Of a stretch of DNA of 64,000 bases, positions 1 to 64,000 are shown piece after piece. The number at the start of each line of letters is the position of its first letter. Position 1 is the first letter of the stretch. A model generated the notes under the pieces. That model had not been told where the DNA came from and searched no databases. It saw nothing but the letters and a program-made list of their open reading frames with translations. The translations under genes were made by a program, and so were the position numbers. The stretch comes from Roseinatronobacter alkalisoli (GTDB lineage: Bacteria; Pseudomonadota; Alphaproteobacteria; Rhodobacterales; Rhodobacteraceae): positions 248,001-312,000 of the forward strand of contig NZ_JAQZSM010000002.1 of NCBI RefSeq assembly GCF_028745735.1. The letters are read 5' to 3'.

Positions 1-533
1 AGGACGGGATCATCAACCATAATATGGAAGATGACGTCATTCGCGGGGCGACGGTCACGCATGAAGGTGCCATCACCTTCCCGCCACCGCCACCGAAGGT
101 GAAGGCGATTGCCGCCAAGCCAAAGGAAAAGGTCAAGGAACTGACGCCGGAAGAAAAGCGCGCCAATGAGGTGGCCGCGTTCAAGGCGCAGACCAGAAAT
201 CAGGTGATTTTGCTGGCCGTAGGGTCTGCGCTGGTGCTGTCAGTGGGACTGGTCGCACCCGAAGCCTTCATGCGCAATTTCATTATTTTCGTGCTGGCCG
301 TGTTTGTCGGCTTTCAGGTCATCTGGAAAGTTTCGCACAGCCTGCACACACCACTGATGGCCGTGACCAACGCTATTTCGTCGATCATCATCGTCGGCGC
401 ATTGTTGCAGATCGGATCAAGCTCAATGCTGATCACGCTTTTGGCGGCGCTGGCCCTGCTGATGGCTGCGGTGAATATCTTTGGTGGTTTCATGGTGACA
501 CGGCGCATGCTCGCCATGTTCCAGAAATCCTGA
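1..533 (+). CDS. pntA: NAD(P) transhydrogenase subunit alpha, C-terminal part (5' truncated by window edge)
   Basis: The reading frame is open from the left edge, and the visible 5' codons already read as protein (DGIINHNMEDD...), so the gene starts outside the window. What remains is the end of NAD-binding domain I, a Pro- and Lys-rich linker, and domain II with about four hydrophobic helices ending near the stop. The product forms the membrane-bound proton-translocating transhydrogenase with PntB, coupling hydride transfer from NADH to NADP+ to proton entry. It lies 19 bp upstream of pntB, so the two are cotranscribed. Some alphaproteobacteria split PntA into two genes; the upstream half is not visible, so this cannot be decided here. 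Confidence 0.93.
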   Translation, partial: DGIINHNMEDDVIRGATVTHEGAITFPPPPPKVKAIAAKPKEKVKELTPEEKRANEVAAFKAQTRNQVILLAVGSALVLSVGLVAPEAFMRNFIIFVLAVFVGFQVIWKVSHSLHTPLMAVTNAISSIIIVGALLQIGSSSMLITLLAALALLMAAVNIFGGFMVTRRMLAMFQKS

Positions 534-552
534 CGGCAGGAGGAATTAAGAG

Positions 553-2055
553 ATGGATTTTGGATTTACAGTTGCGGCCTATGCGGTTGCGACAGTTCTC
601 TTTGTCCTGTCGCTTGGCGGTCTGTCAGGGCAGGAAAGTGCGAAACGCGCAATCTGGTATGGTATCGCAGGCATGGCAATCGCCGTTCTGGCGACCATGG
701 CCGGTCCGGGTTCCGGCTTGTGGGGGCTGACCTTGGTGCTGATCGCGATCGGCGGCGTCGTCGGCTGGCAGCTTGCCACCCGCGTAAAGATGACACAGAT
801 GCCCGAACTGGTGGCGTTCATGCACTCGTTGGTGGGTCTGGCGGCGGTTCTGGTGGGCTTCAACGCGCATCTTGAAATCGGTCGCGTTGCGGCTGCGTTT
901 GCCGAAGGTGGGCTGCCCTTCCCGCAACCTGTTGGCCTGATGAGCGTGCCAGCATACGAGTTGTGGCAAAGCCTGACCAATTTCGCCATGATCATCGGCA
1001 AGAAAACCGCTGTTGAGGTGACGATCCTGCGTATCGAACTGATGATAGGCATCTGGATCGGGGCAGTGACCTTCACCGGGTCGATTATCGCCTATGGTAA
1101 ACTGGCTGGCAAAGTGGACACGAGTGCCCGGCAACTGCCCGGCGGTCACATGCTTAACGCGGGTGCGGCAGTGCTGTCAGTCATCTTCGCCGGGCTGTAT
1201 CTGGCCTATGCCGAAAGCGCGGGCGCGTCGATCTTCATGCTGCTTGTGCTGACCGCCCTGGCGCTGTTCATCGGCTACCATCTGATCATGGGAATTGGCG
1301 GGGCCGACATGCCGGTGGTGGTGTCCATGCTCAACAGCTATTCCGGCTGGGCGGCGGCGGCAATCGGCTTCAGCCTTGGCAATGAACTGCTGATTGTGGT
1401 TGGTGCTCTGGTCGGCAGTTCAGGGGCTATCCTGAGCTACATCATGTGCAAGGCGATGAACCGCAGCTTCATCAGTGTTATCCTCGGTGGCTTTGGCGGG
1501 GCGTCCGGTCCGCAAATGGAAGTCGAGGGCGAGCAGGTTGCGATTGACGCCGGAGGCGTGGCCGCAGCGCTTAACGAAGCTGACAGCGTAATCATCGTGC
1601 CGGGTTACGGCATGGCGGTGGCACAGGCACAGCAAACAGTGTCGGAACTGACACGCAAGCTGCGCGCTGCCGGCAAGAATGTGCGTTTCGCCATTCACCC
1701 TGTCGCAGGGCGTTTGCCGGGGCATATGAACGTGTTGCTGGCAGAAGCCAGGGTGCCCTATGACATCGTGCTGGAGATGGATGAAATAAATGACGATTTC
1801 CCCGATACGGATGTGGTGATCGTCATTGGCTCCAATGACATTGTGAACCCGGCCGCGCAGGAAGACCCCAACAGCCCCATTGCCGGCATGCCGGTGCTGG
1901 AAGTCTGGAAGGCCAAGCAGGTTTTCGTGTCCAAGCGCGGGCAGGGAACGGGCTATTCCGGCATCGAGAACCCGCTTTTCTATAAAGACAACACGCGGAT
2001 GTTCTATGGCGACGCAAAAGCATCAGTTGATCAGCTTCTGCCGATGATTGACTGA
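553..2055 (+). CDS. pntB: NAD(P) transhydrogenase subunit beta
   Basis: The protein has 500 residues, slightly longer than E. coli PntB (462). An N-terminal domain II of many hydrophobic helices (to about residue 270) is followed by the soluble NADP(H)-binding domain III. The [10 protein letters not shown] nucleotide-binding loop lies near residue 350, and the C-terminal part keeps the [10 protein letters not shown] stretch typical of the family. With PntA it makes NADPH from NADH using the proton gradient in the inner membrane. An AGGAGG ribosome-binding site at 539-544 supports the ATG chosen. A strong hairpin terminator follows 25 bp after the stop, so pntA-pntB is a closed operon. Confidence 0.97.
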
Positions 2056-2079
2056 CCCTTCCTTCGTGCATGCACAATG

Positions 2080-2107
2080 AAAGCCGCCCCCCTCCGGGGC
2101 GGCTTTT
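2080..2107 (+). terminator. Rho-independent terminator of pntAB
   Basis: The sequence has a perfect 11-bp stem (AAAGCCGCCCC paired with GGGGCGGCTTT), a CCTCC loop, and a T-run at the 3' base. It lies directly after the pntB stop codon. Confidence 0.9.
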
Positions 2108-2219
2108 GCCGTTGTACTGTGGCGAAAATACAAGTGTGCGACAGTGTGCCGAAGCGGCGCTTTCTTTCGCATGATTGCACCATATGCTTGATGAAATTCT
2201 GCTTTGCCAAGGTCCGCCT

Positions 2220-3503
2220 ATGCCCCCGTTGGAAGATCACCCGCACCGCTATGCGCTTGTCAATGAACTGCATGCACGCCCGGCAACCAAGGTCGCGGGG
2301 CCGGGGGTTGCGGCCTTTCTGGCGATCAAACCTGCAAATGGCGCCGATAAGCGCGACCGCAACAAGGACCGCGACCATCTTCTGGCGCTGGTGAACCGCT
2401 ATGGGGCGGCCCACCCTGCGCCGGATGCCACGCATCATTCCGCGGATATCGGTCGCTATCATCTGAAATGGGAAAGCCATACCGAATTCGTGACCTACAC
2501 TGCCGTGGAACAGGGCCAGCCCAAGCGCCCCTTTGACCCCGGCAGTTTTGATGTGTTTGCCGATGACTGGCTGGCGCAGGCACCGGGCGAACGCCTGACA
2601 TCCATCCTGTTCCAGATCGAAGAACTGCCCGAGGACCGCGCCGATATAATCACGAAACTGCGGGACTGGTTTGTGCCCGAAAGTCTGGCTGCGGCCAGTG
2701 TGCTGGACGGGTCCGCAGTCATTGCCAGTGATTTCCGCATTGACCGTGCCGGGCATGTCCGCATGGCGGTATTCATCAAGCCGGGCACTGGCGGGCGGCG
2801 CGTGGGGCGCATTCTGCAGCGCCTGTGCGAGATTGAAACCTACAAGACCATATCAATGCTGGGCCTGCTATGTGCCCGCGACCTGTCGCCGCAAATGGGT
2901 CTGCTGGATGAGCAGCTGACCCAGCTTTCGCGTGCGATGAACACCCCCGGAACGCGGACCGAAGAAACGCTGGAAGCCCTGCTGCGCATTTCCGGCGAAC
3001 TGGAAAACATGATGGTCGAAAGTGCATTTCGGTTTGCGGCCACAGAAGCATATGAAGCGCTGGTGCATCAGCGTATTGACGTGCTGCGTGAAGAACGTTT
3101 CGAGGGGCGCCAGTCCCTGCGGGAATTCATGACCCGCCGCTATGATCCCGCCATGCGCACTGTCAAATCCACAGAGGCGCGGCTGACACGGCTGGCCGAA
3201 CGGGCGATGCGCGCAGGGCAGTTGTTGCGTTCGCGCGTGGATGTGGAACGTTCGGCGCAGAACCAGCGCCTGCTGGAAAGCATGGACCGCCGCGCCGATC
3301 TGCAATTGCGGCTGCAACACACGGTTGAAGGGTTGTCGGTAGTGGCCATCAGCTATTACGCGGTCAATCTGGTGGCCTATCTGGTGCTGCCGGTGACGGA
3401 ACCCCTTGGTCTGTCGAAACCCGTGACAATGGCGGCTTTGGTGCCGGTGGTGGTGCTGGGGGTCTGGGCGATGGTACGCGGTATCCGGCGCAGGTTCGAA
3501 TAA
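2220..3503 (+). CDS. DUF3422 family protein
   Basis: The N-terminus (PPLEDHPHRYALVNELHARP) is the conserved opening of the DUF3422 family, so the ATG at 2220 with AAGG upstream is preferred. In-frame ATG 2184 and TTG 2175 would add 12 or 15 residues. The protein has about 427 residues. It has a charged helical middle, probably coiled coil, and two C-terminal hydrophobic segments (near residues 365-390 and 400-418) that should anchor it in the inner membrane with the bulk in the cytoplasm. No catalytic motif is evident and the family has no established function. It is a single-gene unit between the pntAB terminator and the convergent ABC exporter. Confidence 0.85.
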   Translation: MPPLEDHPHRYALVNELHARPATKVAGPGVAAFLAIKPANGADKRDRNKDRDHLLALVNRYGAAHPAPDATHHSADIGRYHLKWESHTEFVTYTAVEQGQPKRPFDPGSFDVFADDWLAQAPGERLTSILFQIEELPEDRADIITKLRDWFVPESLAAASVLDGSAVIASDFRIDRAGHVRMAVFIKPGTGGRRVGRILQRLCEIETYKTISMLGLLCARDLSPQMGLLDEQLTQLSRAMNTPGTRTEETLEALLRISGELENMMVESAFRFAATEAYEALVHQRIDVLREERFEGRQSLREFMTRRYDPAMRTVKSTEARLTRLAERAMRAGQLLRSRVDVERSAQNQRLLESMDRRADLQLRLQHTVEGLSVVAISYYAVNLVAYLVLPVTEPLGLSKPVTMAALVPVVVLGVWAMVRGIRRRFE

Positions 3504-3594
3504 TGCAGCGGCGTGCGTCCCGATAGGTGTTTTTGGATATTTGTACCAGAATGAAAATGGGGAAAGGCGCTGACCTGCGCGGGAAGTGTGGCGT

Positions 3595-5382
3595 TCAGGC
3601 CGCGCGGTCCGCAGTGAATTGCAGCCGTGCCAGCCGCGCATAAAGCCCGTCCTGTGCCACCAGCTCATCATGTGTGCCGATGGCTGCGATGCGCCCTTCG
3701 TCAAAGACGATGATACGGTCAGCCTGTTTGACCGTGGCCAGCCGGTGCGCGATGACGATTGTGGTGCGGTCGCGCGACAGGTGATCCACGGCGCGCTGCA
3801 CTGCGGCCTCGGATTCGGCGTCCAGCGCGCTGGTGGCTTCGTCCAGCAGCAGGATGGGGGCGTCGCGCAGGATGGCGCGGGCGATGGCCACGCGCTGTTT
3901 CTGGCCGCCTGACAGCATGACACCGCGTTCGCCGAGTTCGGTCATATACCCCTGTGGCAGACGGTTCAGGAAGTCATCGGCATTGGCGGCCCTGGCGGCG
4001 GCGATCACTTCGCTGTCTGACGCACCGGGACGTCCGAAGCGGATATTGTCCATCGCCGATGTGGCAAAGATGACGGGATCTTGTGGCACCAGCGCCAGCG
4101 CCTGCCGGAAATCACTGCGCGCCATGTCCCGCAAATCCTGACCGTCGATGCGGATCTGGCCGCTGATCGGGTCGTAAAACCGCAACAGAAGTTGCAGGAT
4201 TGTGGTTTTCCCGGCGCCTGATGGGCCGACAAGGGCCACGGTTTCGCCTGCCGCAATGGTCAGCGACACGTTTTCCAGCGCCTGCTGGCCCGGGCGGGTG
4301 GGGTAGTGGAAGATCACGTTTTCAAAGCGTACCTCGCCACGGGTCGGGCGGGGCAGGGGCGCGGGGTCTGCGGGGTCCTGTACGCTGTCGGTCGCGGTCA
4401 GCAGTTCGACCAGCCGTTCGGTCGCACCGGCTGCGCGCTGCAATTCGGACCAGATTTCCGACAAGGCCCCGACGGACCCCGCGACAATAACCGCATAAAT
4501 CACGAATTGCGCCAGCTCGCCCGGCGTCATGACGCCCGCAGACACATCGCGCGCGCCCACCCAGAGCGTGCCCAGAATGCCCGCGAAGACCAGGAATATG
4601 ACGATGACGGTCAGCACGGCGCGGGTCAGGATGCGCCTGCGCGCCACATCGAAACTTATTTCGGTGACCCGGTCGAATGCTGCGCGGCTCGCCGCTTCAT
4701 GGGAGTTGGCCTGCACGGTTTGCACAGATAACAGCGCTTCGGAGGCATTGCCCGAACTGGCCGCGATCCAGTCCTGATTTTCGCGGCTCAGCCGCCGCAG
4801 CTTGCGCCCCATCACCACAATCGGCACAATGATGACAGGCACCATCAGCAGCACAAACCCCGTCAGCTTGGCCGATGTCAGCCCCAGCAGTACCAGCCCG
4901 CCCAGCAGCATCAGCGCATTGCGCAGCGCAATCGACACAGATGATCCGATCACGGACTGAATAAGCGTGGTGTCGGTGGTCAGGCGCGACAGAACTTCGC
5001 CGGTCATGATGCGTTCGTAAAACGCCGGGCTGCGGTCGATGACACGGGCAAACAGCGCCTTGCGGATATCGGCGACGATGCGTTCCCCCAGCCGTGTGAC
5101 CAGATAATACCGCAGCCCCGTTCCCATGGCCAGCAGCACCGCCAGCCCCAGTGCCGCGCCGAAATACTGGTTCAGCAATTCCATTTCGCGCGCTTCGAAC
5201 CCGTCCACCACGCGCCGCACCGCCAGCGGCAGCATCAGCATGATGGTTGCTGTCGCCACCAGCGCCAGCATTGCTGCCGCAAGTAAGCCACGATAGGGGC
5301 GCATGAACGGCCACAATCCCTGCAACGCCCCAAGATTTCTGGACTTGGCGCGCGTGTCGCTGGATTGTGCGGTGTCGCTCAT
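3595..5382 (-). CDS. ABC exporter, fused membrane and ATPase domains (MsbA-like)
   Basis: The protein has 595 residues from the ATG at 5382 (MSDTAQSSD). An upstream in-frame extension lacks family similarity and is left out. The N-terminal half is a six-helix exporter domain (about residues 35-320). The ATPase half shows Walker A GPSGAGKTT (about 386-394), signature LSGGQ (about 490), Walker B ILLLDE (about 510) and an H-loop AHR (about 546), so all catalytic elements are intact. It should work as a homodimer in the inner membrane exporting lipids or hydrophobic compounds. The substrate is not readable from sequence; MsbA-type lipid flippase and drug exporter are both possible. Confidence 0.88.
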   Translation of the reverse strand: MSDTAQSSDTRAKSRNLGALQGLWPFMRPYRGLLAAAMLALVATATIMLMLPLAVRRVVDGFEAREMELLNQYFGAALGLAVLLAMGTGLRYYLVTRLGERIVADIRKALFARVIDRSPAFYERIMTGEVLSRLTTDTTLIQSVIGSSVSIALRNALMLLGGLVLLGLTSAKLTGFVLLMVPVIIVPIVVMGRKLRRLSRENQDWIAASSGNASEALLSVQTVQANSHEAASRAAFDRVTEISFDVARRRILTRAVLTVIVIFLVFAGILGTLWVGARDVSAGVMTPGELAQFVIYAVIVAGSVGALSEIWSELQRAAGATERLVELLTATDSVQDPADPAPLPRPTRGEVRFENVIFHYPTRPGQQALENVSLTIAAGETVALVGPSGAGKTTILQLLLRFYDPISGQIRIDGQDLRDMARSDFRQALALVPQDPVIFATSAMDNIRFGRPGASDSEVIAAARAANADDFLNRLPQGYMTELGERGVMLSGGQKQRVAIARAILRDAPILLLDEATSALDAESEAAVQRAVDHLSRDRTTIVIAHRLATVKQADRIIVFDEGRIAAIGTHDELVAQDGLYARLARLQFTADRAA

Positions 5383-5542
5383 GGTGTTCCGGCCCTTTTT
5401 GGTTGGGCATGGGTGTAGGTCAGAACAGGGGGGCGGGGCAAGCCCGCAAGCTGCCTGTCCGCGCTTTCGCACGGCAATAACACCGGGCACCCGCCGGTTC
5501 CGGCCAGCGCCCTGAAACAGATACCTGCCGGATTTTGCGCGT

Positions 5543-6163
5543 TCAGGCGGTTTTTTCCATGCGCAGGAAGGTGAAGACCCCCAACCGTGTCAGGGATTTT
5601 TCTTCAACGAGTTGCAGGGCCTGTTCGCCAAGCACCCGGTCCTTGGGGAAATTGGAATGCCAGCCCAGATGGTCGGCAAAAGGGGCAAATTTGCGTTCCA
5701 GCCATGCCAGCCACCCTTCTTCGCGGGCGAAATGGTTGACCAGCAGGATCTGCCCGCCGGGTTTGCAGACACGCGCCATTTCAGCCATCACCTGTTCGGG
5801 GTCCGGTACGACAGAGATCAGATGCATCGCAACGATGGTGTCGAAACTGGCATCGGGAAAGTCGAGGTTGCGCGCGTCCATCTGTCGCAGTTCCCGGATA
5901 TGGGTCAGGTTTTCTTCGGCGACTTTTGCGCGGGCGCGGGTCAGCATGGCTTCGGAAAAATCAATGCCTGTCACATCCAGTGACGGATCGTAATAGGGCA
6001 GGGCAAGCCCGGTTCCGACGCCCACTTCCAACACTTTGCCGCCGGTGCTGTTGGCAACCCTTGTGGCATGTCTGCGGCCCGTATTGGTGATGCGCCCGAA
6101 TGTCATGTCGTAAATCGGCGCCCACCGGCGATAGCTGGCAGTAATGGCTTCAGGTTTCAACAA
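5543..6163 (-). CDS. pmtA: Phosphatidylethanolamine N-methyltransferase, Rhodobacter type
   Basis: This is a 206-residue class I SAM-dependent methyltransferase. Motif I EVGVGTG lies at about 46-52 and the acidic ribose-binding D at about 68. The opening YRRWAPIYDMTFG matches the Rhodobacter PmtA group rather than the UbiE group. It would methylate phosphatidylethanolamine stepwise to phosphatidylcholine at the inner membrane. No ATG is available: the frame opens at tandem TTG codons (6163 and 6160) behind GGGAGG, and the second TTG has the better spacing. UbiE-like function is the main alternative. It is monocistronic, between two leftward genes. Confidence 0.8.
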   Translation of the reverse strand: MLKPEAITASYRRWAPIYDMTFGRITNTGRRHATRVANSTGGKVLEVGVGTGLALPYYDPSLDVTGIDFSEAMLTRARAKVAEENLTHIRELRQMDARNLDFPDASFDTIVAMHLISVVPDPEQVMAEMARVCKPGGQILLVNHFAREEGWLAWLERKFAPFADHLGWHSNFPKDRVLGEQALQLVEEKSLTRLGVFTFLRMEKTA

Positions 6164-6291
6164 TGCCTCCCACGCGTTTACATCTGTTTAACAGCTTTGC
6201 GGGAGTGGGGGCGCGTGGTCAACCGTTGGTCGGCATTTGCAGGGTTAAACTTCGTGTTATGCTATGATGCAAGGCAGGCCGGAGCCGCGTA

Positions 6292-6624
6292 TCACATCGA
6301 AAAGCTGATACCGCAGCCGCAACTGGATGATGCGTTGGGGTTGTCGATGACAAATCGCGCGCCAATCAGTTCTTCGGAAAAATCGACCACGGCGTTTTCC
6401 AGAAACGGCAGCGATACCGGGTCAATCAGCACTTTATGCCCGTTCTTTTCAAGCACCAGATCATCCTCGGCCGGGTCATCAAAGCGGATGTCATACTGAA
6501 ACCCGGAACAGCCGCCGCCATCGACGGCAACACGCAGGGCCTTGACCTCGCCTGTGTCTTCGGCGATTTCGGCCAGACGGGCAAAGGCGCGGTCGCTTAC
6601 GCGGGGGGGCAGTGTCAGGGACAT
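6292..6624 (-). CDS. erpA: Iron-sulfur cluster insertion protein ErpA/IscA family
   Basis: The protein has 110 residues, the usual A-type carrier size. The three conserved cysteines that ligate the Fe-S cluster are at 39 (GGGCSGFQY), 102 and 104 (CGC). It carries assembled clusters from the Isc/Suf scaffold to target apoproteins in the cytoplasm. It is divergent from the dgt-like gene with an 89-bp shared promoter region. The erpA-dgt neighbourhood is common in Rhodobacteraceae. Confidence 0.92.
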   Translation of the reverse strand: MSLTLPPRVSDRAFARLAEIAEDTGEVKALRVAVDGGGCSGFQYDIRFDDPAEDDLVLEKNGHKVLIDPVSLPFLENAVVDFSEELIGARFVIDNPNASSSCGCGISFSM

Positions 6625-6713
6625 GGGTTTCCTTTGGTCAGTGTCATATTTCCGATGACTTTACTTTGATATAGACATTGACAGCAAGCCCGGCAAGGTG
6701 ATGGGAGTAACAG

Positions 6714-7907
6714 ATGCTGAAAGCATATGCGACACAACCGGACCAGTCGCGAGGGCGGCGCTTCACAGAGGCGATGAGTACCTTCCGCTCTCCCTTTCAG
6801 CGCGACCGGGACCGGATTATCCATTCCAGCGCGTTCCGGCGGCTGAAACACAAGACGCAGGTGTTTATTGAACACGAAGGCGATTATTATCGCACCCGCC
6901 TGACGCATTCCATCGAGGTGGCGCAGGTCGCGCGTACCCTTGCCGGTGCGCTGGGGCTGAACACCGAACTGGCCGAAGCGATTGCGCTGGCCCATGATCT
7001 CGGCCACCCGCCGTTTGGCCATACCGGCGAAGACGCCTTATGCGAGTTGATGGCCCCCTATGGCGGGTTTGACCACAATGCGCAGGCGCTGCGCATTGTG
7101 ACACGGCTGGAACGCCATTATGCGGATTTTGACGGGCTGAACCTGACATGGGAAACACTGGAAGGGATTGCCAAACATAACGGCCCCGTGGCGGATGCGC
7201 AGGGGCAGCCCCTGAAGGGTGACAAGCTGCCATATGCGCTGGTGGAATGTAATGCGCAGTTTGATCTGGAACTGCATGGCTATGCCAGCGCGGAAGCGCA
7301 GGTGGCCGCGATTGCCGATGATATCGCCTATAACCACCATGATCTGCATGACGGGTTGCGGTCCGGGCTGTTTACGGAAAGCGACCTGATGGACCTGCCC
7401 ATCACCGGCCCCGCATTCGCAGAGGTGGACAGGCTTTATCCCGGGCTGGAGCCGATGCGCCGCAGGCATGAAGCCCTGCGCCGCGTGTTCGGTATCATGG
7501 TGGAAGATGTGCTGCTGGTGGCAGGCACAAGGCTTGGCCCGGCAGATCTGAAATCAGCGCAGGATATCCGTGATCTGAACCTGACGATCATCCGCTTTTC
7601 CGACCGTCTGTTCCGGGAACTGAAGGTGATCCGGCAGTTCCTGTTCACACGGATGTATCGCGCACCTTCGGTTGTTGCCATGCGCGCACAGGTCACGGAT
7701 ATTGTGCGCGATCTGTTTCCGTTATTCATGAACGCGCCGCAGCACCTGCCTGCTGAGTGGCGCCGCGATGTGGAGGCGGCGCAGTCCGAAACCGGGCTTG
7801 CGCGGATTGTGGCGGATTATGTTTCGGGTATGACCGACCGTTTTGCCATTCAGGAACATGCGCGGCTGGTACGCGGTGAGGATGTCAGCCCGATGCGGTA
7901 TCTGTAG
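6714..7907 (+). CDS. dgt: Deoxyguanosinetriphosphate triphosphohydrolase-like protein
   Basis: This 397-residue HD-domain protein has metal ligands at H65 (RLTHSIEVAQ) and H94-D95 (ALAHDLGHPPFGH), followed by the family's conserved downstream region. It hydrolyses dNTPs to deoxynucleoside and triphosphate and so affects dNTP pools. Members of this shorter class are usually described as dGTPase-like because substrate range varies. The ATG at 6714 is used; it lies 89 bp from the divergent erpA start. Confidence 0.92.
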   Translation: MLKAYATQPDQSRGRRFTEAMSTFRSPFQRDRDRIIHSSAFRRLKHKTQVFIEHEGDYYRTRLTHSIEVAQVARTLAGALGLNTELAEAIALAHDLGHPPFGHTGEDALCELMAPYGGFDHNAQALRIVTRLERHYADFDGLNLTWETLEGIAKHNGPVADAQGQPLKGDKLPYALVECNAQFDLELHGYASAEAQVAAIADDIAYNHHDLHDGLRSGLFTESDLMDLPITGPAFAEVDRLYPGLEPMRRRHEALRRVFGIMVEDVLLVAGTRLGPADLKSAQDIRDLNLTIIRFSDRLFRELKVIRQFLFTRMYRAPSVVAMRAQVTDIVRDLFPLFMNAPQHLPAEWRRDVEAAQSETGLARIVADYVSGMTDRFAIQEHARLVRGEDVSPMRYL

Positions 7908-8148
7908 CGAAGGGGACGCCATTCGGCCCCCGTCGAGGGGGCACTCATGGCGGGGCAGACCTGCCGGTTGCCCGGTTCCGCCGCTGTTGCCGGGGATGCG
8001 TCATGCCTCCTCTGGTGCACAACCGGCGGTTTTGCGGCACTGCGCCAAACTGGTGGCTTGACAGATGGCCCTGCAATGTCGGACTCTTTCCCACAGAGGG
8101 CCGCGGGTGATACGGCATCTCTGCTTCAGCCTAGAGGAGGGCCTGCGC

Positions 8149-8583
8149 ATGCTGGTAAGTCAGATTCTGAGAAACAAGGAAAATCAGACGGTTCTGACCG
8201 TGGTTCCGGGGACGACCATATCCGAAGCTGTGCGTGTTCTGAGCGAAAACCGCATTGGTGCACTGGTCATTTCCCCCGACGGCAAGAAAGTGTCGGGTAT
8301 CCTGTCTGAACGCGATATTGTGCGCGAGCTGGGCCGGCGCGGCCCGGTTTGCATGTCCGACAAGGTGGATGACGTGATGACGCGCAATGTCTATGGCTGC
8401 AACCCCGATGACAGTGCTGATCTGGTATTGCAGACCATGACGCAGAAGCGGTTCCGCCATATTCCGGTGATGGACGGGGATCAGATGCTTGGTCTGATTT
8501 CCATTGGTGACGTGGTTGCGGCGCGCATGTCGGAGCTGGAACTGGAAAAAGACGCCCTGACAGGCATGATCATGGGCTACTAG
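8149..8583 (+). CDS. CBS-pair domain protein
   Basis: The protein has 144 residues from the ATG at 8149, which has AGAGGAGG at 8132-8139; a longer frame back to 8065 is not credible as coding. It consists of two CBS repeats: the first has VVPGTTISEAV...SGILSERDIV, the second MTRNVYGCNPDDSA...LGLISIGDVV. CBS pairs bind adenine nucleotides and usually gate an attached or partner protein. None is attached here, so this is a stand-alone regulatory module. It is upstream of coaD in the same direction with an 80-bp gap. Confidence 0.85.
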   Translation: MLVSQILRNKENQTVLTVVPGTTISEAVRVLSENRIGALVISPDGKKVSGILSERDIVRELGRRGPVCMSDKVDDVMTRNVYGCNPDDSADLVLQTMTQKRFRHIPVMDGDQMLGLISIGDVVAARMSELELEKDALTGMIMGY

Positions 8584-8663
8584 GGTGGATTTCGCATCCT
8601 CAAGGGTTGCATATCCCCGCGCAATATTGTTGCGTGCCCATGAAGATGTGAAGGGGGCGCGCA

Positions 8664-9158
8664 ATGCGGATCGGTCTTTATCCTGGAACTTTTGACCCTT
8701 TGACCAAGGGGCATATCGATATCATCACCCGCGCAACACAGCTTGTGGACCGGCTGGTGATTGGTGTCGCAATCAACCGCGACAAGGGCCCGTTATTCAC
8801 ACTGGAAGAACGTGTCGCCATGATCGAGGCCGAGGTTCAGACGCTGAGTGCGCGCACCGGGGTGGAGATTGTGGCCCACCCGTTCGAGAACCTGCTGATT
8901 GATTGCGCACGTGATGTGGGCGCGCAGATCATCATTCGTGGCCTGCGTGCTGTGACGGATTTCGAGTATGAATTCCAGATGGTCGGTATGAACCGCGCGA
9001 TGGATGCCAGCATTGAAACCGTGTTCCTGATGGCGGAGGCCCGCCATCAGGCGATTGCGTCCAAACTGGTCAAGGAAATCGCGCGGCTGGGTGGCGATGT
9101 GTCGAATTTCGTGTCCCCTGCCATTGCCGGGGCCCTGGGGGTGAAATATCCGCGTTGA
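8664..9158 (+). CDS. coaD: Pantetheine-phosphate adenylyltransferase
   Basis: The protein has 164 residues, normal for CoaD. The nucleotidyltransferase signature GTFDPLTKGH lies at residues 8-17, with IIRGLRAVTDFEYEFQM in the middle and the C-terminal SNFVSP loop. It catalyses the fourth step of coenzyme A synthesis, adenylating 4'-phosphopantetheine to dephospho-CoA. AGGGGG precedes the ATG. Confidence 0.96.
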   Translation: MRIGLYPGTFDPLTKGHIDIITRATQLVDRLVIGVAINRDKGPLFTLEERVAMIEAEVQTLSARTGVEIVAHPFENLLIDCARDVGAQIIIRGLRAVTDFEYEFQMVGMNRAMDASIETVFLMAEARHQAIASKLVKEIARLGGDVSNFVSPAIAGALGVKYPR

Positions 9159-9175
9159 TGGCGTCCGACGGGGAA

Positions 9176-9340
9176 TTATTGCCCGTAAACAGCCTTTGCA
9201 GCAATCTTGCGGGCATCGGGTTTGTAGATGTCCAGATCAATGGCAACATCCAGCGGCATGGCGCGGATTTCGCTGACTGTGCGGGCATAGGCCGCGCGTT
9301 GGCGCAGGCGGGACTGGATGCGGGTGAGAAGTGTGGTCAT
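9176..9340 (-). CDS. Small DUF1127/YjiS-like protein (54 aa)
   Basis: The ATG at 9340 is preceded by GAAAGGAG on the minus strand, and the frame closes with TAA at 9176. The translation has a basic N-terminal helix, then RTVSEIRAMPLDVAIDLD, and ends KAVYGQ. The pattern (basic helix, EIRAMPLDVAIDLDIY, C-terminal AVYG) matches tiny DUF1127-like proteins frequent in Rhodobacteraceae. Some members of that group are linked to RNA metabolism and phosphate or carbon regulation. It lies convergent with coaD, 17 bp apart. Confidence 0.7.
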   Translation of the reverse strand: MTTLLTRIQSRLRQRAAYARTVSEIRAMPLDVAIDLDIYKPDARKIAAKAVYGQ

Positions 9341-9554
9341 GATATGCTCCTTTCAGGGTCATGGTTACGTCTTGACCTGAAGATGGGGCATGCTGCGGCG
9401 CAGAACAACCCGCCCCCGCTGCAAGCCCGGCTTGCGCTTGGTGCATATGTGGGGGGGGCGGGAAGAGCCCATTGCCGTCATTGCCTATGGCCTTCACAAA
9501 GGCATTTGAAAAGTGCTCTGGTGCCAAAAGAACGAGCCAATCAAAGGGATCGCC

Positions 9555-10754
9555 ATGACCACGGACGCCAGTGAAGCAGAAGACCGAAAGCCGCGGCCGG
9601 GGGTGCTCGCTGGAAACCTTGGTGAACCCATTCGGCTCCAAGATGTGCAACTCGTGGGAGTATCGGCAACTGCATCACAGCCTGGTGGGCAAGTAAGCGT
9701 CTACACCAAAATGGCACTCACCTCTGACGATGCGATGTTCTACAAGATTATCGGCGGTATGTCCCGGGCTATCCAAGGCTTCGCGCAGGCGTCCGGCGTA
9801 GGCGTATCAATTGAGCGAGCATCCACCGTTCTTCTCGTTATAAAGCCGGACGCATCAGCGGAGCTGTGGGTGGACAAGGCCGCTATGGTCGTTCACCAGC
9901 GCCTCAAGCGTCCCGGCGCGATGCCGGGTGGGACTGTCTTATTCGAGAGTGATGTCGCCGACGTTCTTGCTGTCGAATTCCCACTCGTGGAAATTGCGCC
10001 CCAAGACCGAATACTGCTGATACTGCGCGAGGGTTGGCGGTTCGCGTTATACTTCGACTTGGACCGAAGCAATGGCGACATGGATTTGTTGGCGGCACAG
10101 CGGACAATGGGCGCGCTTCTTCGCCATATGAAATATGCCGACCTATACGCAGCGGTCGCAAATACCCCCCTCTTCGAAAAGATTGTGTCCGCCGGCTGGT
10201 TTCCATTTTTGGAACTCATGTCCGGCGAGTTTCAGATGCTGACTGGTATGCTGGATGCCCAGCTATCCTTAGAACAGGCAGAAGCTACGCTGCTCTCAAA
10301 ATTTGATGATGCCCGAATTGAACGTATGTTTGAGCGGTGGATGCAAAGGGCTCACTTCCGAGAGAAGGAAGCAATTATGCGCTCTGCCGTCAATGCGTTT
10401 AAGGCGAAAGATCCGGTTTCAGTCATCAAAAACGCGCTTACAGAGATCGAAGGAATTATGGCGGAGGCCTATTATCGTGGGACAGGCAAGCACACGAGAA
10501 AAATTCCCGATATGCTTAAGTTCGTGGTTGAGTCATCAAGCAATCGAGAAGGTGAAAAAGACACTCTTCTCTTTCCGTCCGCATTTGCTCGATATTTGAG
10601 AGACTATACCTATGCGAGCTTTGATCGCGGAGAGCCCATCGAAACCCTGTCTCGACATGCCGTGGGCCATGGTCTGGCGCGGAGCGAGCAATATACGATG
10701 ACGCGCGCACTCCAGTCGCTCCTGACAATCGATCAGCTTGCGTTTTACGGATAG
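9555..10754 (+). CDS. Unrecognised protein with HEPN-like C-terminus
   Basis: The protein has 399 residues from the ATG at 9555 (MTTDASEAE). An N-terminal part of mixed strands (about 20-190) is followed by a helical C-terminal part. Near the end, R367-HAVG-H372 fits the RX4-6H motif of HEPN ribonucleases and sits in a helix context typical of HEPN proteins (RHAVGHG, then aromatic and Leu-rich residues to the stop). I recognise no named family for the N-terminal part. Codon use is less GC-biased than its neighbours and it stands alone, which suggests transfer. A toxin-like or defence role is inference only. Confidence 0.6.
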   Translation: MTTDASEAEDRKPRPGVLAGNLGEPIRLQDVQLVGVSATASQPGGQVSVYTKMALTSDDAMFYKIIGGMSRAIQGFAQASGVGVSIERASTVLLVIKPDASAELWVDKAAMVVHQRLKRPGAMPGGTVLFESDVADVLAVEFPLVEIAPQDRILLILREGWRFALYFDLDRSNGDMDLLAAQRTMGALLRHMKYADLYAAVANTPLFEKIVSAGWFPFLELMSGEFQMLTGMLDAQLSLEQAEATLLSKFDDARIERMFERWMQRAHFREKEAIMRSAVNAFKAKDPVSVIKNALTEIEGIMAEAYYRGTGKHTRKIPDMLKFVVESSSNREGEKDTLLFPSAFARYLRDYTYASFDRGEPIETLSRHAVGHGLARSEQYTMTRALQSLLTIDQLAFYG

Positions 10755-10945
10755 TTCCCCATGAAAGCGATCATTGCTGTTCGGAGTGGCTTCCTCCGTC
10801 CAATTCAGGATCGAGACTGGGGCGACCAGGCACAATGACTACAACGATGGGTAGGATGCATCTGCCCATGAATGCAGCATAGTCACGAATGGCCGCTTCG
10901 TCCCGCTTTCCTGCCATTCGTCAATACCCGCCCCCCAACCCCACG

Positions 10946-10972
10946 CAAAAAGCCGCACCCGAAGGTGCGGCT
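10946..10972 (-). terminator. Rho-independent terminator of the first gap gene
   Basis: On the minus strand a 9-bp GC-rich stem (AGCCGCACC/GGTGCGGCT) with a TTCG tetraloop is followed by TTTTTGCG. It begins 25 bp past the gap stop codon. Confidence 0.88.
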
Positions 10973-10996
10973 TCCGGCTGTCTCTCGGGCGTGTGC

Positions 10997-11998
10997 TCAG
11001 CCTGCGCGTGCCATGGCGGCGGCGGTGTCGAGCATGCGGTTTGAAAAGCCCCATTCGTTGTCATACCAGCTCAGCACCCGCACCATACGCCCTTCCAGAA
11101 CCTTGGTCTGGTCCAGATGGAAAATGGATGACCGCGGGTCATGGTTGAAATCCATGCTGACATTGGGCTGGTCGGTCACGCCCAGGATACCCTTCAGCGG
11201 GCCATCGGACGCGGCGGCCACCATGGCGGCGTTGATTTCTTCGACCGTGACATCGCGCGCGGCCTCGAATGTCAGGTCCACAACCGAGACATTGGGCGTG
11301 GGCACGCGGATGGCCACACCATCAAGCTTGCCGTTCAGTTCCGGCAGCACCAGACCAACGGCGCGCGCGGCCCCTGTCGATGTGGGGATCATGCTCATCG
11401 CAGCGGCGCGGGCGCGGTACATGTCCTTGTGCATCGTGTCCAGCGTGGGCTGATCGCCCGTATAGCTGTGGATGGTGGTCATGAAGCCACGCGAAATGCC
11501 GACAGTATCATTCAGAACCTTGACCACAGGGCTAAGGCAGTTGGTGGTGCAGGACCCGTTGGACACAATGCGGTCCGCAGCGGTCAGCTGGTCATGGTTG
11601 ACGCCAAACACAATCGTCTTGTCCGCGCCACCTGACGGGGCGGAGACCAGAACCTTGCCCGCGCGGCCCAGATGCACCTTGGCCTTGTCGGCATCGGTGA
11701 AAATCCCGGTGCATTCCAGCACGATGTCGATATCATCCCACGGCAGGTTCGCCGGGTCGCGTTCGGCGGTTACCTTGATCGGACCGCGCCCGACATCGAT
11801 GCAATCGCCGTCCACCGTCACTGTCGTCGGGAACCGGCCATGCACGGAATCGAAGCGCAGCAGATGCGCGCTGTTTTCAACCGGGCCAAGGTCGTTGATG
11901 GCAACGATTTCCAGATCATCGCGGTTCTGCTCGACCAGGGCGCGCAGCACCAGCCGCCCGATACGGCCAAACCCGTTAATGGCAAGACGTGTGGTCAT
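10997..11998 (-). CDS. gap: Type I glyceraldehyde-3-phosphate dehydrogenase, NAD-type
   Basis: The protein has 333 residues. The Rossmann loop is GFGRIGR (9-15). Asp36 (AINDLG) occupies the position of the Asp that contacts the NAD ribose in NAD-specific enzymes. The catalytic Cys150 lies in SNGSCTTNC. It interconverts glyceraldehyde-3-phosphate and 1,3-bisphosphoglycerate. A paralogue lies 345 bp upstream, and each copy has its own terminator, so they are separate transcription units. The Asp here and Ala in the paralogue suggest a catabolic role for this copy. Confidence 0.95.
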
Positions 11999-12292
11999 CA
12001 GCCTTATTCCCCATGTTTGAAGCGTGGTTTGAAATTCTGTGATTGCGCTAACATGAACCGGACCCGAAAATCAAGCGGCATGCTGGAAAACATGCGCCTG
12101 TGGCCAGGATCGGGGCCGTTTCTGCAGATGGTTACAACCCTGGGCGCAGGATCATAACAAGCATAACCGCAGGGGCTGGTCAATTCCGGGGCTATAGCGG
12201 GCGTTGGAAATTACCAAAGGCACAGCTGGCCCACAGCCTGTCGATTACGGGCCTGCACGCCGATAATGTGACAGCCCGCGTCACCCCATGAA
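11999..12292. other. Intergenic region between the two gap genes, promoter of the downstream copy
   Basis: No credible gene is seen on either strand. The stretch must hold the promoter of the leftward gap gene starting at 11998. No palindrome or known regulator site is obvious. Confidence 0.5.
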
Positions 12293-12320
12293 AAAGGCCC
12301 GCCTTATGGGGCGGGCCTTT
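12293..12320 (-). terminator. Rho-independent terminator of the second gap gene
   Basis: The stem is AAAGGCCCGCC/GGCGGGCCTTT (11 bp) with a short loop, followed on the minus strand by a T-run. It starts 23 bp after the stop of the gap paralogue at 12344. Confidence 0.88.
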
Positions 12321-12343
12321 GTGCGTCCGGACATGGCGTGTCG

Positions 12344-13348
12344 TCAGTGGATCAGCCGGCCCATCGCGGCGGCGACATCGGCCATGCGGCATGAAAAACC
12401 CCATTCATTGTCATACCATGCCAGCACCCGCACCATGCGCCCCCCCACAACCTTGGTCTGGTCAGGCGCAAAGACCGAGGAATGCGGCGTATGGTTGAAA
12501 TCGATGGATACTTTCGGTTCGGGATCATAGGCCAGCACAGCCCCCATGGGGCCATTCGCGGCCTCGCGCATGATGGCATTCACTTCCGCGACAGTGACAT
12601 CACGCCCGGCATAGAATGTCAGGTCGACCGCGCTGACATTGGGGGTGGGCACGCGCAGGGCGGTGCCGTCCAGTTTGCCCGCCAGTTCCGGCAGTACCTC
12701 GCCCAGGGCCTTGGCCGCGCCGGTTGACGTGGGGATCATGGCCATTGCTGCGGCACGCGCGCGGTACAGATCCGTGTGGCGGCGGTCCAGCGTGGGCTGG
12801 TCGCCCGTATAGCTGTGCACAGTTGTCATGATACCGGATTCAATGCCGATTGCATCATTCAGCACCTTGGCCAGCGGCGCCAGACAATTGGTCGTGCAGG
12901 ACCCGTTGGACACAACAAGCTGGTCCGCGCGCAGGCTGCGATGGTTGACGCCGTAAACAATGGTTGCATCAGCATTTTTGGCCGGGGCCGATACCAGCAC
13001 GCGCGATGCACCCCGCCCCAGATGGACAGCCGCCTTGTCGCGGTCATTGAATTTGCCAGTGCATTCCAGCACGACGTCAACGCCGTCCCAGTCCAGTTCG
13101 TCTGGGTTATAGGTGGACATCACCTTGATTGGTCCGCGCCCCAGATCCAGCATATCCCCGTCAACGCGAATGGTGCCGGGAAAGCGCCCATGGACGGAAT
13201 CGTATTTCAGCAGATGTGCGTTGGTTTCAATCGGGCCGGTGGCGTTGATTCTGACCACTTCCACGTCATTGCGGGCACTTTCCGCGATATGTGCAAGGGT
13301 GCAGCGCCCGATGCGCCCGAATCCGTTGATCCCGATGGTGATTGTCAT
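12344..13348 (-). CDS. gap: Type I glyceraldehyde-3-phosphate dehydrogenase, probably NADP-using paralogue
   Basis: The protein has 334 residues from the ATG at 13348, chosen because [15 protein letters not shown] aligns with the paralogue's start. The Rossmann loop is intact and catalytic Cys151 lies in SNGSCTTNC. The residue aligned with Asp36 of the neighbouring copy is Ala36 (RINATG). Loss of this Asp is seen in GapB of Bacillus subtilis, which prefers NADP and works in the gluconeogenic direction. I infer a similar preference here. The two copies are clearly homologous along their whole length and probably arose by duplication or were brought together early. Confidence 0.93.
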   Translation of the reverse strand: MTITIGINGFGRIGRCTLAHIAESARNDVEVVRINATGPIETNAHLLKYDSVHGRFPGTIRVDGDMLDLGRGPIKVMSTYNPDELDWDGVDVVLECTGKFNDRDKAAVHLGRGASRVLVSAPAKNADATIVYGVNHRSLRADQLVVSNGSCTTNCLAPLAKVLNDAIGIESGIMTTVHSYTGDQPTLDRRHTDLYRARAAAMAMIPTSTGAAKALGEVLPELAGKLDGTALRVPTPNVSAVDLTFYAGRDVTVAEVNAIMREAANGPMGAVLAYDPEPKVSIDFNHTPHSSVFAPDQTKVVGGRMVRVLAWYDNEWGFSCRMADVAAAMGRLIH

Positions 13349-13572
13349 GTCCCATTCTCCGCGCTGTGCCGTCATGGGGGGTATAGCCAGCGCATCACGG
13401 CGGAAAAAGGGTCAAAAGCTGTTCAGAACGAGCACGTTAGCGCAATCTTGCCCTGATAGGGCTAACGCCGCTGCGCAAATAGGCGTTATGTGCCGGTGCC
13501 CGCCCCTTGCGCCGCGCCCCCTGCCGTTGCAAGAAGTAGGGCGGGTATGCCCGCGCGCAGCACGACCCGCCC

Positions 13573-14118
13573 ATGCAGGAGCACAGCGATTTGGCCCTTC
13601 TTGATAACATCCTAAGCCTCATCGATATGCGGTCCTTCTCCTCTGTCTGGTTCTGGATTGTTGTGGCGCTGTTCTGGTCGACTGTGACTCATAATGTGCT
13701 TGGCGTGTCCTATGACATGATCGTGCAGGCCCGCAAGAAAGGCGGGCAGACGCTGGAAGATGTGCAGGTGCTGGTCGAAATCCATGTCCGTCGCATGCTG
13801 AGCATGGTGCGCAATGTCGGGCACTGGATGCTGGGATTTGTGACGGCAACCATGTCGCTGATCTTTGTTCTGGCGTTCGGCTACGGGCTGGAACTGGCGC
13901 AGGCATTGTTTCTGCTGCTGCTGCCGCTGACCATCATACGGCTGATGGCGCTGCGGCTTGCCTTTCGTGTAGAACGCGAAAGGCTGGCCGCTGACCGCTT
14001 GCTGCGCGCGTTGCTGCGCCACCGGCTCTGGGTGCAGTTGCTGGGGGTTGTCATCATATTCCTGACGGCAATCTGGGGCATGTTGCGGGTCATGAGCGCA
14101 TCGGTCCTGTCCGTCTGA
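13573..14118 (+). CDS. Small integral membrane protein (roseobacter 'component of SufBCD complex' type)
   Basis: The protein has 181 residues with an opening LIDMRSFSSVWFWIV and hydrophobic segments near 24-40, 84-105, 108-126 and 155-172, so about four membrane helices. Between the first two is a charged cytoplasmic loop (ARKKGGQTLEDVQVLVEI). In related genomes proteins with this opening carry the label component of SufBCD complex, but nothing in the sequence shows an Fe-S role and no suf genes are nearby. It is monocistronic with no clear partner. Confidence 0.65.
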   Translation: MQEHSDLALLDNILSLIDMRSFSSVWFWIVVALFWSTVTHNVLGVSYDMIVQARKKGGQTLEDVQVLVEIHVRRMLSMVRNVGHWMLGFVTATMSLIFVLAFGYGLELAQALFLLLLPLTIIRLMALRLAFRVERERLAADRLLRALLRHRLWVQLLGVVIIFLTAIWGMLRVMSASVLSV

Positions 14119-14338
14119 AGGCGGGTGTGATCAGCGTGAAGCGCCTTGAGTGCGGCGGGCTGGCTTGAAACAACCTTCGGGGAATTCCCAGACAGCGCGG
14201 CACAAAGGCCGCAGGCCGGTGACATGACCCATGGTCCGGAATTTTCCGGCCCTTGTTGTGCCGCCGGTCATCGGCATGTTTCAGGGGCATGTCGCGCAAC
14301 ACCATGCGAACCGGCTCTGCGCGACAGATGCCAACCGC

Positions 14339-15181
14339 CTATCCGACAAGCGGCAGCTGGCCCTTATGCGCGCGATCAAACCCTTCTTTGACCGCGTGTT
14401 CTGCTGCCATGCTCAGGTGTTTGCGGTCCGGGAATTCCGCGACACGCAGGGCAGGGTGGAACACCAGATCGACATGTCCGCGTTGCGACTGCGCCAGTAT
14501 ATACAGCAGATGGCCCCCGAAATCCATGTCGCCCCACCAGCCATACAGGTGCCTTTCCTGCCCCGCAGCGGGATGGTAGGCAATTGTAACCGGCTGAATA
14601 TAAAGAAAATCCTGTAATTCCGGGGCAAAGAACGCTTCGAATAATGTTGACTTGAAAGGCAGCACGCGCAGGCCATCCGAACTGGTGCCCTCCGGGAAGA
14701 ACAGCAACCGGTGGCCCGCACGCAGCCGCGCTTCGAACAGCAATTTCTGGCGCGCAGCATCACGCCGGTCCCGCCGGATGAAGACTGTTCCAGTCGCCCG
14801 CGCAAGCCAGCCAATGCCAGCCCAGCGCGCGACCTCTGCCTTGGCGACGAAGTAAACCCTGTCTGCGGCATTCAGGACAAAGATATCCAGCCATGACGCA
14901 TGATTGGCCACGACAGCGCCGCGCGCGGTCATGGGCTGTCCGTGATGCTTCAGGCGCAGGCCCAGAATCAACAAGGCCATGCGGCAGACATTTTGTGTCA
15001 GATAAGGCGTAAACGGACGGCGCAAGCCAAATACCGGACGCTCCAGCAGCCGCAGGATCAGCAAAACCCCCAGCCCGCCGAACAGCAGCGGTACCAGCAG
15101 ACACAGACGCAGGGTAATTCTGGGCCAGTCGCGCCAGCGCAGCCTTGTGGCAGGCGGCGGAAGGTCGGCCCCCCATGTCAT
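14339..15181 (-). CDS. olsA: Lyso-ornithine lipid O-acyltransferase
   Basis: This is a 280-residue PlsC-type acyltransferase. The catalytic HX4D is at H94-D99 (NHASWLD) and the substrate-binding block FPEGTSSDG at about 162-170. One N-terminal hydrophobic segment (25-45) holds it to the inner membrane. It adds the second, ester-linked fatty acid to lyso-ornithine lipid. It overlaps the upstream acyltransferase by ATGA, so translation is coupled. A 1-acylglycerol-3-phosphate acyltransferase is the alternative, but the pairing with the OlsB homologue argues for OlsA. Confidence 0.85.
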   Translation of the reverse strand: MTWGADLPPPATRLRWRDWPRITLRLCLLVPLLFGGLGVLLILRLLERPVFGLRRPFTPYLTQNVCRMALLILGLRLKHHGQPMTARGAVVANHASWLDIFVLNAADRVYFVAKAEVARWAGIGWLARATGTVFIRRDRRDAARQKLLFEARLRAGHRLLFFPEGTSSDGLRVLPFKSTLFEAFFAPELQDFLYIQPVTIAYHPAAGQERHLYGWWGDMDFGGHLLYILAQSQRGHVDLVFHPALRVAEFPDRKHLSMAAEHAVKEGFDRAHKGQLPLVG

Positions 15182-15954
15182 GGCGCAGAATGCCCTTTGG
15201 TGGTCAGCCCATAGGCCGCGCGCGTCATCGCATGGGTGTCAAGGATCAGGCAGATATCGGTTGTGCGGAAATCATGATCAATGAATGCCCCGTCGCCAAT
15301 GACACCGCCGATGCGCAGATAGGCCTTTATCAATGACGGAACCTGCGCCAGGGCTACCTTGCGGTCCAGCCTGTCGGGGGGGACCAGATCCATGCTCTGG
15401 TATGTTCTGGCGCGTACGCGCAGGGCGGGCGGCGCCAGATATTGCTGGTGCAGCAGGCTTAGCGGCTGCGCCAGTGCCTGCGGGTCCGTGCCGTGGAAAC
15501 TGGCCGCCCCGAACAGGATATCGTGGTCATGCCGCCTGACATATTCTGCAAGCGCCTGCCACATCAGCAGCATTCCGGGGCCACCGCGATAGGCCGTGTC
15601 CACGCAGGACCGCCCCAGTTCCAGCAATCTGCGCCCCGACTCCCGCAGTGGGCGCAGATCAAATTCGCGGTCACAATAGAAGCGCCCGGTCTGCGCCAGC
15701 CGGTCGTCCGGCAACAGCCTGTATGCCCCGACAACATGCTGGCAGTCGTCGGGGTTCAGGCGGGTGTCCACCAGCAGAAGATGGTCAAAATACGGGTCCA
15801 GTTCGTCGCATTCCAGCCTGTTTGCGTGGTCGACCAACAGGCCCTCGCCGCCCAGTTCTTCAATGAACACACGATAGCGCAGGTGCTGCGCAGCCCTTAT
15901 ATCCGCGTCATCGCGGGCAAGCCGCACTGCGAGTCGTGATTGATCGACGTTCAT
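15178..15954 (-). CDS. olsB: L-ornithine N-alpha-acyltransferase
   Basis: The protein has 258 residues from the ATG at 15954. It belongs to the GNAT-like OlsB/hemolysin family: RYRVFIEELGGEG near the N-terminus, YFDHLLLVD, then LELGRSCVD and a C-terminal half binding the acyl donor. It takes 3-hydroxyacyl-ACP to acylate the alpha-amino group of ornithine, the first step of phosphorus-free ornithine lipid synthesis. It forms a two-gene operon with olsA. Confidence 0.87.
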   Translation of the reverse strand: MNVDQSRLAVRLARDDADIRAAQHLRYRVFIEELGGEGLLVDHANRLECDELDPYFDHLLLVDTRLNPDDCQHVVGAYRLLPDDRLAQTGRFYCDREFDLRPLRESGRRLLELGRSCVDTAYRGGPGMLLMWQALAEYVRRHDHDILFGAASFHGTDPQALAQPLSLLHQQYLAPPALRVRARTYQSMDLVPPDRLDRKVALAQVPSLIKAYLRIGGVIGDGAFIDHDFRTTDICLILDTHAMTRAAYGLTTKGHSAP

Positions 15955-16093
15955 CCAGCCCTCTTTGCGCGGTGCTGCCCTGCCAGTCACAGAACGGTTC
16001 CGGCTTTACGCATCGAATGACAGGGTTGCAAGTTTGGATTGGCCTGAACGCCCCGCAAAGCCTATAAGGCTATGCAACATGTTGGGGGGGACG

Positions 16094-16270
16094 TCACAGA
16101 TTATACACAATTTCCAGCGTCACATGGTTGCCGTTAATGACTTTTTTACCTTCTTCTGGAAAATTGACAGTAACAAGGTTCGCGATGCGCGACTGGACCT
16201 GCCCGATGCCCCATTCCGGGTGCTGCGGGTGACGTACAAACATACCTGGTTCTAGGATAGAATGACTCAT
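16094..16270 (-). CDS. DUF3553 domain protein (58 aa)
   Basis: The frame from the ATG at 16270 gives MSHSILEPGMFVRHPQHPEW and continues with a small beta-rich domain (WGIGQVQS...GKKVINGN) typical of DUF3553. A longer in-frame extension is not coding-like because it lies over chpT. The fold resembles CarD/UvrD C-terminal Tudor-like domains, so binding of a protein or nucleic acid partner is plausible but unproven. Its start overlaps the divergent chpT start by 9 bp. Confidence 0.8.
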   Translation of the reverse strand: MSHSILEPGMFVRHPQHPEWGIGQVQSRIANLVTVNFPEEGKKVINGNHVTLEIVYNL

Positions 16271-16912
16271 TTGCATCATGATTATATTGACCGCCCGCCA
16301 TTGGAAAGCCCTGATGACATGCCGGATTTGGCGGCGCTGCTGACATCGCGTATCTGTCATGACCTGATCAGCCCGCTGGGTGCCATCGGCAACGGGGTTG
16401 AACTGATGGCGATGGCCAGCCCTGCGGATGGACCGGAACTGACCTTGATTGCTGAAAGCGTGACCATCGCGCATGCGCGTATCCGCTTGTTTCGCAGCGC
16501 TTTCGGCCCGGCCGCGCCCGGTCAGATGATTGCGCGGGATGACATCCAGTCCCTGCTTGCCGATTACGGGCGCATTACCCGTCACTGGACCGAATTCGAA
16601 GTTGCAGATGATTTGCCGCGCGCGGATGTGAAACTACTGTTACTTATGCTGATGTGTCTGGAAACCGCCTTGCCATGGGGCGGCGCGGTCCATGTCACCC
16701 CGACCCCGACCGGATACACCCTTCTGGCGGAGGCGGACCGTATCCAGTTTGATGCCATGCAATGGTCGATTCTGACAGGGGCCGCGTTTTCAGGCAACCA
16801 GCGTCCTGCAACCGTGCATTTCCTGCTTGGCGCAGTGGAATTGCGGCGCCAGGCGCGCGAACTTCACATTCACACATCCGCACAGACAGTCACATTACGA
16901 CTGACATCCTGA
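16262..16912 (+). CDS. chpT: ChpT-type histidine phosphotransferase
   Basis: The protein has 216 residues. The phosphorylated His33 lies in ICHDLISPLGAIGNGVEL, the characteristic dimerisation-helix motif of ChpT, followed by a degenerate ATPase-like domain. In the CckA-ChpT-CtrA phosphorelay it passes phosphate from CckA to CtrA (and CpdR), controlling motility and gene-transfer genes in Rhodobacterales. The ATG at 16262 overlaps the divergent DUF3553 start; an alternative ATG at 16319 (GGAAAG upstream) would remove 19 residues before the conserved part and is equally possible. Confidence 0.85.
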   Translation: MTHLHHDYIDRPPLESPDDMPDLAALLTSRICHDLISPLGAIGNGVELMAMASPADGPELTLIAESVTIAHARIRLFRSAFGPAAPGQMIARDDIQSLLADYGRITRHWTEFEVADDLPRADVKLLLLMLMCLETALPWGGAVHVTPTPTGYTLLAEADRIQFDAMQWSILTGAAFSGNQRPATVHFLLGAVELRRQARELHIHTSAQTVTLRLTS

Positions 16913-17346
16913 AAGCGGTGACACGCCGGTTGCACTTGCTGCATAGGGTTTGCTGCCCGGCATCGCAATCCGCAGTCACGTCAGACCTGTGGCCATGCGC
17001 GGCTGCTGAATGCTGCGCCCTGATCTGCATGTGAAGAACCGCGGCCCGCAATTGCGGACTGCGCCTGCAGTGATGCGCGCGCCCGGTCCCGTCAACGGCT
17101 TTCCCGGCCCCCGGATTGCGAGTATCCGCTATCATTTACCCTGTCATGGTGCCGGACCCGCCGGTCGGGGCCTGCCCGGTTGCGGCTATGGCGGGATTCG
17201 GAATGCCGGATAATGTTGTCTCGGAATTCTTGGGCGCCAGCGCGAAGAACTGCTGTTTTTTTGTGCGCGGATGCATCAACCAGTTGTTTGCCACGATTTG
17301 TTGAGAAAAAAATTGACTGACGGGATGCAGTTTCACATACAATTAT
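16913..17346. other. Gene-free stretch between chpT and the importer operon
   Basis: No convincing ORF is seen. The right part becomes AT-rich (from about 17290) and contains promoter-like sequence TTGACT at about 17313 before the operator-like palindrome of the importer operon. Confidence 0.45.
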
Positions 17347-17358
17347 ATTGTCAACAAT
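17347..17358. promoter_or_regulatory. Palindromic operator-like site upstream of the importer operon
   Basis: The site ATTGTCAACAAT is a near-palindrome (TTGT-N2-ACAA) 62 bp before the substrate-binding protein start, with a half-similar TTGTCGTCAA just downstream. The same core (TGTCAACA, TGTCGACA) occurs twice upstream of the racemase gene at 23817-23838. The form fits a GntR/FCD-type regulator, but no regulator gene is in the window. Confidence 0.5.
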
Positions 17359-17419
17359 TTTGTCGTCAATTGCCTTGCAAAGGGTCGGTTGATAGCTCAG
17401 GCCAACAGGAGAAGACATC

Positions 17420-19048
17420 ATGGCGCTTTCCAGATACACATTTGCCGCAGCTTTCGGTGCGGCGTCTGTCCTCAGCGTGCCGGTTGCGGCACTCGCTCAG
17501 GACAAGATTTTGCGCATCGGCATGACAGCCGCTGATATTCCGCGCACATTGGGCCAGCCGGATCAAGGGTTCGAAGGCAACCGTTTTACCGGGATGACCA
17601 TTTATGACAGCCTGACAGCCTGGGATTTGTCGAAAGAAGACGAGGCATCGGTCGTGATAGCATCGCTCGCGACAGATTGGGGGGTCGATCCCGAAGATAC
17701 CACCAAATGGATATTCACCCTGCGTGATGATGTCACATTCCATGACGGCACCCCCTTCAACGCCGAAGCGGTGGTCTGGAATGTGCAGAAAGTGCTGGAC
17801 GAAGACGCGCCCCATTTCGATGCCAGCCAGGTGGGCGTAACCGCGTCGCGCATGCCGACATTGCGTTCGGCGCGGGTGATCGACGAATTCACGGTGGAAC
17901 TGACGACATCGGAACCCGACAGCTTTCTGCCCATCAACCTGACCAACCTGTTCATGGCCTCGCCCAGTCACTGGCAGGCGAAATTCGATGAAACCGGCGA
18001 TGCGGAATCCGCATGGGCGGCCTTTGCGGCAGATCCCTCCGGTTCGGGCCCGTTCCGTGTAACGGGGTTTGTCCCGCGTGAGCGGCTGGAACTGGCCCCC
18101 AACACTGATTACTGGAACCCGGACCGCACGCCGAAACTGGACGGTGTGGTTCTGGTACCACTGCCTGAAGCGAATGCCCGCACAGCGGCACTGTTGTCGG
18201 GGCAGGTGGACTGGATCGAAGCACCCGCACCCGATGCCATTCCCCAGATTGAATCGCGCGGCTTCAACATCTATGCCAACCCGCAACCCCATGTCTGGCC
18301 GTGGCAATTGTCCTTTGCCGAAGGCTCGCCCTGGCTGGATATCCGCGTGCGCCACGCTGCCAATCTGTGCTTTGACCGCGAAGAACTGCAAATCCTGCTG
18401 GGTGGCTATATGGGTCTGCCGAAGGGCACGGTTGACCCGACCCACCCCTGGTGGGGCAATCCGGATTTCGACATCCGCTATGATCTGGACGAAGCGCAGC
18501 GCCTGATGTCCGAGGCGGGCTTTTCAGCGGAAAACCCGCTGGCTGTGAAGGTGCAGACATCGGCTTCAGGGTCGGGCCAGATGCAGCCCATCCCGATGAA
18601 CGAATACCTGCAACAGGCATTGCGCGATTGCTATTTCGATGTCGAACTGGATGTGATCGAATGGAACACGCTGTTCACCAACTGGCGGCGCGGGGCAACA
18701 GATGAAAGCGCGAATGGCGCGCATGCCATCAACGTGACCTTTGCCACCATGGACCCGTTCTTTGCGATGGTGCGCTTCAGTTCCACCGGTACATTCCCGC
18801 CCGTGTCCAATAACTGGGGCTATTTCGGCAATGACGAATTCGATGCGCTGATTGCCGATGCGCGCACCACGTTCGAGGATGACGCCCGCGATGCGGCGCT
18901 GGGCCGGCTGCACAAACGTCTGGTGGAAGAAGCGCCCTTCGTCTGGGTGGCGCATGACGCCGGCCCGCGCGCCATGTCCACGCGCGTGACCGGGGTTGTC
19001 CAACCCAAAAGCTGGTTCATCGACATCGCACCGATGGACATGGACTAA
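17420..19048 (+). CDS. ABC transporter substrate-binding protein, peptide/nickel family 5
   Basis: The protein has 542 residues with a Sec signal peptide (hydrophobic 8-23, probable cleavage after ALA at about 26). The mature part is a family 5 solute-binding protein: WIFTLRDDVTFHDGTPFNAE near 90-110 is the family signature. It captures peptides or a similar solute in the periplasm and delivers it to the two permeases encoded next. AACAGGAG precedes the ATG. The operon-linked Asp/Glu racemase suggests an amino-acid derived or cyclic-ureide substrate, which is inference. Confidence 0.9.
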   Translation: MALSRYTFAAAFGAASVLSVPVAALAQDKILRIGMTAADIPRTLGQPDQGFEGNRFTGMTIYDSLTAWDLSKEDEASVVIASLATDWGVDPEDTTKWIFTLRDDVTFHDGTPFNAEAVVWNVQKVLDEDAPHFDASQVGVTASRMPTLRSARVIDEFTVELTTSEPDSFLPINLTNLFMASPSHWQAKFDETGDAESAWAAFAADPSGSGPFRVTGFVPRERLELAPNTDYWNPDRTPKLDGVVLVPLPEANARTAALLSGQVDWIEAPAPDAIPQIESRGFNIYANPQPHVWPWQLSFAEGSPWLDIRVRHAANLCFDREELQILLGGYMGLPKGTVDPTHPWWGNPDFDIRYDLDEAQRLMSEAGFSAENPLAVKVQTSASGSGQMQPIPMNEYLQQALRDCYFDVELDVIEWNTLFTNWRRGATDESANGAHAINVTFATMDPFFAMVRFSSTGTFPPVSNNWGYFGNDEFDALIADARTTFEDDARDAALGRLHKRLVEEAPFVWVAHDAGPRAMSTRVTGVVQPKSWFIDIAPMDMD

Positions 19049-19056
19049 ACACCACG

Positions 19057-19083
19057 CAGGCCCCGGTATTGTTCCGGGGCCTG
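19057..19083 (+). repeat. Intercistronic hairpin after the substrate-binding protein gene
   Basis: A perfect 10-bp GC-rich stem (CAGGCCCCGG/CCGGGGCCTG) with a 7-nt loop lies between the binding-protein and permease genes. There is no T-run, so it is better read as an mRNA-stabilising or partial attenuation element that raises binding-protein levels over the permeases. Confidence 0.65.
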
Positions 19084-19115
19084 TATGCCCAGTCCGCCAT
19101 CCGAAAGGACAGCCC

Positions 19116-20066
19116 ATGTTCGGTTATACGCTGCGACGGATTATCTACACGGCCCCGGTACTTCTGGGGGTCGCGGTGGTCTGTTTTGCCCTTGTGCATA
19201 TATCGCCCGGTGATCCGCTGATTTCGATCCTGCCTGCCGATGCGTCGGTTGATCTGCAAAACCGCCTGCGCACCCTTTACGGCTTTGACCGCAGCTATCC
19301 CGAACAGTTCATTCTGTGGCTGGGCCGTGCGTTGCAAGGCGATCTTGGCACGTCCATCGCGACAGGCCGCCCGGTAACCACCGAAGTCATGCGCGCGGTC
19401 GCGAATACGCTGATGCTGGCGGCGGTGGCCACGTTCATCGGTTTCGTGCTGGGGTGTTTCTTCGGATTTGTGGCAGGTTATTTCAGCAATTCACCACTGG
19501 ACAAGGCAGCGTCCGCTGCGGCGGTCTTCGGGGTGTCGGTGCCGCATTACTGGCTGGGCATGGTGCTGGTCATCATCTTTTCGGCGCAACTGGGCTGGTT
19601 CCCCGCAGCGGGTGCCGGGCCGGGCGGGTCCAGCCAGTGGAAATTCGACATGGAGCATCTCAGCTACATGGTGCTGCCCGCCCTGACGATGAGTGTCATT
19701 CCCATGGGTATCATTGCCCGCACGGTCCGCGCGCTGGTGGCCGAAATTCTGGCGCAGGAATTTGTCATCGGGCTGCGCGCGCGCGGCCTGTCGGAACTTG
19801 GCGTGTTCCTGCATGTGGTCAAGAATGCGGCCCCGACCGCGCTTGCGGTGATGGGGGTGCAACTGGGCTATCTGCTGGGCGGATCGATCCTGATTGAAAC
19901 CGTGTTCAGCTGGCCCGGTACGGGCATGCTGCTGAATTCGGCCATTTTCCAGCGCGATCTGCCGCTGCTTCAAGGCACCATCCTTGTACTGGCGATGTTT
20001 TTCGTGGTGCTGAATCTGGCCGTGGATGTGCTGCAAAGCGCACTTGACCCCCGCATCAAGAGGTAA
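19116..20066 (+). CDS. ABC transporter permease, DppB/OppB type
   Basis: The protein has 316 residues from the ATG at 19116 with GAAAGGAC upstream. It opens MFGYTLRRIIYTAPVLLGVA and has about six membrane helices, ending in the conserved C-terminal ALDPRIKR. A loop with GDLGTSIATGRPVTTEV and a helix with the EAA-like ARGLSELGVFLHVVKNA mark the family. It pairs with the next permease to form the inner-membrane channel. Confidence 0.92.
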   Translation: MFGYTLRRIIYTAPVLLGVAVVCFALVHISPGDPLISILPADASVDLQNRLRTLYGFDRSYPEQFILWLGRALQGDLGTSIATGRPVTTEVMRAVANTLMLAAVATFIGFVLGCFFGFVAGYFSNSPLDKAASAAAVFGVSVPHYWLGMVLVIIFSAQLGWFPAAGAGPGGSSQWKFDMEHLSYMVLPALTMSVIPMGIIARTVRALVAEILAQEFVIGLRARGLSELGVFLHVVKNAAPTALAVMGVQLGYLLGGSILIETVFSWPGTGMLLNSAIFQRDLPLLQGTILVLAMFFVVLNLAVDVLQSALDPRIKR

Positions 20067-20072
20067 CGCAAA

Positions 20073-20960
20073 ATGGCAGATATTTCCCTGAGCCAGATGC
20101 AGGTTCCCGATGCTGTGCGCAGCGCTGGTTACTGGCAGAATGTGGGCGCCAGGCTGGTGCGCGACAAGACAGCAATGGTGGCAGCGGCGGTGCTGTTGTT
20201 GCTGCTGCTCGCCGCCATTTTCGCGCCCCTCGTCGCCCCCATGGACCCGCTGGACGGACGGATGATCAACCGTCTGAAACCCATCGGCACGCCCGGCCAC
20301 CTGCTGGGCACGGATGAACTGGGCCGTGACATGCTGTCGCGGCTGATCTGGGGCGGGCGGCTGTCGCTGCTGATGGGGGTCACACCGGTTGTGCTGGCCT
20401 TTGTCATCGGTTCGGCCCTGGGCATTATCGCGGGCTATGCCGGGGGCTGGACCAACACGCTTATCATGCGCACGATCGATGTGTTCTATGCCTTTCCGTC
20501 GGTGCTGCTGGCGGTGGCGTTGTCGGGGGCGTTGGGGGCGGGGCTTGGGAATGCGCTGCTGTCGCTGACGGTGGTGTTCATTCCGCCCATTGCGCGGGTG
20601 GCGGAATCAGTGACCACGCGGTTGCGCAGTTCCGATTTCATCGAAGCGGCGCGGGCATCCGGGGCAGGGGCGCTGACCATCGTGCGGGTGCATGTGCTGG
20701 GCAATGTGCTGGGACCGATCTTCGTCTATGCCACGTCACTGATTGCAGTCAGCATGATTCTGGCGTCCGGCCTGTCATTTCTGGGCCTTGGGGTGCGCCC
20801 GCCGAACCCCGAATGGGGGCTGATGCTGAACACCCTGCGCACGGCCATCTATGTGCAGCCATGGGTTGCGGCCCTGCCCGGTGCGATGATCTTCATGGTG
20901 TCGATTTCCTTCAACATGTTGTCTGACGGGCTGCGGTCCGCGATGGAGGTGCGCCAATGA
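20073..20960 (+). CDS. ABC transporter permease, DppC/OppC type
   Basis: The protein has 295 residues. The N-terminal segment before the first helix (40-60) is typical of DppC, followed by GTDELGRDMLSRLIWGGRLS, the family signature, and EAARASGAGALTIVRVHVL, the ATPase-contact loop. It lies 6 bp after the first permease, and its stop overlaps the next start by ATGA. Confidence 0.92.
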   Translation: MADISLSQMQVPDAVRSAGYWQNVGARLVRDKTAMVAAAVLLLLLLAAIFAPLVAPMDPLDGRMINRLKPIGTPGHLLGTDELGRDMLSRLIWGGRLSLLMGVTPVVLAFVIGSALGIIAGYAGGWTNTLIMRTIDVFYAFPSVLLAVALSGALGAGLGNALLSLTVVFIPPIARVAESVTTRLRSSDFIEAARASGAGALTIVRVHVLGNVLGPIFVYATSLIAVSMILASGLSFLGLGVRPPNPEWGLMLNTLRTAIYVQPWVAALPGAMIFMVSISFNMLSDGLRSAMEVRQ

Positions 20961-21973
20961 CCACGCAAGGGGCAATTCTGACCGTGCGCGGATTGCGCAA
21001 ATATTTCCCTATCAAGGGCGGTATTCTTGGCCGGACCGTCAAGAATGTGCATGCGGTGGATGGCGTCGATCTGGAAGTGTTTGCCGGTGAAACGCTGGGT
21101 GTGGTGGGTGAATCCGGCTGCGGCAAATCCACCACCGCGCGGCTTCTGATGCATTTGATCAACCCCGATCAGGGCGCGCTGTATTTCGAAGGCAAACTCG
21201 TCGGCAGTCCCGAATTGCCGCTGAAAACCTATCGGCGGCAGGTGCAGATGGTGTTTCAGGACAGCTATTCGTCGCTGAACCCGCGTCTGACAATCGAAGA
21301 TAACATCGCTTTCGGCGCGCGTGTCCATGGCACCCCCGCACAGGAAGCCTTGTCGCGCACGCATGACCTTCTGGCCCGCGTCGGGCTGGAGCCTGCGCGC
21401 TTTGCGGGCCGGTATCCGCATGAATTGTCGGGCGGACAGCGCCAGCGCGTCAATATTGCGCGCGCGCTGGCATTGCGGCCAAAGGTTATCATTCTGGATG
21501 AAGCGGTCTCGGCGCTGGACAAATCGATTGAAGCACAGGTTCTGAATCTGCTGGCAGACCTGAAGGCCGAATTCGGTCTGACCTATGTTTTTATCAGTCA
21601 TGACCTGCATGTGGTGCGTTTTGTGTCCGACAGGGTGATGGTGATGTATCTGGGGCAGGTGGCCGAAATCGGCACGGCGGAATCGCTTTATGACACGCCG
21701 CTGCACCCGTATTCGCGTGCGCTTTTGTCATCCATGCCATCGATGGACCCTGACAACCGCACGCAGGAACCGGCGCTGACCGGCGATCCGCCCAACCCGA
21801 TTGACCCGCCGTCGGGGTGTCGTTTCCACACCCGCTGCCCTGTTGCCGCAGATATCTGCGCGCAGCAAGTACCCACGCTGACCCAGCGCGCGACGCAGCA
21901 TCTGGTGTCCTGCCACGCGCATGACCCCGCGTCGGGCTATGTTCCCCCGCACGGGCAGGAGGCCGCAGAATGA
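20957..21973 (+). CDS. ABC transporter ATP-binding protein, DppF/OppF type
   Basis: The protein has 338 residues: Walker A GESGCGKST (51-59), signature LSGGQRQRV, Walker B VIILDEAVSALD, and a C-terminal oligopeptide-transporter tail with GCRFHTRCP that may carry an Fe-S or metal site in the family. It energises the importer as a heterodimer with the next ATPase. It opens with KYFPIKGGILGR, usual for the OppF side. ATGA overlaps are present on both sides. Confidence 0.92.
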   Translation: MTTQGAILTVRGLRKYFPIKGGILGRTVKNVHAVDGVDLEVFAGETLGVVGESGCGKSTTARLLMHLINPDQGALYFEGKLVGSPELPLKTYRRQVQMVFQDSYSSLNPRLTIEDNIAFGARVHGTPAQEALSRTHDLLARVGLEPARFAGRYPHELSGGQRQRVNIARALALRPKVIILDEAVSALDKSIEAQVLNLLADLKAEFGLTYVFISHDLHVVRFVSDRVMVMYLGQVAEIGTAESLYDTPLHPYSRALLSSMPSMDPDNRTQEPALTGDPPNPIDPPSGCRFHTRCPVAADICAQQVPTLTQRATQHLVSCHAHDPASGYVPPHGQEAAE

Positions 21974-22962
21974 GTACCCCGTTCCTTTCCATCCGTAATC
22001 TTGGCGTCACTTTTACCGGTGGCATGCGCCCGGTGCGTGCGGTCAATGATGTGTCCCTTGACGTGGCAGAGGGGGAGGCCGTGGCCCTGATTGGCGAATC
22101 CGGTTCGGGCAAATCGGTGACCATGCGCGCCATCATGCGGCTGAACCCCGAAGCCCGCACCCGGCTTCAGGGCAGTATCGATCTTGGCGGGCGTGATGTT
22201 CTGAAAATGACCAAACGCGAACTATCCGACTTGCGCGGCGCGCAAGCCGCGATGATCTTTCAGGAACCGCTGCTGGCGCTGGACCCGGTCTATTCGCTGG
22301 GCGATCAGATTGTTGAAACGATCCGCCGCCACGAACCTATCACCCGCGAGGCCGCCCGCGCCCGTGCGCTGGAACTGTTCGAACGGGTGCGCATTCCGTC
22401 GGCAAAATCGCGGCTGGACAATTACCCGCATGAAATGTCGGGCGGTATGCGCCAGCGTGCTATGATCGCGCTGGCGCTGTCATGCCGTCCGAAACTATTG
22501 CTGGCCGATGAACCGACCACAGCGCTGGATGCCACAGTGCAGATTCAGGTGTTGCTGCTGTTGCGTGAATTGCAGCGTGATCTGGGCCTGTCGATCATCT
22601 TCGTGACCCATGACATTGGGGCCGCGGTGGAAGTGGCGGACCGTATTGCCGTGATGTATGCAGGCCAGATCGTTGAACAGGCCAGCGCCCGCGAACTGGT
22701 CCGCACCCCGCGACACCCCTATACGCTCGGGCTGTTGAAAAGCCGTGCAGACGGCGCGATGGTCAAGGGCGCCCGGCTGGAGGCAATTCCCGGCGCGCCG
22801 CCGGATCTGGCAAACCTGCCGGAGGGGTGTCCCTTCGCGCCAAGGTGTTTTCTGGCGGAAGATGCCTGCCGTGCCGGCACGGTGGACATGCAGCAGCTTG
22901 GGCCGACACATGACGCCCGTTGCCGCAGGCTGGACGCAACCCAGCCCCTGCAAAACGCATGA
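21970..22962 (+). CDS. ABC transporter ATP-binding protein, DppD/OppD type
   Basis: The protein has 330 residues: Walker [10 protein letters not shown] (42-50), signature [15 protein letters not shown], Walker [17 protein letters not shown], and the C-terminal GCPFAPRC motif of oligopeptide/nickel ATPases. It is the last gene of the importer operon (binding protein, two permeases, two ATPases). The OppF-type gene precedes the OppD-type gene, the reverse of the E. coli order, which is common in rhizobia and Rhodobacterales. Confidence 0.92.
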
Positions 22963-22977
22963 CAATATACTGCATGG

Positions 22978-22999
22978 GCCGGACGGCACGCCGTCCGGC
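22978..22999. terminator. Possible bidirectional terminator between importer operon and racemase gene
   Basis: A perfect 9-bp stem (GCCGGACGG/CCGTCCGGC) with a CACG loop lies in the 41-bp space between convergent stops. No T-run follows on either strand, so termination strength is uncertain. Confidence 0.45.
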
Positions 23000-23003
23000 T
23001 GCG

Positions 23004-23762
23004 CTATTGCGCGGGTTTGCGCAGTGGCGCGGCGGTGTGATCAAGATCGCCCGATTTGTCGCGCGGCCATGCATAGGCCCCGGTTTTCGCGGTCCGGTAG
23101 CCCCCCGCCGCCAATGCACCCGCAAGCCGCACTGCCGCATGAACCCCGTCAATCACCGGAATACCGGTTTCCGCGCTCAGCGACTGGCACATGTCGGACA
23201 TGCCCGCGCAGCCCAGAATGACAGCTTCCGCCCCGTCATGGTCGCGCGCATCCCGGATTTCCCGCAGCAGCAAGGCCCGCGCCTGCGCGGGGTCTGCTTC
23301 CAGCGCCAGCACCGGCAGATCAACCGCGCGCACGCGGCGCAGTGCATGGGCCATGCCATAGCGCAATGCCAGATCCTCGATGATCGGAATGGACCGCGGC
23401 AAGGTAGTGACCACGGAAAAACGGCTGGCAACAATGCAGGCGACCTGCATCGCGGCCTGTGCGATCCCGATGACCGGACCGGCCGTCACTTCGCGCGCGG
23501 CGCCAAGGCCAGGGTCGTCAAAACATGCGATCACATGGGCTGCGGCACCGTCGGCTTCGGCACGGCGCAGCGCGTCCAGCATTGGCGGCACGGCCATTGC
23601 TTCGTCATGATGGCCTTCAATGCTGGGCGGAACCGTGGCAGGGCCACATGCAGCGACAATCTCGATGCCGGAACCGGCAGCGTCCCGGGCCGAACGCGCG
23701 ATCAGCTGCGTCATGGCCTGGCTGGAATTGGGGTTATACACGAACACGCGCAAGGTCGTCAT
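23004..23762 (-). CDS. Aspartate/glutamate/hydantoin racemase family protein
   Basis: The protein has 252 residues. The two catalytic cysteines of the cofactor-independent racemase family are at C80 (VIACFDDPGL) and C185 (ILGCAGMSD). The N-terminal FVYNPNSS and PVIDGVHAAVRL near the C-terminus match the HyuE/allantoin racemase group. It would invert the alpha-carbon of an amino acid, hydantoin or allantoin. It is convergent with the importer operon, and both share a palindromic upstream motif, so the imported solute is probably its substrate or precursor. Confidence 0.85.
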   Translation of the reverse strand: MTTLRVFVYNPNSSQAMTQLIARSARDAAGSGIEIVAACGPATVPPSIEGHHDEAMAVPPMLDALRRAEADGAAAHVIACFDDPGLGAAREVTAGPVIGIAQAAMQVACIVASRFSVVTTLPRSIPIIEDLALRYGMAHALRRVRAVDLPVLALEADPAQARALLLREIRDARDHDGAEAVILGCAGMSDMCQSLSAETGIPVIDGVHAAVRLAGALAAGGYRTAKTGAYAWPRDKSGDLDHTAAPLRKPAQ

Positions 23763-23816
23763 CTCCGGCTTATCGGGCGTCTGCCCTGTACCAAGCAGTG
23801 AATGCTGCGCGCAATA

Positions 23817-23838
23817 ATGTCAACATAACTGTCGACAA
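23817..23838. promoter_or_regulatory. Twin operator-like palindromes upstream of the racemase gene
   Basis: ATGTCAACAT (23817-23826) and TGTCGACA (23830-23837) lie 55-76 bp before the racemase start. Both share the TGTCnACA core with the site at 17347-17358 upstream of the importer operon. Confidence 0.5.
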
Positions 23839-23991
23839 TTTTGGCTACGATGTGGTTCTGTGGTGCCATGTGCCCTGAGTTCAGCACATATGCCGCCAGT
23901 TCATGGAACTGGCGGGCGCGGGTCTCTGTATTGGCCGCCGGAAGGGTCATGCCCCCCCGGCTGCGCAGGTTATGAAAGGATGCGTGCGGCC

Positions 23992-26592
23992 CTATGCATT
24001 GGTCGCGTTCGGCGTGCTGTTGCCTTCGCGCGCCACCGCCCAGCCGTTCAGCCAGGCAAGCCCGGCAAGCGTCAGGCCCAGTGCCAGAAATGCGCCGACG
24101 CGCAACAACCCGTCAAGTTCGCCCGCATCGATCAGGAATGCCTTGGCCGCCGCAAGTCCGGCCAGCAAAAGCCCCAGTTTACGCAGATCTGCGCGCGCCG
24201 TCAGCAAGGCCCGCGCCAGCAGCGCCGCCCCCGCCACCAGAAGCGCGAACGTATAGGCATAAAGCTCGCCTTGCTCGATTCCGCGCGAAAGCTGCATGTA
24301 TGTGCCTTGCCACAGATGCCGGATAACCGTGGCCACCCACAGCGCACCCAGCCCGCAACCCGCAACCCATAGCCACCGCCAGCCCGCCAGCGTGACAAGC
24401 AGAACCGCAGGCAGCAGATAGGCCAGAATCAGGTCATTCAGCACAGGCCAGCCCGCTACCAGACTGACAAAGGGCCAGTCCCCGAATACGGGCGATGCCG
24501 GATAGACCGCAGCACAAAACAGCGACACCCCGGCAATCAGCCCGAATACCCACGCAAGGCCCCGCCGCACCTGTGGCAGAACCGGCAGCGCAGCGCGGCG
24601 TATCTGCACCCATGCCAGCGCGATCAGCACGCTTGCGTGCAGGCCCAGTTGCGCATGCAGGCCGGTCTGTTCCGGCAATACCCGCGCAATCAGGATTGCA
24701 AATGCAATCGCGACCGAAGCCATCAGCCCGGTTTCGGATACAAGGCGTGCATGGCGGCGCAGAGGATCATCGCGCAACGGCTGTGTCAGCCACAGCGCGA
24801 GCAATGGCCCGCCAAGGGTTGCCACAAGTGACGCCAGCATTTCGGGCATAGCTGCGTCATCCAGATGCCAGTCCAGCCCCGGTGCCAGCACCAGACGCCA
24901 GATCAGTGTCATCGATGCCAGTATCTGAAACGCCCCCAGTGCCGGAATGTCAAAACGCCGGTCCATCGCGCCCGCCGCCACCATCAGCACGGCCAGCGCG
25001 ATTGTCAGCGCCGATTGCCCCAGCATGAGCATCAGCCCAAGCGCGACAAGCGCGAAGGCCGCCGCCGCCGCTGCGCCCAACCGTGGCCCCTGGCCGCGAT
25101 CATGCAGGCCATAGCGCAGGGCCAGCGCCGTGGCCATCGCAGCCAGCGCCATCGCATGCAGCGCCCATATGTAACTGCCCAGCATGGTCGCGGGCAGCCA
25201 CATGGTTTCCAGCGCCACAATTGCCGCGCCGGGCAGGGCCAGCCCGGCCAGCGTGAAGGGGGCGTGGCGCCCGGGGGCATCCGCCTCGCCGCGCCAGATC
25301 ATTGCCAGCCCCGCCAGAACCGACAGGACAAGGATCTGACTGACCTGAAGCGGCATCGCCGATTCGGGCGGGCGCAGCGCGTTGAATGCGCCGAAGACCG
25401 GACCGTATGTGACCGCCTGCCAGACAATCCATAGCGGGAATGCCAGAACCGGCAGCAGCATCTGATCGGCAAGTGCAGGCGCGCGCGCGCACCAGATCGC
25501 AATCAGCGCGGCCAGCAGTGCCAGCCCCGCTGGCCCGGCCATACCCGGAACCAGCAGCGCAAGGCCGATGGCGGCAACTGCGCTGGCCGCGAAACTGGCA
25601 CGCACCCCCTGAACCGGCGTCTCGCGACCCAACGCGCGCGGCCCCTCGACCAGCGGTGCAATATAGCCGAAGGGCAGCGTCATGGCCGCGCCCGCCACTA
25701 CCAGCACGGCAATGGCAAAACCCAGCGCATCGGCCCCCGCCAGCCGCCACAGAACCATCGCCGCCAGCGGGCCAGCCAGTGCCAGCCATGTGACCCAACC
25801 CCAGCGTCGCTTTGCATCAATCCCCATTCCGGCCAGTGCCAGCAATGCGAAATAGCCAAATAATACGGGTGGCGGTGGTCCACCCCCGCCCAGCACGAAG
25901 GGCACGCCCGTACCCGCCACCAGCCCCAGTGCCGACAGCATCGGCCCATGCAGCCAGCCCAGTGCAATGGCCCCAAGCGACAGCAATGCCAGCGCGACAA
26001 GCGCCGTGGCTGGCGCGATCATCTCATAAAGATGCAGCGCCGCCAGAACCGCCGCCATGGCAATGACCAGCCCTGCACCGGTCAGTGTCGCGGGCAGGCT
26101 CTGCCCGGCCAGCGGGCGGTGGCGCAGCCATTCGCCGCCAGCGGCAAGCGCAGCGCCCAGCAATAGCGCAAGTATCACGCGCGCCTGTGGCGTCAGCAGG
26201 CCGGTTTCGACCGCGTATTGCACCAGAAATATACCCGAAAGCACCAGCGCGGCCCCGGCGGTCGGATAAATCCAGTGATCGCGCAACCACGGCCCCAGCC
26301 GGGCCAGGGCGCTTTCCACCCGCTTGGGCGCGGGGGCGGGGTGTTCGGGCGTGGCATCGGCGGGCCTGGGGTCGGCATCCATTGCGTTGTCGCGCTGTGA
26401 CTTCGCCCGGGGCGTTTCAGCTGTGTCATAGGCATCCGCCGCTGCTTCGGGGGGGGATTCTGCCAGGGCGCCTGCATGCGGAAGCGCCTGACGCAGCGCC
26501 ACCACTTCGTGTTCCAGGCGCGTGATGCGCGCGCGTGCCGCCAGAACGAGCCAGAATGCCCCCGCACCGAGAAGAAAACCAAGAAAGTCCAT
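23992..26592 (-). CDS. DUF2339 multi-spanning membrane protein
   Basis: The protein has 866 residues. An N-terminal signal-anchor-like helix (2-20) is followed by a heptad-like segment (ITRLEHEVVALRQAL) and an acidic, low-complexity stretch (about 45-90). From about residue 105 to the end come more than twenty hydrophobic helices rich in Ala, Gly and Leu, with GPWLRDHWIYPTAGAALVLSG opening the membrane part. This is the DUF2339 layout. Function is unknown; the family is considered a large inner-membrane protein without catalytic motifs. It is monocistronic, next to a long geneless gap. Confidence 0.85.
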   Translation of the reverse strand: MDFLGFLLGAGAFWLVLAARARITRLEHEVVALRQALPHAGALAESPPEAAADAYDTAETPRAKSQRDNAMDADPRPADATPEHPAPAPKRVESALARLGPWLRDHWIYPTAGAALVLSGIFLVQYAVETGLLTPQARVILALLLGAALAAGGEWLRHRPLAGQSLPATLTGAGLVIAMAAVLAALHLYEMIAPATALVALALLSLGAIALGWLHGPMLSALGLVAGTGVPFVLGGGGPPPPVLFGYFALLALAGMGIDAKRRWGWVTWLALAGPLAAMVLWRLAGADALGFAIAVLVVAGAAMTLPFGYIAPLVEGPRALGRETPVQGVRASFAASAVAAIGLALLVPGMAGPAGLALLAALIAIWCARAPALADQMLLPVLAFPLWIVWQAVTYGPVFGAFNALRPPESAMPLQVSQILVLSVLAGLAMIWRGEADAPGRHAPFTLAGLALPGAAIVALETMWLPATMLGSYIWALHAMALAAMATALALRYGLHDRGQGPRLGAAAAAAFALVALGLMLMLGQSALTIALAVLMVAAGAMDRRFDIPALGAFQILASMTLIWRLVLAPGLDWHLDDAAMPEMLASLVATLGGPLLALWLTQPLRDDPLRRHARLVSETGLMASVAIAFAILIARVLPEQTGLHAQLGLHASVLIALAWVQIRRAALPVLPQVRRGLAWVFGLIAGVSLFCAAVYPASPVFGDWPFVSLVAGWPVLNDLILAYLLPAVLLVTLAGWRWLWVAGCGLGALWVATVIRHLWQGTYMQLSRGIEQGELYAYTFALLVAGAALLARALLTARADLRKLGLLLAGLAAAKAFLIDAGELDGLLRVGAFLALGLTLAGLAWLNGWAVAREGNSTPNATNA

Positions 26593-27557
26593 GCCGCTTG
26601 CCCCGACTTATTTTTACGACTTGTATGACGCAGTTTCCTGCAGTGTGATTACCGTGGCGTATATATTGCCGGGGATCAAGCACGGCACCCGTATTGCGGT
26701 TTCCAGGGATTGCGCGGCCGGCAAAAATGACCCCCTTGGTGATATCCTTTCGGGCAGTGATAAAGCCTATGGGGCGGGCCGTTTCCCGCAGGCGCCCCGC
26801 GGGGTCACGGGTTCCCCCGATGGCGGCAGGATGGCAGGTCTGCAGTGGTGGAACATTCATTGATGCAGGTGTTCCGGCTCAACCCGACATCGGGCTGATG
26901 GCACTGACGGGCACGGGGGAAGTCGGTGAATTCCCGCAGCGTGTGTGACGGGGTGCTCATGCTACGCAGGCAAAGGATCAGTCCCGCCCCAAAATGCTGC
27001 GGGCCATCCTGTTCAGGCAAAGCAACCACGCGCCGGAACCTGCCAAACCAGTCCGGGAAGGCCGGTTGTCGCAGGCGGCCAATGAACCCGGCGCCCGGGT
27101 GCATGGGCATTCCTGCTCTGGCGCCATGGCAGGCAGTTCAGCCGGATTTTCATCGCCGCGACGCTGGCCCGCGTCATGGTTGCCGCCCTGCGGCCAACCA
27201 AGCCTGCCGCGCGGTGTGTTGACCTGCCCCGCGTGCGCCAGACCAGCAAGGCCGCATTTCACCCATTCTGCGGTTCAGGGCGGTCTGCATCTGCGGGGTA
27301 AATATCGCAAGCACCGCCAATACGTGCCGGGCTTCCCCCCCCGCCAGATTGCAGGCCACCCGTCACGCCCGCGGCGCGTCCGTGCGAACGAAAGCATTGC
27401 TGCGCTGATTGCCGGGGCCATCTGAAACGGCGTCCACATCACAGCTGGCTGTTGGTGCCACGCGACAGCGCGCGCATAGCATCCCGCAAGCCCCCAAGCC
27501 CGGCGGTTTCGTCTGTTCGCCATAGCGGAGGAAACGGGATTCCCCATGCGCAGAATC
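26593..27557. other. 965-bp stretch without a supportable gene
   Basis: Several 60-145-codon frames exist on both strands but none has protein-like composition, a good ribosome site or a recognisable domain, and they contradict each other. A short minus-strand stretch just after flgI (about 27441-27535), in a frame other than that of flgI, reads protein-like and ends in TSGTNSQL-like sequence before a stop, so a decayed gene is possible. The promoter of the leftward DUF2339 gene must lie at the left end. Confidence 0.45.
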
Positions 27558-28673
27558 TCAGCGGATTATCAGATCCGCGTGCAACGCACCCGCCGCATGA
27601 ATCGTGCTGAGAAGGTCAATCAACTCCCGTGGCCCTACTCCCAGCGCTGACAAGCCTTCGACAATTTCGGTAAGTGTGGTTGCCGTGTTCAATTCGACCA
27701 ACGCGATTTCTTCCTGATCGTCGATTCCGACGCGCGTGCGCGGAACGACAATCGCTTCCCCTTCCGCGAAGGGGTTTGGCTGCACGACGATCGGTGTTTC
27801 CTCAACACGCAATGTCAGCGCGCCCTGGGACACCGCGACATGACTGATCCGGACATCGCTGCCGATCACAATGGTTCCGGACCTTTGGTCCATAACCACC
27901 CGCGCGCGTGTCTGGGGCACCACCAGAATATTCTCAATACGGCTGATCAGATGCGCCGTCGATGCAACATTCGCCCGCGCAACGTCTATTTCCACCGTGC
28001 CGGAATCAAGCATGGTCGCGATACTGCCCTGAAACTGCGCATTTATTGCCCTTTCTATGGTTTCAGCTGTCGAGAAATCGGCATTTCGAAGGGACAAGCG
28101 AAGAGAGCGTAGCGAAGAGAGTGTGAAATCAACTTCTCTTTCTATCCTGCCACCGAAGGGTATTACGCCAGAGGTCGGAACGCCGCGGGTTTCCGCGGCG
28201 GCCTGCCCGGTGATGCTGATGCCACCGGACAGAACACTTCCCTGCGCCACAGCATAGATATTTCCATCCGCGCCGTTCAACGGGGTCATGACCAGCGTTC
28301 CGCCAAGCAGGCTGGAGGCATCGCCAATCGCGGAAACGGACACATCTACCCGTGATCCCGCGCGCGCGAATGGCGGCAAGGTTGCGGTCACGATCACTGC
28401 TGCAACATTGCGCGGTCTGAACTGCTCGCCGGTTACGTTCACACCAAGACGCTCAAGGATCGTTACCATGATTTCTTCGGTGAAAGGGGAATTCCGCATC
28501 CCATCCCCGGTTCCGTTCAAGCCAACCACGAGCCCGTAACCGACAAGGTCATTCCCGCGAACGCCGCCGAATTCAACAATATCTTTCAGTCTGGTCTGGG
28601 CGGCAACTGGGGTTGTCGCTGAAAGCGACATGCCAGCCACGACCAACAGAAGGATCATGCGCAACCACATCAC
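27558..28673 (-). CDS. flgI: Flagellar P-ring protein
   Basis: The protein has 371 residues with a signal peptide (hydrophobic 6-22, cleavage near VAAQ at about 25), followed by RLKDIVEFGGVRGNDLVGYGLVVGLNGTGD, the conserved start of mature FlgI (given here in part: GLVVGLNGTGD). It ends with LIDLLSTIHAAGALHADLIIR, the family C-terminus. It assembles the periplasmic ring around the rod. It overlaps flgL by ATGA and is the last gene of the visible flagellar block. Confidence 0.95.
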   Translation of the reverse strand: MMWLRMILLLVVAGMSLSATTPVAAQTRLKDIVEFGGVRGNDLVGYGLVVGLNGTGDGMRNSPFTEEIMVTILERLGVNVTGEQFRPRNVAAVIVTATLPPFARAGSRVDVSVSAIGDASSLLGGTLVMTPLNGADGNIYAVAQGSVLSGGISITGQAAAETRGVPTSGVIPFGGRIEREVDFTLSSLRSLRLSLRNADFSTAETIERAINAQFQGSIATMLDSGTVEIDVARANVASTAHLISRIENILVVPQTRARVVMDQRSGTIVIGSDVRISHVAVSQGALTLRVEETPIVVQPNPFAEGEAIVVPRTRVGIDDQEEIALVELNTATTLTEIVEGLSALGVGPRELIDLLSTIHAAGALHADLIIR

Positions 28674-29674
28674 AGATATTCGCTCAATGACAGGCGCGAT
28701 AATCTGGCTGTCAACAGGTATATTTTATCGAGTCTTGCCATGGCGTCCTGCAGCCGGGATGCCACGTCATATTCATCCACGGCCAGCAGGCTGTTCAGCG
28801 CCATCTCGGATGTCGCGTGTTGTGCTTGTGCTTCACTCCGGGCGTTTTCGGTATAGGCTTGTTTCAACCCGATATTTTCCTGTGTGTTCCGGAATGCCGA
28901 CGCGGCTGAAAGCAGATTTGAACCAATGTTCTGCAACAATTCCCGTTGTTGCGCAGGTTCTGTCGCAAGCAATCCTTGTTTCAGGACCGCGCCCTTCGCC
29001 AGTTCTGCCAGAATGCTGCGAATTGCGCTGTCATCTGCGGTCAGTTCCAGACGCAGATTATAGCCGTTCCCGAGTGGAATTGCCCCGGTTTTCTCTGGGC
29101 TTCCAAGATAGTCATTCACCTCAAATCCGCCGCCCGGCGCGAACCAGTCGGAAATTATCTGGTCGATTGCCGCATAGTCGGCCCCCACAGGAATTGTGCT
29201 GACAATCGCGCTGATCATGGTGTCTACGTCCCGCAGCGCAGGGGTGTCACTCTTGCTGCCCGCGAAGATGCTCTTCCCAGCGATTTTGGTATTCAACAGC
29301 GTTGTAATGTCGCTCAGGGCGCTGCGAACACGTTCGATCGCTTGTGGGAGCTGGTCATCCGTCGGGTATAGTTCTGGTCTGATCAGATATCCGGCCCGGT
29401 CCTGAACTATATCGGATATCCGGGTTAACACTTCCTGCTGTCCGTTCAGGAAAGTTGAAACCACGGTACTATTGGCCTTGTTGATCGCAGAGACAGACAG
29501 GGACTGGCGTAAGCTGGACAATAACGCGGCGTCGCCGCCTGTGTGACGAAGCTGGTCATTTACCCGGCCAGATATGAGTTCCTGCTGCAACGACGTAAGC
29601 TGGCGTTTGAGTTTGGAGCTGTTCTGTTTCAGAGCGTGACTGCGCGCCATGTCACCAAGAGCGAGAGGTTTCAT
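28670..29674 (-). CDS. flgL: Flagellar hook-associated protein 3 (flagellin family)
   Basis: The protein has 334 residues with the flagellin-type pattern of an N-terminal coiled helix (SKLKRQLTSLQQELISGR) and a C-terminal helix (ALNSLLAVDEYDVASRLQDA). It is shorter than true flagellins and follows flgK by 2 bp, so it is the hook-filament junction protein. It lies between flgK and flgI in one leftward operon. Confidence 0.88.
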   Translation of the reverse strand: MKPLALGDMARSHALKQNSSKLKRQLTSLQQELISGRVNDQLRHTGGDAALLSSLRQSLSVSAINKANSTVVSTFLNGQQEVLTRISDIVQDRAGYLIRPELYPTDDQLPQAIERVRSALSDITTLLNTKIAGKSIFAGSKSDTPALRDVDTMISAIVSTIPVGADYAAIDQIISDWFAPGGGFEVNDYLGSPEKTGAIPLGNGYNLRLELTADDSAIRSILAELAKGAVLKQGLLATEPAQQRELLQNIGSNLLSAASAFRNTQENIGLKQAYTENARSEAQAQHATSEMALNSLLAVDEYDVASRLQDAMARLDKIYLLTARLSRLSLSEYL

Positions 29675-29676
29675 TC

Positions 29677-31122
29677 CTACATCTCCAGTAATGTGCGCAA
29701 CATGCTGTCTGCGGCCGCCATGACACGTGCGTTTGCCGCATAGGAATTTTCCAGCACAAGCAGCTTTTGCAGCTCCGCATCAGTATCCACCCCACGCGCA
29801 CCAAGCAATTCCTGAAGCGCGGCGGACCGGCCGGATGTGTAGGCAGTTTCAGATTCGGCGATCAGACGTCGGGTTGCCGTCTGTGAAAGCAGAGCTGCGG
29901 CATGGCCCAACGTGTCCGAATCAGGACCAGTTCCCGCTGCGTCGGGGGTGAACGCAAGAAGCGCGTCATTCATGCGGACAATCGTCGCATTCTCTGATAC
30001 GGCGCCGGGCACGGCTGCGTATATGCCATCGCGGATACGCCAGGTCGTGCCCGTATCATCCGGCGTGATATTCCCATTCAGGATGATACGGCCAGAGATG
30101 CCGACCAGACCGGGAGGCATTGTCGTTTCATGGGCCACTGCGAAAAGCCCGAATGCACCGGCCGGAATTGTCGGGTCCACGCCCGGATCGGAAAACCTGA
30201 CGACAAGATCTTCCGAGAACTGGTCCAGCTGTGCTTGCAGGGCCGGGGCGATTTCATCGCGGAGCTGAAATGCGCTTCCAATGCGTCCCGATTGCATAAG
30301 CGGGTTTGTCGCAGGGACGGCCCGCCCATTGATGACCAGTCGGCCCAGTTCGCCCGCGGCCACATTTTCCCCGGCAGCAGGGGAGGGGGTGCGCTGGAAT
30401 TCGAGGCGCGCGGCGTCGCGGTCGACAAAGATCGTTCCATCCGCGCCCATGATCATGGACCTGCCATCCGGGCGTGCAATCTCCTTCAGGGGGATCAGGG
30501 CAGAGGCCTGATCGATCAGGTTTTGTCGTGCATCTTCCAGCGCATGGGGGAAGTCGCCGGCCAGCTTCTGACGCGAGATGTCCTTGTTCAATGTGCTGAT
30601 CTGTTCGAACATGGAATTCAGCCTGTTCACATCCCGGCTGATGCTTGCATCAGCATCGTCGCGTGTTCGTTGTAGGCTGGCGTCGATTTCGTTTATTTTG
30701 TCAGCAAGGCCGGATGCCGAAAGGGCAACTTTTTGCAGGGCCGATTGCGATTCAGGCTGAATGCTGGCTTGCTTCAGCGCCCCTTCAAAATTAGTAATAT
30801 GGGTGGAGAGTGCGCCTGCTTCGCCGGGTATTCCGATTGTCGCTTCCAGCCCCGTCCAGAAGTCCAGAAGGCCGGCCGTATTGGATTGCGCCGCGTTCGC
30901 CCCGCGGATTTCAGCCAGAAGGGCAGGGTCAGATTCGCGGTTTATGCCAGTCATGACCACACCGGACCCGTCGCGCCCCAGAATGCGTGACGATTGTGTC
31001 AGGGAGCGGACACCGAATCCGTCGGTATTGGCATTGGCAATATTGTCGGACACCACCTGCGCACCGCGCGATGCGAGTTGCAGCCCGCTGGCTGCGGAAT
31101 GGAATGCTATCGACAGGGACAT
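29677..31122 (-). CDS. flgK: Flagellar hook-associated protein 1
   Basis: The protein has 481 residues. The N-terminus HSAASGLQLASRGAQVVSDN followed by IANANTDGFGVR is the rod/hook family signature, and the C-terminus has LVLENSYAANARVMAAADSM, the matching coiled-coil end. The middle is variable. It caps the hook and joins it to the filament via FlgL. Confidence 0.93.
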   Translation of the reverse strand: MSLSIAFHSAASGLQLASRGAQVVSDNIANANTDGFGVRSLTQSSRILGRDGSGVVMTGINRESDPALLAEIRGANAAQSNTAGLLDFWTGLEATIGIPGEAGALSTHITNFEGALKQASIQPESQSALQKVALSASGLADKINEIDASLQRTRDDADASISRDVNRLNSMFEQISTLNKDISRQKLAGDFPHALEDARQNLIDQASALIPLKEIARPDGRSMIMGADGTIFVDRDAARLEFQRTPSPAAGENVAAGELGRLVINGRAVPATNPLMQSGRIGSAFQLRDEIAPALQAQLDQFSEDLVVRFSDPGVDPTIPAGAFGLFAVAHETTMPPGLVGISGRIILNGNITPDDTGTTWRIRDGIYAAVPGAVSENATIVRMNDALLAFTPDAAGTGPDSDTLGHAAALLSQTATRRLIAESETAYTSGRSAALQELLGARGVDTDAELQKLLVLENSYAANARVMAAADSMLRTLLEM

Positions 31123-31153
31123 GATGGTTTACCTTCTGCTGCTTGCGGAATGA

Positions 31154-32467
31154 TCAGCGTTTGATGTTTGTCGTTTCCTGAAGCATTTCATCCACGGTCT
31201 GAATGACTTTCGCATTCGAGGAATAGGCACGCTGGGTCTGTATAAGCGTGGTCAGTTCCGCCCCGACATCAGTTGCGGATTCCTGCAATGCATAGCTGGC
31301 AATTTCACCAACGGGGCCAGTTCCGGCATCCCACAGATAAAATGGTCCGCTGTCGCGTGAGACCTGAAAGGCCTGATTGCTTTTCGCGGTCAGGCCGTTG
31401 GGGTTGGGGACATCAACAATAGGGATACGGTAGAGTGTTCTTCTGAACCCCTGATCATAGATCGCGTCAAGATTTCCGGCGGCATCAACAGTCAGTCCGA
31501 TGATCGTGCTGGAGCCAAAGCCATTCTGTTCAACCCCGGTGGGCGAAAAATTTGTCCCGCGCTGGACCATGCCTTCGTTCTGGCCGTAGTAGCCGGCAAA
31601 GATATCAATCTGCTGCCCCGCAATTTCGATGTCAAATGATCCTGTCTCGGGGTCATAGTCCCCCCCTTCGGCACTGGTTCTGGTAACGGATTGCAAGGTT
31701 CCGCCAAGGCCGGGCATGTCATTGAACTGTATTGTATACGTACCCAATGCGGCGCCTGTGTCGACTTCTGTCAGGGTAAGTGACCATGTATTTGTCGCCC
31801 CCGCGGGGTCAGTTACAGGGGTGAACAGCACTTCCAGTTTGCCTGGCAGCCCGACCGGGTTGAAATAGTCTATCAGTATCGCATGCGGGTCACCTGATGC
31901 ATCGGGCAAGGTGGCGGCTGCGGGCAGGTTGATGCCAAGGTTCACAACACTTGTTGCGACAGAAGCCTGTTGGTTCATATCCACCCGGATGGGGCGCAGC
32001 CCGGAAGCCTTGTCGCGGGGCGTGACGGGCATGACGCCATCTGCGTCCAATGGCCAGCCCAGCAGGGTGTTGCCTGCGGAATCGCGCATGACGCCACTGT
32101 TGTCCAGGCGGAATGATCCGGTCGGTGACAGCAGCATCGGGGCGGTTCCGTCATTCAGGCGCGCGCCAAGTTCCGTTGTGACAGGAAGAAATCCGCGCCC
32201 GGTGATTGCCAGATCGGTGGAATTCTGGGTTCCCATCAATGAACCGCCCTGATCCACCTGCTTCATGGACGTGGACCGGACACCGCCTGCGGAATATGCC
32301 CCCTGTCCCGCAATGCCGGACCCGACCACCATGGAATGAAACGTTGTTTCCGAGCGCCGGTATCCTAATGTCGCCGAGTTCGCGATATTGTCCGAAATTG
32401 TCCCCAGACGGCTTGAATGTGCCCGTAACCCGGCAATGCCGGCGTTCATTGACGACGAAATGCTCAT
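31154..32467 (-). CDS. flgE: Flagellar hook protein
   Basis: The protein has 437 residues from the ATG at 32467 (MSISSSMNAGIAGLRAHSSR), chosen because this is the conserved start. ISDNIANSATLGYRRSETTF follows, and the C-terminus has the YSSNAKVIQTVDEMLQ helix. It polymerises into the hook. It lies 74 bp downstream of motB and 31 bp upstream of flgK. Confidence 0.93.
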   Translation of the reverse strand: MSISSSMNAGIAGLRAHSSRLGTISDNIANSATLGYRRSETTFHSMVVGSGIAGQGAYSAGGVRSTSMKQVDQGGSLMGTQNSTDLAITGRGFLPVTTELGARLNDGTAPMLLSPTGSFRLDNSGVMRDSAGNTLLGWPLDADGVMPVTPRDKASGLRPIRVDMNQQASVATSVVNLGINLPAAATLPDASGDPHAILIDYFNPVGLPGKLEVLFTPVTDPAGATNTWSLTLTEVDTGAALGTYTIQFNDMPGLGGTLQSVTRTSAEGGDYDPETGSFDIEIAGQQIDIFAGYYGQNEGMVQRGTNFSPTGVEQNGFGSSTIIGLTVDAAGNLDAIYDQGFRRTLYRIPIVDVPNPNGLTAKSNQAFQVSRDSGPFYLWDAGTGPVGEIASYALQESATDVGAELTTLIQTQRAYSSNAKVIQTVDEMLQETTNIKR

Positions 32468-32541
32468 ATCCGCTCCATCTACAGCATGATTCTTCCCTGC
32501 ATCTTGCGCCACGCGCGTTAATAACAAGCTAATCGTCCGGA

Positions 32542-33330
32542 CTAGCGCCGCATTGTGCGCAACAGGGTGATTTCGAGGCGGTTATTCCGCAGGTCCATCG
32601 GGTTCGTGGCCAATGCAAGGCTGCGGTCGGCATGTCCGGTCACACGATGCATGCGCGCCGGGGAAAAACCGCTTTCGGTCAGCGCGGCCCGGACCGATTG
32701 CGCGCGATCAAGGGTCAGTTCCCAGACCGGATTTTCCAGAACAACCGACGGAAATGCCGCCGAATGTGCATTGATCGCCACCGGATTGGTGACCATGCTG
32801 AACACGTCGCTGAGCATATCCAGCACCACCAGCAGAACAGGGTTGGGCCGGGCACTGCGCGGGTCGAACAACTGCGAGTCCGGCAGGTCGAACACCTCTA
32901 CCACCAGTCCCTCATCGGTCAGCAGTATATTGACATGCTGCAGGGCCTGTTCCTGAAGCGGGCTTTGCCCCGATATTGCCTGAAAGCTTTCGGCCAGTTC
33001 TTCCAGCAAGGTCTGTTCACTTTCCAGTTGCGCACGGCTGGCAATGCTGTCCGCCAGAGATGCGTCCTCGGAAATCGCACTGCCGCCCATGACACCATCC
33101 CCCCCCGAGGACCGGCTTTGAAAACTGAAGGTCGGGGCAAAATAATCGGCGATACCCTGGCGCTGGTCAGCATCCGCCGCCCCCAGCAGCCAAAGCATCA
33201 GAAAAAACGCCATCATTGCGGTCACAAAATCCGCATAGGCCACTTTCCACGCGCCGCCATGGTGCCTGCCCCCAGCGATTACTTTCTTGCGCTTAATAAT
33301 TATCGGTCTGACATTGTCAGTTTTTTGCAT
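32542..33330 (-). CDS. motB: Flagellar motor stator protein MotB
   Basis: The protein has 262 residues from the ATG at 33330; an in-frame GTG nine bases upstream is less likely. The N-terminal KRKKV and HHGGAWKVAYADFVTAMMAFF carry the proton-binding Asp of the single membrane helix (about 34-54). A C-terminal OmpA-like peptidoglycan-binding domain ends with RVTGHADRSLALATNPMDLR-type sequence. No motA lies beside it, so the partner is elsewhere. Confidence 0.92.
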   Translation of the reverse strand: MQKTDNVRPIIIKRKKVIAGGRHHGGAWKVAYADFVTAMMAFFLMLWLLGAADADQRQGIADYFAPTFSFQSRSSGGDGVMGGSAISEDASLADSIASRAQLESEQTLLEELAESFQAISGQSPLQEQALQHVNILLTDEGLVVEVFDLPDSQLFDPRSARPNPVLLVVLDMLSDVFSMVTNPVAINAHSAAFPSVVLENPVWELTLDRAQSVRAALTESGFSPARMHRVTGHADRSLALATNPMDLRNNRLEITLLRTMRR

Positions 33331-33532
33331 CACACCCACCTGTATTCACCCATCTGGCAGAATATGTGCAGATGTTGAAAATAGTGTTAATGACCGTGAT
33401 GCTGTGCCGTAAGGCGTTCACGAACGCGCCAGATGGCGTGAAATGGCAGGTTTGCGGGCCGTCAGAACGCCGGGCCGGGCTTTCAATCATGGCAAAATAC
33501 TATATGCTGATGAAAAAAGGTCCGAGGCAGTC

Positions 33533-34120
33533 ATGAGCAGACCAATCATACTTCTTTTCATCGTGGCCCTTGTGGCCGCGTGCGGTGGCAGGCAGCAATT
33601 TTCTGCGCCACGAAATCTGGATGACGCGTGCCTTCTGGCGACAGAGCGCCCGCAGTATTTTGCCGCAATGCAGGCAACAGAACGGCGCTGGGGAATTGCG
33701 GTGCCGGTCCAGATGGCGATTATCCATGCGGAAAGCCGGTTCATCGGGGACGCGCGGACACCGGTTCGCTACACCCTGGGTGTGATCCCGATGGGGCGGC
33801 AATCTTCCGCGCTTGGGTATTCGCAGGCGCTTGACGGCACATGGGAAGAATATCAGCGCGAAACCGGCAGCCGCCGTGCCGCCCGTACCAATATCCGGGA
33901 CGCGACCGATTTTGTCGGCTGGTATGCCAACAAGACGCGCGAACGCAACGGCGTTGCCCTGAACGATGCGCGCAACCAGTATCTTGCCTATCACGAAGGG
34001 CATACCGGTTTTGCGCGGGCGTCCTATAATGCCAAGCCGTGGTTGTTGGGGGTCGCTGATCGCGTGGCGTCACGCGCGCAGATGTATGATCAGCAATTGC
34101 GGTCATGCCGCAGGCGCTGA
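33533..34120 (+). CDS. Lipoprotein with SLT-type lytic transglycosylase domain
   Basis: The protein has 195 residues from the ATG at 33533. The lipobox VAAC has Cys17 after a hydrophobic leader (ILLFIVALVA). The domain has IIHAESRF with the catalytic Glu and the GYSQALDGTWEEYQ segment of SLT enzymes, then a YLAYHEGHTGFARASY stretch seen in a Rhodobacterales group. It cleaves peptidoglycan glycan strands from the outer membrane side. It is divergent from motB, and a role in making room for the flagellum is possible but not shown. Confidence 0.85.
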   Translation: MSRPIILLFIVALVAACGGRQQFSAPRNLDDACLLATERPQYFAAMQATERRWGIAVPVQMAIIHAESRFIGDARTPVRYTLGVIPMGRQSSALGYSQALDGTWEEYQRETGSRRAARTNIRDATDFVGWYANKTRERNGVALNDARNQYLAYHEGHTGFARASYNAKPWLLGVADRVASRAQMYDQQLRSCRRR

Positions 34121-34569
34121 GGGGCTGAAAATACGGGCGCGGGCGGGGTGCAAGCTGCCATATGGCAAGCACACGCGGATCATCAGACAGATGCGCCGTA
34201 CCCGCCGCGCAGCCCACACCCGGATCGGTTCCCGGAATGTCCGGGGCAGGGGGCATCGGGAATCAACGCCTTGATGTAACGCTGCTGGCTGTGTCATGCC
34301 GTGTCCGGCTATCAGAAATCCTGAAAGGTCACGGGAAACCCCCTATCCGGTTCCGCCAGCGCCAGCGCCGACAGCAAGACCCCTGCCGTAGAGTCTCCGT
34401 CAGATGGCCATATTCCTGCCATAGCGTTTGACCATCATTTGTCTAATGCATGTTGTGCAAAGGCGGGAAGCGGTTCCCGGGCATGCGAAAACAGAAGGCT
34501 TGAGACGAGGCGCGTGAAGGCAAATGAACACAGAGGCACGCGCAGGGCAGCGAATAAGAGGGTAACGAA
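34121..34569. other. 449-bp intergenic region, no gene seen
   Basis: No frame on either strand looks coding. The right end holds GAGGG upstream of the small ORF starting at 34570. Confidence 0.4.
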
Positions 34570-34743
34570 ATGAGCATATTCCATAACCCGGTTGATAATT
34601 CACGCATCGGTTCGATGCTGGCGGCAATGCGTGGTGTCAAACAGGCCGAACCGGACCAACACGACAAGATTGATGCGCGCCTTGAACGGGTATCGCATGA
34701 ACTGGATGCCCGCTTGCCTTGTCGTGGCTATTTCAGACACTGA
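34570..34743 (+). CDS. Small uncharacterised ORF (57 aa)
   Basis: The ATG is preceded by GAGGGTAACGAA. The translation begins MSIFHNPVDNSRIGSMLAAM, continues with a charged helix (DKIDARLERVSHELDARL) and ends CRGYFRH. Composition is protein-like. Its last 11 bases overlap the end of the convergent mipZ-type gene. I do not recognise a family. Confidence 0.45.
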   Translation: MSIFHNPVDNSRIGSMLAAMRGVKQAEPDQHDKIDARLERVSHELDARLPCRGYFRH

Positions 34744-35542
34744 CGCGCAGTTCCGGCAGATCCAGCGTGTTCAGCAGATCGCGCACTTCCTGACGGGCCG
34801 CGATATGTGACATTGTCATGCTGTCATTGCCGATGTCGGGCAGGTCCAGCAAGGTCAGCCCGCGCGGGAATAATTCGCGGAAAACAACCCTTTCGGCGAA
34901 CCCCGCCGCCACACGGAATCCGATGCGCTTGCTCAGTTCTTCCAGCGCATCGCCAACCTTGCGCTTGTTGTGCATGGCCACTGTGCCCAGACGGTTACGC
35001 AGCACAATCCAGTCCAGCGGGCGCAGACCGGCCTGCGCGCGGGTTTGCCGCGCCTTCCACACCATTTCGGAATAAATCGACGGCGACAGAACCTTGCCGG
35101 TGTCCGGGTCCGTTCTGGCCAGCAAGTCAAAATCGATGAAACTGTCATTGATGGGGGTAATCAGCGTATCTGCGACAGAATGCGCAAACTGGCTGGGCCG
35201 CGTATGGGCGCCGGGGCAATCAATGACGATGAAATCGCAGGTCTGTTCCAGCAGTTCCAGCGCGGCCGACATGCGCGCATCCGACAGGTTCGCCCCGTCC
35301 GGCAGACTGGCCGCATCGATGTCAGGCAGAGGCTGGAAATTCTGGATGGGCAGGTCAATACCGCTTTTCTGGATGAAATTGCGGCGATTCTCGATATAGC
35401 GCCCGAAGCTGAGCTGCCGCAGATCCAGATCCATTGCGCCGACCCGCTTGCCCATACGCGCCAATGCGACGGAAACATGCATGGACACGGTGGATTTGCC
35501 CGAGCCGCCCTTTTCATTGCCGACCACGATGATATGCGCCAT
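34733..35542 (-). CDS. mipZ: Division-plane positioning ATPase MipZ
   Basis: The protein has 269 residues from the ATG at 35542 (MAHIIVVGNEKGGSGKST), chosen because the P-loop opens the protein as in the family. The deviant Walker A KGGSGKST is at 11-18, and ALDLRQ-like DLDLRQLSFGRYIENR follows. MipZ forms a gradient from the poles through ParB and inhibits FtsZ, placing the division site at mid-cell. ParA proper is the alternative; length and RNRLG..MHNKRKV sequence favour MipZ. Confidence 0.88.
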   Translation of the reverse strand: MAHIIVVGNEKGGSGKSTVSMHVSVALARMGKRVGAMDLDLRQLSFGRYIENRRNFIQKSGIDLPIQNFQPLPDIDAASLPDGANLSDARMSAALELLEQTCDFIVIDCPGAHTRPSQFAHSVADTLITPINDSFIDFDLLARTDPDTGKVLSPSIYSEMVWKARQTRAQAGLRPLDWIVLRNRLGTVAMHNKRKVGDALEELSKRIGFRVAAGFAERVVFRELFPRGLTLLDLPDIGNDSMTMSHIAARQEVRDLLNTLDLPELRVSV

Positions 35543-35640
35543 GCGATTGCCCTGATGCGTTGTTCCCTGCCCCCTTCTATGCGGGGTAACGGATATGTGC
35601 AAGCGGGCGAGGCGGTGCTGCAAGCATCTGATAAAGCATT

Positions 35641-35666
35641 AAAAAAGGCGCGGAAACCGCGCCTTT
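35641..35666 (-). terminator. Rho-independent terminator of rpmE (and rplS)
   Basis: On the minus strand a 10-bp stem AAAGGCGCGG/CCGCGCCTTT with a 3-nt loop is followed by a T-run. It lies 25 bp after the rpmE stop. Confidence 0.88.
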
Positions 35667-35690
35667 CTGGTCTTGTTGCTGCTGGGGTTA

Positions 35691-35912
35691 TCAGAAACCC
35701 AGACCTGCATATTTGTTCTTGAATTTCGACACGCGGCCGCCTGCATCCATCAGGCGCGACGAACCGCCGGTCCATGCCGGGTGCACGGAGGGGTCGATAT
35801 CCAGCGACAGAGTGTCGCCTTCGGCGCCCCAGGTCGATTTCATCTGAACGACGGTGCCATCGGTCATTTTCACATTGATCGTGTGATAATCGGGGTGGGT
35901 ATCGGCTTTCAT
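35691..35912 (-). CDS. rpmE: 50S ribosomal protein L31, zinc-free type
   Basis: The protein has 73 residues, with [14 protein letters not shown] near the N-terminus and [15 protein letters not shown] at the end. The CxxC zinc ligands of the C+ form are absent (VKMTDG), so this is the C- form. It lies 11 bp downstream of rplS, which is a usual pairing in Rhodobacteraceae. Confidence 0.95.
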
Positions 35913-35923
35913 TCGCCCGCTCC

Positions 35924-36304
35924 TTAAGCTTTTTCGTCCATGGGACGGTAGTTGGTCTTTTCTGCGATCCGGGCCGACTTGCCGCGACGGTCACGCAGAT
36001 AGTAAAGTTTGGCGCGACGCACACGACCGCGGCGCACAACGGCGATGCTGTCAATATTCGTTGAATAGAGGGGGAATACACGTTCCACACCCTCGCCGAA
36101 CGAAATCTTGCGCACGGTGAAGGACGCGGCGATGCCTGCGCCACCCTTGCGGGCGATGCATACGCCTTCGAAGTTTTGCACGCGCGAACGTGTACCTTCG
36201 GTCACTTTGTAACCAACGCGGATGGTGTCACCCGCCTTGAAATCCGGAATTTCCTTGCCAAGCCCTGCAATTTGCTCGGCTTCGATCTGGGCGATAAGGT
36301 TCAT
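35924..36304 (-). CDS. rplS: 50S ribosomal protein L19
   Basis: The protein has 126 residues from the ATG at 36304 ([20 protein letters not shown]). It carries [29 protein letters not shown] and [11 protein letters not shown], all typical for L19. It sits at the 30S-50S interface. Upstream trmD, often found next to it, is not present in this window. Confidence 0.97.
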
Positions 36305-36892
36305 CGCTAGCCCTTTCAAAATCGCGCGGTTGTCCCGCTGATGTAACGCTGGCTGATAGCTCTGGTCTTCGTCCGGGTCCACCACAGTGCCCGCCAGAGG
36401 TCAGTCATGCTTTTCATTCGTCGCATTCCGCCGGACCAGACCTGCCCGAAGCTGGCAGATGTATCCTATACAGAAAAGGTCCGCAGGCCGAATCCGACCG
36501 CAGACCTTGCGGCGTATAGGGCGCAAGCGGGTTCAGGTCAATAGCGCGCGCGCGGCCCGGTCCGGTTTCCGGACGAAGAACCAGATGATCATCGAAAAGC
36601 CGGAAAATGCTGTCGGTGATGCCAGGTCCGCAATCGCATCGGTAAGCTTGACACGGTGTGCATCGGAAAACGCCGTTCTGAGCGTTCTTAATGCCTGCTT
36701 CACACAATTTTACGTGTCGAACGTAGAGCATCGTTGACTCGATGCGGCCAATTTTCTGAATCGTATCAGCACGCCGCGTCACGCAATATCGGCCCAACCG
36801 TCAAGCATTTCTGACCTATACCGGACCTTGGGCGCAGTGTGGGTCACTGTCCGCAGTGCGGATAAACCGGTCAGGATCGGTCAATGTATCAC
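36305..36892. other. 588-bp region without a supportable gene
   Basis: It holds the rplS-rpmE promoter at the left. The remaining sequence carries only overlapping short frames without coding character. No repeat of the att core is seen here. Confidence 0.45.
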
Positions 36893-37426
36893 TTAGGTAT
36901 TTGGGCCGCGAAGCTGAAGATCAAGGGCCCTGATGAGTTCCCCCACTCGTCCGTCCTTCGATGGCGCTGGCGGATAACGAGATAGTATGTCAACGAGCCT
37001 CGGAGTCGCGCGTCGAGCGACACCCTCAATGAATTTGGCTCCGGCACTATGGTTTTCATTCGCGACAAGTTCGGTGGCTCTCGCCGCATGGGCTGCGGCA
37101 CCAAGAATGTGCTTAATCTGGGTGGAGCGAGGCAGTGGATGCAGATAAGAAGCGGCGGCGGCGGCCATGGCGGCACGCGCAGCTTGGTTTGCGGCCTCAT
37201 CTTTGGACTCTTGCGCCGCTCTTAATGCGGCCCAAGAAACGTCACGCAACGCTTTTACTCGAAGACCGCCGCGCGCAAATGCCCATGCTGCGGTGATTGC
37301 ATCTCGCGGCCGAAGATCCGAAGGATCAGTTTTCTCGAATATGGTTAAGACATCTGCGGCATTTTCCGCCGCGAAAGCAGTGACTTCGCGGATATCCCAC
37401 AGGTCTAGACATGCTTCTTCTGACAT
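36893..37426 (-). CDS. Imm-5-like putative immunity protein
   Basis: The protein is a 177-residue Ala-rich helical protein. DLWDIREVTAFAAENAADVL, then RPRDAITAAWAFARGG and repeated ALRAAQESKDEAANQAARAA blocks and AAAHAARATELVANEN follow the Imm-5 (putative immunity protein) pattern of amphipathic Ala repeats. No toxin gene adjoins it. It lies 224 bp left of the integrated element, outside its att sites, and is orphaned. The cognate function is inference from family. Confidence 0.6.
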   Translation of the reverse strand: MSEEACLDLWDIREVTAFAAENAADVLTIFEKTDPSDLRPRDAITAAWAFARGGLRVKALRDVSWAALRAAQESKDEAANQAARAAMAAAAASYLHPLPRSTQIKHILGAAAHAARATELVANENHSAGAKFIEGVARRATPRLVDILSRYPPAPSKDGRVGELIRALDLQLRGPNT

Positions 37427-37648
37427 GATGCCCCATTTCTTCTATTGAAGATGCAGGTTAGCCGCTTTGGCTCATTGTCGACCATGGTTATACGATATCT
37501 TGCATTTATGGATGGGAAATTGATCCTGCAACGCTCAGTCCGGGCTCCTTCGAGATCTGCGCCGCATCCTGCCCCAAAGGCAGCTTTCCAATTCTTGGTC
37601 AGTTGATGACGTGAAGGTCAAAGTTATCTGACGTTCAACATTACGAAA

Positions 37649-38113
37649 ATGGCGATCCCGGGAGTTGCGGGGCAATCAAGCGAAATCAGCAATGAAGCGG
37701 CCACAAGTTCCAACAGTGCTGCAACGCAAAATCAACAACTTGCCGGGACCGCTTCCAACTTAAAACATCATCAAACTGCCCGGCGGATGCAGCGCGCCGC
37801 TGATCTGGCGCATGCTATCGCGGCGGCAGAACCCGAAGACGCGCGCCCCTTGATGACAGCGGCCCTGATCGACTTGCACGCTGGCATGCCACCATCCGAA
37901 GCAATGGACAATGAGGCCGCGCAGGAATGGGCCAAGTGCGCAGGAGAGGCCGAACTGGTGGCTATTGCCGAGGCGGTGGCGACAGAGTTGCTGACCCGCA
38001 GTTTACACCCTGACCAACGGCGCGGCCTGTTGCGCTGGCTGTTTCTTTCCCTGCCGCTGGCCAACCGCCTGCGCTTCCTGAAATGGGGAAAGGAAAACTG
38101 CGCATGCGACTGA
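37649..38113 (+). CDS. Element protein of unknown function, start within attL
   Basis: The frame gives 154 residues. The ATG at 37649 starts one base before the att core, so the first five codons are shared with the tRNA-derived att sequence. The first 45 residues are Ser/Ala/Asn-rich and low complexity, then a helical region with DLAHAIAAAEPEDARPLMTA. ATG at 37787 is a possible shorter start. Its end overlaps the connector gene. It is the first gene of the structural module; its role is not recognised. Confidence 0.5.
   Translation: MAIPGVAGQSSEISNEAATSSNSAATQNQQLAGTASNLKHHQTARRMQRAADLAHAIAAAEPEDARPLMTAALIDLHAGMPPSEAMDNEAAQEWAKCAGEAELVAIAEAVATELLTRSLHPDQRRGLLRWLFLSLPLANRLRFLKWGKENCACD
37650..37664. 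repeat. attL, 15-bp direct repeat
   Basis: TGGCGATCCCGGGAG is identical to the 3' end of the tRNA-Arg gene at 47737-47751, with mismatches just outside on both sides. It is the left boundary of a 10.1-kb integrated element. Confidence 0.85.
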
Positions 38114-38676
38114 CCATCCAACGCCTGACCCGCCCCCCTACTGGCCTTGATCTGGCCGCAACAAAAGATTTCGTGCGCGTTACTCACTATGAAGAAGACA
38201 CCCAGATTGCGGAAATGCAGGACGCAGCGGCGCATGAGCTTGAAGACGCAGCCGAAATTGCGCTGATCAATCAGATGGTGCGTGTCACGGTTGAAGGCTG
38301 GCCGGAAAGTGACCGCCTGCGCATGCCTATAGGCCCTGTTTTAAGCGATGATCCGGTGTTTCAGGTCATGGCCGAAGGTGACTTAATCGAGGCCGAATTG
38401 ATCCCCGGCATGCGACCAATGATCATTCTGGGCGAGACGGTGACAGAATACCTGCGCCATGCGCGTTTCGTCATTGAGTATCAGGCCGGATTTGGCGCGA
38501 CAGCCGAGGCATTGCCCCCTGATATCCGCCACGCCCTACGCGATCAGGTGGCGGCACTGTATGACTTCAGGGCAGCAAATGCGCATGAAGGCAAGGCAGC
38601 GCATGCACGCGGCACGCTTTCCCAGTCCTATGCCATGCAGCGCGTTATAGGGCGCTATCGTGGGGTGCGCGCATGA
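38104..38676 (+). CDS. Phage head-tail connector protein, gp6/gp8-like
   Basis: The protein has 190 residues from the ATG at 38104, preceded by GGAAAGGA. It starts MRLTIQRLTRPPTGLDLAAT and contains LATKDFVRV...DAQIAEMQDAA-type sequence (DTQIAEMQDAAAHELEDAAE) followed by a conserved PPDIRHALRDQVAALYDFR segment. This matches HK97/phiE125-type connector proteins that fill the ring below the portal. In this element it is placed before terL, not after the capsid gene. Confidence 0.75.
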   Translation: MRLTIQRLTRPPTGLDLAATKDFVRVTHYEEDTQIAEMQDAAAHELEDAAEIALINQMVRVTVEGWPESDRLRMPIGPVLSDDPVFQVMAEGDLIEAELIPGMRPMIILGETVTEYLRHARFVIEYQAGFGATAEALPPDIRHALRDQVAALYDFRAANAHEGKAAHARGTLSQSYAMQRVIGRYRGVRA

Positions 38677-38882
38677 CCGGCCCTGAACTCGAGCGCGCCC
38701 TGTTCCACTGGCATGCCGTGATCAAGGCTACGCCGCGCGGATGGGCCAAGGACTTTGCCCTGTCCATCCAGCGCAACCAACGGCGGCGCAACTGGAAGCC
38801 AACAGCCAAGCAAGCGCAGATCATGCGCACCATGGTTGCCGACCTATTCAGCGGTTCAGATGCAAGGGAGTTGATCGAATAG
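38673..38882 (+). CDS. Small element protein (69 aa)
   Basis: ATGA overlap with the connector gene supports translation. The sequence is basic and helical: WAKDFALSIQRNQRRRNWKP then KQAQIMRTMVADLFSG. It could be a small DNA-binding or packaging protein; TerS identity is not supported. Confidence 0.55.
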   Translation: MTGPELERALFHWHAVIKATPRGWAKDFALSIQRNQRRRNWKPTAKQAQIMRTMVADLFSGSDARELIE

Positions 38883-39305
38883 AAAAGACCCGCGCGTCAA
38901 CGCGGGTCACGGCAGATGTGGGCTTTTACGGGTTAGCTGGCGCATCTGCTTAAAGCGCAACCAAGGTAACGGGTCAGGCGCAAACCAACAAGCACAAATG
39001 CAAGTTGGCGGGGTGTGAATCCCCAAGGGCAGCTTCGCCGCATTTTGCGGTCTCTCCACGCCCTAAGACCCCACTGCCACCCTCTGGCGGTGAACATGGG
39101 AGAGCGATGCCGAGCCGAGGGAAAGGCAGGCTGACCTAATGCTGGGGCTCGTCCGAATTGGCAGGGCAACATGGCAGGCGGTCGGGAGCGGGAGGCGGGT
39201 TTTCCAACCCCGCAGCAGTAACCCGCTTCCCGACCGTCAACCGGGGTCTGAACCGATTGGCAGTGACCAGAAAAGAGCAACGTTGAACTAGAGAGAGACG
39301 CGGCA
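38883..39305. ncRNA. Highly structured region upstream of terL; candidate structured RNA
   Basis: No credible gene. Successive complementary arms are seen: GACCCGCG/CGCGGGTC (38887-38908, followed on the minus strand by TTTTC, so a leftward terminator); CCAAC/GTTGG enclosing GCA/TGC (38985-39008); GGGG/CCCC (39010-39024); GGCAG/CTGCC (39028-39078) enclosing CCGCA/TGCGG; and a long arm CGGTCGGGAGCGGG (39179-39192) with CCCGCTTCCCGACCG (39222-39236) around GCGGG/CCCGC. Which strand is transcribed is open. A packaging (cos/pac) site or an orphan HEARO-like RNA are candidates, not shown. Confidence 0.5.
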
Positions 39306-40955
39306 ATGAAGAAAGACAACAGAACACCGATTGCTTACTTGCCCGGATTTGGTCCCAATGCCGCCGATTTGTCAAAACCTGAGGACCGGGGTGGGACTGT
39401 TCCTTTCTCTCTCCTCCAAAAAATCCGGGGAAAATCGCGCGGCGTGCGCGCTATCCAGTTTTTGGGCCTTCTGTCAGTTCCCGAGGGCAAAAAGGCCGGA
39501 AAGCCGCTTAAATTGGCAGATTTCCAGCGAAAGTTTGTCAAAGGCACATTTTCAAAGAATATCATGGTGGGCGTGCTCTCGATTGGTCGAGGGAACGCCA
39601 AAACTGCCCTTTCCTCTGGCATCGCGCTGGCCGAGCTGGTGGGCGCGCTGGAAGAGAACCCGCAGCCTAAGCGAGAAATCATCCTTGCAGCCCGCAACCG
39701 TGATCAGGCTAAGACAGCCTTCAATTTCGTGGTGGGTTACTATGAGGCGCTGCCGGAAGCTGATCAGGGGCTGTTCACGATCCGGCGCGGCTCAAAGCTT
39801 GAAGTTGAATTTCACAGCAACGGCGGCGGTCTGCTGCGCGTCATCGCGGCTGATGGCAAGTCAGTGCTGGGCGGCGCGCCGACTCTGGCCATCATGGATG
39901 AACGGGCGGCATGGGAACGCGAGAAGGGCGACAATCTTGAAAACGCGATCCTGTCCGGTCTGGGCAAGCGGGACGGTCGCGCGCTGATCATCTCGACCAG
40001 TGCCCCAGATGACGCCAACACCTTTTCGCGCTGGATGGATGAACCGCCCCCCGGCACGTATGTTCAGGAGCATCGCCCCCCAATGGGCCTGCCAGCTGAT
40101 GACCTCGAAAGCCTGCTGATCGCAAACCCCGGCGCGGCTGAAGGCATAGGCGCAACCCCTGAATGGCTGGTGGCACAGGCGCGGCGGGCAATCGCGCGCG
40201 GCGGCTCTGCCCTGTCATCTTTCCGCAACCTGAACCGCAATGAGCGGGTTTCATCCGAAGATCGATCCGTTTTGGTCACGGTTGATGAATGGATGAGCGC
40301 CGAAGTTGACCCGGATCAACTGCCCCCGCGCGATGGTCCCTGCATTCTCGGAATCGACCTTGGCGGATCGCGCAGCATGTCGGCGGCGGCATTTTACTGG
40401 CCTGATACCGGACGCTTGGAGGCCCTTGGAACCTTCCCGAGCTTCCCCTCACTGGCAGATCGCGGCGCGTCTGATGGTGTTTCGGATCGCTATTGCCAGA
40501 TGCATGAGCGAGGCGAGTTGTCTGTCATGGGGGAAAACACCGTTCCACCTGGGCGATGGCTGGCCGAGATTGTGCGCCAGCTGGACGGCATCCAACCTCA
40601 GTGCATCGTGGGTGACAGATTTCGGCACGCTGAATTTGTCGAAGCCATGCAAGGCGCAGGGCTGGCGCGCGTGCCATTCATCTGGCGCGGCTTTGGCTGG
40701 AAAGACAGCGCCGAAGACATCGAGCGATTCCGGCGCGCGCTGTTTGACGGTGAAGTGAAGGTCGCGCCCTCGATGTTGCTGCGCTTTGCCTTCGCAGACG
40801 CGATCACCTTGGTTGATCCGGCAGGCAATCACAAGCTGGCAAAGGCCCGGTCCCTTGGGCGAATCGACGCAGCGGCGGCGACAGTGGTGGCCGTGGCCCA
40901 AGGGGCGCGCATGAAGGCCACGCCGAACAAGAAGGCGCGCGCGCTATGGACCTGA
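39306..40955 (+). CDS. Phage terminase large subunit
   Basis: The protein has 549 residues. N-terminal ATPase: a deviant Walker A GRGNAKT (94-100), Walker B LAIMDE (194-199) and a coupling STSAPDD motif (about 230-236). C-terminal RNase H-like nuclease: ILGIDLGGSRS with Asp351 and later CIVGDRFRHAEF. It drives DNA into the prohead. The ATG at 39306 has weak GAGAG upstream. Its end overlaps the HNH gene by 10 bp. Confidence 0.9.
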   Translation: MKKDNRTPIAYLPGFGPNAADLSKPEDRGGTVPFSLLQKIRGKSRGVRAIQFLGLLSVPEGKKAGKPLKLADFQRKFVKGTFSKNIMVGVLSIGRGNAKTALSSGIALAELVGALEENPQPKREIILAARNRDQAKTAFNFVVGYYEALPEADQGLFTIRRGSKLEVEFHSNGGGLLRVIAADGKSVLGGAPTLAIMDERAAWEREKGDNLENAILSGLGKRDGRALIISTSAPDDANTFSRWMDEPPPGTYVQEHRPPMGLPADDLESLLIANPGAAEGIGATPEWLVAQARRAIARGGSALSSFRNLNRNERVSSEDRSVLVTVDEWMSAEVDPDQLPPRDGPCILGIDLGGSRSMSAAAFYWPDTGRLEALGTFPSFPSLADRGASDGVSDRYCQMHERGELSVMGENTVPPGRWLAEIVRQLDGIQPQCIVGDRFRHAEFVEAMQGAGLARVPFIWRGFGWKDSAEDIERFRRALFDGEVKVAPSMLLRFAFADAITLVDPAGNHKLAKARSLGRIDAAAATVVAVAQGARMKATPNKKARALWT

Positions 40956-41278
40956 AACCGGAATTCGAGCGCCATTCAAAGCGCGTCACATCCACAAAGC
41001 GCTGGCAGGTTCTGCGCATGGCCGTGATCGAGCGTGACGGTTTTCGCTGCAAGAAATGCGGCGCGCGCGGGCGGCTTGAAGTGGATCACAAAAAGCCGGT
41101 TCGCACCCATCCGGAATTGGCTTTTGATCCGCAGAACCTGCAAGCCCTTTGCCCGTCATGCCACGCCAGCAAGACGCGCGTAGAGATTGGGCATCCCCCG
41201 CCCATTGCAACCCCGACGCGCAACGCATGGCAGAAAGCCGTTTGCGCGCTGGAAAATACTACGAAAACAAGCACTTGA
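40946..41278 (+). CDS. HNH endonuclease
   Basis: The protein has 110 residues. Zinc ligands C35/C38 (FRCKKC) and C69/C72 (LCPSCH) frame the catalytic DH at 47-48 (EVDHKKPV) and N64. This is the phage HNH that works beside TerL in HK97-type packaging. It overlaps terL and lies 11 bp before the capsid gene. Confidence 0.88.
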   Translation: MDLKPEFERHSKRVTSTKRWQVLRMAVIERDGFRCKKCGARGRLEVDHKKPVRTHPELAFDPQNLQALCPSCHASKTRVEIGHPPPIATPTRNAWQKAVCALENTTKTST

Positions 41279-41289
41279 AAGGAATAATC

Positions 41290-42555
41290 ATGCTTGAATC
41301 AGTTCGTATCGCCCGGCGTCAGTCGGAAATTCGTCAACAACTGGCCACACTGGCCGCAAATCCCACCCCGACCGAAGACGAAACCAGATCGATGGAAACC
41401 CTTGATCTGGAATACCGCACCAATGAAACCCGGTATCGCGCGGCCCTGATCGCGGAGGATACCGAGCGCCGCGAAGCCGGGGCCGATCTGGAAACCCGCA
41501 GCGGGCAGGAATATGCCGAGTTGCTTGCGCGGTTTGAACTACGCCAGGTCGCGCTTTCCTTGGATAACGGCCGCGCGCTGGATGGTGCAACGGCCGAGAT
41601 TGTGACCGAGTTGCGCAACACGGGCGGATACCGGGGCATTCCTGTGCCATGGGCGGCGCTGGAATTGCGCAACACTGTCGCCGCTGGCACCCCTGACCCG
41701 ATCAGCACGCGCCCGATCATCGACCGGCTGTTCCCCGACAGCATCGCGGCCCGTATGGGCGCGCAGATGATCCAGATTGACCACGGCGCAACGGAGTGGC
41801 CAGTCACAACCGCAGGCGCAACTGTGGGTTGGCAGGCAACAGAAACTGGTAATGTGGGCGGCCCGACCCCCTTCCAGACCGCTGACCGGCCCATGAAGCC
41901 CGATCACACGCTTGGGGTTCAGATGCGCCTGACGCGCAAGGCCATGCTACAGACCGGCAGCGCCTTGGAGCAGGCCGTGCGGCGCGACATGAACGCCGCA
42001 ATGGCCGTGGAACTGGACCGCGCAACCTTCCTTGGCACGGGCGCAGATGGCCAACCCTTGGGCGTGATCACCGGGCGAGCGACATATGACATCGCCCTGC
42101 AAGAGGTGGATGAACTGGCCACATGGGGCGCATTCCGCGCGGGGGTGACCGCCTTCATGACCGGCAACGCGGCCAGTGGCGCGGCTTCAATCAATGCCAT
42201 GATCCGGCCAGAGCTTTGGGACTTCTTGGATGGTGCGATCTGGGATGCGGGCAGCGGCCTGACTGAATGGGACCGCCTGTCCAAGCACCTGCCCAACACA
42301 TACACGACAAACAACGGGCTTGCCGCGCCCGCTGGCGATCCGCTGGCCACAATGTCGCTTCTGACCACAAGCACCGGTGGAATTGCCCCGATCTTCGTGG
42401 GCATGTGGGGCGCTATCGACCTGATCCGCGACCCATATTCAGATGCGCAAGCCGGTGGCCTGCGCCTGACAGCACTGGCAACCAAGGACGTGACGGTTGC
42501 ACGGCCTGCGCAACTGCGCGTGTTGTCCGGTCTCGAAATCGCGGCGGGCGAATGA
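41290..42555 (+). CDS. HK97-type major capsid protein
   Basis: The protein has 421 residues from the ATG at 41290 (MLESVRIARRQSEIRQQLAT) with AAAGGAAT upstream. An N-terminal coiled delta-like domain (about 1-100) precedes the mature capsid fold: GYRGIPVPWAALELRN, PIIDRLFPDSIAARMGAQM, LDRATFLGTGADGQPLGV. It ends overlapping the protease start. It builds the icosahedral head. Confidence 0.9.
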   Translation: MLESVRIARRQSEIRQQLATLAANPTPTEDETRSMETLDLEYRTNETRYRAALIAEDTERREAGADLETRSGQEYAELLARFELRQVALSLDNGRALDGATAEIVTELRNTGGYRGIPVPWAALELRNTVAAGTPDPISTRPIIDRLFPDSIAARMGAQMIQIDHGATEWPVTTAGATVGWQATETGNVGGPTPFQTADRPMKPDHTLGVQMRLTRKAMLQTGSALEQAVRRDMNAAMAVELDRATFLGTGADGQPLGVITGRATYDIALQEVDELATWGAFRAGVTAFMTGNAASGAASINAMIRPELWDFLDGAIWDAGSGLTEWDRLSKHLPNTYTTNNGLAAPAGDPLATMSLLTTSTGGIAPIFVGMWGAIDLIRDPYSDAQAGGLRLTALATKDVTVARPAQLRVLSGLEIAAGE

Positions 42556-43109
42556 TGCTCTGGGGCGCAGCATCAGGCGCGCTGGAGCTGCGCGCCGAAT
42601 TAGGGGGCGTCCGGTTGACCGGGCGCTTTCCCTACAACACCGAGGCCGAGCTTGCACCGGGGCGATCAGAGCGGATCGAGGCCCGCGCATTTGCGGCCCG
42701 GATCGAGGCCGAGGGCGAACTTTACTTCCTTGCCGGTCATGACTTTGAAAAGCCCTTGGCCAGTCGCAGCGCTGGAACGCTGATAATTCGTGACAGCGGC
42801 GAGGCGGTCCAGATCGAGGCGGAACTGGATGATGGCACCAGCTGGGCGCGCGACTTTCTGGCCGCACATCGGGCAGGGCTGATCCGTGGTCTTTCGCCGG
42901 GCTTTCGTGTCGCAGAGGGCGGCGAGAGGATCGAGCGCAAGGGCAGTGGCTTGCTGCGATCAATCACACGTGCCGATCTGATCGAGATCAGCGCCGTGAC
43001 GCGGCCAGCCTATCCGACCGCGCAGGTTGAAGCCCGCGCATGGAACCCGCTGCGCGATGATCAAAACCGGCGCGGCCTGCATCGCACATTCAACAGATGG
43101 AGGCCATAA
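42552..43109 (+). CDS. HK97-type prohead protease
   Basis: The protein has 185 residues from the ATG at 42552 (an ATG at 42555 is possible). Catalytic His63 lies in LAGHDFEKPLA and Ser115 in RGLSPGFRV, the U35-type pair; ISAVTRPAYP follows. It removes the capsid delta domain during maturation. ATGA overlap with the capsid gene couples the two. Confidence 0.88.
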   Translation: MMLWGAASGALELRAELGGVRLTGRFPYNTEAELAPGRSERIEARAFAARIEAEGELYFLAGHDFEKPLASRSAGTLIIRDSGEAVQIEAELDDGTSWARDFLAAHRAGLIRGLSPGFRVAEGGERIERKGSGLLRSITRADLIEISAVTRPAYPTAQVEARAWNPLRDDQNRRGLHRTFNRWRP

Positions 43110-43110
43110 G

Positions 43111-44178
43111 ATGGGCATTCTCGACATTTTCCGGCGCAAGCCAGCTGAGACCAGATCGAGCGGCGCAGGCTATACCGCGCAAGTTATCCAGGCACGGCAC
43201 GCAGCGATCAGCGGCGCGGGCGGTATGGCCGAGCTGACAGCGACTGCGCAAGGCTGCATCTCGCTATGGGAGGGCGCGTTTTCAATGGCGGATTGCAGCG
43301 CGCCGGATCTGCTCACCCGGCGGCATATGGCGCTGATTGCCAGATCTATGGCGCTGCGCGGCGAGGTGATTTTGTGGATGGATGGCGCGCGACTTGTGCC
43401 GGCATTCGATTGGGAGATTTTGACCAAGAACAGTGAACCGCGCGCATATCGTCTTGGCATCCCTGAGACAGGCGGCGGGCGCAGCTTCACAGCGTTGCCG
43501 GGAGAGGTTATTCATCTGCGCACCGGCGCCGATCTGACAGCACCGTGGAGCGGAACCAGCCCCTTGCGCAGATCGAGCCTGACCAGTGACCTGATGCACA
43601 CGCTAGAAAGCGCGCTGCTGGACGTTTACCGCAACGCGCCGCTTGGGTCTCAGGTTCTGCCAGTCCCGGAAGGCAGCGCCGAAGACATGGCCGAGATGCG
43701 CGCCAGCTTCCGGGGCAGGCGCGGGCAAACGATGGTTTTTGAGGGCGTTGCACAGTCAACTGCCGCAGGCATGAATCCTCAGCTGGGGCAGAAACGCGAA
43801 GACCTGTCCCCCGATCTGCAACGCGCGATGACCCGCGAGAGCTTGGAACAGGCCCGCTCTGCGATCCTGATGGCGTTCGGAGTGTTGCCAGCCATGGCCA
43901 ATGCAAGCGCGACAGGGCCGGTAATCAGGGAAGCCCAACGCCACCTTGCGCAATGGACTTTGCAGCCCCTGGCCGAACTGCTGGCCGAGGAAGCAACGGC
44001 CAAACTGGGCGCACCTGTCCAGATAGATCTTATGCGCCCTTTGCAGGCATTCGACACCGGTGGCAAGGCGCGCGCTTTGGGTGCGATCATCAAGGCGCTG
44101 GCAGAGGCCAAGGAACAGGGCATAGACCCCGCGCAGGCGTTGGCCTTGGTGGACTGGAAGGGAACGCAAACCGAATAA
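43111..44178 (+). CDS. Phage portal protein (HK97 family)
   Basis: The protein has 355 residues from the ATG at 43111 (MGILDIFRRKPAETRSSGAG) with TGGAGG upstream. It has WEILTKNSEPRAYRLG, EVIHLRTG and SPLRRSSLTSDLMHTLESA as in HK97-type portals, and ends at WKGTQTE. The family usually has 380-420 residues, so it is slightly short but covers all blocks. It forms the dodecameric vertex through which DNA enters. No adaptor or tail gene follows. Confidence 0.85.
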   Translation: MGILDIFRRKPAETRSSGAGYTAQVIQARHAAISGAGGMAELTATAQGCISLWEGAFSMADCSAPDLLTRRHMALIARSMALRGEVILWMDGARLVPAFDWEILTKNSEPRAYRLGIPETGGGRSFTALPGEVIHLRTGADLTAPWSGTSPLRRSSLTSDLMHTLESALLDVYRNAPLGSQVLPVPEGSAEDMAEMRASFRGRRGQTMVFEGVAQSTAAGMNPQLGQKREDLSPDLQRAMTRESLEQARSAILMAFGVLPAMANASATGPVIREAQRHLAQWTLQPLAELLAEEATAKLGAPVQIDLMRPLQAFDTGGKARALGAIIKALAEAKEQGIDPAQALALVDWKGTQTE

Positions 44179-44290
44179 GGCTTGCCGCCTTGGGTTTCTT
44201 CATGACCCGAACGGCACGGTATGGACGGCGAGTCACGTCAGAACCCCGTCAAGGCGCGGCCCTTTTTCAGATCCTTGAGGGCGCGGCGCA

Positions 44291-44328
44291 GGCCAGCACG
44301 GTGACAACCGGGGCTGGCCATTTTATTT
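44291..44328 (+). terminator. Rho-independent terminator of the structural module
   Basis: The stem GGCCAGC/GCTGGCC (with further GGT/ACC pairing in the loop) is followed by ATTTTATTT. It lies 113 bp after the portal stop and closes the rightward head operon. Confidence 0.8.
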
Positions 44329-44356
44329 GATCGATGGCGCGCTCGAAAAGAAACTT

Positions 44357-44599
44357 TTAATCAGTAAGCTGAATGTTAATTTCGGAATCTTTTGCTGCTT
44401 GTTCATGGTGATTTTTTTCTGCTTCTCGATCAATCACACAATGAAACATTGGGGAATTAAGGTTTAGCACAGTGTGTCCGTCGATCTCGACCAGACTTCC
44501 TTCGACCTTCGTAAAGGTCACCCCCTGAGATACCTCATGGTATCCATTTTCGCCCATTTCGAGCGTTATCAGCGTGTAAAGTTTCCCAGTCTCAATCAT
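44357..44599 (-). CDS. Small element protein (80 aa), unknown
   Basis: It starts MIETGKLYTLITLEMGENGY and has a beta-rich look with GSLVEIDGHTVLNL. It overlaps the end of the repressor gene by 8 bp in the same leftward operon. No family is recognised. Confidence 0.6.
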   Translation of the reverse strand: MIETGKLYTLITLEMGENGYHEVSQGVTFTKVEGSLVEIDGHTVLNLNSPMFHCVIDREAEKNHHEQAAKDSEINIQLTD

Positions 44600-44831
44600 T
44601 TGATTTCCTTTTCAATGCCACACCAGGACCATTCCCATTCTCAGACAAGAACACAACCCCAGCGGCTTCGAGCGCTGCGCGAAGGGCTGCGACGGTATCA
44701 GCAGCAACTAAAGAAACGTCTGTTTCCGCGCGACGAATAGTCTTGTCTGTCCGGCCCGTCATTGACGCCAGATCAGCCTGCGATAACCCAATCATGGCGC
44801 GCGCTGCACGCAACTGTTCAGAACTTGTCAT
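44592..44831 (-). CDS. XRE/Cro-type transcriptional repressor of the element
   Basis: The protein has 79 residues from the ATG at 44831 with AAGG upstream; ATG codons further out would place the start inside the operator. The helix-turn-helix is about 17-36 (SQADLASMTGRTDKTIRRAE). It is divergent from the rightward regulatory operon with a 71-bp intergenic region holding two operator palindromes, the classic switch layout. It probably keeps the element quiescent. Confidence 0.8.
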   Translation of the reverse strand: MTSSEQLRAARAMIGLSQADLASMTGRTDKTIRRAETDVSLVAADTVAALRAALEAAGVVFLSENGNGPGVALKRKSND

Positions 44832-44838
44832 TTTACCT

Positions 44839-44878
44839 TGTCCGGTTTCGGACATTATGTTATGTCCACTTTCGGACA
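44839..44878. promoter_or_regulatory. Twin operator of the element repressor
   Basis: Two 16-bp palindromes TGTCC-N6-GGACA (44839-44854 and 44863-44878) lie 24 bp centre to centre, in the divergent control region between the repressor and the rightward gene at 44903. The inner six bases differ (GGTTTC, ACTTTC), which points to a symmetric dimer binding two sites. Confidence 0.8.
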
Positions 44879-44902
44879 ATACCATAACAGGAGAATAGCA
44901 CA

Positions 44903-45205
44903 ATGACCGATCACACCCCCGCACAGGGGAACGCCCCCGGCTTGCCGAAGTCCAAATTCAACAAGGCGCGTTCTGAATATGATGATGACATCACATTTTC
45001 GATTGAAATTTTGATGGACCGGTTTCGCGGTTTGGCCGCAATGATCGAGATGCTTGGAGAACATCACGGCGATCTGAATACCAGTGTTAAGAGGATCACG
45101 GATGAGATTTACTTCATCGCGGATTCAGTGCGTCACCTAGCTGATGAGGGTGATCTGCTTGCGCGCTATGCTTATGACGAATTGAAAAGAAAGGCCGCAG
45201 CATGA
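44903..45205 (+). CDS. Small element protein (100 aa), unknown
   Basis: AGGAGAA lies upstream of the ATG. The protein is acidic and helical (YDDDITFSIEILMDRFRG, DEIYFIADSVRHLADEG). It is the first gene of the rightward operon controlled by the twin operator. ATGA overlap with the next gene. No family is recognised. Confidence 0.65.
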   Translation: MTDHTPAQGNAPGLPKSKFNKARSEYDDDITFSIEILMDRFRGLAAMIEMLGEHHGDLNTSVKRITDEIYFIADSVRHLADEGDLLARYAYDELKRKAAA

Positions 45206-45471
45206 GCATCCCGCAGACCCTTCACGAAATTCAACTCGCCGCCCTGACCCTGCGCGGCCTACTACGCGGCCTTGAGGATCGAGGGCTATGCAATGACCCT
45301 CGCGAAAAGGACATAACCAGCGCCATGATCAACGCCGCTGCGCCCTTGGCAGAAAGGCTGGCAGACTATTTGTATGACCTTGATGATGATCTGGCCACGC
45401 TCAATGCAATTCAGGCTGAGAAAGAGCTCAGCGAAGAACTTTCTCAAACATCAAAAACTGAAATGAGTTGA
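45202..45471 (+). CDS. Small element protein (89 aa), unknown
   Basis: The sequence is helical with leucine-rich opening (LAALTLRGLLRGLEDRGL) and an acidic second half (YLYDLDDDLATLNAIQAEKE). It is translationally coupled to the upstream gene. No recognised domain. Confidence 0.6.
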   Translation: MSIPQTLHEIQLAALTLRGLLRGLEDRGLCNDPREKDITSAMINAAAPLAERLADYLYDLDDDLATLNAIQAEKELSEELSQTSKTEMS

Positions 45472-45522
45472 CAAGCCACGGCATTGCGTGTTTTCTGAAA
45501 TGAGAACTTGCGAGGGCTTATC

Positions 45523-46191
45523 ATGGCGGCAACTCCCGGACAACTTTTTGAGCGCGTGGCGGATACCTTCGCCATGCCTCTGGTGCAGGTGAAGCAGATG
45601 GACCGTTTTCTTGCCGATGCTGGCCTACGCACCAAGACAGGCGGACGCGGGCGCAATGCCCCCAAAGTCTCGTCGCGCGATGCCGCGCACCTTCTGATTG
45701 CAGCGGCAACAAGTCGGAGCATCAAGGATGCAGCGGAAATGGCTCACACTTTTGGCCAGTTGCCGTTTTCACCCAATCAGGAAGTTTTCGCGGGAGCGGA
45801 GCGATTAACCTTGCTCAAGATCGATGGGCTTTCCCCAGATCACACCTTTGCAGACGGACTTGCCGCGATAATCGATTCAGTGCGGAATGGCGACTTTGAC
45901 GCCGCAATCCGCGCGCGCGGTGAATCAGACCCGCAAAAACTATTGATGGCGGACATTCGAGTGGAGTTGTTCCAGCCGTCGGCCATGGCAAGGATAGAGG
46001 TCTACAATCTCAAACGTTGCCTGAAGATGAACTATGATCAGCACCCTGACTATTCACGGCCAGATGCAATCGAGTTGCTGCAAAAACAGGTGGGCGACAA
46101 GCCGCGATCCGACCTGCAACACATCTCGGCGTTTGGGCTTGGATCGATCCGCGCGATTGCCGATCTGTTAGGACCGGAGGCCAGCACATGA
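45523..46191 (+). CDS. Element regulatory-type protein (222 aa), unknown
   Basis: ATG 45523 with CGAGGG upstream is preferred over the frame's opening at 45508. The N-terminal part (VKQMDRFLADAGLRTKTGGR followed by RGRNAPKVSSRDAAHLLIAA) looks like a DNA-binding helical domain found in small phage-related elements. The rest is unassigned (EVYNLKRCLKMNYDQHPDY). It overlaps the next gene by ATGA. A replication or induction role is possible; not shown. Confidence 0.65.
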   Translation: MAATPGQLFERVADTFAMPLVQVKQMDRFLADAGLRTKTGGRGRNAPKVSSRDAAHLLIAAATSRSIKDAAEMAHTFGQLPFSPNQEVFAGAERLTLLKIDGLSPDHTFADGLAAIIDSVRNGDFDAAIRARGESDPQKLLMADIRVELFQPSAMARIEVYNLKRCLKMNYDQHPDYSRPDAIELLQKQVGDKPRSDLQHISAFGLGSIRAIADLLGPEAST

Positions 46192-46367
46192 GCGCGACCG
46201 TTTATGCCGCCGACCTCTCGGCCGATCTGGGCTTTGGTCGCAACATGCCACCCAAATTTTGGAGCTGGTGCGAAAAGCACAATCTGCGCGCCATTGAGGG
46301 CAAGCCCTACGCCTTCGACCGCGACAAGGTTCAGGACGTGATTAGTGCATCGAGGGGGGCGAAGTGA
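46188..46367 (+). CDS. Small element protein (59 aa)
   Basis: It opens MSATVYAADLSADLGFGRNM and continues WSWCEKHNLRAIEGKPYAF, a winged-helix-like small DNA-binding shape. It is coupled by overlapping start/stop codons to both neighbours. It may act with the following AlpA-like protein. Confidence 0.55.
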   Translation: MSATVYAADLSADLGFGRNMPPKFWSWCEKHNLRAIEGKPYAFDRDKVQDVISASRGAK

Positions 46368-46612
46368 TGGGAAAGGCTTTGCTACCAGACTGGCCGGGAT
46401 ACCTGCGCCGTGCGCGCGCCGCACAGTATGTGGACGTGTCAACCACCAAGTTTGATGATCTGGTCCGCGAAGGCGCTTTGCCCGCGCCTATCACTCGCTT
46501 GGGCGTAAAGGTCTGGTCGCGCGCGCAGATCGACGATCTGTTGCAAAATACCGATCCAGACAGCACGGAAGGGGGGCTTGTGTCATGCGACGCCGTATTT
46601 CCACCAAGCTGA
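46367..46612 (+). CDS. AlpA/excisionase-type DNA-binding protein
   Basis: The protein has 81 residues from the ATG at 46367. A MerR/AlpA-like winged helix is at about 14-59 (RRARAAQYVDVSTTKFDDLV then WSRAQIDDLL). It directly precedes the integrase and overlaps it by 28 bp, the usual place for a recombination directionality factor. AlpA proteins also activate phage satellites. Confidence 0.75.
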   Translation: MGKALLPDWPGYLRRARAAQYVDVSTTKFDDLVREGALPAPITRLGVKVWSRAQIDDLLQNTDPDSTEGGLVSCDAVFPPS

Positions 46613-47712
46613 AATACCTGAGCCAGTCGGGTCACTTCCCGAGCGGCAATCCCCGGCTTTACATGGGGCCGAAAGGTGCGAAGCGCGTCCCCATGCCTGA
46701 CGCGCCAGTCGATCACCCGATGTTTCTTTCGGCCTATGCCAAGGCACTTGCCTCGATCACCGGGGCGGATGGAATCGATCTGCGCTTGCCAGCTCCGAAG
46801 GGATCTATCAAGGACGCCGCTCAAAGCCTGCTGCGCAGTGATTACTGGCGTGACGTTCTAAGAGAAGGCACAAAGGCGCGACGCAGGCCAGAGTATGACC
46901 GGATCATTGAAGCCTATGGACAGGCCGATCTGCGAACCCTCAAGCCTGAACATATCCGCGCTGACCTCAAGGGGCTTAAACCACACGCAAGGAACAACCG
47001 CTTGAAGGTCTGGCGCAGCTTGATGAAGTTTGCGACAGAGGCTTACAGCCTTCCAAGCAATCCCGCGCTGGCAGTAGCGAAGACACAGACAAAAAAGACA
47101 GACGGTCACGCAAGCTGGACACAAGCCGATGTGGAAAAGTTCCGCAAGCATTGGCCGCTCGACAGCGCCCCTCGCCTTGCCTTCGAGTTGATATACTGGA
47201 CTGGCGCGCGCATCTCAGATGCAATCAAATTGGGTCCAGTCAATGTGAGCCGCGACGGGTTCCTAATATTTTGCCAGGGCAAGACGGGCGCCGAAGCCTA
47301 TCCGCCTTTTGACATGGGTGTGTCGCCTCTCGCCGATCAGTATTCATCGGATTTGCACTTGCTACACCAAGCCATCCAAAGGCGACCGTCGCGGCACCTG
47401 ACCTATATGACCACGGCGCAAGGTTCATCGCGATCTGTCAAAGCCGCGTCACAGTGGCTTGCCGAGAAGGCACGCGATGCGGGCATAGAAGGCAAGACAG
47501 CACACGGCCTACGCAAGCGCCGCACTGAACTGCTGATCGAAGCAGGCGCGACCCGCGATCAGGTTAAGGGGTGGATAGGCCACGAATCGGACAGCATGGT
47601 TTCACTCTATGCAAAGAAATTTGACCGGAAGCGGGCGCTAATTGGCACAGACCGAGAACGGCAAAGTTCCAAGTTTTCGGAAAAGTTCCAACAAAAGGAT
47701 GAAAAACCGTGA
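46585..47712 (+). CDS. int: Tyrosine-type integrase of the element
   Basis: The protein has 375 residues. Catalytic residues: R209 (TGARISDA), H307 and R310 (HGLR), H333 (GHES) and the nucleophile Y342 (SLYAKK). An N-terminal core-binding domain lies at about 70-160. It ends 24 bp before the attR/tRNA 3' end, the expected position for tRNA-targeting integrases. Confidence 0.92.
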   Translation: MRRRISTKLKYLSQSGHFPSGNPRLYMGPKGAKRVPMPDAPVDHPMFLSAYAKALASITGADGIDLRLPAPKGSIKDAAQSLLRSDYWRDVLREGTKARRRPEYDRIIEAYGQADLRTLKPEHIRADLKGLKPHARNNRLKVWRSLMKFATEAYSLPSNPALAVAKTQTKKTDGHASWTQADVEKFRKHWPLDSAPRLAFELIYWTGARISDAIKLGPVNVSRDGFLIFCQGKTGAEAYPPFDMGVSPLADQYSSDLHLLHQAIQRRPSRHLTYMTTAQGSSRSVKAASQWLAEKARDAGIEGKTAHGLRKRRTELLIEAGATRDQVKGWIGHESDSMVSLYAKKFDRKRALIGTDRERQSSKFSEKFQQKDEKP

Positions 47713-47736
47713 CTTTTCAAGTGCATGAAAAAGGTT

Positions 47737-47751
47737 TGGCGATCCCGGGAG
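47737..47751. repeat. attR, 15-bp direct repeat in the tRNA-Arg 3' end
   Basis: TGGCGATCCCGGGAG, identical to 37650-37664. The distance between copies is 10,087 bp. The site is within the tRNA acceptor/T-arm end, the normal target of tRNA-specific tyrosine integrases. Confidence 0.85.
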
Positions 47752-47813
47752 GACTCGAACCCCCAACATCCTGATTAGAAGTCAGGTGCTCTATCCAGTT
47801 GAGCTACGGGACC
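47737..47813 (-). tRNA. tRNA-Arg (UCU anticodon)
   Basis: On the minus strand a 77-nt cloverleaf runs from GGTCCCG to encoded CCA. Anticodon stem CTGAC/GTCAG-type with loop containing TCT; T-arm GGGGGTTCGAGTCCTCC. The 3' end holds the attR core; it is the integration target of the element and is left intact. Confidence 0.93.
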
Positions 47814-47873
47814 ACGGTTGTCTTCTTGCTGTATCATGGGCAGGATTACAACGGGCATGCCTTGGGTTCATGC

Positions 47874-47902
47874 AAAAAGGCCCCCGGTCATGCCGGAGGC
47901 CC
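47874..47902 (-). terminator. Rho-independent terminator of rpmB
   Basis: On the minus strand GGCCTCCGG/CCGGGGGCC with a short loop is followed by TTTTTGC. It begins 18 bp beyond the rpmB stop. Confidence 0.82.
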
Positions 47903-47920
47903 CAATAAAATACCTGCCGT

Positions 47921-48208
47921 TCAGGCGGCGGTTTGCGCCTTTGCAAGGTCACGCTTGATCTTCTGTGCGTTCGGCGAAAGTTCTTCATCCTTCGCGCGGG
48001 CAAGATAGGCGTCAAGGCCACCGCGGTGATCCACCGAGCGCAGCGCTGCAGAGGAAACGCGCAGCTTGAAGCTGCGACCCAGCGCTTCGGACTGAAGCGA
48101 CACGTCCTGCAGATTGGGCAGGAAGCGGCGGCGGGTCTTGTTGTTGGCGTGGCTTACATTGTTGCCCGACATCGGGCCTTTTCCGGTCAGTTCGCAGCGG
48201 CGCGACAT
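47921..48208 (-). CDS. rpmB: 50S ribosomal protein L28
   Basis: The protein has 95 residues from the ATG at 48208 ([20 protein letters not shown]). The alphaproteobacterial L28 form with [13 protein letters not shown] and a C-terminal extension is seen. An upstream in-frame ATG at 48277 adds non-homologous residues and is rejected. Confidence 0.96.
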
Positions 48209-48312
48209 GGGTTTATCCTCGTCTTGTTCATAAGGGCGGATGACGAAACAGCCATGCCGCCACATACCAAAGGGCACTGCTGCGCAGCGCCGTGAATCTC
48301 GTTCCCGCGCTA

Positions 48313-49341
48313 TTAGGGGGTATCGATAGTGGCGTCAAGCGATTCCGGCAGTTTTGTCTGCTCCATTTCCGGCCAAAGGCTGGCAAACAGGTCTTGCGCC
48401 GCGCGGCTGGCGGTCAGCTGGCCATCGGCAACCTGTTCCGACAGTGACTGCATCAGGCTGCGTGCCTTTGGCTGCGCCAGCTGTGCCAGCAATGTCTGGC
48501 GCACTTCTTCTTCGAACCAGTGGCGGGCCTGTTCGGCACGGCGCGCGTGCCAATGCCCTTGCGCGCGCCGCCAGTCCACCAGATCGCGGATTTCGGCCCA
48601 GGCCCGGTCCAGCCCCGATATTTCCAGTGCTGAAACGGTCATGGCCTTCGGGAACCCGTCGGGGTCCTGCGGTCTGCGGCGCAACAGGCGCAATGCACCG
48701 GCATAATCGGCGCAGGTCCGCATGGCGGTTGCCTTCAGATCGCCATCTGCCTTGTTCACCAGAATGATATCCGCAGCTTCCATGATGCCACGCTTGACGC
48801 CTTGCAATTCATCGCCGCCCGCAGGCGCCAGCAGCAGCAAAAACACATCCGACAATTCCGCGACCACTGTTTCCGACTGGCCAACGCCAACAGTTTCAAT
48901 CAGCACCACATCGAAACCCGCCGCTTCGCACAGCGCCACTGCTTCGCGCGTGCGCCGTGCCACCCCGCCCAGATGTGACTGGCTGGGACTGGGACGAATG
49001 AACGCATCGGGGCTGCGCGACAGCCGTTCCATGCGTGTCTTGTCACCCAGAATGGACCCGCCGGTGCGCTTGCTGGACGGGTCAACCGCCAGCACGGCCA
49101 CGCGCAGGCCCTGCGCAACCAGCATCAGGCCGAAACTTTCGATAAAGGTGGATTTCCCGACACCCGGCGTGCCCGAAAGGCCGATGCGAATGGCCTCTCG
49201 GCCGGTGCGGGCAAGGGTTTCCAGCAATTCCGTGGCCTGTACCCGGTGTTCTGGGCGCGCGCTTTCGACAAGCGTGATGGCGCGCGCAACTGCGCGCCGT
49301 TCGCCCCGCTCGACCGCATCGGCCAGGATTGCGATATCCAT
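48313..49341 (-). CDS. meaB: MeaB/ArgK-family GTPase (methylmalonyl-CoA mutase chaperone)
   Basis: The protein has 342 residues: G1 GTPGVGKST (about 58-66), [15 protein letters not shown] (the family's base-III region), ETVGVGQSE, and G4 NKAD. It protects and reactivates the B12-dependent methylmalonyl-CoA mutase. No mutase gene lies in the window. Confidence 0.92.
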
Positions 49342-49491
49342 ATGCGCCCCCGTTGTTCCTGCTCATTGTCCCCAAATGGCCCGCAGGAAGCCCCTTTGTC
49401 CAGCCCCGCCCCATGATTTGGCGTATCATGACCCGACAAAGACGGCGCGCGCCGTTGCATGATGGCATAAAATGGCGGCATAACGCTGGCC

Positions 49492-51933
49492 ATGCGACTG
49501 CCTATTGATGACATCCTTCCCGCGCTGAAAACGGCCCTTGCAGCCGCCGGGCGTGTCGTGCTGCAAGCCCCGCCGGGGGCGGGCAAGACAACCCGTGTGC
49601 CACTGGCGCTGCTGGATCAGGTCAAGGGGCGCATCGTCATGCTGGAACCGCGCAGACTGGCCGCGCGTGCCGCCGCCGCACAAATGGCCCATCTGCTGGG
49701 CGAACAGCCGGGCCAGCGCGTGGGCTACCGTATCCGGGGCGAATCCGTGACCGGCCCCGACACCCGAATAGAGGTCGTGACCGAAGGCATTCTGACCCGT
49801 ATGTTGCAGCGCGACCCCGAACTTGCAGGCATTGGCGCGGTGATTTTCGATGAATTTCATGAACGTTCGGTCAATGCGGATCTGGGGCTGGCGCTGACAT
49901 GGGAAATGCGCGATGCGCTGCGCCCGGACCTGCAGGTGATTGTCATGTCCGCCACGTTGGATGCAGCCCCCGTGGCCGCGCTGCTGGACGATGCGCCCGT
50001 TCTGACCGCCGAGGGGCGCGCCTTTCCGGTTGAAACCCGGTGGCTGGACCGCCCCTTGCCCAGAACGGCGCGGTTTGAACGTGCCGCCGCCGACCTGATC
50101 GTGCAGGCGCTGCGCGCTGAAACAGGGTCAGTGCTGGCATTCCTGCCCGGTGAAGGGGAAATCAGGCGCGTCGCGGGGGCGCTTGCCCACGACCTGCCCG
50201 CCGATACCAGCCTGCACCCGCTTTACGGGGCTTTGCCCCTTGCCGAGCAGCGCGCAGCCCTGATGCCCGCCAAAACCGGGCGCAAACTGGTATTGGCAAC
50301 CGCAATCGCCGAAACATCGTTGACCATCGAAGGGGTGCGTGTGGTGGTCGATTGCGGGCTGGCACGGCGGGCGCGGTTTGACCCCGGAAGCGGCATGTCG
50401 CGGCTGGTGACCGAACGTGTCACCCGCGCCGAAGCCGACCAACGGCGCGGGCGTGCGGGGCGTATGGAGGCGGGGGTCTGTTACCGGATGTGGGCGCGCG
50501 CCGAAGAAGGGGCGCTGCACGCCTTCGCGCCGCCTGAAATCGAACGCGCGGATCTGGCTGCGCTGGCGCTTGATCTGGCGCTTTGGGGCAGTGATGCGGG
50601 CTTGCGGTTCCTGACGCCCCCGCCCGCCGCCGCGCTGGCGGAAGCGCGTGCGCTGCTGATGGGTCTTGGCGCGCTGGACCCGGCAGGACGGATCACGATA
50701 CATGGGCGCGACATGGCGGCGCTGCCGCTGCACCCGCGCGTGGCGCATATGCTGTTATCCGCAGGCCGCGACGCAGCACCCCTTGCCGCGCTATTGTCGG
50801 AACGCGATATTCTGCAGGCGGCCCCTGCGGACCTGTCGCTGCGGCTGGAAGCGTTCCGTGACCCGCGCCGGTTTGGCGACACGCGGCCATATGCAATCCA
50901 TCAACCGGCCCTTGCACGGGTGAAGGAAGACGCCCGCCGTCTGGCGCGGCTGGCCCCGGCGGTCAAGGCGCCGCATTCCAGCGCCGAAATGGTGGCCCTC
51001 GCCTATCCCGACCGGATCGGATTGCGGCGTAAGGGGGATGATCCGCGCTATGTGCTGGCAGGGGGCAAGGGCGCGGTGCTGGATGCGGGCGACGGGCTGG
51101 CGCAAACCCGGCTGATTGTCGTGACCGACACTGACGGCAACCCGCGCGAAGCCCGTATCCGGCAGGCCATCGCCCTGCGAGAGGCCAGTCTGCGCCAGCT
51201 TTTTGCGCAGCAGATATCCTGGCGGCAGATTTGCAGCTGGTCCCGGCGCGAACAACGCATCAAGGCGCGCGAACAGGAACATTTCGGCGCGCTGGTACTG
51301 GCAGACCGTCTTTGGCATGACGCCCCGCCTGACGCGATGATTGCCGCTGCCTGCGCGGGGCTGCGCGATATTGGCCTGCCGCTGTCAGATGGCGCGCGCC
51401 GGTTCATTGCCCGCGTGGATTTGCTGCGCGCGCAAGGGCTGGAGATGCCCGACATGTCTGACGCGGCGCTGCTGGCGGGGCTTGAACACTGGCTTGGCCC
51501 CGCGCTGGCGCAGTGCCGCACGGCCGATGATCTGCGCGCGCTGGATGTGCAGCCAGCCTTGCGCGCCATGCTGGACTGGGACCAGATGCAGCAACTGGAC
51601 AGGCTGGCGCCTGCGCATTTTGTCACCCCGCTGGGCAATAAGGTCGCCATTGATTATGGTGGCGATGCGCCGGAAATCGCAGTCCGGCTGCAGGAAATGT
51701 TCGGCATGGCGGACCACCCTGCGATCGGGCCGAAGCGCTTGCCAATGCGTGTGGTGCTGCTGTCGCCCGCGCGCAGGCCAGTGCAGGTGACAATGGATTT
51801 GCCGGGCTTCTGGGCCAACAGCTATGCCGATGTGCGCAAGGACATGCGCGGGCAATACCCCCGGCACCCCTGGCCTGACGACCCGCTGGCGGCTAGCCCG
51901 ACACTGCGCGCCAATCCAAGGCGCAAGACCTGA
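49492..51933 (+). CDS. hrpB: ATP-dependent helicase HrpB
   Basis: The protein has 813 residues. DEAH-type motifs: GAGKTT (29-34), DEFH (FDEFHERS, about 121-124), SAT (VMSATLDA), and QRRGRAGR in motif VI. C-terminal HrpB domain with a NSYADVRKDMRGQYPRHPWP end. Role in RNA metabolism is inferred from family. It is divergent from meaB. Confidence 0.94.
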   Translation: MRLPIDDILPALKTALAAAGRVVLQAPPGAGKTTRVPLALLDQVKGRIVMLEPRRLAARAAAAQMAHLLGEQPGQRVGYRIRGESVTGPDTRIEVVTEGILTRMLQRDPELAGIGAVIFDEFHERSVNADLGLALTWEMRDALRPDLQVIVMSATLDAAPVAALLDDAPVLTAEGRAFPVETRWLDRPLPRTARFERAAADLIVQALRAETGSVLAFLPGEGEIRRVAGALAHDLPADTSLHPLYGALPLAEQRAALMPAKTGRKLVLATAIAETSLTIEGVRVVVDCGLARRARFDPGSGMSRLVTERVTRAEADQRRGRAGRMEAGVCYRMWARAEEGALHAFAPPEIERADLAALALDLALWGSDAGLRFLTPPPAAALAEARALLMGLGALDPAGRITIHGRDMAALPLHPRVAHMLLSAGRDAAPLAALLSERDILQAAPADLSLRLEAFRDPRRFGDTRPYAIHQPALARVKEDARRLARLAPAVKAPHSSAEMVALAYPDRIGLRRKGDDPRYVLAGGKGAVLDAGDGLAQTRLIVVTDTDGNPREARIRQAIALREASLRQLFAQQISWRQICSWSRREQRIKAREQEHFGALVLADRLWHDAPPDAMIAAACAGLRDIGLPLSDGARRFIARVDLLRAQGLEMPDMSDAALLAGLEHWLGPALAQCRTADDLRALDVQPALRAMLDWDQMQQLDRLAPAHFVTPLGNKVAIDYGGDAPEIAVRLQEMFGMADHPAIGPKRLPMRVVLLSPARRPVQVTMDLPGFWANSYADVRKDMRGQYPRHPWPDDPLAASPTLRANPRRKT

Positions 51934-52042
51934 CCCGGCGACGCCGGGCAATCGCGCGACCAACGATGCGAATCCCGCCGCCCCCGCAACATATGGCAGC
52001 CGGACGGGGGATGCCGGGGCAATTGCACCCTTCCCACAGTGT

Positions 52043-52891
52043 TCACCCGCTTAGTTTTTCGTTCTGAAGATGCGATGCGTGCCAGGGCGCTTGCGTATCA
52101 GGTGCCCCGAACAGATAGCCTTGCAGGCAATCGACCCCCATATCGACCAGAATGCGCGCATCCTCGACGGTTTCGACCGATTCAGCGACAGTGAACATAT
52201 CGAAATGCCGCGCAATCGACACCAACGCCTGAGTCAGAATCTGGTTGTCGGGGTTGTCGCTGATGCCGCGAATGAATTCGCCGTCAATCTTGATGATGTC
52301 GAAATAGAAATCTTTCAGATAACGGAACGCTGTGTAGCCTGCGCCGAAATCATCCAGCGCGAAACAAATGCCGCGTTCCTGCATATCCTGCATGAATACT
52401 GTCACCAGGTCCGGCATGACGATTGCGGATGATTCCGTGATTTCAAGAATCAGGCGTTCACCTATTCTGGGGTCCACACGCAAGCCCCGTTCCAGCGTGG
52501 CCAGCCATTCCGGATACCCGATGGAACGCGCGGACATATTGATGGACAGGCGGATTCCGGGTTCAGCCGCCAGCGTTTCCAGCCCCATTTCCAGCGCCAG
52601 ACAGTCTATTTTACGCCCCAGTTCCATGGTTTCGACCGCACCAATGAAATCCCCTGCAGGAATGATCCGGCCGGTCGGGTCCATGATACGGATCAACCCT
52701 TCATAGAATGCAGCGCGGCGCGGCATGCGCGCCTGCACGACGGGTTGAAAGGCCAGCATTGCGCGCCGTTCCTTCAGGCCTTGTTCGACCAGATGAATGG
52801 CGTCATGCCGTGTCTGTTCCGCCGCAGCGCCAAAGGGCGATGCATAGGCAGCAGCTTCATCATAGGGCCGACCGGAAAACTGGTTTGGCAT
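52043..52891 (-). CDS. EAL-domain c-di-GMP phosphodiesterase
   Basis: The protein has 282 residues, a single EAL domain with a short N-terminus. Motifs: YEGL (E64, where EAL is usual), SINMSAR, EITESS, DDFGAGY, KIDGEFI, AESVE and QGYLFGAP. The catalytic acidic residues and loop 6 are present, so it should hydrolyse c-di-GMP. A Gly replaces Ala of the EAL name motif, which is common in active members. Confidence 0.88.
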   Translation of the reverse strand: MPNQFSGRPYDEAAAYASPFGAAAEQTRHDAIHLVEQGLKERRAMLAFQPVVQARMPRRAAFYEGLIRIMDPTGRIIPAGDFIGAVETMELGRKIDCLALEMGLETLAAEPGIRLSINMSARSIGYPEWLATLERGLRVDPRIGERLILEITESSAIVMPDLVTVFMQDMQERGICFALDDFGAGYTAFRYLKDFYFDIIKIDGEFIRGISDNPDNQILTQALVSIARHFDMFTVAESVETVEDARILVDMGVDCLQGYLFGAPDTQAPWHASHLQNEKLSG

Positions 52892-53083
52892 TGGAACTCT
52901 CCAGGACTTTTCCCAGCCTTGCCCCAGCGCGCTTAATTCACGGTTAAATTCCGGCGTTTCTTTAAAATGCTTGCGTTATTTTCCTGTTCCAACACCATTT
53001 GCCCTGTTGCCCTGCGGATTGCCTTCGCAGGCGGGCGGGCGTATAGCGCTTGCGACTTCCGGTGGCGTCAGGGAACAGAATAC

Positions 53084-54475
53084 ATGAACGACTCTTCAGC
53101 GAACACAATGTGGGGCGGGCGCTTTGCTGCCGGGCCACATGCGATCATGGAAGCCATCAATGCCTCGATCGGGTTCGATCAACGTATGGCGGCGCAGGAC
53201 ATCACCGGGTCGCGCGCGCATGCAGCCATGCTGGCGGCAACCGGTATCATTACCAAACAGGATGCGCAGGCCATAGATCAGGGGCTGGTGCAGGTTCTGG
53301 CGGAAATCGAAACCGGAACCTTCGCCTTCTCGACGGCCCTGGAAGACATCCATATGAATGTCGAAGCGCGCCTTTCGGACATCATCGGCACGCCTGCGGG
53401 GCGGCTGCATACGGCACGCTCGCGCAATGATCAGGTCGCGCTGGATTTCCGCATCTGGGTGCGCGACCAGTGCGACGCCGCGATTACGGGCATTGAATCA
53501 CTGATGCAGGCCTTTCTGGCGCAGGCCGAAGCCGGGGCAGACTGGGTTATGCCCGGTTTCACCCATCTGCAGACCGCGCAGCCGGTCACATGGGGGCATC
53601 ATATGCTGGCCTATGTGGAAATGCTGGCCCGCGACAAGGGCCGGTTTCAGGATGCCCGCGCACGGATGAATGAATGCCCCCTTGGCGCAGCGGCGCTGGC
53701 GGGCACGTCATTTCCCATTGACCGGCAGATGACCGCCACTGCGCTGGGGTTTGACCGGCCCACGGCAAATTCCCTTGATTCCGTGTCGGACCGCGATTTC
53801 GCGCTGGAATTCCTGTCTGCCGCCAGTATCTGTGCGCTGCACCTGTCGCGCTTTGCCGAAGAACTGGTGATCTGGTCCTCGGCGCAGTTCCGGTTTGTGC
53901 GCATGTCGGACCAGTTTTCCACCGGGTCCAGCATCATGCCGCAGAAACGTAACCCCGATGCCGCGGAATTGCTGCGCGCGAAGCTGGGGCGCATCCTTGG
54001 CGCGACAGTGGCGCTGTTCACTGTCATGAAGGGGCTGCCACTGGCCTATTCCAAGGACATGCAGGAAGACAAGGAACAGGTCTTTGATGCCGCCGATACG
54101 CTGATGCTGGGGCTTGCGGCAATGGATGGGATGGTCCGCGACCTGACCGCCAACCGCGCAACGCTGGAAGCGGCGGCCGCATCCGGGTTTTCAACCGCAA
54201 CAGATCTGGCCGACTGGCTGGTGCGCGAACTGAACCTGCCCTTCCGCGAGGCGCACCACGTCACCGGGTCACTGGTTAAACTGGCGGAGGACAAGGGCTG
54301 CGACCTGCCTGACCTGTCCATCGAAGAGATGCAGAATGTCCATGGCCAGATCACCGCTGCAGTGTATTCTGTTCTGGGCGTGCAGAATTCGGTCGCCAGC
54401 CGCACCAGCTATGGTGGCACCGCACCCGCAAATGTCCGTACCCAGATCGCCCGCTGGAAAGAGGTTCTTAAATGA
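53084..54475 (+). CDS. argH: Argininosuccinate lyase
   Basis: The protein has 463 residues from the ATG at 53084 ([20 protein letters not shown]). The superfamily signature [12 protein letters not shown] is at about 283-294, with MWGGRF near the start and HTARSRNDQ near 115. It makes arginine and fumarate, the last step of arginine synthesis. Its stop overlaps the lipoprotein start. Confidence 0.96.
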
Positions 54476-54609
54476 AATACGCCGCTCTTGCCCTTGTGAT
54501 TGCGCTGGCCGCCTGTGGCGCCGACGCCCCGCCGCGCCATGACGATCCGTCCGCGCCCCCCATCGGAATTTCCGGCGAGGTCCGGATAGGGGTCGCCACA
54601 GATCTATGA
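54472..54609 (+). CDS. Small lipoprotein (45 aa)
   Basis: ATGA overlap with argH. The sequence has [20 protein letters not shown] with lipobox LAAC (Cys15) and a short Pro-rich mature part. It is followed by ATGA overlap with the DUF2834 gene. Small lipoproteins between argH and lysA are common in Rhodobacteraceae; function unknown. Confidence 0.8.
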
Positions 54610-54920
54610 CAGCCCTGCGGATGATCTACCTGGCAATGGCGATCTGGGGCGCGGTCCATCCGATGTACTGGTTCATCACCTGGTTTACGCAGAACGAATG
54701 GTCGCTGATGGCCATGGTGGATGCCTGGCATGCCAATGCGGCCACCAGCGGGCTGGTCTGGGATCTGACGATTGCGGCGCTGGCGCTGACACTGTTCGTT
54801 CTGGTGGAAACATGGCAGCGCCGCCGCTTCAGCGGGCTTCTGGCCATTCCGGCCACATTCTGCATCGGGGTGTCCTGTGGGCTGCCGCTCTATCTGTTTC
54901 TGCGCACGCGACCGGATTGA
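54606..54920 (+). CDS. DUF2834 membrane protein
   Basis: The protein has 104 residues with three hydrophobic segments (about 5-22, 50-68, 78-98) and the opening IYLAMAIWGAVHPMYWFITW. This is the DUF2834 pattern. It is cotranscribed with argH and the lipoprotein. Confidence 0.8.
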   Translation: MTALRMIYLAMAIWGAVHPMYWFITWFTQNEWSLMAMVDAWHANAATSGLVWDLTIAALALTLFVLVETWQRRRFSGLLAIPATFCIGVSCGLPLYLFLRTRPD

Positions 54921-55005
54921 CGCAGTCTTCATCTTGCCGCAAATACTCTCGCTGAAGGCACACGCCCTTGCATCCTTGCCCGCCGCCTGACCGAAAGCAC
55001 CCCTG

Positions 55006-56283
55006 ATGGACCATTTTTTATACCGCGACGGCGTTTTGCATGCCGAAGATGTGCCCCTGACCCGCATTGCAGCAGACGTGGGCACACCGTTCTATTGTTA
55101 TTCCACAGCCACGCTGACGCGCCATTTTCGCCTGTTTCAGGATGCGCTGGCGGGGTTGGACCATCTGGTGTGCTTTGCCATCAAATCCCTGTCCAATCAG
55201 GCCATTTTGCAGACATTGGCCGAACTGGGCGCGGGTATGGATGTGGTGTCGGGGGGCGAATACCGGCGCGCACTGGCCGCAGGGGTGCCCGGCGACCGGA
55301 TCGTGTTTTCCGGCGTGGGCAAGACTCGCGCGGAGATGGAATATGCGCTGACCCATGGCATCCGGCAGTTCAACGTGGAATCCGCCGAAGAGCTGCGTGT
55401 GCTATCGTCGGTGGCCAGCGCCATGGGGGCGGTCGCGCCGATTACCCTGCGCGTGAACCCTGATGTCGATGCCAAAACGCATGAGAAAATCGCCACTGGT
55501 CGCAAGGAAGACAAATTCGGCGTTCCGATCACACAAGCCCGCGCGATTTACGCCGAGGCCGCGACCCTTTCGGGCATCGAAATCGTCGGTGTGGATGTGC
55601 ATATCGGCAGCCAGTTGACCGACCTTGCCCCGTTTGAGGCTGCATTCAGCAAGATTGCCGACCTGACCCGCGAATTGCGCGCGGATGGTCACACCATCCG
55701 GCGGCTGGATCTGGGCGGGGGGCTGGGCATTCCCTATACCCGGTCCAATGAAACGCCGCCGCTGCCACTGGAATACGGCGCGATGATCCGGCGCGTGCTG
55801 GGTGATCTGGATGTCGAGATTGAAATTGAACCGGGCCGCCTGATTGCGGGCAATGCGGGTATCCTTGTGGCTTCCGTCATTTACCTGAAAGAAGGGGAGG
55901 GGCGTAATTTCCTGATCCTTGATGCCGCGATGAATGACCTGATCCGCCCGGCCATGTATGGCGCGCATCATGACATCGTGCCGGTGCAGGAGGCTGCTGC
56001 GGGCCTGGAGTTGCACCCGGTGGATATTGTCGGCCCGGTCTGCGAATCGGGCGATACATTTGCCAAGGCGCGCAACATGCCGCCGCTTGCCCCCGATGAT
56101 CTGGTCGTGTTCCGGTCCGCCGGGGCCTATGGCGCGGTGATGTCGTCGGAATACAACACCCGCCCCCTGATCCCCGAAGTTCTGGTGAAAGATGATCAAT
56201 ATGCTGTCATCCGCCCCCGCCCAAGCTTTGACGAAATCATCAACCGCGATACATTGCCTGCATGGATGACCCCAAAGCCATGA
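55006..56283 (+). CDS. lysA: Diaminopimelate decarboxylase
   Basis: The protein has 425 residues. PLP Lys60 lies in FAIKSLSNQ, DLGGGLGIPY is the phosphate loop, and CESGDTFAK holds the catalytic Cys. It removes CO2 from meso-diaminopimelate to give lysine. It lies 85 bp after DUF2834, probably in one operon with argH. Confidence 0.96.
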   Translation: MDHFLYRDGVLHAEDVPLTRIAADVGTPFYCYSTATLTRHFRLFQDALAGLDHLVCFAIKSLSNQAILQTLAELGAGMDVVSGGEYRRALAAGVPGDRIVFSGVGKTRAEMEYALTHGIRQFNVESAEELRVLSSVASAMGAVAPITLRVNPDVDAKTHEKIATGRKEDKFGVPITQARAIYAEAATLSGIEIVGVDVHIGSQLTDLAPFEAAFSKIADLTRELRADGHTIRRLDLGGGLGIPYTRSNETPPLPLEYGAMIRRVLGDLDVEIEIEPGRLIAGNAGILVASVIYLKEGEGRNFLILDAAMNDLIRPAMYGAHHDIVPVQEAAAGLELHPVDIVGPVCESGDTFAKARNMPPLAPDDLVVFRSAGAYGAVMSSEYNTRPLIPEVLVKDDQYAVIRPRPSFDEIINRDTLPAWMTPKP

Positions 56284-56308
56284 AACCCATGGCCCGCAGA
56301 GAGGGCTG

Positions 56309-58756
56309 ATGTTCCGCCGAAAGACGACAGACATGCCACCCGCCCTGACCCGCGCCCTGCGGGGCACCTTGGCAGGGCTGTGGGCGGAAAGGCTGGCGCG
56401 TGCATTCTGGCCCTTTACGGCACTGTTGCTGCTTGTGGCCGCAGGGCTGGGGTTCGGCGCGCAGGACTATCTGCCACCGCTTTGGGCCAGTATTGCGGCA
56501 ATCGTGCTGCTGTTTGCACTGCTTGGTGCGTTGCTTCATGGCGCGTGGCGGTTGCAACCTCCCTTTCCCGCGGATGCCGCGCAACGGCTTGATCAGGCCT
56601 TGCCCGGGCGCCCGCTGGCCACACTTGGCGATCAGCAGGCGATTGGCGCGCAGGATGCAGCGTCAGTGCGGGTCTGGGTCGCGCATCAGGCGCGGATGCA
56701 GGCGCGGCTGGCACATGTCACCCCGGTGCGCGGCGATCTGCGGCTGGCGCGGTTTGACCGCTTCGGTCTGCGCTATATCGCGCTGACAGCATTTACCGTG
56801 TCGCTGCTGTTCGGCACGCCCATGCGTGTGGTGGAAATATCGGAACTTGCGCAAATTCCCGGCCGCGCCGAAGCTGTGGCGCTTGGCCCGTCATGGGAAG
56901 CATGGGTGCAGCCGCCTGCCTATACCGGACGGCCCAGCCTGTACCTGAACGAAGTGGACCGCGCCCGTCTGGAACTGCCCCAAGGCAGCCGCGTGACAGT
57001 GCGCTTCTATGGCCAGCAAGGCGTCATGTCGGTGCATGAGGGCCTGTCGGGCAGGGTGGACCCCGACACGACAGATATGGCGCAGGATTTCGATATCGAA
57101 AACTCCGGCAGGCTCAGCATCCGTGGCCCCGGTGGGCGCGACTGGGAAGTGGCCGCGCTGACCGATCAGCCGCCCGTCGTCAGACTGGACGGCGTTGCGC
57201 AACGCGAACGCGGCGGGCTGATGCGGCAGGATTTCACCGCAAGCGATGATTACGGCGTTGTCGCAGGCAAGGTTCATATCGATCTGGACCTTGCGAATAC
57301 GCCGCGTGATTTTGGCCTTGCCGTGCCCCCCGAACCACGGGATGCGCTGACAGTTGCGCTGCCGCTGCCCGTATCAGGGTCGCGGGTCGAATTTTCCGAT
57401 GCCTTTATCGAAGATTTCTCGCAGCACCCATGGGCCAATATGCCGGTCACAGTCGCGCTGCAGGTCGAAGATGCGCGCGGCCAGCAAGGCCAGACTGAAC
57501 CCCACGCCATGACATTGCCGGGCCGACGTTTCTTCGACCCGATGGCCGCTGCTGTTATCGAATTGCGGCGCGACCTGTTGTGGTCACGCGAAAATGCCCG
57601 GCGTGCAGGCCAGTTGATGCGCGCGATCGGCCACCACCCGCAGGATGCCTTTCGCGGTGTTGAAGCGCGGATCAGGTTCACTGAAACCCGCGACCTGCTG
57701 CTGGCCAGTCTGGATGACGGCGGGCTGGATGGCGCCACGCGCGATGATCTGGCGCAGCGCATGTGGGATCTGGCCGTATTGCTGGAAGAAGGCGAACTGG
57801 CCGATGCCCGCGAACGTTTGCGGCGTGCGCAGGAACGCCTGAATGAAGCCGTGCGCAACGGGGCGGACCCGTCCGAAGTGGCCGATCTGATGGATGAATT
57901 GCGCGAGGCCATGCGCGATTACATGCGCCAGTTAGCCGAACAGCCCCGCGAACGCGGCGAAGCGCCGCCCGACGGTGAAAGCATTGAAATCACGCAGGAC
58001 CAGATCCAGCAGCTTCTGGACCGCATTCAGGAACTGATGGACGAAGGCCGCATGGATGAAGCCGCGCAATTGCTGGCGCAGTTGCAGGAACTTCTGGAAA
58101 ATCTGCAGATGGCCGAAGGGCAGGGCGGCCAGGGCATGCCCGGAAATGAAGCCATGGAAGGGCTGGGGGATACGCTGCGCCAGCAACAGGATCTGGCCGA
58201 TGATACGTTCAACGACCTGCAGGACCAGTTCCGCCAGAATGATGGCGACGACCCTGCGTCACCGGATGATCTGGCAGACCGCCAGCGCGGTCTGGCAGAC
58301 CAGCTGCGCGAGCTGCAACTGCCCCCCCTGCCGGGCGAAGGCACCCCCGAAGGCGATGCCGCCCTTGAAGCGCTGGAACGTGCTCAGCGCGCCATGGAAG
58401 ATGCGGCGCAGGCATTGGAACAGGGCGAAAACAGCGAAGCCCTGAACCGGCAGGCCGACGCGATGGAAGCCATGCGCGATGGCCTGCGCGCCATGAATGA
58501 CGCCCTGACCCAGGACCAGCGTGAGCGCCAGCAGGGCGAACAGGGTGCCCGGCAGGGCGCGGATGGCGGGCGCGACCCCCTTGGCCGCGACCGTAACCAG
58601 GGCGGCGAGGTCGGCACTGATCAGAACATGCTGCAAGGGGGCGACACTTATCGCCGCGCGCGCGATCTGCTGGAAGAATTGCGCCGCCGCTCTGCCGAAC
58701 GCGACCGGCCAGAGGCCGAACTGGATTATCTGCGCCGCCTGCTGGACCGTTTCTGA
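56309..58756 (+). CDS. TIGR02302-family protein
   Basis: The protein has 815 residues. Two N-terminal membrane segments (about 30-52 and 57-77) and a third near 160-175 are followed by a large extracytoplasmic or cytoplasmic part; from about 500 it is strongly Gln/Glu/Asp-rich with coiled-coil character (QIQQLLDRIQELMDEGRMDE). This is the layout of the alphaproteobacterial TIGR02302 family, whose role is unknown. It lies 25 bp after lysA. Confidence 0.85.
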   Translation: MFRRKTTDMPPALTRALRGTLAGLWAERLARAFWPFTALLLLVAAGLGFGAQDYLPPLWASIAAIVLLFALLGALLHGAWRLQPPFPADAAQRLDQALPGRPLATLGDQQAIGAQDAASVRVWVAHQARMQARLAHVTPVRGDLRLARFDRFGLRYIALTAFTVSLLFGTPMRVVEISELAQIPGRAEAVALGPSWEAWVQPPAYTGRPSLYLNEVDRARLELPQGSRVTVRFYGQQGVMSVHEGLSGRVDPDTTDMAQDFDIENSGRLSIRGPGGRDWEVAALTDQPPVVRLDGVAQRERGGLMRQDFTASDDYGVVAGKVHIDLDLANTPRDFGLAVPPEPRDALTVALPLPVSGSRVEFSDAFIEDFSQHPWANMPVTVALQVEDARGQQGQTEPHAMTLPGRRFFDPMAAAVIELRRDLLWSRENARRAGQLMRAIGHHPQDAFRGVEARIRFTETRDLLLASLDDGGLDGATRDDLAQRMWDLAVLLEEGELADARERLRRAQERLNEAVRNGADPSEVADLMDELREAMRDYMRQLAEQPRERGEAPPDGESIEITQDQIQQLLDRIQELMDEGRMDEAAQLLAQLQELLENLQMAEGQGGQGMPGNEAMEGLGDTLRQQQDLADDTFNDLQDQFRQNDGDDPASPDDLADRQRGLADQLRELQLPPLPGEGTPEGDAALEALERAQRAMEDAAQALEQGENSEALNRQADAMEAMRDGLRAMNDALTQDQRERQQGEQGARQGADGGRDPLGRDRNQGGEVGTDQNMLQGGDTYRRARDLLEELRRRSAERDRPEAELDYLRRLLDRF

Positions 58757-58907
58757 CAGCAGCGCCAAGTCTGGCGCATCCGATCACGCTTGAAAACCCT
58801 CTGTCAGGTGGCGGCCCCCAACAATGGCACAACCGCTTTCCCATGCTGAGCTTTATGCGCGGCAAGGATCACGAGCGCCGATATTATAACGCGAAATCGG
58901 TGAGTAG

Positions 58908-58997
58908 TGGCGGAGAGACAGGGATTCGAACCCTGGGTCCCCGTAAAGGGACAACGGTTTTCGAGACCGCCCCGTTCGACCACTCCGGCACCTCTCC
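58908..58997 (-). tRNA. tRNA-Ser (CGA anticodon)
   Basis: 90 nt on the minus strand with GGAGAGG acceptor, D-arm, anticodon loop CTCGAAA, long variable arm (GTCCCTTTACGGGGAC), T-arm GGTTCGAATCC and encoded CCA. Class II form is as expected for Ser. Confidence 0.94.
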
Positions 58998-59175
58998 GCG
59001 GTCGCGTTGGTGGTTACTGTGGTCAGGGCGCGCGTGCAAGCGGAAATATGGTCTGAATGCACGATTTGGCATCGAACTGCCCTTGCTGTGGCGGCGCATC
59101 GCGTGAATGTTGTTTGCGATATCTCCGCAGTCGGTTAGAACCGCGACGCGGAAGCGGATGGCACAAGGGGGGAGT

Positions 59176-60021
59176 ATGGCGACCAAAGCAAAAGAGGCCT
59201 GTGGGATTGCCCTGTTATGCGTGCTCATGCTTGTTTCTTCGGTGCGTCTGGCGCAGGCGCAGGATCTGTCAGAGGCGTTCCTTCTGCCGGAGCTGTTCCA
59301 GATCATGGCGGCAGAGGGCAGGGCCGCAATCGGACAGGATAGTGCCGCCCCTGTATCGGATGCAGAGCTTGATCTTTGGCGCGCAGAGCTGGATGAAATC
59401 TACGACGCCGACAGGATGCATGTGGATTTTGTTGCCGCGCTGGATGCCGCGCTTGAGTCAAAACCCGGAATTCGCGCTGATGCGATAGATTTCGCCACGA
59501 CGGAATTGGGACAGCGCATCCTGCGGCTGGAGATTTCCGCCCGCGATGCATTGCTGCAGGACGAAATTGACGACGTGGCGCGCCTGGCCTTGCTGGAGGC
59601 GCGTTCGGCATCGCAAAAGGGCGCTGACAACCGTCTGGCGCTGGTTCGCGCGCGCATCAGGGCGAATGATCTGGTCGAGCTGAATGTTTCGCTCGGGATG
59701 AATACAAGCTATGCGTATTATCGCGGCATGCTTGCGGAAAACACCGCCATCGGACTGAATGCCGAGGATATGCTGAACATGGTGCAGGCGCTGGAACCCT
59801 CAATACGCAATGATGTGACGGACTGGATAGAATCCTATTTTCTGATGGCTTATCAGCCGCTTAGTGATGATGAATTGCAGGCATATATCGCATATTCCGC
59901 CAGTCCGGAAGGCGATGCCTTCAATCGCGCAATGTTTCAGGCTTTTGACGCGGTGTTTGTCGGCCTGTCACACAGGGTCGGGCGGGCGCTGGGGCGGATC
60001 ATGAACAGCGAGTCGCTTTGA
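59176..60021 (+). CDS. Secreted protein of unknown function (DUF2059-like)
   Basis: The protein has 281 residues from the ATG at 59176 with AGGGGGGAG upstream. Signal peptide: hydrophobic 9-25, cleavage near AQAQ at about 29. The mature part is helical with an ELDEIYDADRMHVDFVAAL segment and a C-terminal SYFLMAYQPLSDDELQAYIA segment as in DUF2059-like periplasmic proteins. No catalytic motif. Monocistronic. Confidence 0.7.
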   Translation: MATKAKEACGIALLCVLMLVSSVRLAQAQDLSEAFLLPELFQIMAAEGRAAIGQDSAAPVSDAELDLWRAELDEIYDADRMHVDFVAALDAALESKPGIRADAIDFATTELGQRILRLEISARDALLQDEIDDVARLALLEARSASQKGADNRLALVRARIRANDLVELNVSLGMNTSYAYYRGMLAENTAIGLNAEDMLNMVQALEPSIRNDVTDWIESYFLMAYQPLSDDELQAYIAYSASPEGDAFNRAMFQAFDAVFVGLSHRVGRALGRIMNSESL

Positions 60022-60318
60022 CACCCCATCCGTGCCCTTCGGGGCGGCTGCGCTGCCTGCCATGCAGACAACAGGTGGCGCCGGTCGCATGCGGACGGTT
60101 ACCATGTTATGCCGGATGGAATGGTAGCGGAGCGTTCCGGGCATGCAAGTTCGTATAACAGGACGTATGAGGCGCCGCCGCCGATCCTCGTCCAGCGGAG
60201 GCGGTATGGAAATGGCGTGCAGCAGCGTTTCCGGATGACGGAAATTGCCGCTGCTTACTTTTTTTGGGGGGGATTATCCAAACCTGTTGGACCCCGAAAA
60301 TCCGTCGCACAGCCAGTT

Positions 60319-61929
60319 TCACCAGGACGCTTTACGATCATCACGGTTCTTCCTGAAAGTCGCCGTTTCTTCATCAATCAGCACCACGCCCTTCGCGGCC
60401 AGAGCCGTGAGGAGTTTTGGTCCGGGTTGGCTGTTCTCAAGCCCCGAAATTTTGCTCAGATTCGGTACGAGTGCGAGATCATGAACCGCTTGGTCAGTTA
60501 CCGCAATCGGTTCATCGCCGCAGCCAGGGTCAAAGAATGGCCAGAGAGCGTCATAAACTCCTGCCCCACCGTCCATACCACTTGATTGGTGCAACCTGGT
60601 CACGAGGGCCAGTGCGTCCGGAGCAATGGGCAGCGCTTCAAGATACTTCCTTATTTCAGGGATGACGTCGTAGCCGTCTGTTTCGCGGTCGATATGCCGC
60701 TCGGTATGCTCGCGCGCAAATGTGTTCAGATCGAGCTTGGGAATCAGCACGTCCTGAACGAACATCAACTCCTCAATGACAAGCAGCTTGAATCCGAAGT
60801 CCCGGAACGCAGTGTCAGGGGGCGAGGGAATTGCGAAGGTGCGGGGCCTGCTTTCTTTCGCCGCGCCCTCCGCCAGCAAGGACTCGATCAAGGCGCGCGT
60901 CAGCGGTCCCGCCTTTTTCGCCAGCGTTTCATAGGACCGGAGCGCAGGCTTTGCGACCACGAGCCGCAGGACGGCGGCATCGCGTTTCTCCCTTACCCAG
61001 CCCTCAAAGTCCGTTTCAAGACGGGCGATCTGGGCTTCATAACCCGCGATCCTGTCCTGTGCGCTACTGGCAACCAGGCTTGGCGGCAGGAGCGAGTTGG
61101 GACGTATGGGCGCAGTGCCCTCGGCCTCGGCGCGGGACCACTTGATATATTCGCGGCAGCGCGCGATTTCCTCGGCCGCCGTTGTAGGTTCGATGCCGAG
61201 AGGTTCTTCGACGAAGATGCGCCGTGCCTCCTTGTCATCGATCGGTAGCGGGTCCGGCAACAGCTTCATGACCTTTGGCGCTGCCTTGAACATCGGGTCG
61301 TCCCGCGTTGCGTAAAGGCTGAAGAGACTATGCGCGAGTGTCGTCAATCCCTTCTGACCGGCCTTTCCTGCCTTCATCTGGCTGGTCATGACCTTCGCTA
61401 TTGCTTCATCGCATCTCGGGTGATCCGCCAGCATTATCATGACAAGGTTGCTCGATAATCCAGGGAATATGGTAACAAGATCCGGGAGCAACTCGGCGAC
61501 TGCCTCCTTTCCGCTGTTATCGGGATAGAAAGTCGTGCGCCACACCACCTCTGCCAAGGCTTCCACGATGTCGCCGAACGTTCCGGTCGAGTACCGGGGG
61601 CGGTGGCCCGGAATGGCGCGGTCAGTCTCCTCTTTCATCCGTCGGATGCACGCGATGATGGCGGGCAGTTTATCCTTTGAGACGCTTATAAGATCGCGAC
61701 GGCAACGCCCCTCATTGCCGTAGCCGCGCGCAAGTGCGAGCAGGGCGACGCGCGTTTGCGGCAGATCAATCCCGCCAAGCGCCCGGTCGGCCAGCTTTTG
61801 TACGAGGTCGAGATAGGCCGCACCGGGCTCTTCCTCGCGTTTGAGTTGCTCCACGATCCTGCTCTCGATCTGATCAATGCATGCCGGGTCGTTCGGGTCG
61901 GGGAAGGGTTCGGGCAGTAATCGGGTCAT
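60319..61929 (-). CDS. Unrecognised protein (536 aa)
   Basis: ATG 61929 (MTRLLPEPFPDPNDPACIDQ) is chosen because upstream frame looks non-coding. The sequence is helical, charged, with HEAT-like look in the first half (LVQKLADRALGGIDLPQTRV) and two regions of conserved-looking aromatic and acidic residues (KLLVIEELMFVQDVLIPKLD; YDVIPEIRKYLEALPIAPDA). No signal, membrane segment or known motif. It stands alone between intergenic spaces of 270-300 bp and composition is a bit different from neighbours. Confidence 0.75.
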   Translation of the reverse strand: MTRLLPEPFPDPNDPACIDQIESRIVEQLKREEEPGAAYLDLVQKLADRALGGIDLPQTRVALLALARGYGNEGRCRRDLISVSKDKLPAIIACIRRMKEETDRAIPGHRPRYSTGTFGDIVEALAEVVWRTTFYPDNSGKEAVAELLPDLVTIFPGLSSNLVMIMLADHPRCDEAIAKVMTSQMKAGKAGQKGLTTLAHSLFSLYATRDDPMFKAAPKVMKLLPDPLPIDDKEARRIFVEEPLGIEPTTAAEEIARCREYIKWSRAEAEGTAPIRPNSLLPPSLVASSAQDRIAGYEAQIARLETDFEGWVREKRDAAVLRLVVAKPALRSYETLAKKAGPLTRALIESLLAEGAAKESRPRTFAIPSPPDTAFRDFGFKLLVIEELMFVQDVLIPKLDLNTFAREHTERHIDRETDGYDVIPEIRKYLEALPIAPDALALVTRLHQSSGMDGGAGVYDALWPFFDPGCGDEPIAVTDQAVHDLALVPNLSKISGLENSQPGPKLLTALAAKGVVLIDEETATFRKNRDDRKASW

Positions 61930-62207
61930 GGGCGGGTTCCTTCCGTAACGAAGATCACATGCCCCCCCCAAGCATTCAAGGACTTTGCAGGGAACCCGTT
62001 GAATATCCGGCGGAATTGGGGACATGTGCTGATGGTGCATTGTCTGATGACCGGTGGGGCATGCACGGTATGAACGGACCCTCATGTTGGGTTGCGTGCC
62101 GTCTACTGTATCCCGCATCAGCGATGTTGACCGGCAAGGATTGCCGCGACAAACGCGAATGGCGGCATGCAAGCCAGATTATGCGGCAGAAAGGCCGGGA
62201 AACGGCG

Positions 62208-62723
62208 TCACCTTCCTGTTATTCCTTCGGTCGGCGGGAGTGGTACCGGGGCAGTTACGTTTTCAGGCCGACGCCTTTCATAGAAGGCGTTTCCACCTGT
62301 CGTCACGACATAATGCATATTGTTATAGGACGTTTGATACCACGCTGCGTGGAAAAATTTTGCGTCTGCGATGTCCGGGTGCCGTTCTCCCTGATAAACC
62401 GATTGCGCGGCGGCCATTACCACCGGGGCCGCCCTGCTGACCATGTCCTTGGTCATGACGCCAGGTGCGAACTGGTTTTTCTGGCCGACCACACCGCAGA
62501 TGGTATCGGGGAATGCGTCGGATTGAACACGATTCATCACCACGCTTCCGACCGCGATCATCCCGTCGCGGCTGGAGCGATTGGATTCAAAATACATGGC
62601 GCGTGCCATGCAATCGAGCTCAGTTGCGGACGGAGATCGCGGAGAGGATGTGCCGCACCCCGCCAGAACGCAGAGACAGCCAATTACCACGGCGATCCGT
62701 TGGTTGGTGTAAGGGCGCGGCAA
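62208..62723 (-). CDS. Cell wall hydrolase (SleB-type) lipoprotein
   Basis: The protein has 171 residues from a TTG at 62723 with GGAAGG upstream. Lipobox LAGC with Cys23. The Hydrolase_2/SleB domain has LDCMARAMYFESN with the catalytic Glu and YVVTTGGNAFYER. It hydrolyses peptidoglycan from the outer membrane. No ATG is available in frame. Confidence 0.82.
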   Translation of the reverse strand: MPRPYTNQRIAVVIGCLCVLAGCGTSSPRSPSATELDCMARAMYFESNRSSRDGMIAVGSVVMNRVQSDAFPDTICGVVGQKNQFAPGVMTKDMVSRAAPVVMAAAQSVYQGERHPDIADAKFFHAAWYQTSYNNMHYVVTTGGNAFYERRRPENVTAPVPLPPTEGITGR

Positions 62724-63149
62724 ATTCGTAGCCTTCCAGGTGTTTCTTGTCGTCGATTTTGATTGCGCCGGAGTTTTTCAGCAAAATCTGATGCAGACAA
62801 GAGCAATGCGCGCGATTTCCGGACTTCCTTAACAATTTGAATGGAAGTTGCGTCCCGCATGTCCAGCAACTGTATTTTCCAGAAAGGCCAGTTTGTGGAC
62901 GTTCTGGTCAGATAACTTCGCCTTGGATCGCCCGGTGCCCGCTGGCCCGCCAGAACTTCAGAAAACCGGGAGAAACTATGGAGTATGCGCTAATCTTGGT
63001 GCAAGATGTGCAATCCATACTTCCGGGGCTGATCGGTGAAACAGACAGGCAAGAATCAGCACCCCGGATGCCGCATGTCCGCAAAAACGCAGGACAAACC
63101 CCAGTATTCCATGATTGCTATTTTATAGCGGCGATATAAAGGGGGGATT
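62724..63149. other. 426-bp region without a supportable gene
   Basis: It contains the promoter of the leftward SleB-type gene and upstream part of tRNA-Met transcription end. No credible ORF or strong hairpin was seen. Confidence 0.4.
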
Positions 63150-63226
63150 TGGTAGCGGAGGAGGGACTTGAACCCCCGACACGCGGATTATGATTCCGCT
63201 GCTCTAACCAACTGAGCTACTCCGCC
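63150..63226 (-). tRNA. tRNA-Met (CAU anticodon, elongator type)
   Basis: 77 nt on the minus strand with GGCGGAG acceptor, TAGCTCAGTTGGTTAGAGC D-arm, anticodon loop ATCATAA, T-arm GGGGGTTCAAGTCCCTC and encoded CCA. A lysidine-modified Ile tRNA has the same anticodon, but the sequence fits alphaproteobacterial elongator Met. Confidence 0.9.
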
Positions 63227-63371
63227 AAACGCAGGATGCGTGTAGTCCAGTGCGGAATCAGCGTCAAGACCCTGAGCGCATCCTTGTGACGGATATTTGT
63301 TACTTGCGCCCTCGTCACTTGCGGTCAGGCATCCTATCATAATCGCAGGGGAACAGGGCAGGTGGCGCTAC

Positions 63372-64000
63372 ATGAATGATCCGCAATCACGGCCAACAGA
63401 ACTGGTGCTGGTCGGGGGTGGGCATGCGCATGCTCTGGTTCTGCATGAACTGGCGCGGAACCCGTTGCACGGCACGAATATTACGCTGATCAATCCATCG
63501 CCGACCGCGCCCTATACCGGCATGTTGCCGGGATTTATTGCGGGGCATTATGCGCGCGAGGATCTGGAAATTGACCTGCAACAACTGGCTGCGCGCGCGG
63601 GTGCGCGGCTGGTGCTGGGCAAGGTGGATGCGCTTGACCGGCAGGCGGGGGTTGTCAGGGGCGTGGGGACGGGCGCGATCCGCTTTGATATTGCCGCGCT
63701 GGATATCGGGATCACGTCAGACCTGCCGATGATTGCGGGCTACGCACCGCACGCGGTATCGGCCAAGCCATTGGGCGAATATGCCAGACGCTGGCAAGAC
63801 TGGCTGGACAAGGTCCGGGCAGGTCAGATCGCGCCGGAAATCGCTGTGCTGGGGGCAGGGGTGGCCGGTGTGGAGCTGGCGCTGGCCATGTCGTTCAGGT
63901 TGCGGGGGCATCCCCACAGAATGCGCATTATTGACCGTGGCCAAGCCTTGCCCCATATCGGCACCTATGCCCGCAAGCGGTTGCTGTCGCACCTTGCGCG
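63372..64000 (+). CDS. selD: FAD-dependent NADH dehydrogenase-like / SelD fusion, N-terminal part (3' truncated by window edge)
   Basis: The frame opens at 63372 (ATG) and is still open at the right edge (209 codons visible). FAD-binding VLVGGGHAHALVLHEL at about 12-28, INPSPTAPYTGMLPGFIAGH following, then a second Rossmann IAVLGAGVAGVELALAM near 160-177. This opening matches the fusion of an NADH dehydrogenase-like flavoprotein with selenide, water dikinase SelD, common in Rhodobacteraceae. The SelD part is outside the window, so the fusion itself is inference. Confidence 0.8.
   Translation, partial: MNDPQSRPTELVLVGGGHAHALVLHELARNPLHGTNITLINPSPTAPYTGMLPGFIAGHYAREDLEIDLQQLAARAGARLVLGKVDALDRQAGVVRGVGTGAIRFDIAALDIGITSDLPMIAGYAPHAVSAKPLGEYARRWQDWLDKVRAGQIAPEIAVLGAGVAGVELALAMSFRLRGHPHRMRIIDRGQALPHIGTYARKRLLSHLA

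Follow-up and report, generated by a model that had tools for sequence, protein, structure and literature searches.

A probable capsid-forming phage satellite at a tRNA-Arg gene of Roseinatronobacter alkalisoli and its alphaproteobacterial relatives

Gene content and boundaries of the element

The window analysed here, a stretch of 64,000 nucleotides (64 kb) of Roseinatronobacter alkalisoli DNA, carries an element of 10,087 bp, measured from repeat to repeat and bounded by exact 15-bp direct repeats, TGGCGATCCCGGGAG, at 37650 and 47737 (Table 1). The tRNA-Arg(tct) gene occupies 47737-47813 on the minus strand, and the right repeat is its 3' end, CCA included. When up to three mismatches are allowed, TGGCGATCCCGGGAG has one extra plus-strand match in the 64-kb window, at 54637, and none on the minus strand. 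The 10,087-bp unit between 15-bp repeats that a preliminary description had proposed is thus borne out, both copies being exact and the right one lying within tRNA-Arg(tct). A search of same-genus stretches yielded no exact empty site: the tRNA-Arg gene and the right flank are kept in seven of them, and the left flank of the window matched only L347, over 63 bp.

Table 1. Features of the element, with their positions in the window
Feature	Coordinates	Strand	Evidence or remark
attL-side 15-bp repeat TGGCGATCCCGGGAG	37650..37664	.	identical to tRNA-Arg 3' end
small leftmost gene, 108 aa	37787..38113	+	position as gene cluster c7 of relatives
head-tail adaptor, type 1	38104..38676	+	phrog_442, 4e-11 (PHROGs)
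small conserved gene, 69 aa, cluster c8	38673..38882	+	present in 11 of 30 loci compared
terL, large terminase subunit	39306..40955	+	PF03354 1e-11, PF20441 5e-6, phrog_9 5e-59
conserved DNA site	39341..39430	+	core GGTCCCAATGCC at 39351-39362 and pyrimidine tract
HNH endonuclease	40946..41278	+	PF01844 5e-10; phrog_144 6e-21
HK97-fold major capsid protein	41227..42555	+	PF05065 2e-10; phrog_617 2e-15
prohead serine protease (S78)	42552..43109	+	PF04586 1e-20
portal protein	43111..44178	+	PF04860 4e-12
80-aa gene adjoining repressor	44357..44599	-	no family match (Pfam, PHROGs)
HTH repressor, divergent from early genes	44592..44924	-	HTH_31 3e-5, phrog_14076 1e-6
two small early genes, 100 and 89 aa	44903..45471	+	no function assigned
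g227, N-terminal helix-turn-helix, conserved in family	45523..46191	+	probable regulator
AlpA-like regulator/excisionase	46364..46612	+	phrog_25900 2e-12
tyrosine integrase	46585..47712	+	PF00589 4e-13
attR-side 15-bp repeat	47737..47751	.	3' end of tRNA-Arg(tct)

The TerL, HNH, Phage_capsid, Peptidase_S78, and Phage_portal matches all lie above the Pfam cut-offs, and the connector (adaptor), whose Pfam match is weak (E 0.0021, under the cut-off), is clear in PHROGs. Consequently, the intact set of head genes claimed earlier (connector, TerL, HNH, capsid, protease, and portal) is recognised by Pfam or PHROGs, and its head genes are open. The terL ORF opens at 39306, with a likely start at about 39444 according to our own codon-usage gene caller, and the capsid, protease, and portal genes start at about 41227, 42552, and 43111. 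At the left end, the ORF at 37649 starts at the repeat, so that the true start of the leftmost gene is probably 37787; this gene, scanned also as the longer ORF, has no PHROG or Pfam match. A profile of the TerL family matches the terminase large subunit of PDB 6z6d (6e-53), which we take to be the terminase of HK97.

The preliminary description had also placed an integrase and an AlpA-like gene next to the tRNA gene and a divergent repressor within the element, and all three are present. The integrase is clear in Pfam; the AlpA-like gene, which encodes a small helix-turn-helix protein, is recognised by PHROGs (including the excisionase phrog_66, 9e-4) and falls under the Pfam cut-off (HTH_17, 0.044); and the repressor, which has a PHROG match, is marginally below the Pfam cut-off (HTH_31 3e-5, HTH_3 1e-4). 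Another gene, g227, has 38 matches, 30 of them distinct, among the ORFs of the fetched loci. Its structure is predicted with a pLDDT of 87, and its best PDB match, a weak one, is the MerR-type CvkR (7xn2; VIA-align Z 5.0, rmsd 4.3, 120 aligned); at E 0.001, Foldseek found nothing similar in PDB or BFVD. The product of g227 is a probable regulator.

Among the window genes scanned, neither Pfam nor PHROGs recognised a tail gene, a lysis or primase family, a replication gene, a TerS, or a closure protein, in keeping with the earlier statements that the element has no tail, lysis, or recognisable replication gene and no obvious TerS or primase. The sole tail-labelled match in the window, that of a 100-aa protein to the tape measure family phrog_15478 (E 0.049), was discarded as noise. 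The HNH protein was considered as a TerS (phrog_4581, 1.8e-14) and rejected, the matched residues, 16-80, being its HNH part. Furthermore, no TerS occurs among the families listed (25 of 32) for 102 non-core genes of relatives, although a very divergent TerS could escape detection. Many relatives encode a primase/helicase or O-like initiators.

Relatives of the element

Relatives of the TerL were found in 234 stretches of genome contigs (Rhodobacterales, Sphingomonadales, and Hyphomicrobiales) and, in viral contigs, numbered at least 557; L062, L063, and L064, with TerL at about 28%, were left out of the family counts, L062 and L064 being kept among the 30 loci compared. Among isolated phages, the best-ranked TerL match has 29% identity, and at E 1e-3 the window portal matches none of 50,697 phage records. 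Searches of the open-licence literature gave no report of elements of this kind in these hosts. The novel ocean element of PMC12324425 is, as described there, unrelated.

Of the 24 tRNA- or tmRNA-bearing loci tried, 20 yielded repeats, and 18 were used for the size range; in L042, at tmRNA, the repeat is only 13 bp. Left out of the complete set were L060 (rearranged, with its repeats 14.3 kb apart), L059, L057, and L061. With genes called by our own codon-usage script, the order TerL-HNH-capsid-protease-portal is identical in all 18 att-bounded relatives, and their integrases, tRNA sites, and accessory genes vary. Their repeat-to-repeat spans run from 9,647 to 11,147 bp (median of 19, including the window copy, 10,317), and their insertion sites comprise seven kinds of tRNA gene and tmRNA. 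The same-order islands that the preliminary description proposed to look for therefore exist, three of them (L039, L053, and L058) also at tRNA-Arg(tct), and the contrary case that it named, a full prophage with tail and lysis genes, is absent among the families listed for the 19 complete elements examined. The matches listed for 119 non-core genes of these 19 elements (25 of 77 families and 25 of 32) concern replication, regulation, and the connector and include none to a tape measure, a major tail protein, or a lysis family. In addition, ten loci from longer viral contigs contain no obvious tail genes among ORFs of at least 230 aa outside the satellite genes, as judged by eye from the first 70 residues of up to eight ORFs per locus. 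A few small neck- or tail-labelled genes do occur in relatives (Neck1 in L058; an 83-aa protein of a 'tail fiber' family in L042). There are also broken relatives: L060 is rearranged, and the TerL of L059 and the helicase gene of L039 are each in three pieces.

Seven contigs of relatives, 9.3-10.3 kb long, are closed. Four are viral, namely L263 (10,166, overlap 56), L264 (10,114, overlap 144), L265 (9,462, overlap 123), and L079 (9,549, overlap found by junction reading), and three come from bacterial assemblies, namely L168 (unit 10,093), L183 (10,118), and L234 (10,340), the record title of the last carrying cov_941; sequenced Paracoccus or Gemmobacter isolates are among the sources of closed circles. 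For L156, L251, and L305, which were suspected to be circles, closure was not confirmed. The closed contigs indicate that relatives excise; the family is apparently active, and for the window copy, we infer excision as well.

In comparisons of the window copy with up to 12 relatives, dN/dS is 0.07-0.15 for TerL, 0.13-0.33 for capsid (two of 12 comparisons, L167 and L176, were left out for a stop in the aligned stretch), and 0.18-0.26 for portal, ratios that are rough because dS is mostly near or above 0.9. With this high dS as a caveat, the head genes of the window look conserved by purifying selection. Five TerL matches of relatives contain a stop within the matched range; these stops probably precede the true start, because the loci still have ORFs of 504-519 aa. 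The earlier view that open ORFs argue against mere decay is strengthened by the 18 relatives of the same order and size and by the low dN/dS. Joint descent of the head genes was rejected: their pairwise distances among the 19 elements correlate weakly (r 0.07-0.42; the strongest, capsid-portal, is reached by 4 of 999 permutations), and head-gene and integrase distances are hardly correlated (r 0.02-0.07).

A conserved site before terL

Upstream of terL lies a site with the pattern GGTCCCAATGCC-N(~41)-TTTCNCNCT. It is present in 27 of 28 elements (over 13 bases, 19 are exact, five have one mismatch, one has two, and two have three). In a partly overlapping set of 80 named loci, 71 have it close to terL. 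In viral contigs, 84 of 95 pattern matches are on a contig that also has the family TerL. The remaining 11 were taken as chance, two of the contigs having been viewed by ORF list; seven are the same unrelated AT-rich sequence, one has a spacer of 39, and three have spacers of 30-32. A second GGTCCCAATGCC in the genome, on contig C50, was also taken as chance, being judged by eye to lack the pyrimidine tract.

Judged from its conservation and position, the site is probably a cos or packaging site. It could instead be a promoter or activator site of the late genes, and its location upstream of the head operon lends this alternative some, if a minor, chance. However, six elements have the site 288-608 bp ahead of the TerL reference point, which is the position corresponding to residue 39 of the TerL ORF in the window, so the reading frame does not explain it, and a site that is long, bipartite, and almost fixed in spacing across hosts of three orders is not what a promoter would lead one to expect. 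Nor does RNA structure support a role at the RNA level, a reading that was rejected with three predicted pairs and no covariation. Among 140 motif copies in 153 viral contigs, there is no pile-up at contig ends that would mark a packaging cut; one copy (L113) stands at an exact contig end, and the next nearest is 26 bp away.

Heads, tails, and known systems

The element is very probably an intact, integrated capsid-forming phage satellite that would package its own DNA and use the tails of another element. This reading, already put forward in the preliminary description, is supported by the same-order islands, by the absence of a full prophage among the 19 complete elements, and by the open head genes. 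The suggestion of a reduced or distinct form also fits, because a TerS was recognised neither in the window nor among the families listed for 18 relatives, and the gene order and putative packaging site are common to an alphaproteobacterial family. In this model, the integrase would have inserted a circle of about 10.1 kb at the 3' end of tRNA-Arg(tct). Once repression is relieved, the element would be excised by the AlpA-like protein and the integrase; capsid, S78 protease, and portal would form its own HK97-type procapsid; and TerL, probably with HNH, would recognise the conserved site upstream of terL and fill heads presumably sized for about 10 kb. The adaptor of the element, plus a closure protein in some relatives, would then fit the head to the tail of another element, which would also provide lysis; a foreign tail and lysis are supposed because the element lacks genes for both. 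Candidate tail donors are a tailed prophage on contig C59 and a gene transfer agent (GTA) on contig C98, both in this genome, and an infecting phage.

The retention of connectors suggests that the heads are joined to tails. The two adaptor types are mutually exclusive, type 1 occurring in 10 of 30 loci, type 2 in 16, and both in none. Closure proteins of the phrog_161 kind occur in six elements, all of them type 2, and those of the phrog_25 kind in four elements of type 1 and, among type-2 elements, in L045; some of these proteins were assigned by BLAST cluster only. By structure comparison, the type-2 fold is like that of neck adaptors, and VIA-align ranks 6te8, the neck adaptor of the Rhodobacter capsulatus GTA (RcGTA), best (Z 10.8, rmsd 3.8, 147 aligned), the next phage being 9lw9 (Z 7.9, rmsd 7.9, 140 aligned). 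The adaptor of the R4C siphophage, 8gtd, was rejected as a match for type 2 (Foldseek rank 13, E 0.39; absent from 50 VIA-align rows).

With both adaptor types resembling the GTA adaptor, it may be asked whether the satellite docks its own heads onto the tails of the host's domesticated GTA. The window type-1 adaptor matches the host GTA adaptor ORF (27%, E 3e-5, 33.5 bits), as do those of eight other elements (best L035, E 8e-16, 63.9 bits), and the closure proteins of L045 (E 1e-4) and L051 (E 3e-4) match the next host GTA ORF, whereas window TerL, capsid, and portal have no match to host GTA ORFs at E 1e-2. Furthermore, the L035 adaptor finds six records of isolated phages, the best at 56 bits, and GTA_TIM is present in 13 of 18 chosen hosts and in this genome. 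Nevertheless, docking on the host GTA is unlikely. All five hosts without GTA_TIM are, going by genus names, presumably Sphingomonadales, which means that GTA tails are not required everywhere. The likeness is not confined to connectors, since several elements have a protease that matches GTA (E down to 5e-6), and L033 and L041 have a TerL that does so weakly; Foldseek has no GTA chain among its best 50 for the type-2 adaptor; and this genome also carries a tailed prophage. It is similarly improbable that TerS-less satellites throughout the alphaproteobacteria have connectors fitted to GTA-type tails, whether of the host GTA or of GTA-related phages. If true, a selfish element would travel on its host's own domesticated GTA tails or on GTA-related phage tails.

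Very unlikely is a deletion remnant of a tailed HK97-type prophage that has lost its tail and lysis genes. The ordinary phage kinds of its head genes, the want of a recognisable replication gene or TerS in the window copy, and the broken relatives L060, L059, and L039 would suit a remnant. Against it speak the 18 further att-bounded elements, which share this order and size yet differ in tRNA site and integrase, the lack of tape measure, major tail, and lysis families among the matches listed for their non-core genes, the low dN/dS, and the closed circles of relatives. A tail-less virus or vesicle-carried element, with heads released and taken up without a tail, would agree with the lack of a recognised tail gene and with the closed circles of relatives and is the least probable of all, given that adaptors (and closure proteins in some elements) are kept that such a particle would not need.

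A capsid-forming satellite can be set beside several known systems. A GTA is a head and tail gene cluster that is not known to carry an integrase, att sites, or mobility genes; the element shares with RcGTA an HK97-type head, and some satellites' adaptors, closure proteins, and protease resemble GTA proteins, but it has an integrase and att sites and no recognised tail genes. Phages of the HK97/HK022 type, whose TerL is of the same kind (29% identity), are full tailed phages, whereas tail, tape measure, and lysis genes were not recognised in the window by Pfam or PHROGs. Traits of capsid-forming PICIs (cf-PICIs) include an integrase with att sites, an AlpA-like regulator, and a divergent repressor, all of which are found in the window copy. 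A replication module (primase/rep) is usual in PICIs; the window copy differs in having none recognised, and many relatives have one. According to PMC10690885 and PMC13230959, cf-PICIs encode a capsid, head protease, portal, connector, TerL, and HNH of their own and no tails, and the present element is likewise an integrase-bearing island with these genes, a regulator/repressor, and no tails, a likeness in gene content. It differs in lacking a recognisable TerS, a gene that cf-PICIs have, and in its size, 10.1 kb as against a cf-PICI average of 14 kb (PMC10803314). On this reading, the element works like a cf-PICI and is set apart for want of a recognisable TerS. The Mulch and Flayer satellites of Streptomyces phages, as outlined in PMC10690885, also have capsid and packaging genes of their own, and the tail of MulchRoom is thought there to be helper-derived; they differ in their hosts, their direct terminal repeats, and their virulent helpers.

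New here are the conserved site before terL and the two mutually exclusive adaptor types. Head-building satellites are extended to a large family in Rhodobacterales, Sphingomonadales, and Hyphomicrobiales, and the conserved site together with the TerL profile provides a sequence tag by which hundreds more may be found. If TerS is truly missing, the question arises of how the terminase finds its DNA. The family also offers a system in which the pairing of satellite heads with foreign tails can be tested, in bacteria with well-studied GTAs.

Bounds and gene content of the element

The preliminary description had proposed a repeat-bounded unit of 10,087 bp at tRNA-Arg, and this is confirmed: exact 15-bp repeats flank the element, the 3' end of tRNA-Arg(tct) forms the right copy, and the end of the integrase gene adjoins this tRNA. 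Scans of the window also agree with the proposed absence of tail, lysis and recognisable replication genes and of TerS. No lysis or primase family matched the element genes scanned, the sole tail-labelled match (E 0.049) is taken as noise, and TerS is not recognised, the sole TerS-labelled match being an HNH domain.

Features of the element, its left flank and selected relatives
Feature	Sequence	Position	Strand	Content
Left repeat	window	37650		15 bp
Right repeat	window	47737		15 bp
Left part	window		+	small gene, head-tail adaptor, 69-aa gene, stretch with conserved DNA site
Head module	window		+	terL, HNH, capsid, protease, portal
Gene pair after portal	window		-	two genes, one an HTH repressor
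Right part, after the pair	window			small early genes, g227, AlpA-like gene, integrase
g227	window	45523..46191	+	
Imm5-like gene	window	36893-37426		directly left of element
Distant element	L062 (G263:C61)	~2969-12757		
Integrase	L349 (G695)	2756-3844		same-genus genome
Broken locus	L060 (G215)	near 6262-7560		

No counterpart of the Imm5-like immunity protein gene turned up in stretches from seven genomes of the same genus; it may be cargo that came with an older insertion. Since the L349 integrase, which by eye resembles that of the window, lies directly beside the same tRNA-Arg, this tRNA is a shared insertion site.

Relatives and the integrity of the element

A TerL search of host-family genomes at E 1e-30 gave matches in 33 of 295, with TerL identity of at least 46% in 31 of these, the window's own included; at the stricter E 1e-60, a class-wide sample gave 2 of 385, one again the window's own. 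With a TerL profile, 234 relatives were found among 251 candidate stretches of genome contigs, and at least 557 among the 600 candidate stretches listed from viral contigs. By record title, with orders taken from genus names, about three quarters of the best 80 of the 234 genome relatives are Rhodobacterales, including many Paracoccus and Rhodobacter capsulatus DSM 1710; other genera among these 80 are Altererythrobacter, Sphingobium, Erythrobacter, Rhizobium, Aurantimonas, Chelatococcus and Methylosinus. Among isolated phages, the best-ranked match to the window TerL has 29% identity, the capsid match has 30% identity over 60% of its length, and the portal has no match at E 1e-3. The lineage represented by L062 is a second one and distant (TerL about 28%). 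This 9.7-kb element lies at tRNA-Arg(acg), where its repeat measures 51 bp, and has its repressor and a g227 relative between the TerL and capsid genes; a protein of the element matches a portal-sized ORF of the host gene transfer agent (GTA) at E 2e-30.

The element could be read as a remnant, and this reading was rejected on a comparison of loci for which 34 stretches were fetched. The order TerL-HNH-capsid-protease-portal is common to all 18 att-bounded relatives, repeat-to-repeat size is 9,647-11,147 bp in 18 family members, and dN/dS of the window head genes against relatives is low (dS mostly near or above 0.9, two capsid rows containing a stop having been dropped); in a closer pair, the capsids of the window and L165, dS is 0.42 and dN/dS 0.13. 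Same-order islands, which had been suggested as a check, thus exist, and three relatives (L039, L053, L058) use the same tRNA-Arg(tct). Departures from the order occur in L054, L057 and L061, where contig ends cut the locus, in the rearranged L060, and in L062 and L063, which are of the distant kind. L060 is broken and partly inverted, with reversed portal pieces adjoining HNH and TerL pieces.

The search for repeats at tRNA ends succeeded in 20 of 24 loci, and relatives occupy tRNA-Glu, Asn, Lys, Cys, Arg, Ser and Phe genes as well as tmRNA genes. Two relatives adjoin tmRNA, L042 with a 13-bp repeat and L047 with no repeat found. The integrase lies at either end of the element among relatives; a circular form would give the same gene order in both cases. 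Closed contigs comprise four viral ones (L263, L264 and L265 with exact terminal repeats, L079 with an overlap) and three in bacterial assemblies, from a Gemmobacter MAG (unit 10,093), Paracoccus binzhouensis (10,118) and Gemmobacter serpentinus (10,340; coverage 941 by its record title). They suggest excised or concatemeric DNA for the relatives, not for the window's genome.

The 19 complete elements have 119 non-core genes, and the families listed for these (up to 25 per list) are primases, helicases, O-like initiators, excisionases, anti-repressors, DNA-binding and closure proteins; on the tail side the lists hold a single Neck1 protein and a single 83-aa 'tail fiber' family protein. In two longer viral contigs (L266, L297), genes that by eye resemble restriction-system specificity subunits flank the satellites.

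Candidate packaging site, regulator and connectors

Upstream of terL lies a conserved DNA site consisting of GGTCCCAATGCC, about 41 bases, and then a TTTCNCNCT tract. The first block, taken as 13 bases with its leading T, occurs in 27 of 28 elements when up to 3 mismatches are allowed; 19 of these copies are exact, and L055 is the one miss. It lies 65-89 bp upstream of the position homologous to residue 39 of the window TerL ORF in 21 elements and 288-608 bp upstream in 6. Scanning viral contigs with the site pattern yielded 95 matches; a family TerL accompanies 84, and 80 of these 84 have a spacer of 41-44. The site is near terL in 71 of 80 named genome loci and missing in 9; 30 aligned copies have 12 invariant columns. 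Because it adjoins terL, is independent of reading frame and has constant spacing, the site is best read as a putative cos.

The g227 product is a family protein (38 ORF matches, 30 distinct) with a helix-turn-helix at its N terminus and a confident structure model (pLDDT 87), whose best match, to the MerR-type regulator CvkR, is weak (Z 5.0, rmsd 4.3, 120 aligned). It is a putative regulator.

The head-tail adaptors are of two mutually exclusive types: type 1, that of the window element, in 10 of 30 loci, and type 2 in 16, with no overlap; later gene calls added type 2 in L045. Closure proteins of the phrog_25 kind accompany type 1 in four elements, and in six elements those of the phrog_161 kind accompany type 2; an exception is L045, which combines type 2 with a phrog_25 closure protein. 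Type 2 has no PHROG match. The ten best Foldseek rows for its model (pLDDT 85.5) are phage neck or portal-complex proteins, none below E 0.005; when VIA-align was applied to Foldseek's 1000 best chains, the neck adaptor of the Rhodobacter capsulatus GTA (6te8) ranked first (Z 10.8, rmsd 3.8, 147 aligned). Against the GTA adaptor ORF of the window's genome, the type 1 adaptors of L035 and the window score 63.9 and 33.5 bits; the L035 adaptor reaches 56 bits at best against isolated phages. Given these adaptor and closure-protein results, by fold and by sequence, the adaptors are kin of GTA adaptors, and the satellite heads are probably completed so as to receive a tail.

Possible tail donors and relation to cf-PICIs

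In the window's genome, the sole further PF05065 capsid found belongs to a GTA cluster (contig C98, L345). The genome also has a tailed prophage, located on contig C59 (26.7 kb; L356, L357), with TerS, TerL, portal, capsid, tape measure and endolysin-like peptidase genes. This prophage is a possible helper of the element. Of 18 satellite hosts, chosen mostly from outside Rhodobacterales, 13 have GTA_TIM, and the 5 in which it was not found are the Sphingomonadales, so the GTA cannot be a universal tail partner.

The element had been described as a cf-PICI-like satellite in a reduced or distinct form. It probably works like a capsid-forming PICI, with its own head and packaging genes and a putative borrowed tail. 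In PMC10690885, TerS is among the listed cf-PICI components, whereas none is recognised in the window element, which is therefore not classed as a cf-PICI member. Rather, it is placed with its relatives in a compact family of alphaproteobacterial satellites that form capsids, a variant set apart from the cf-PICI members.
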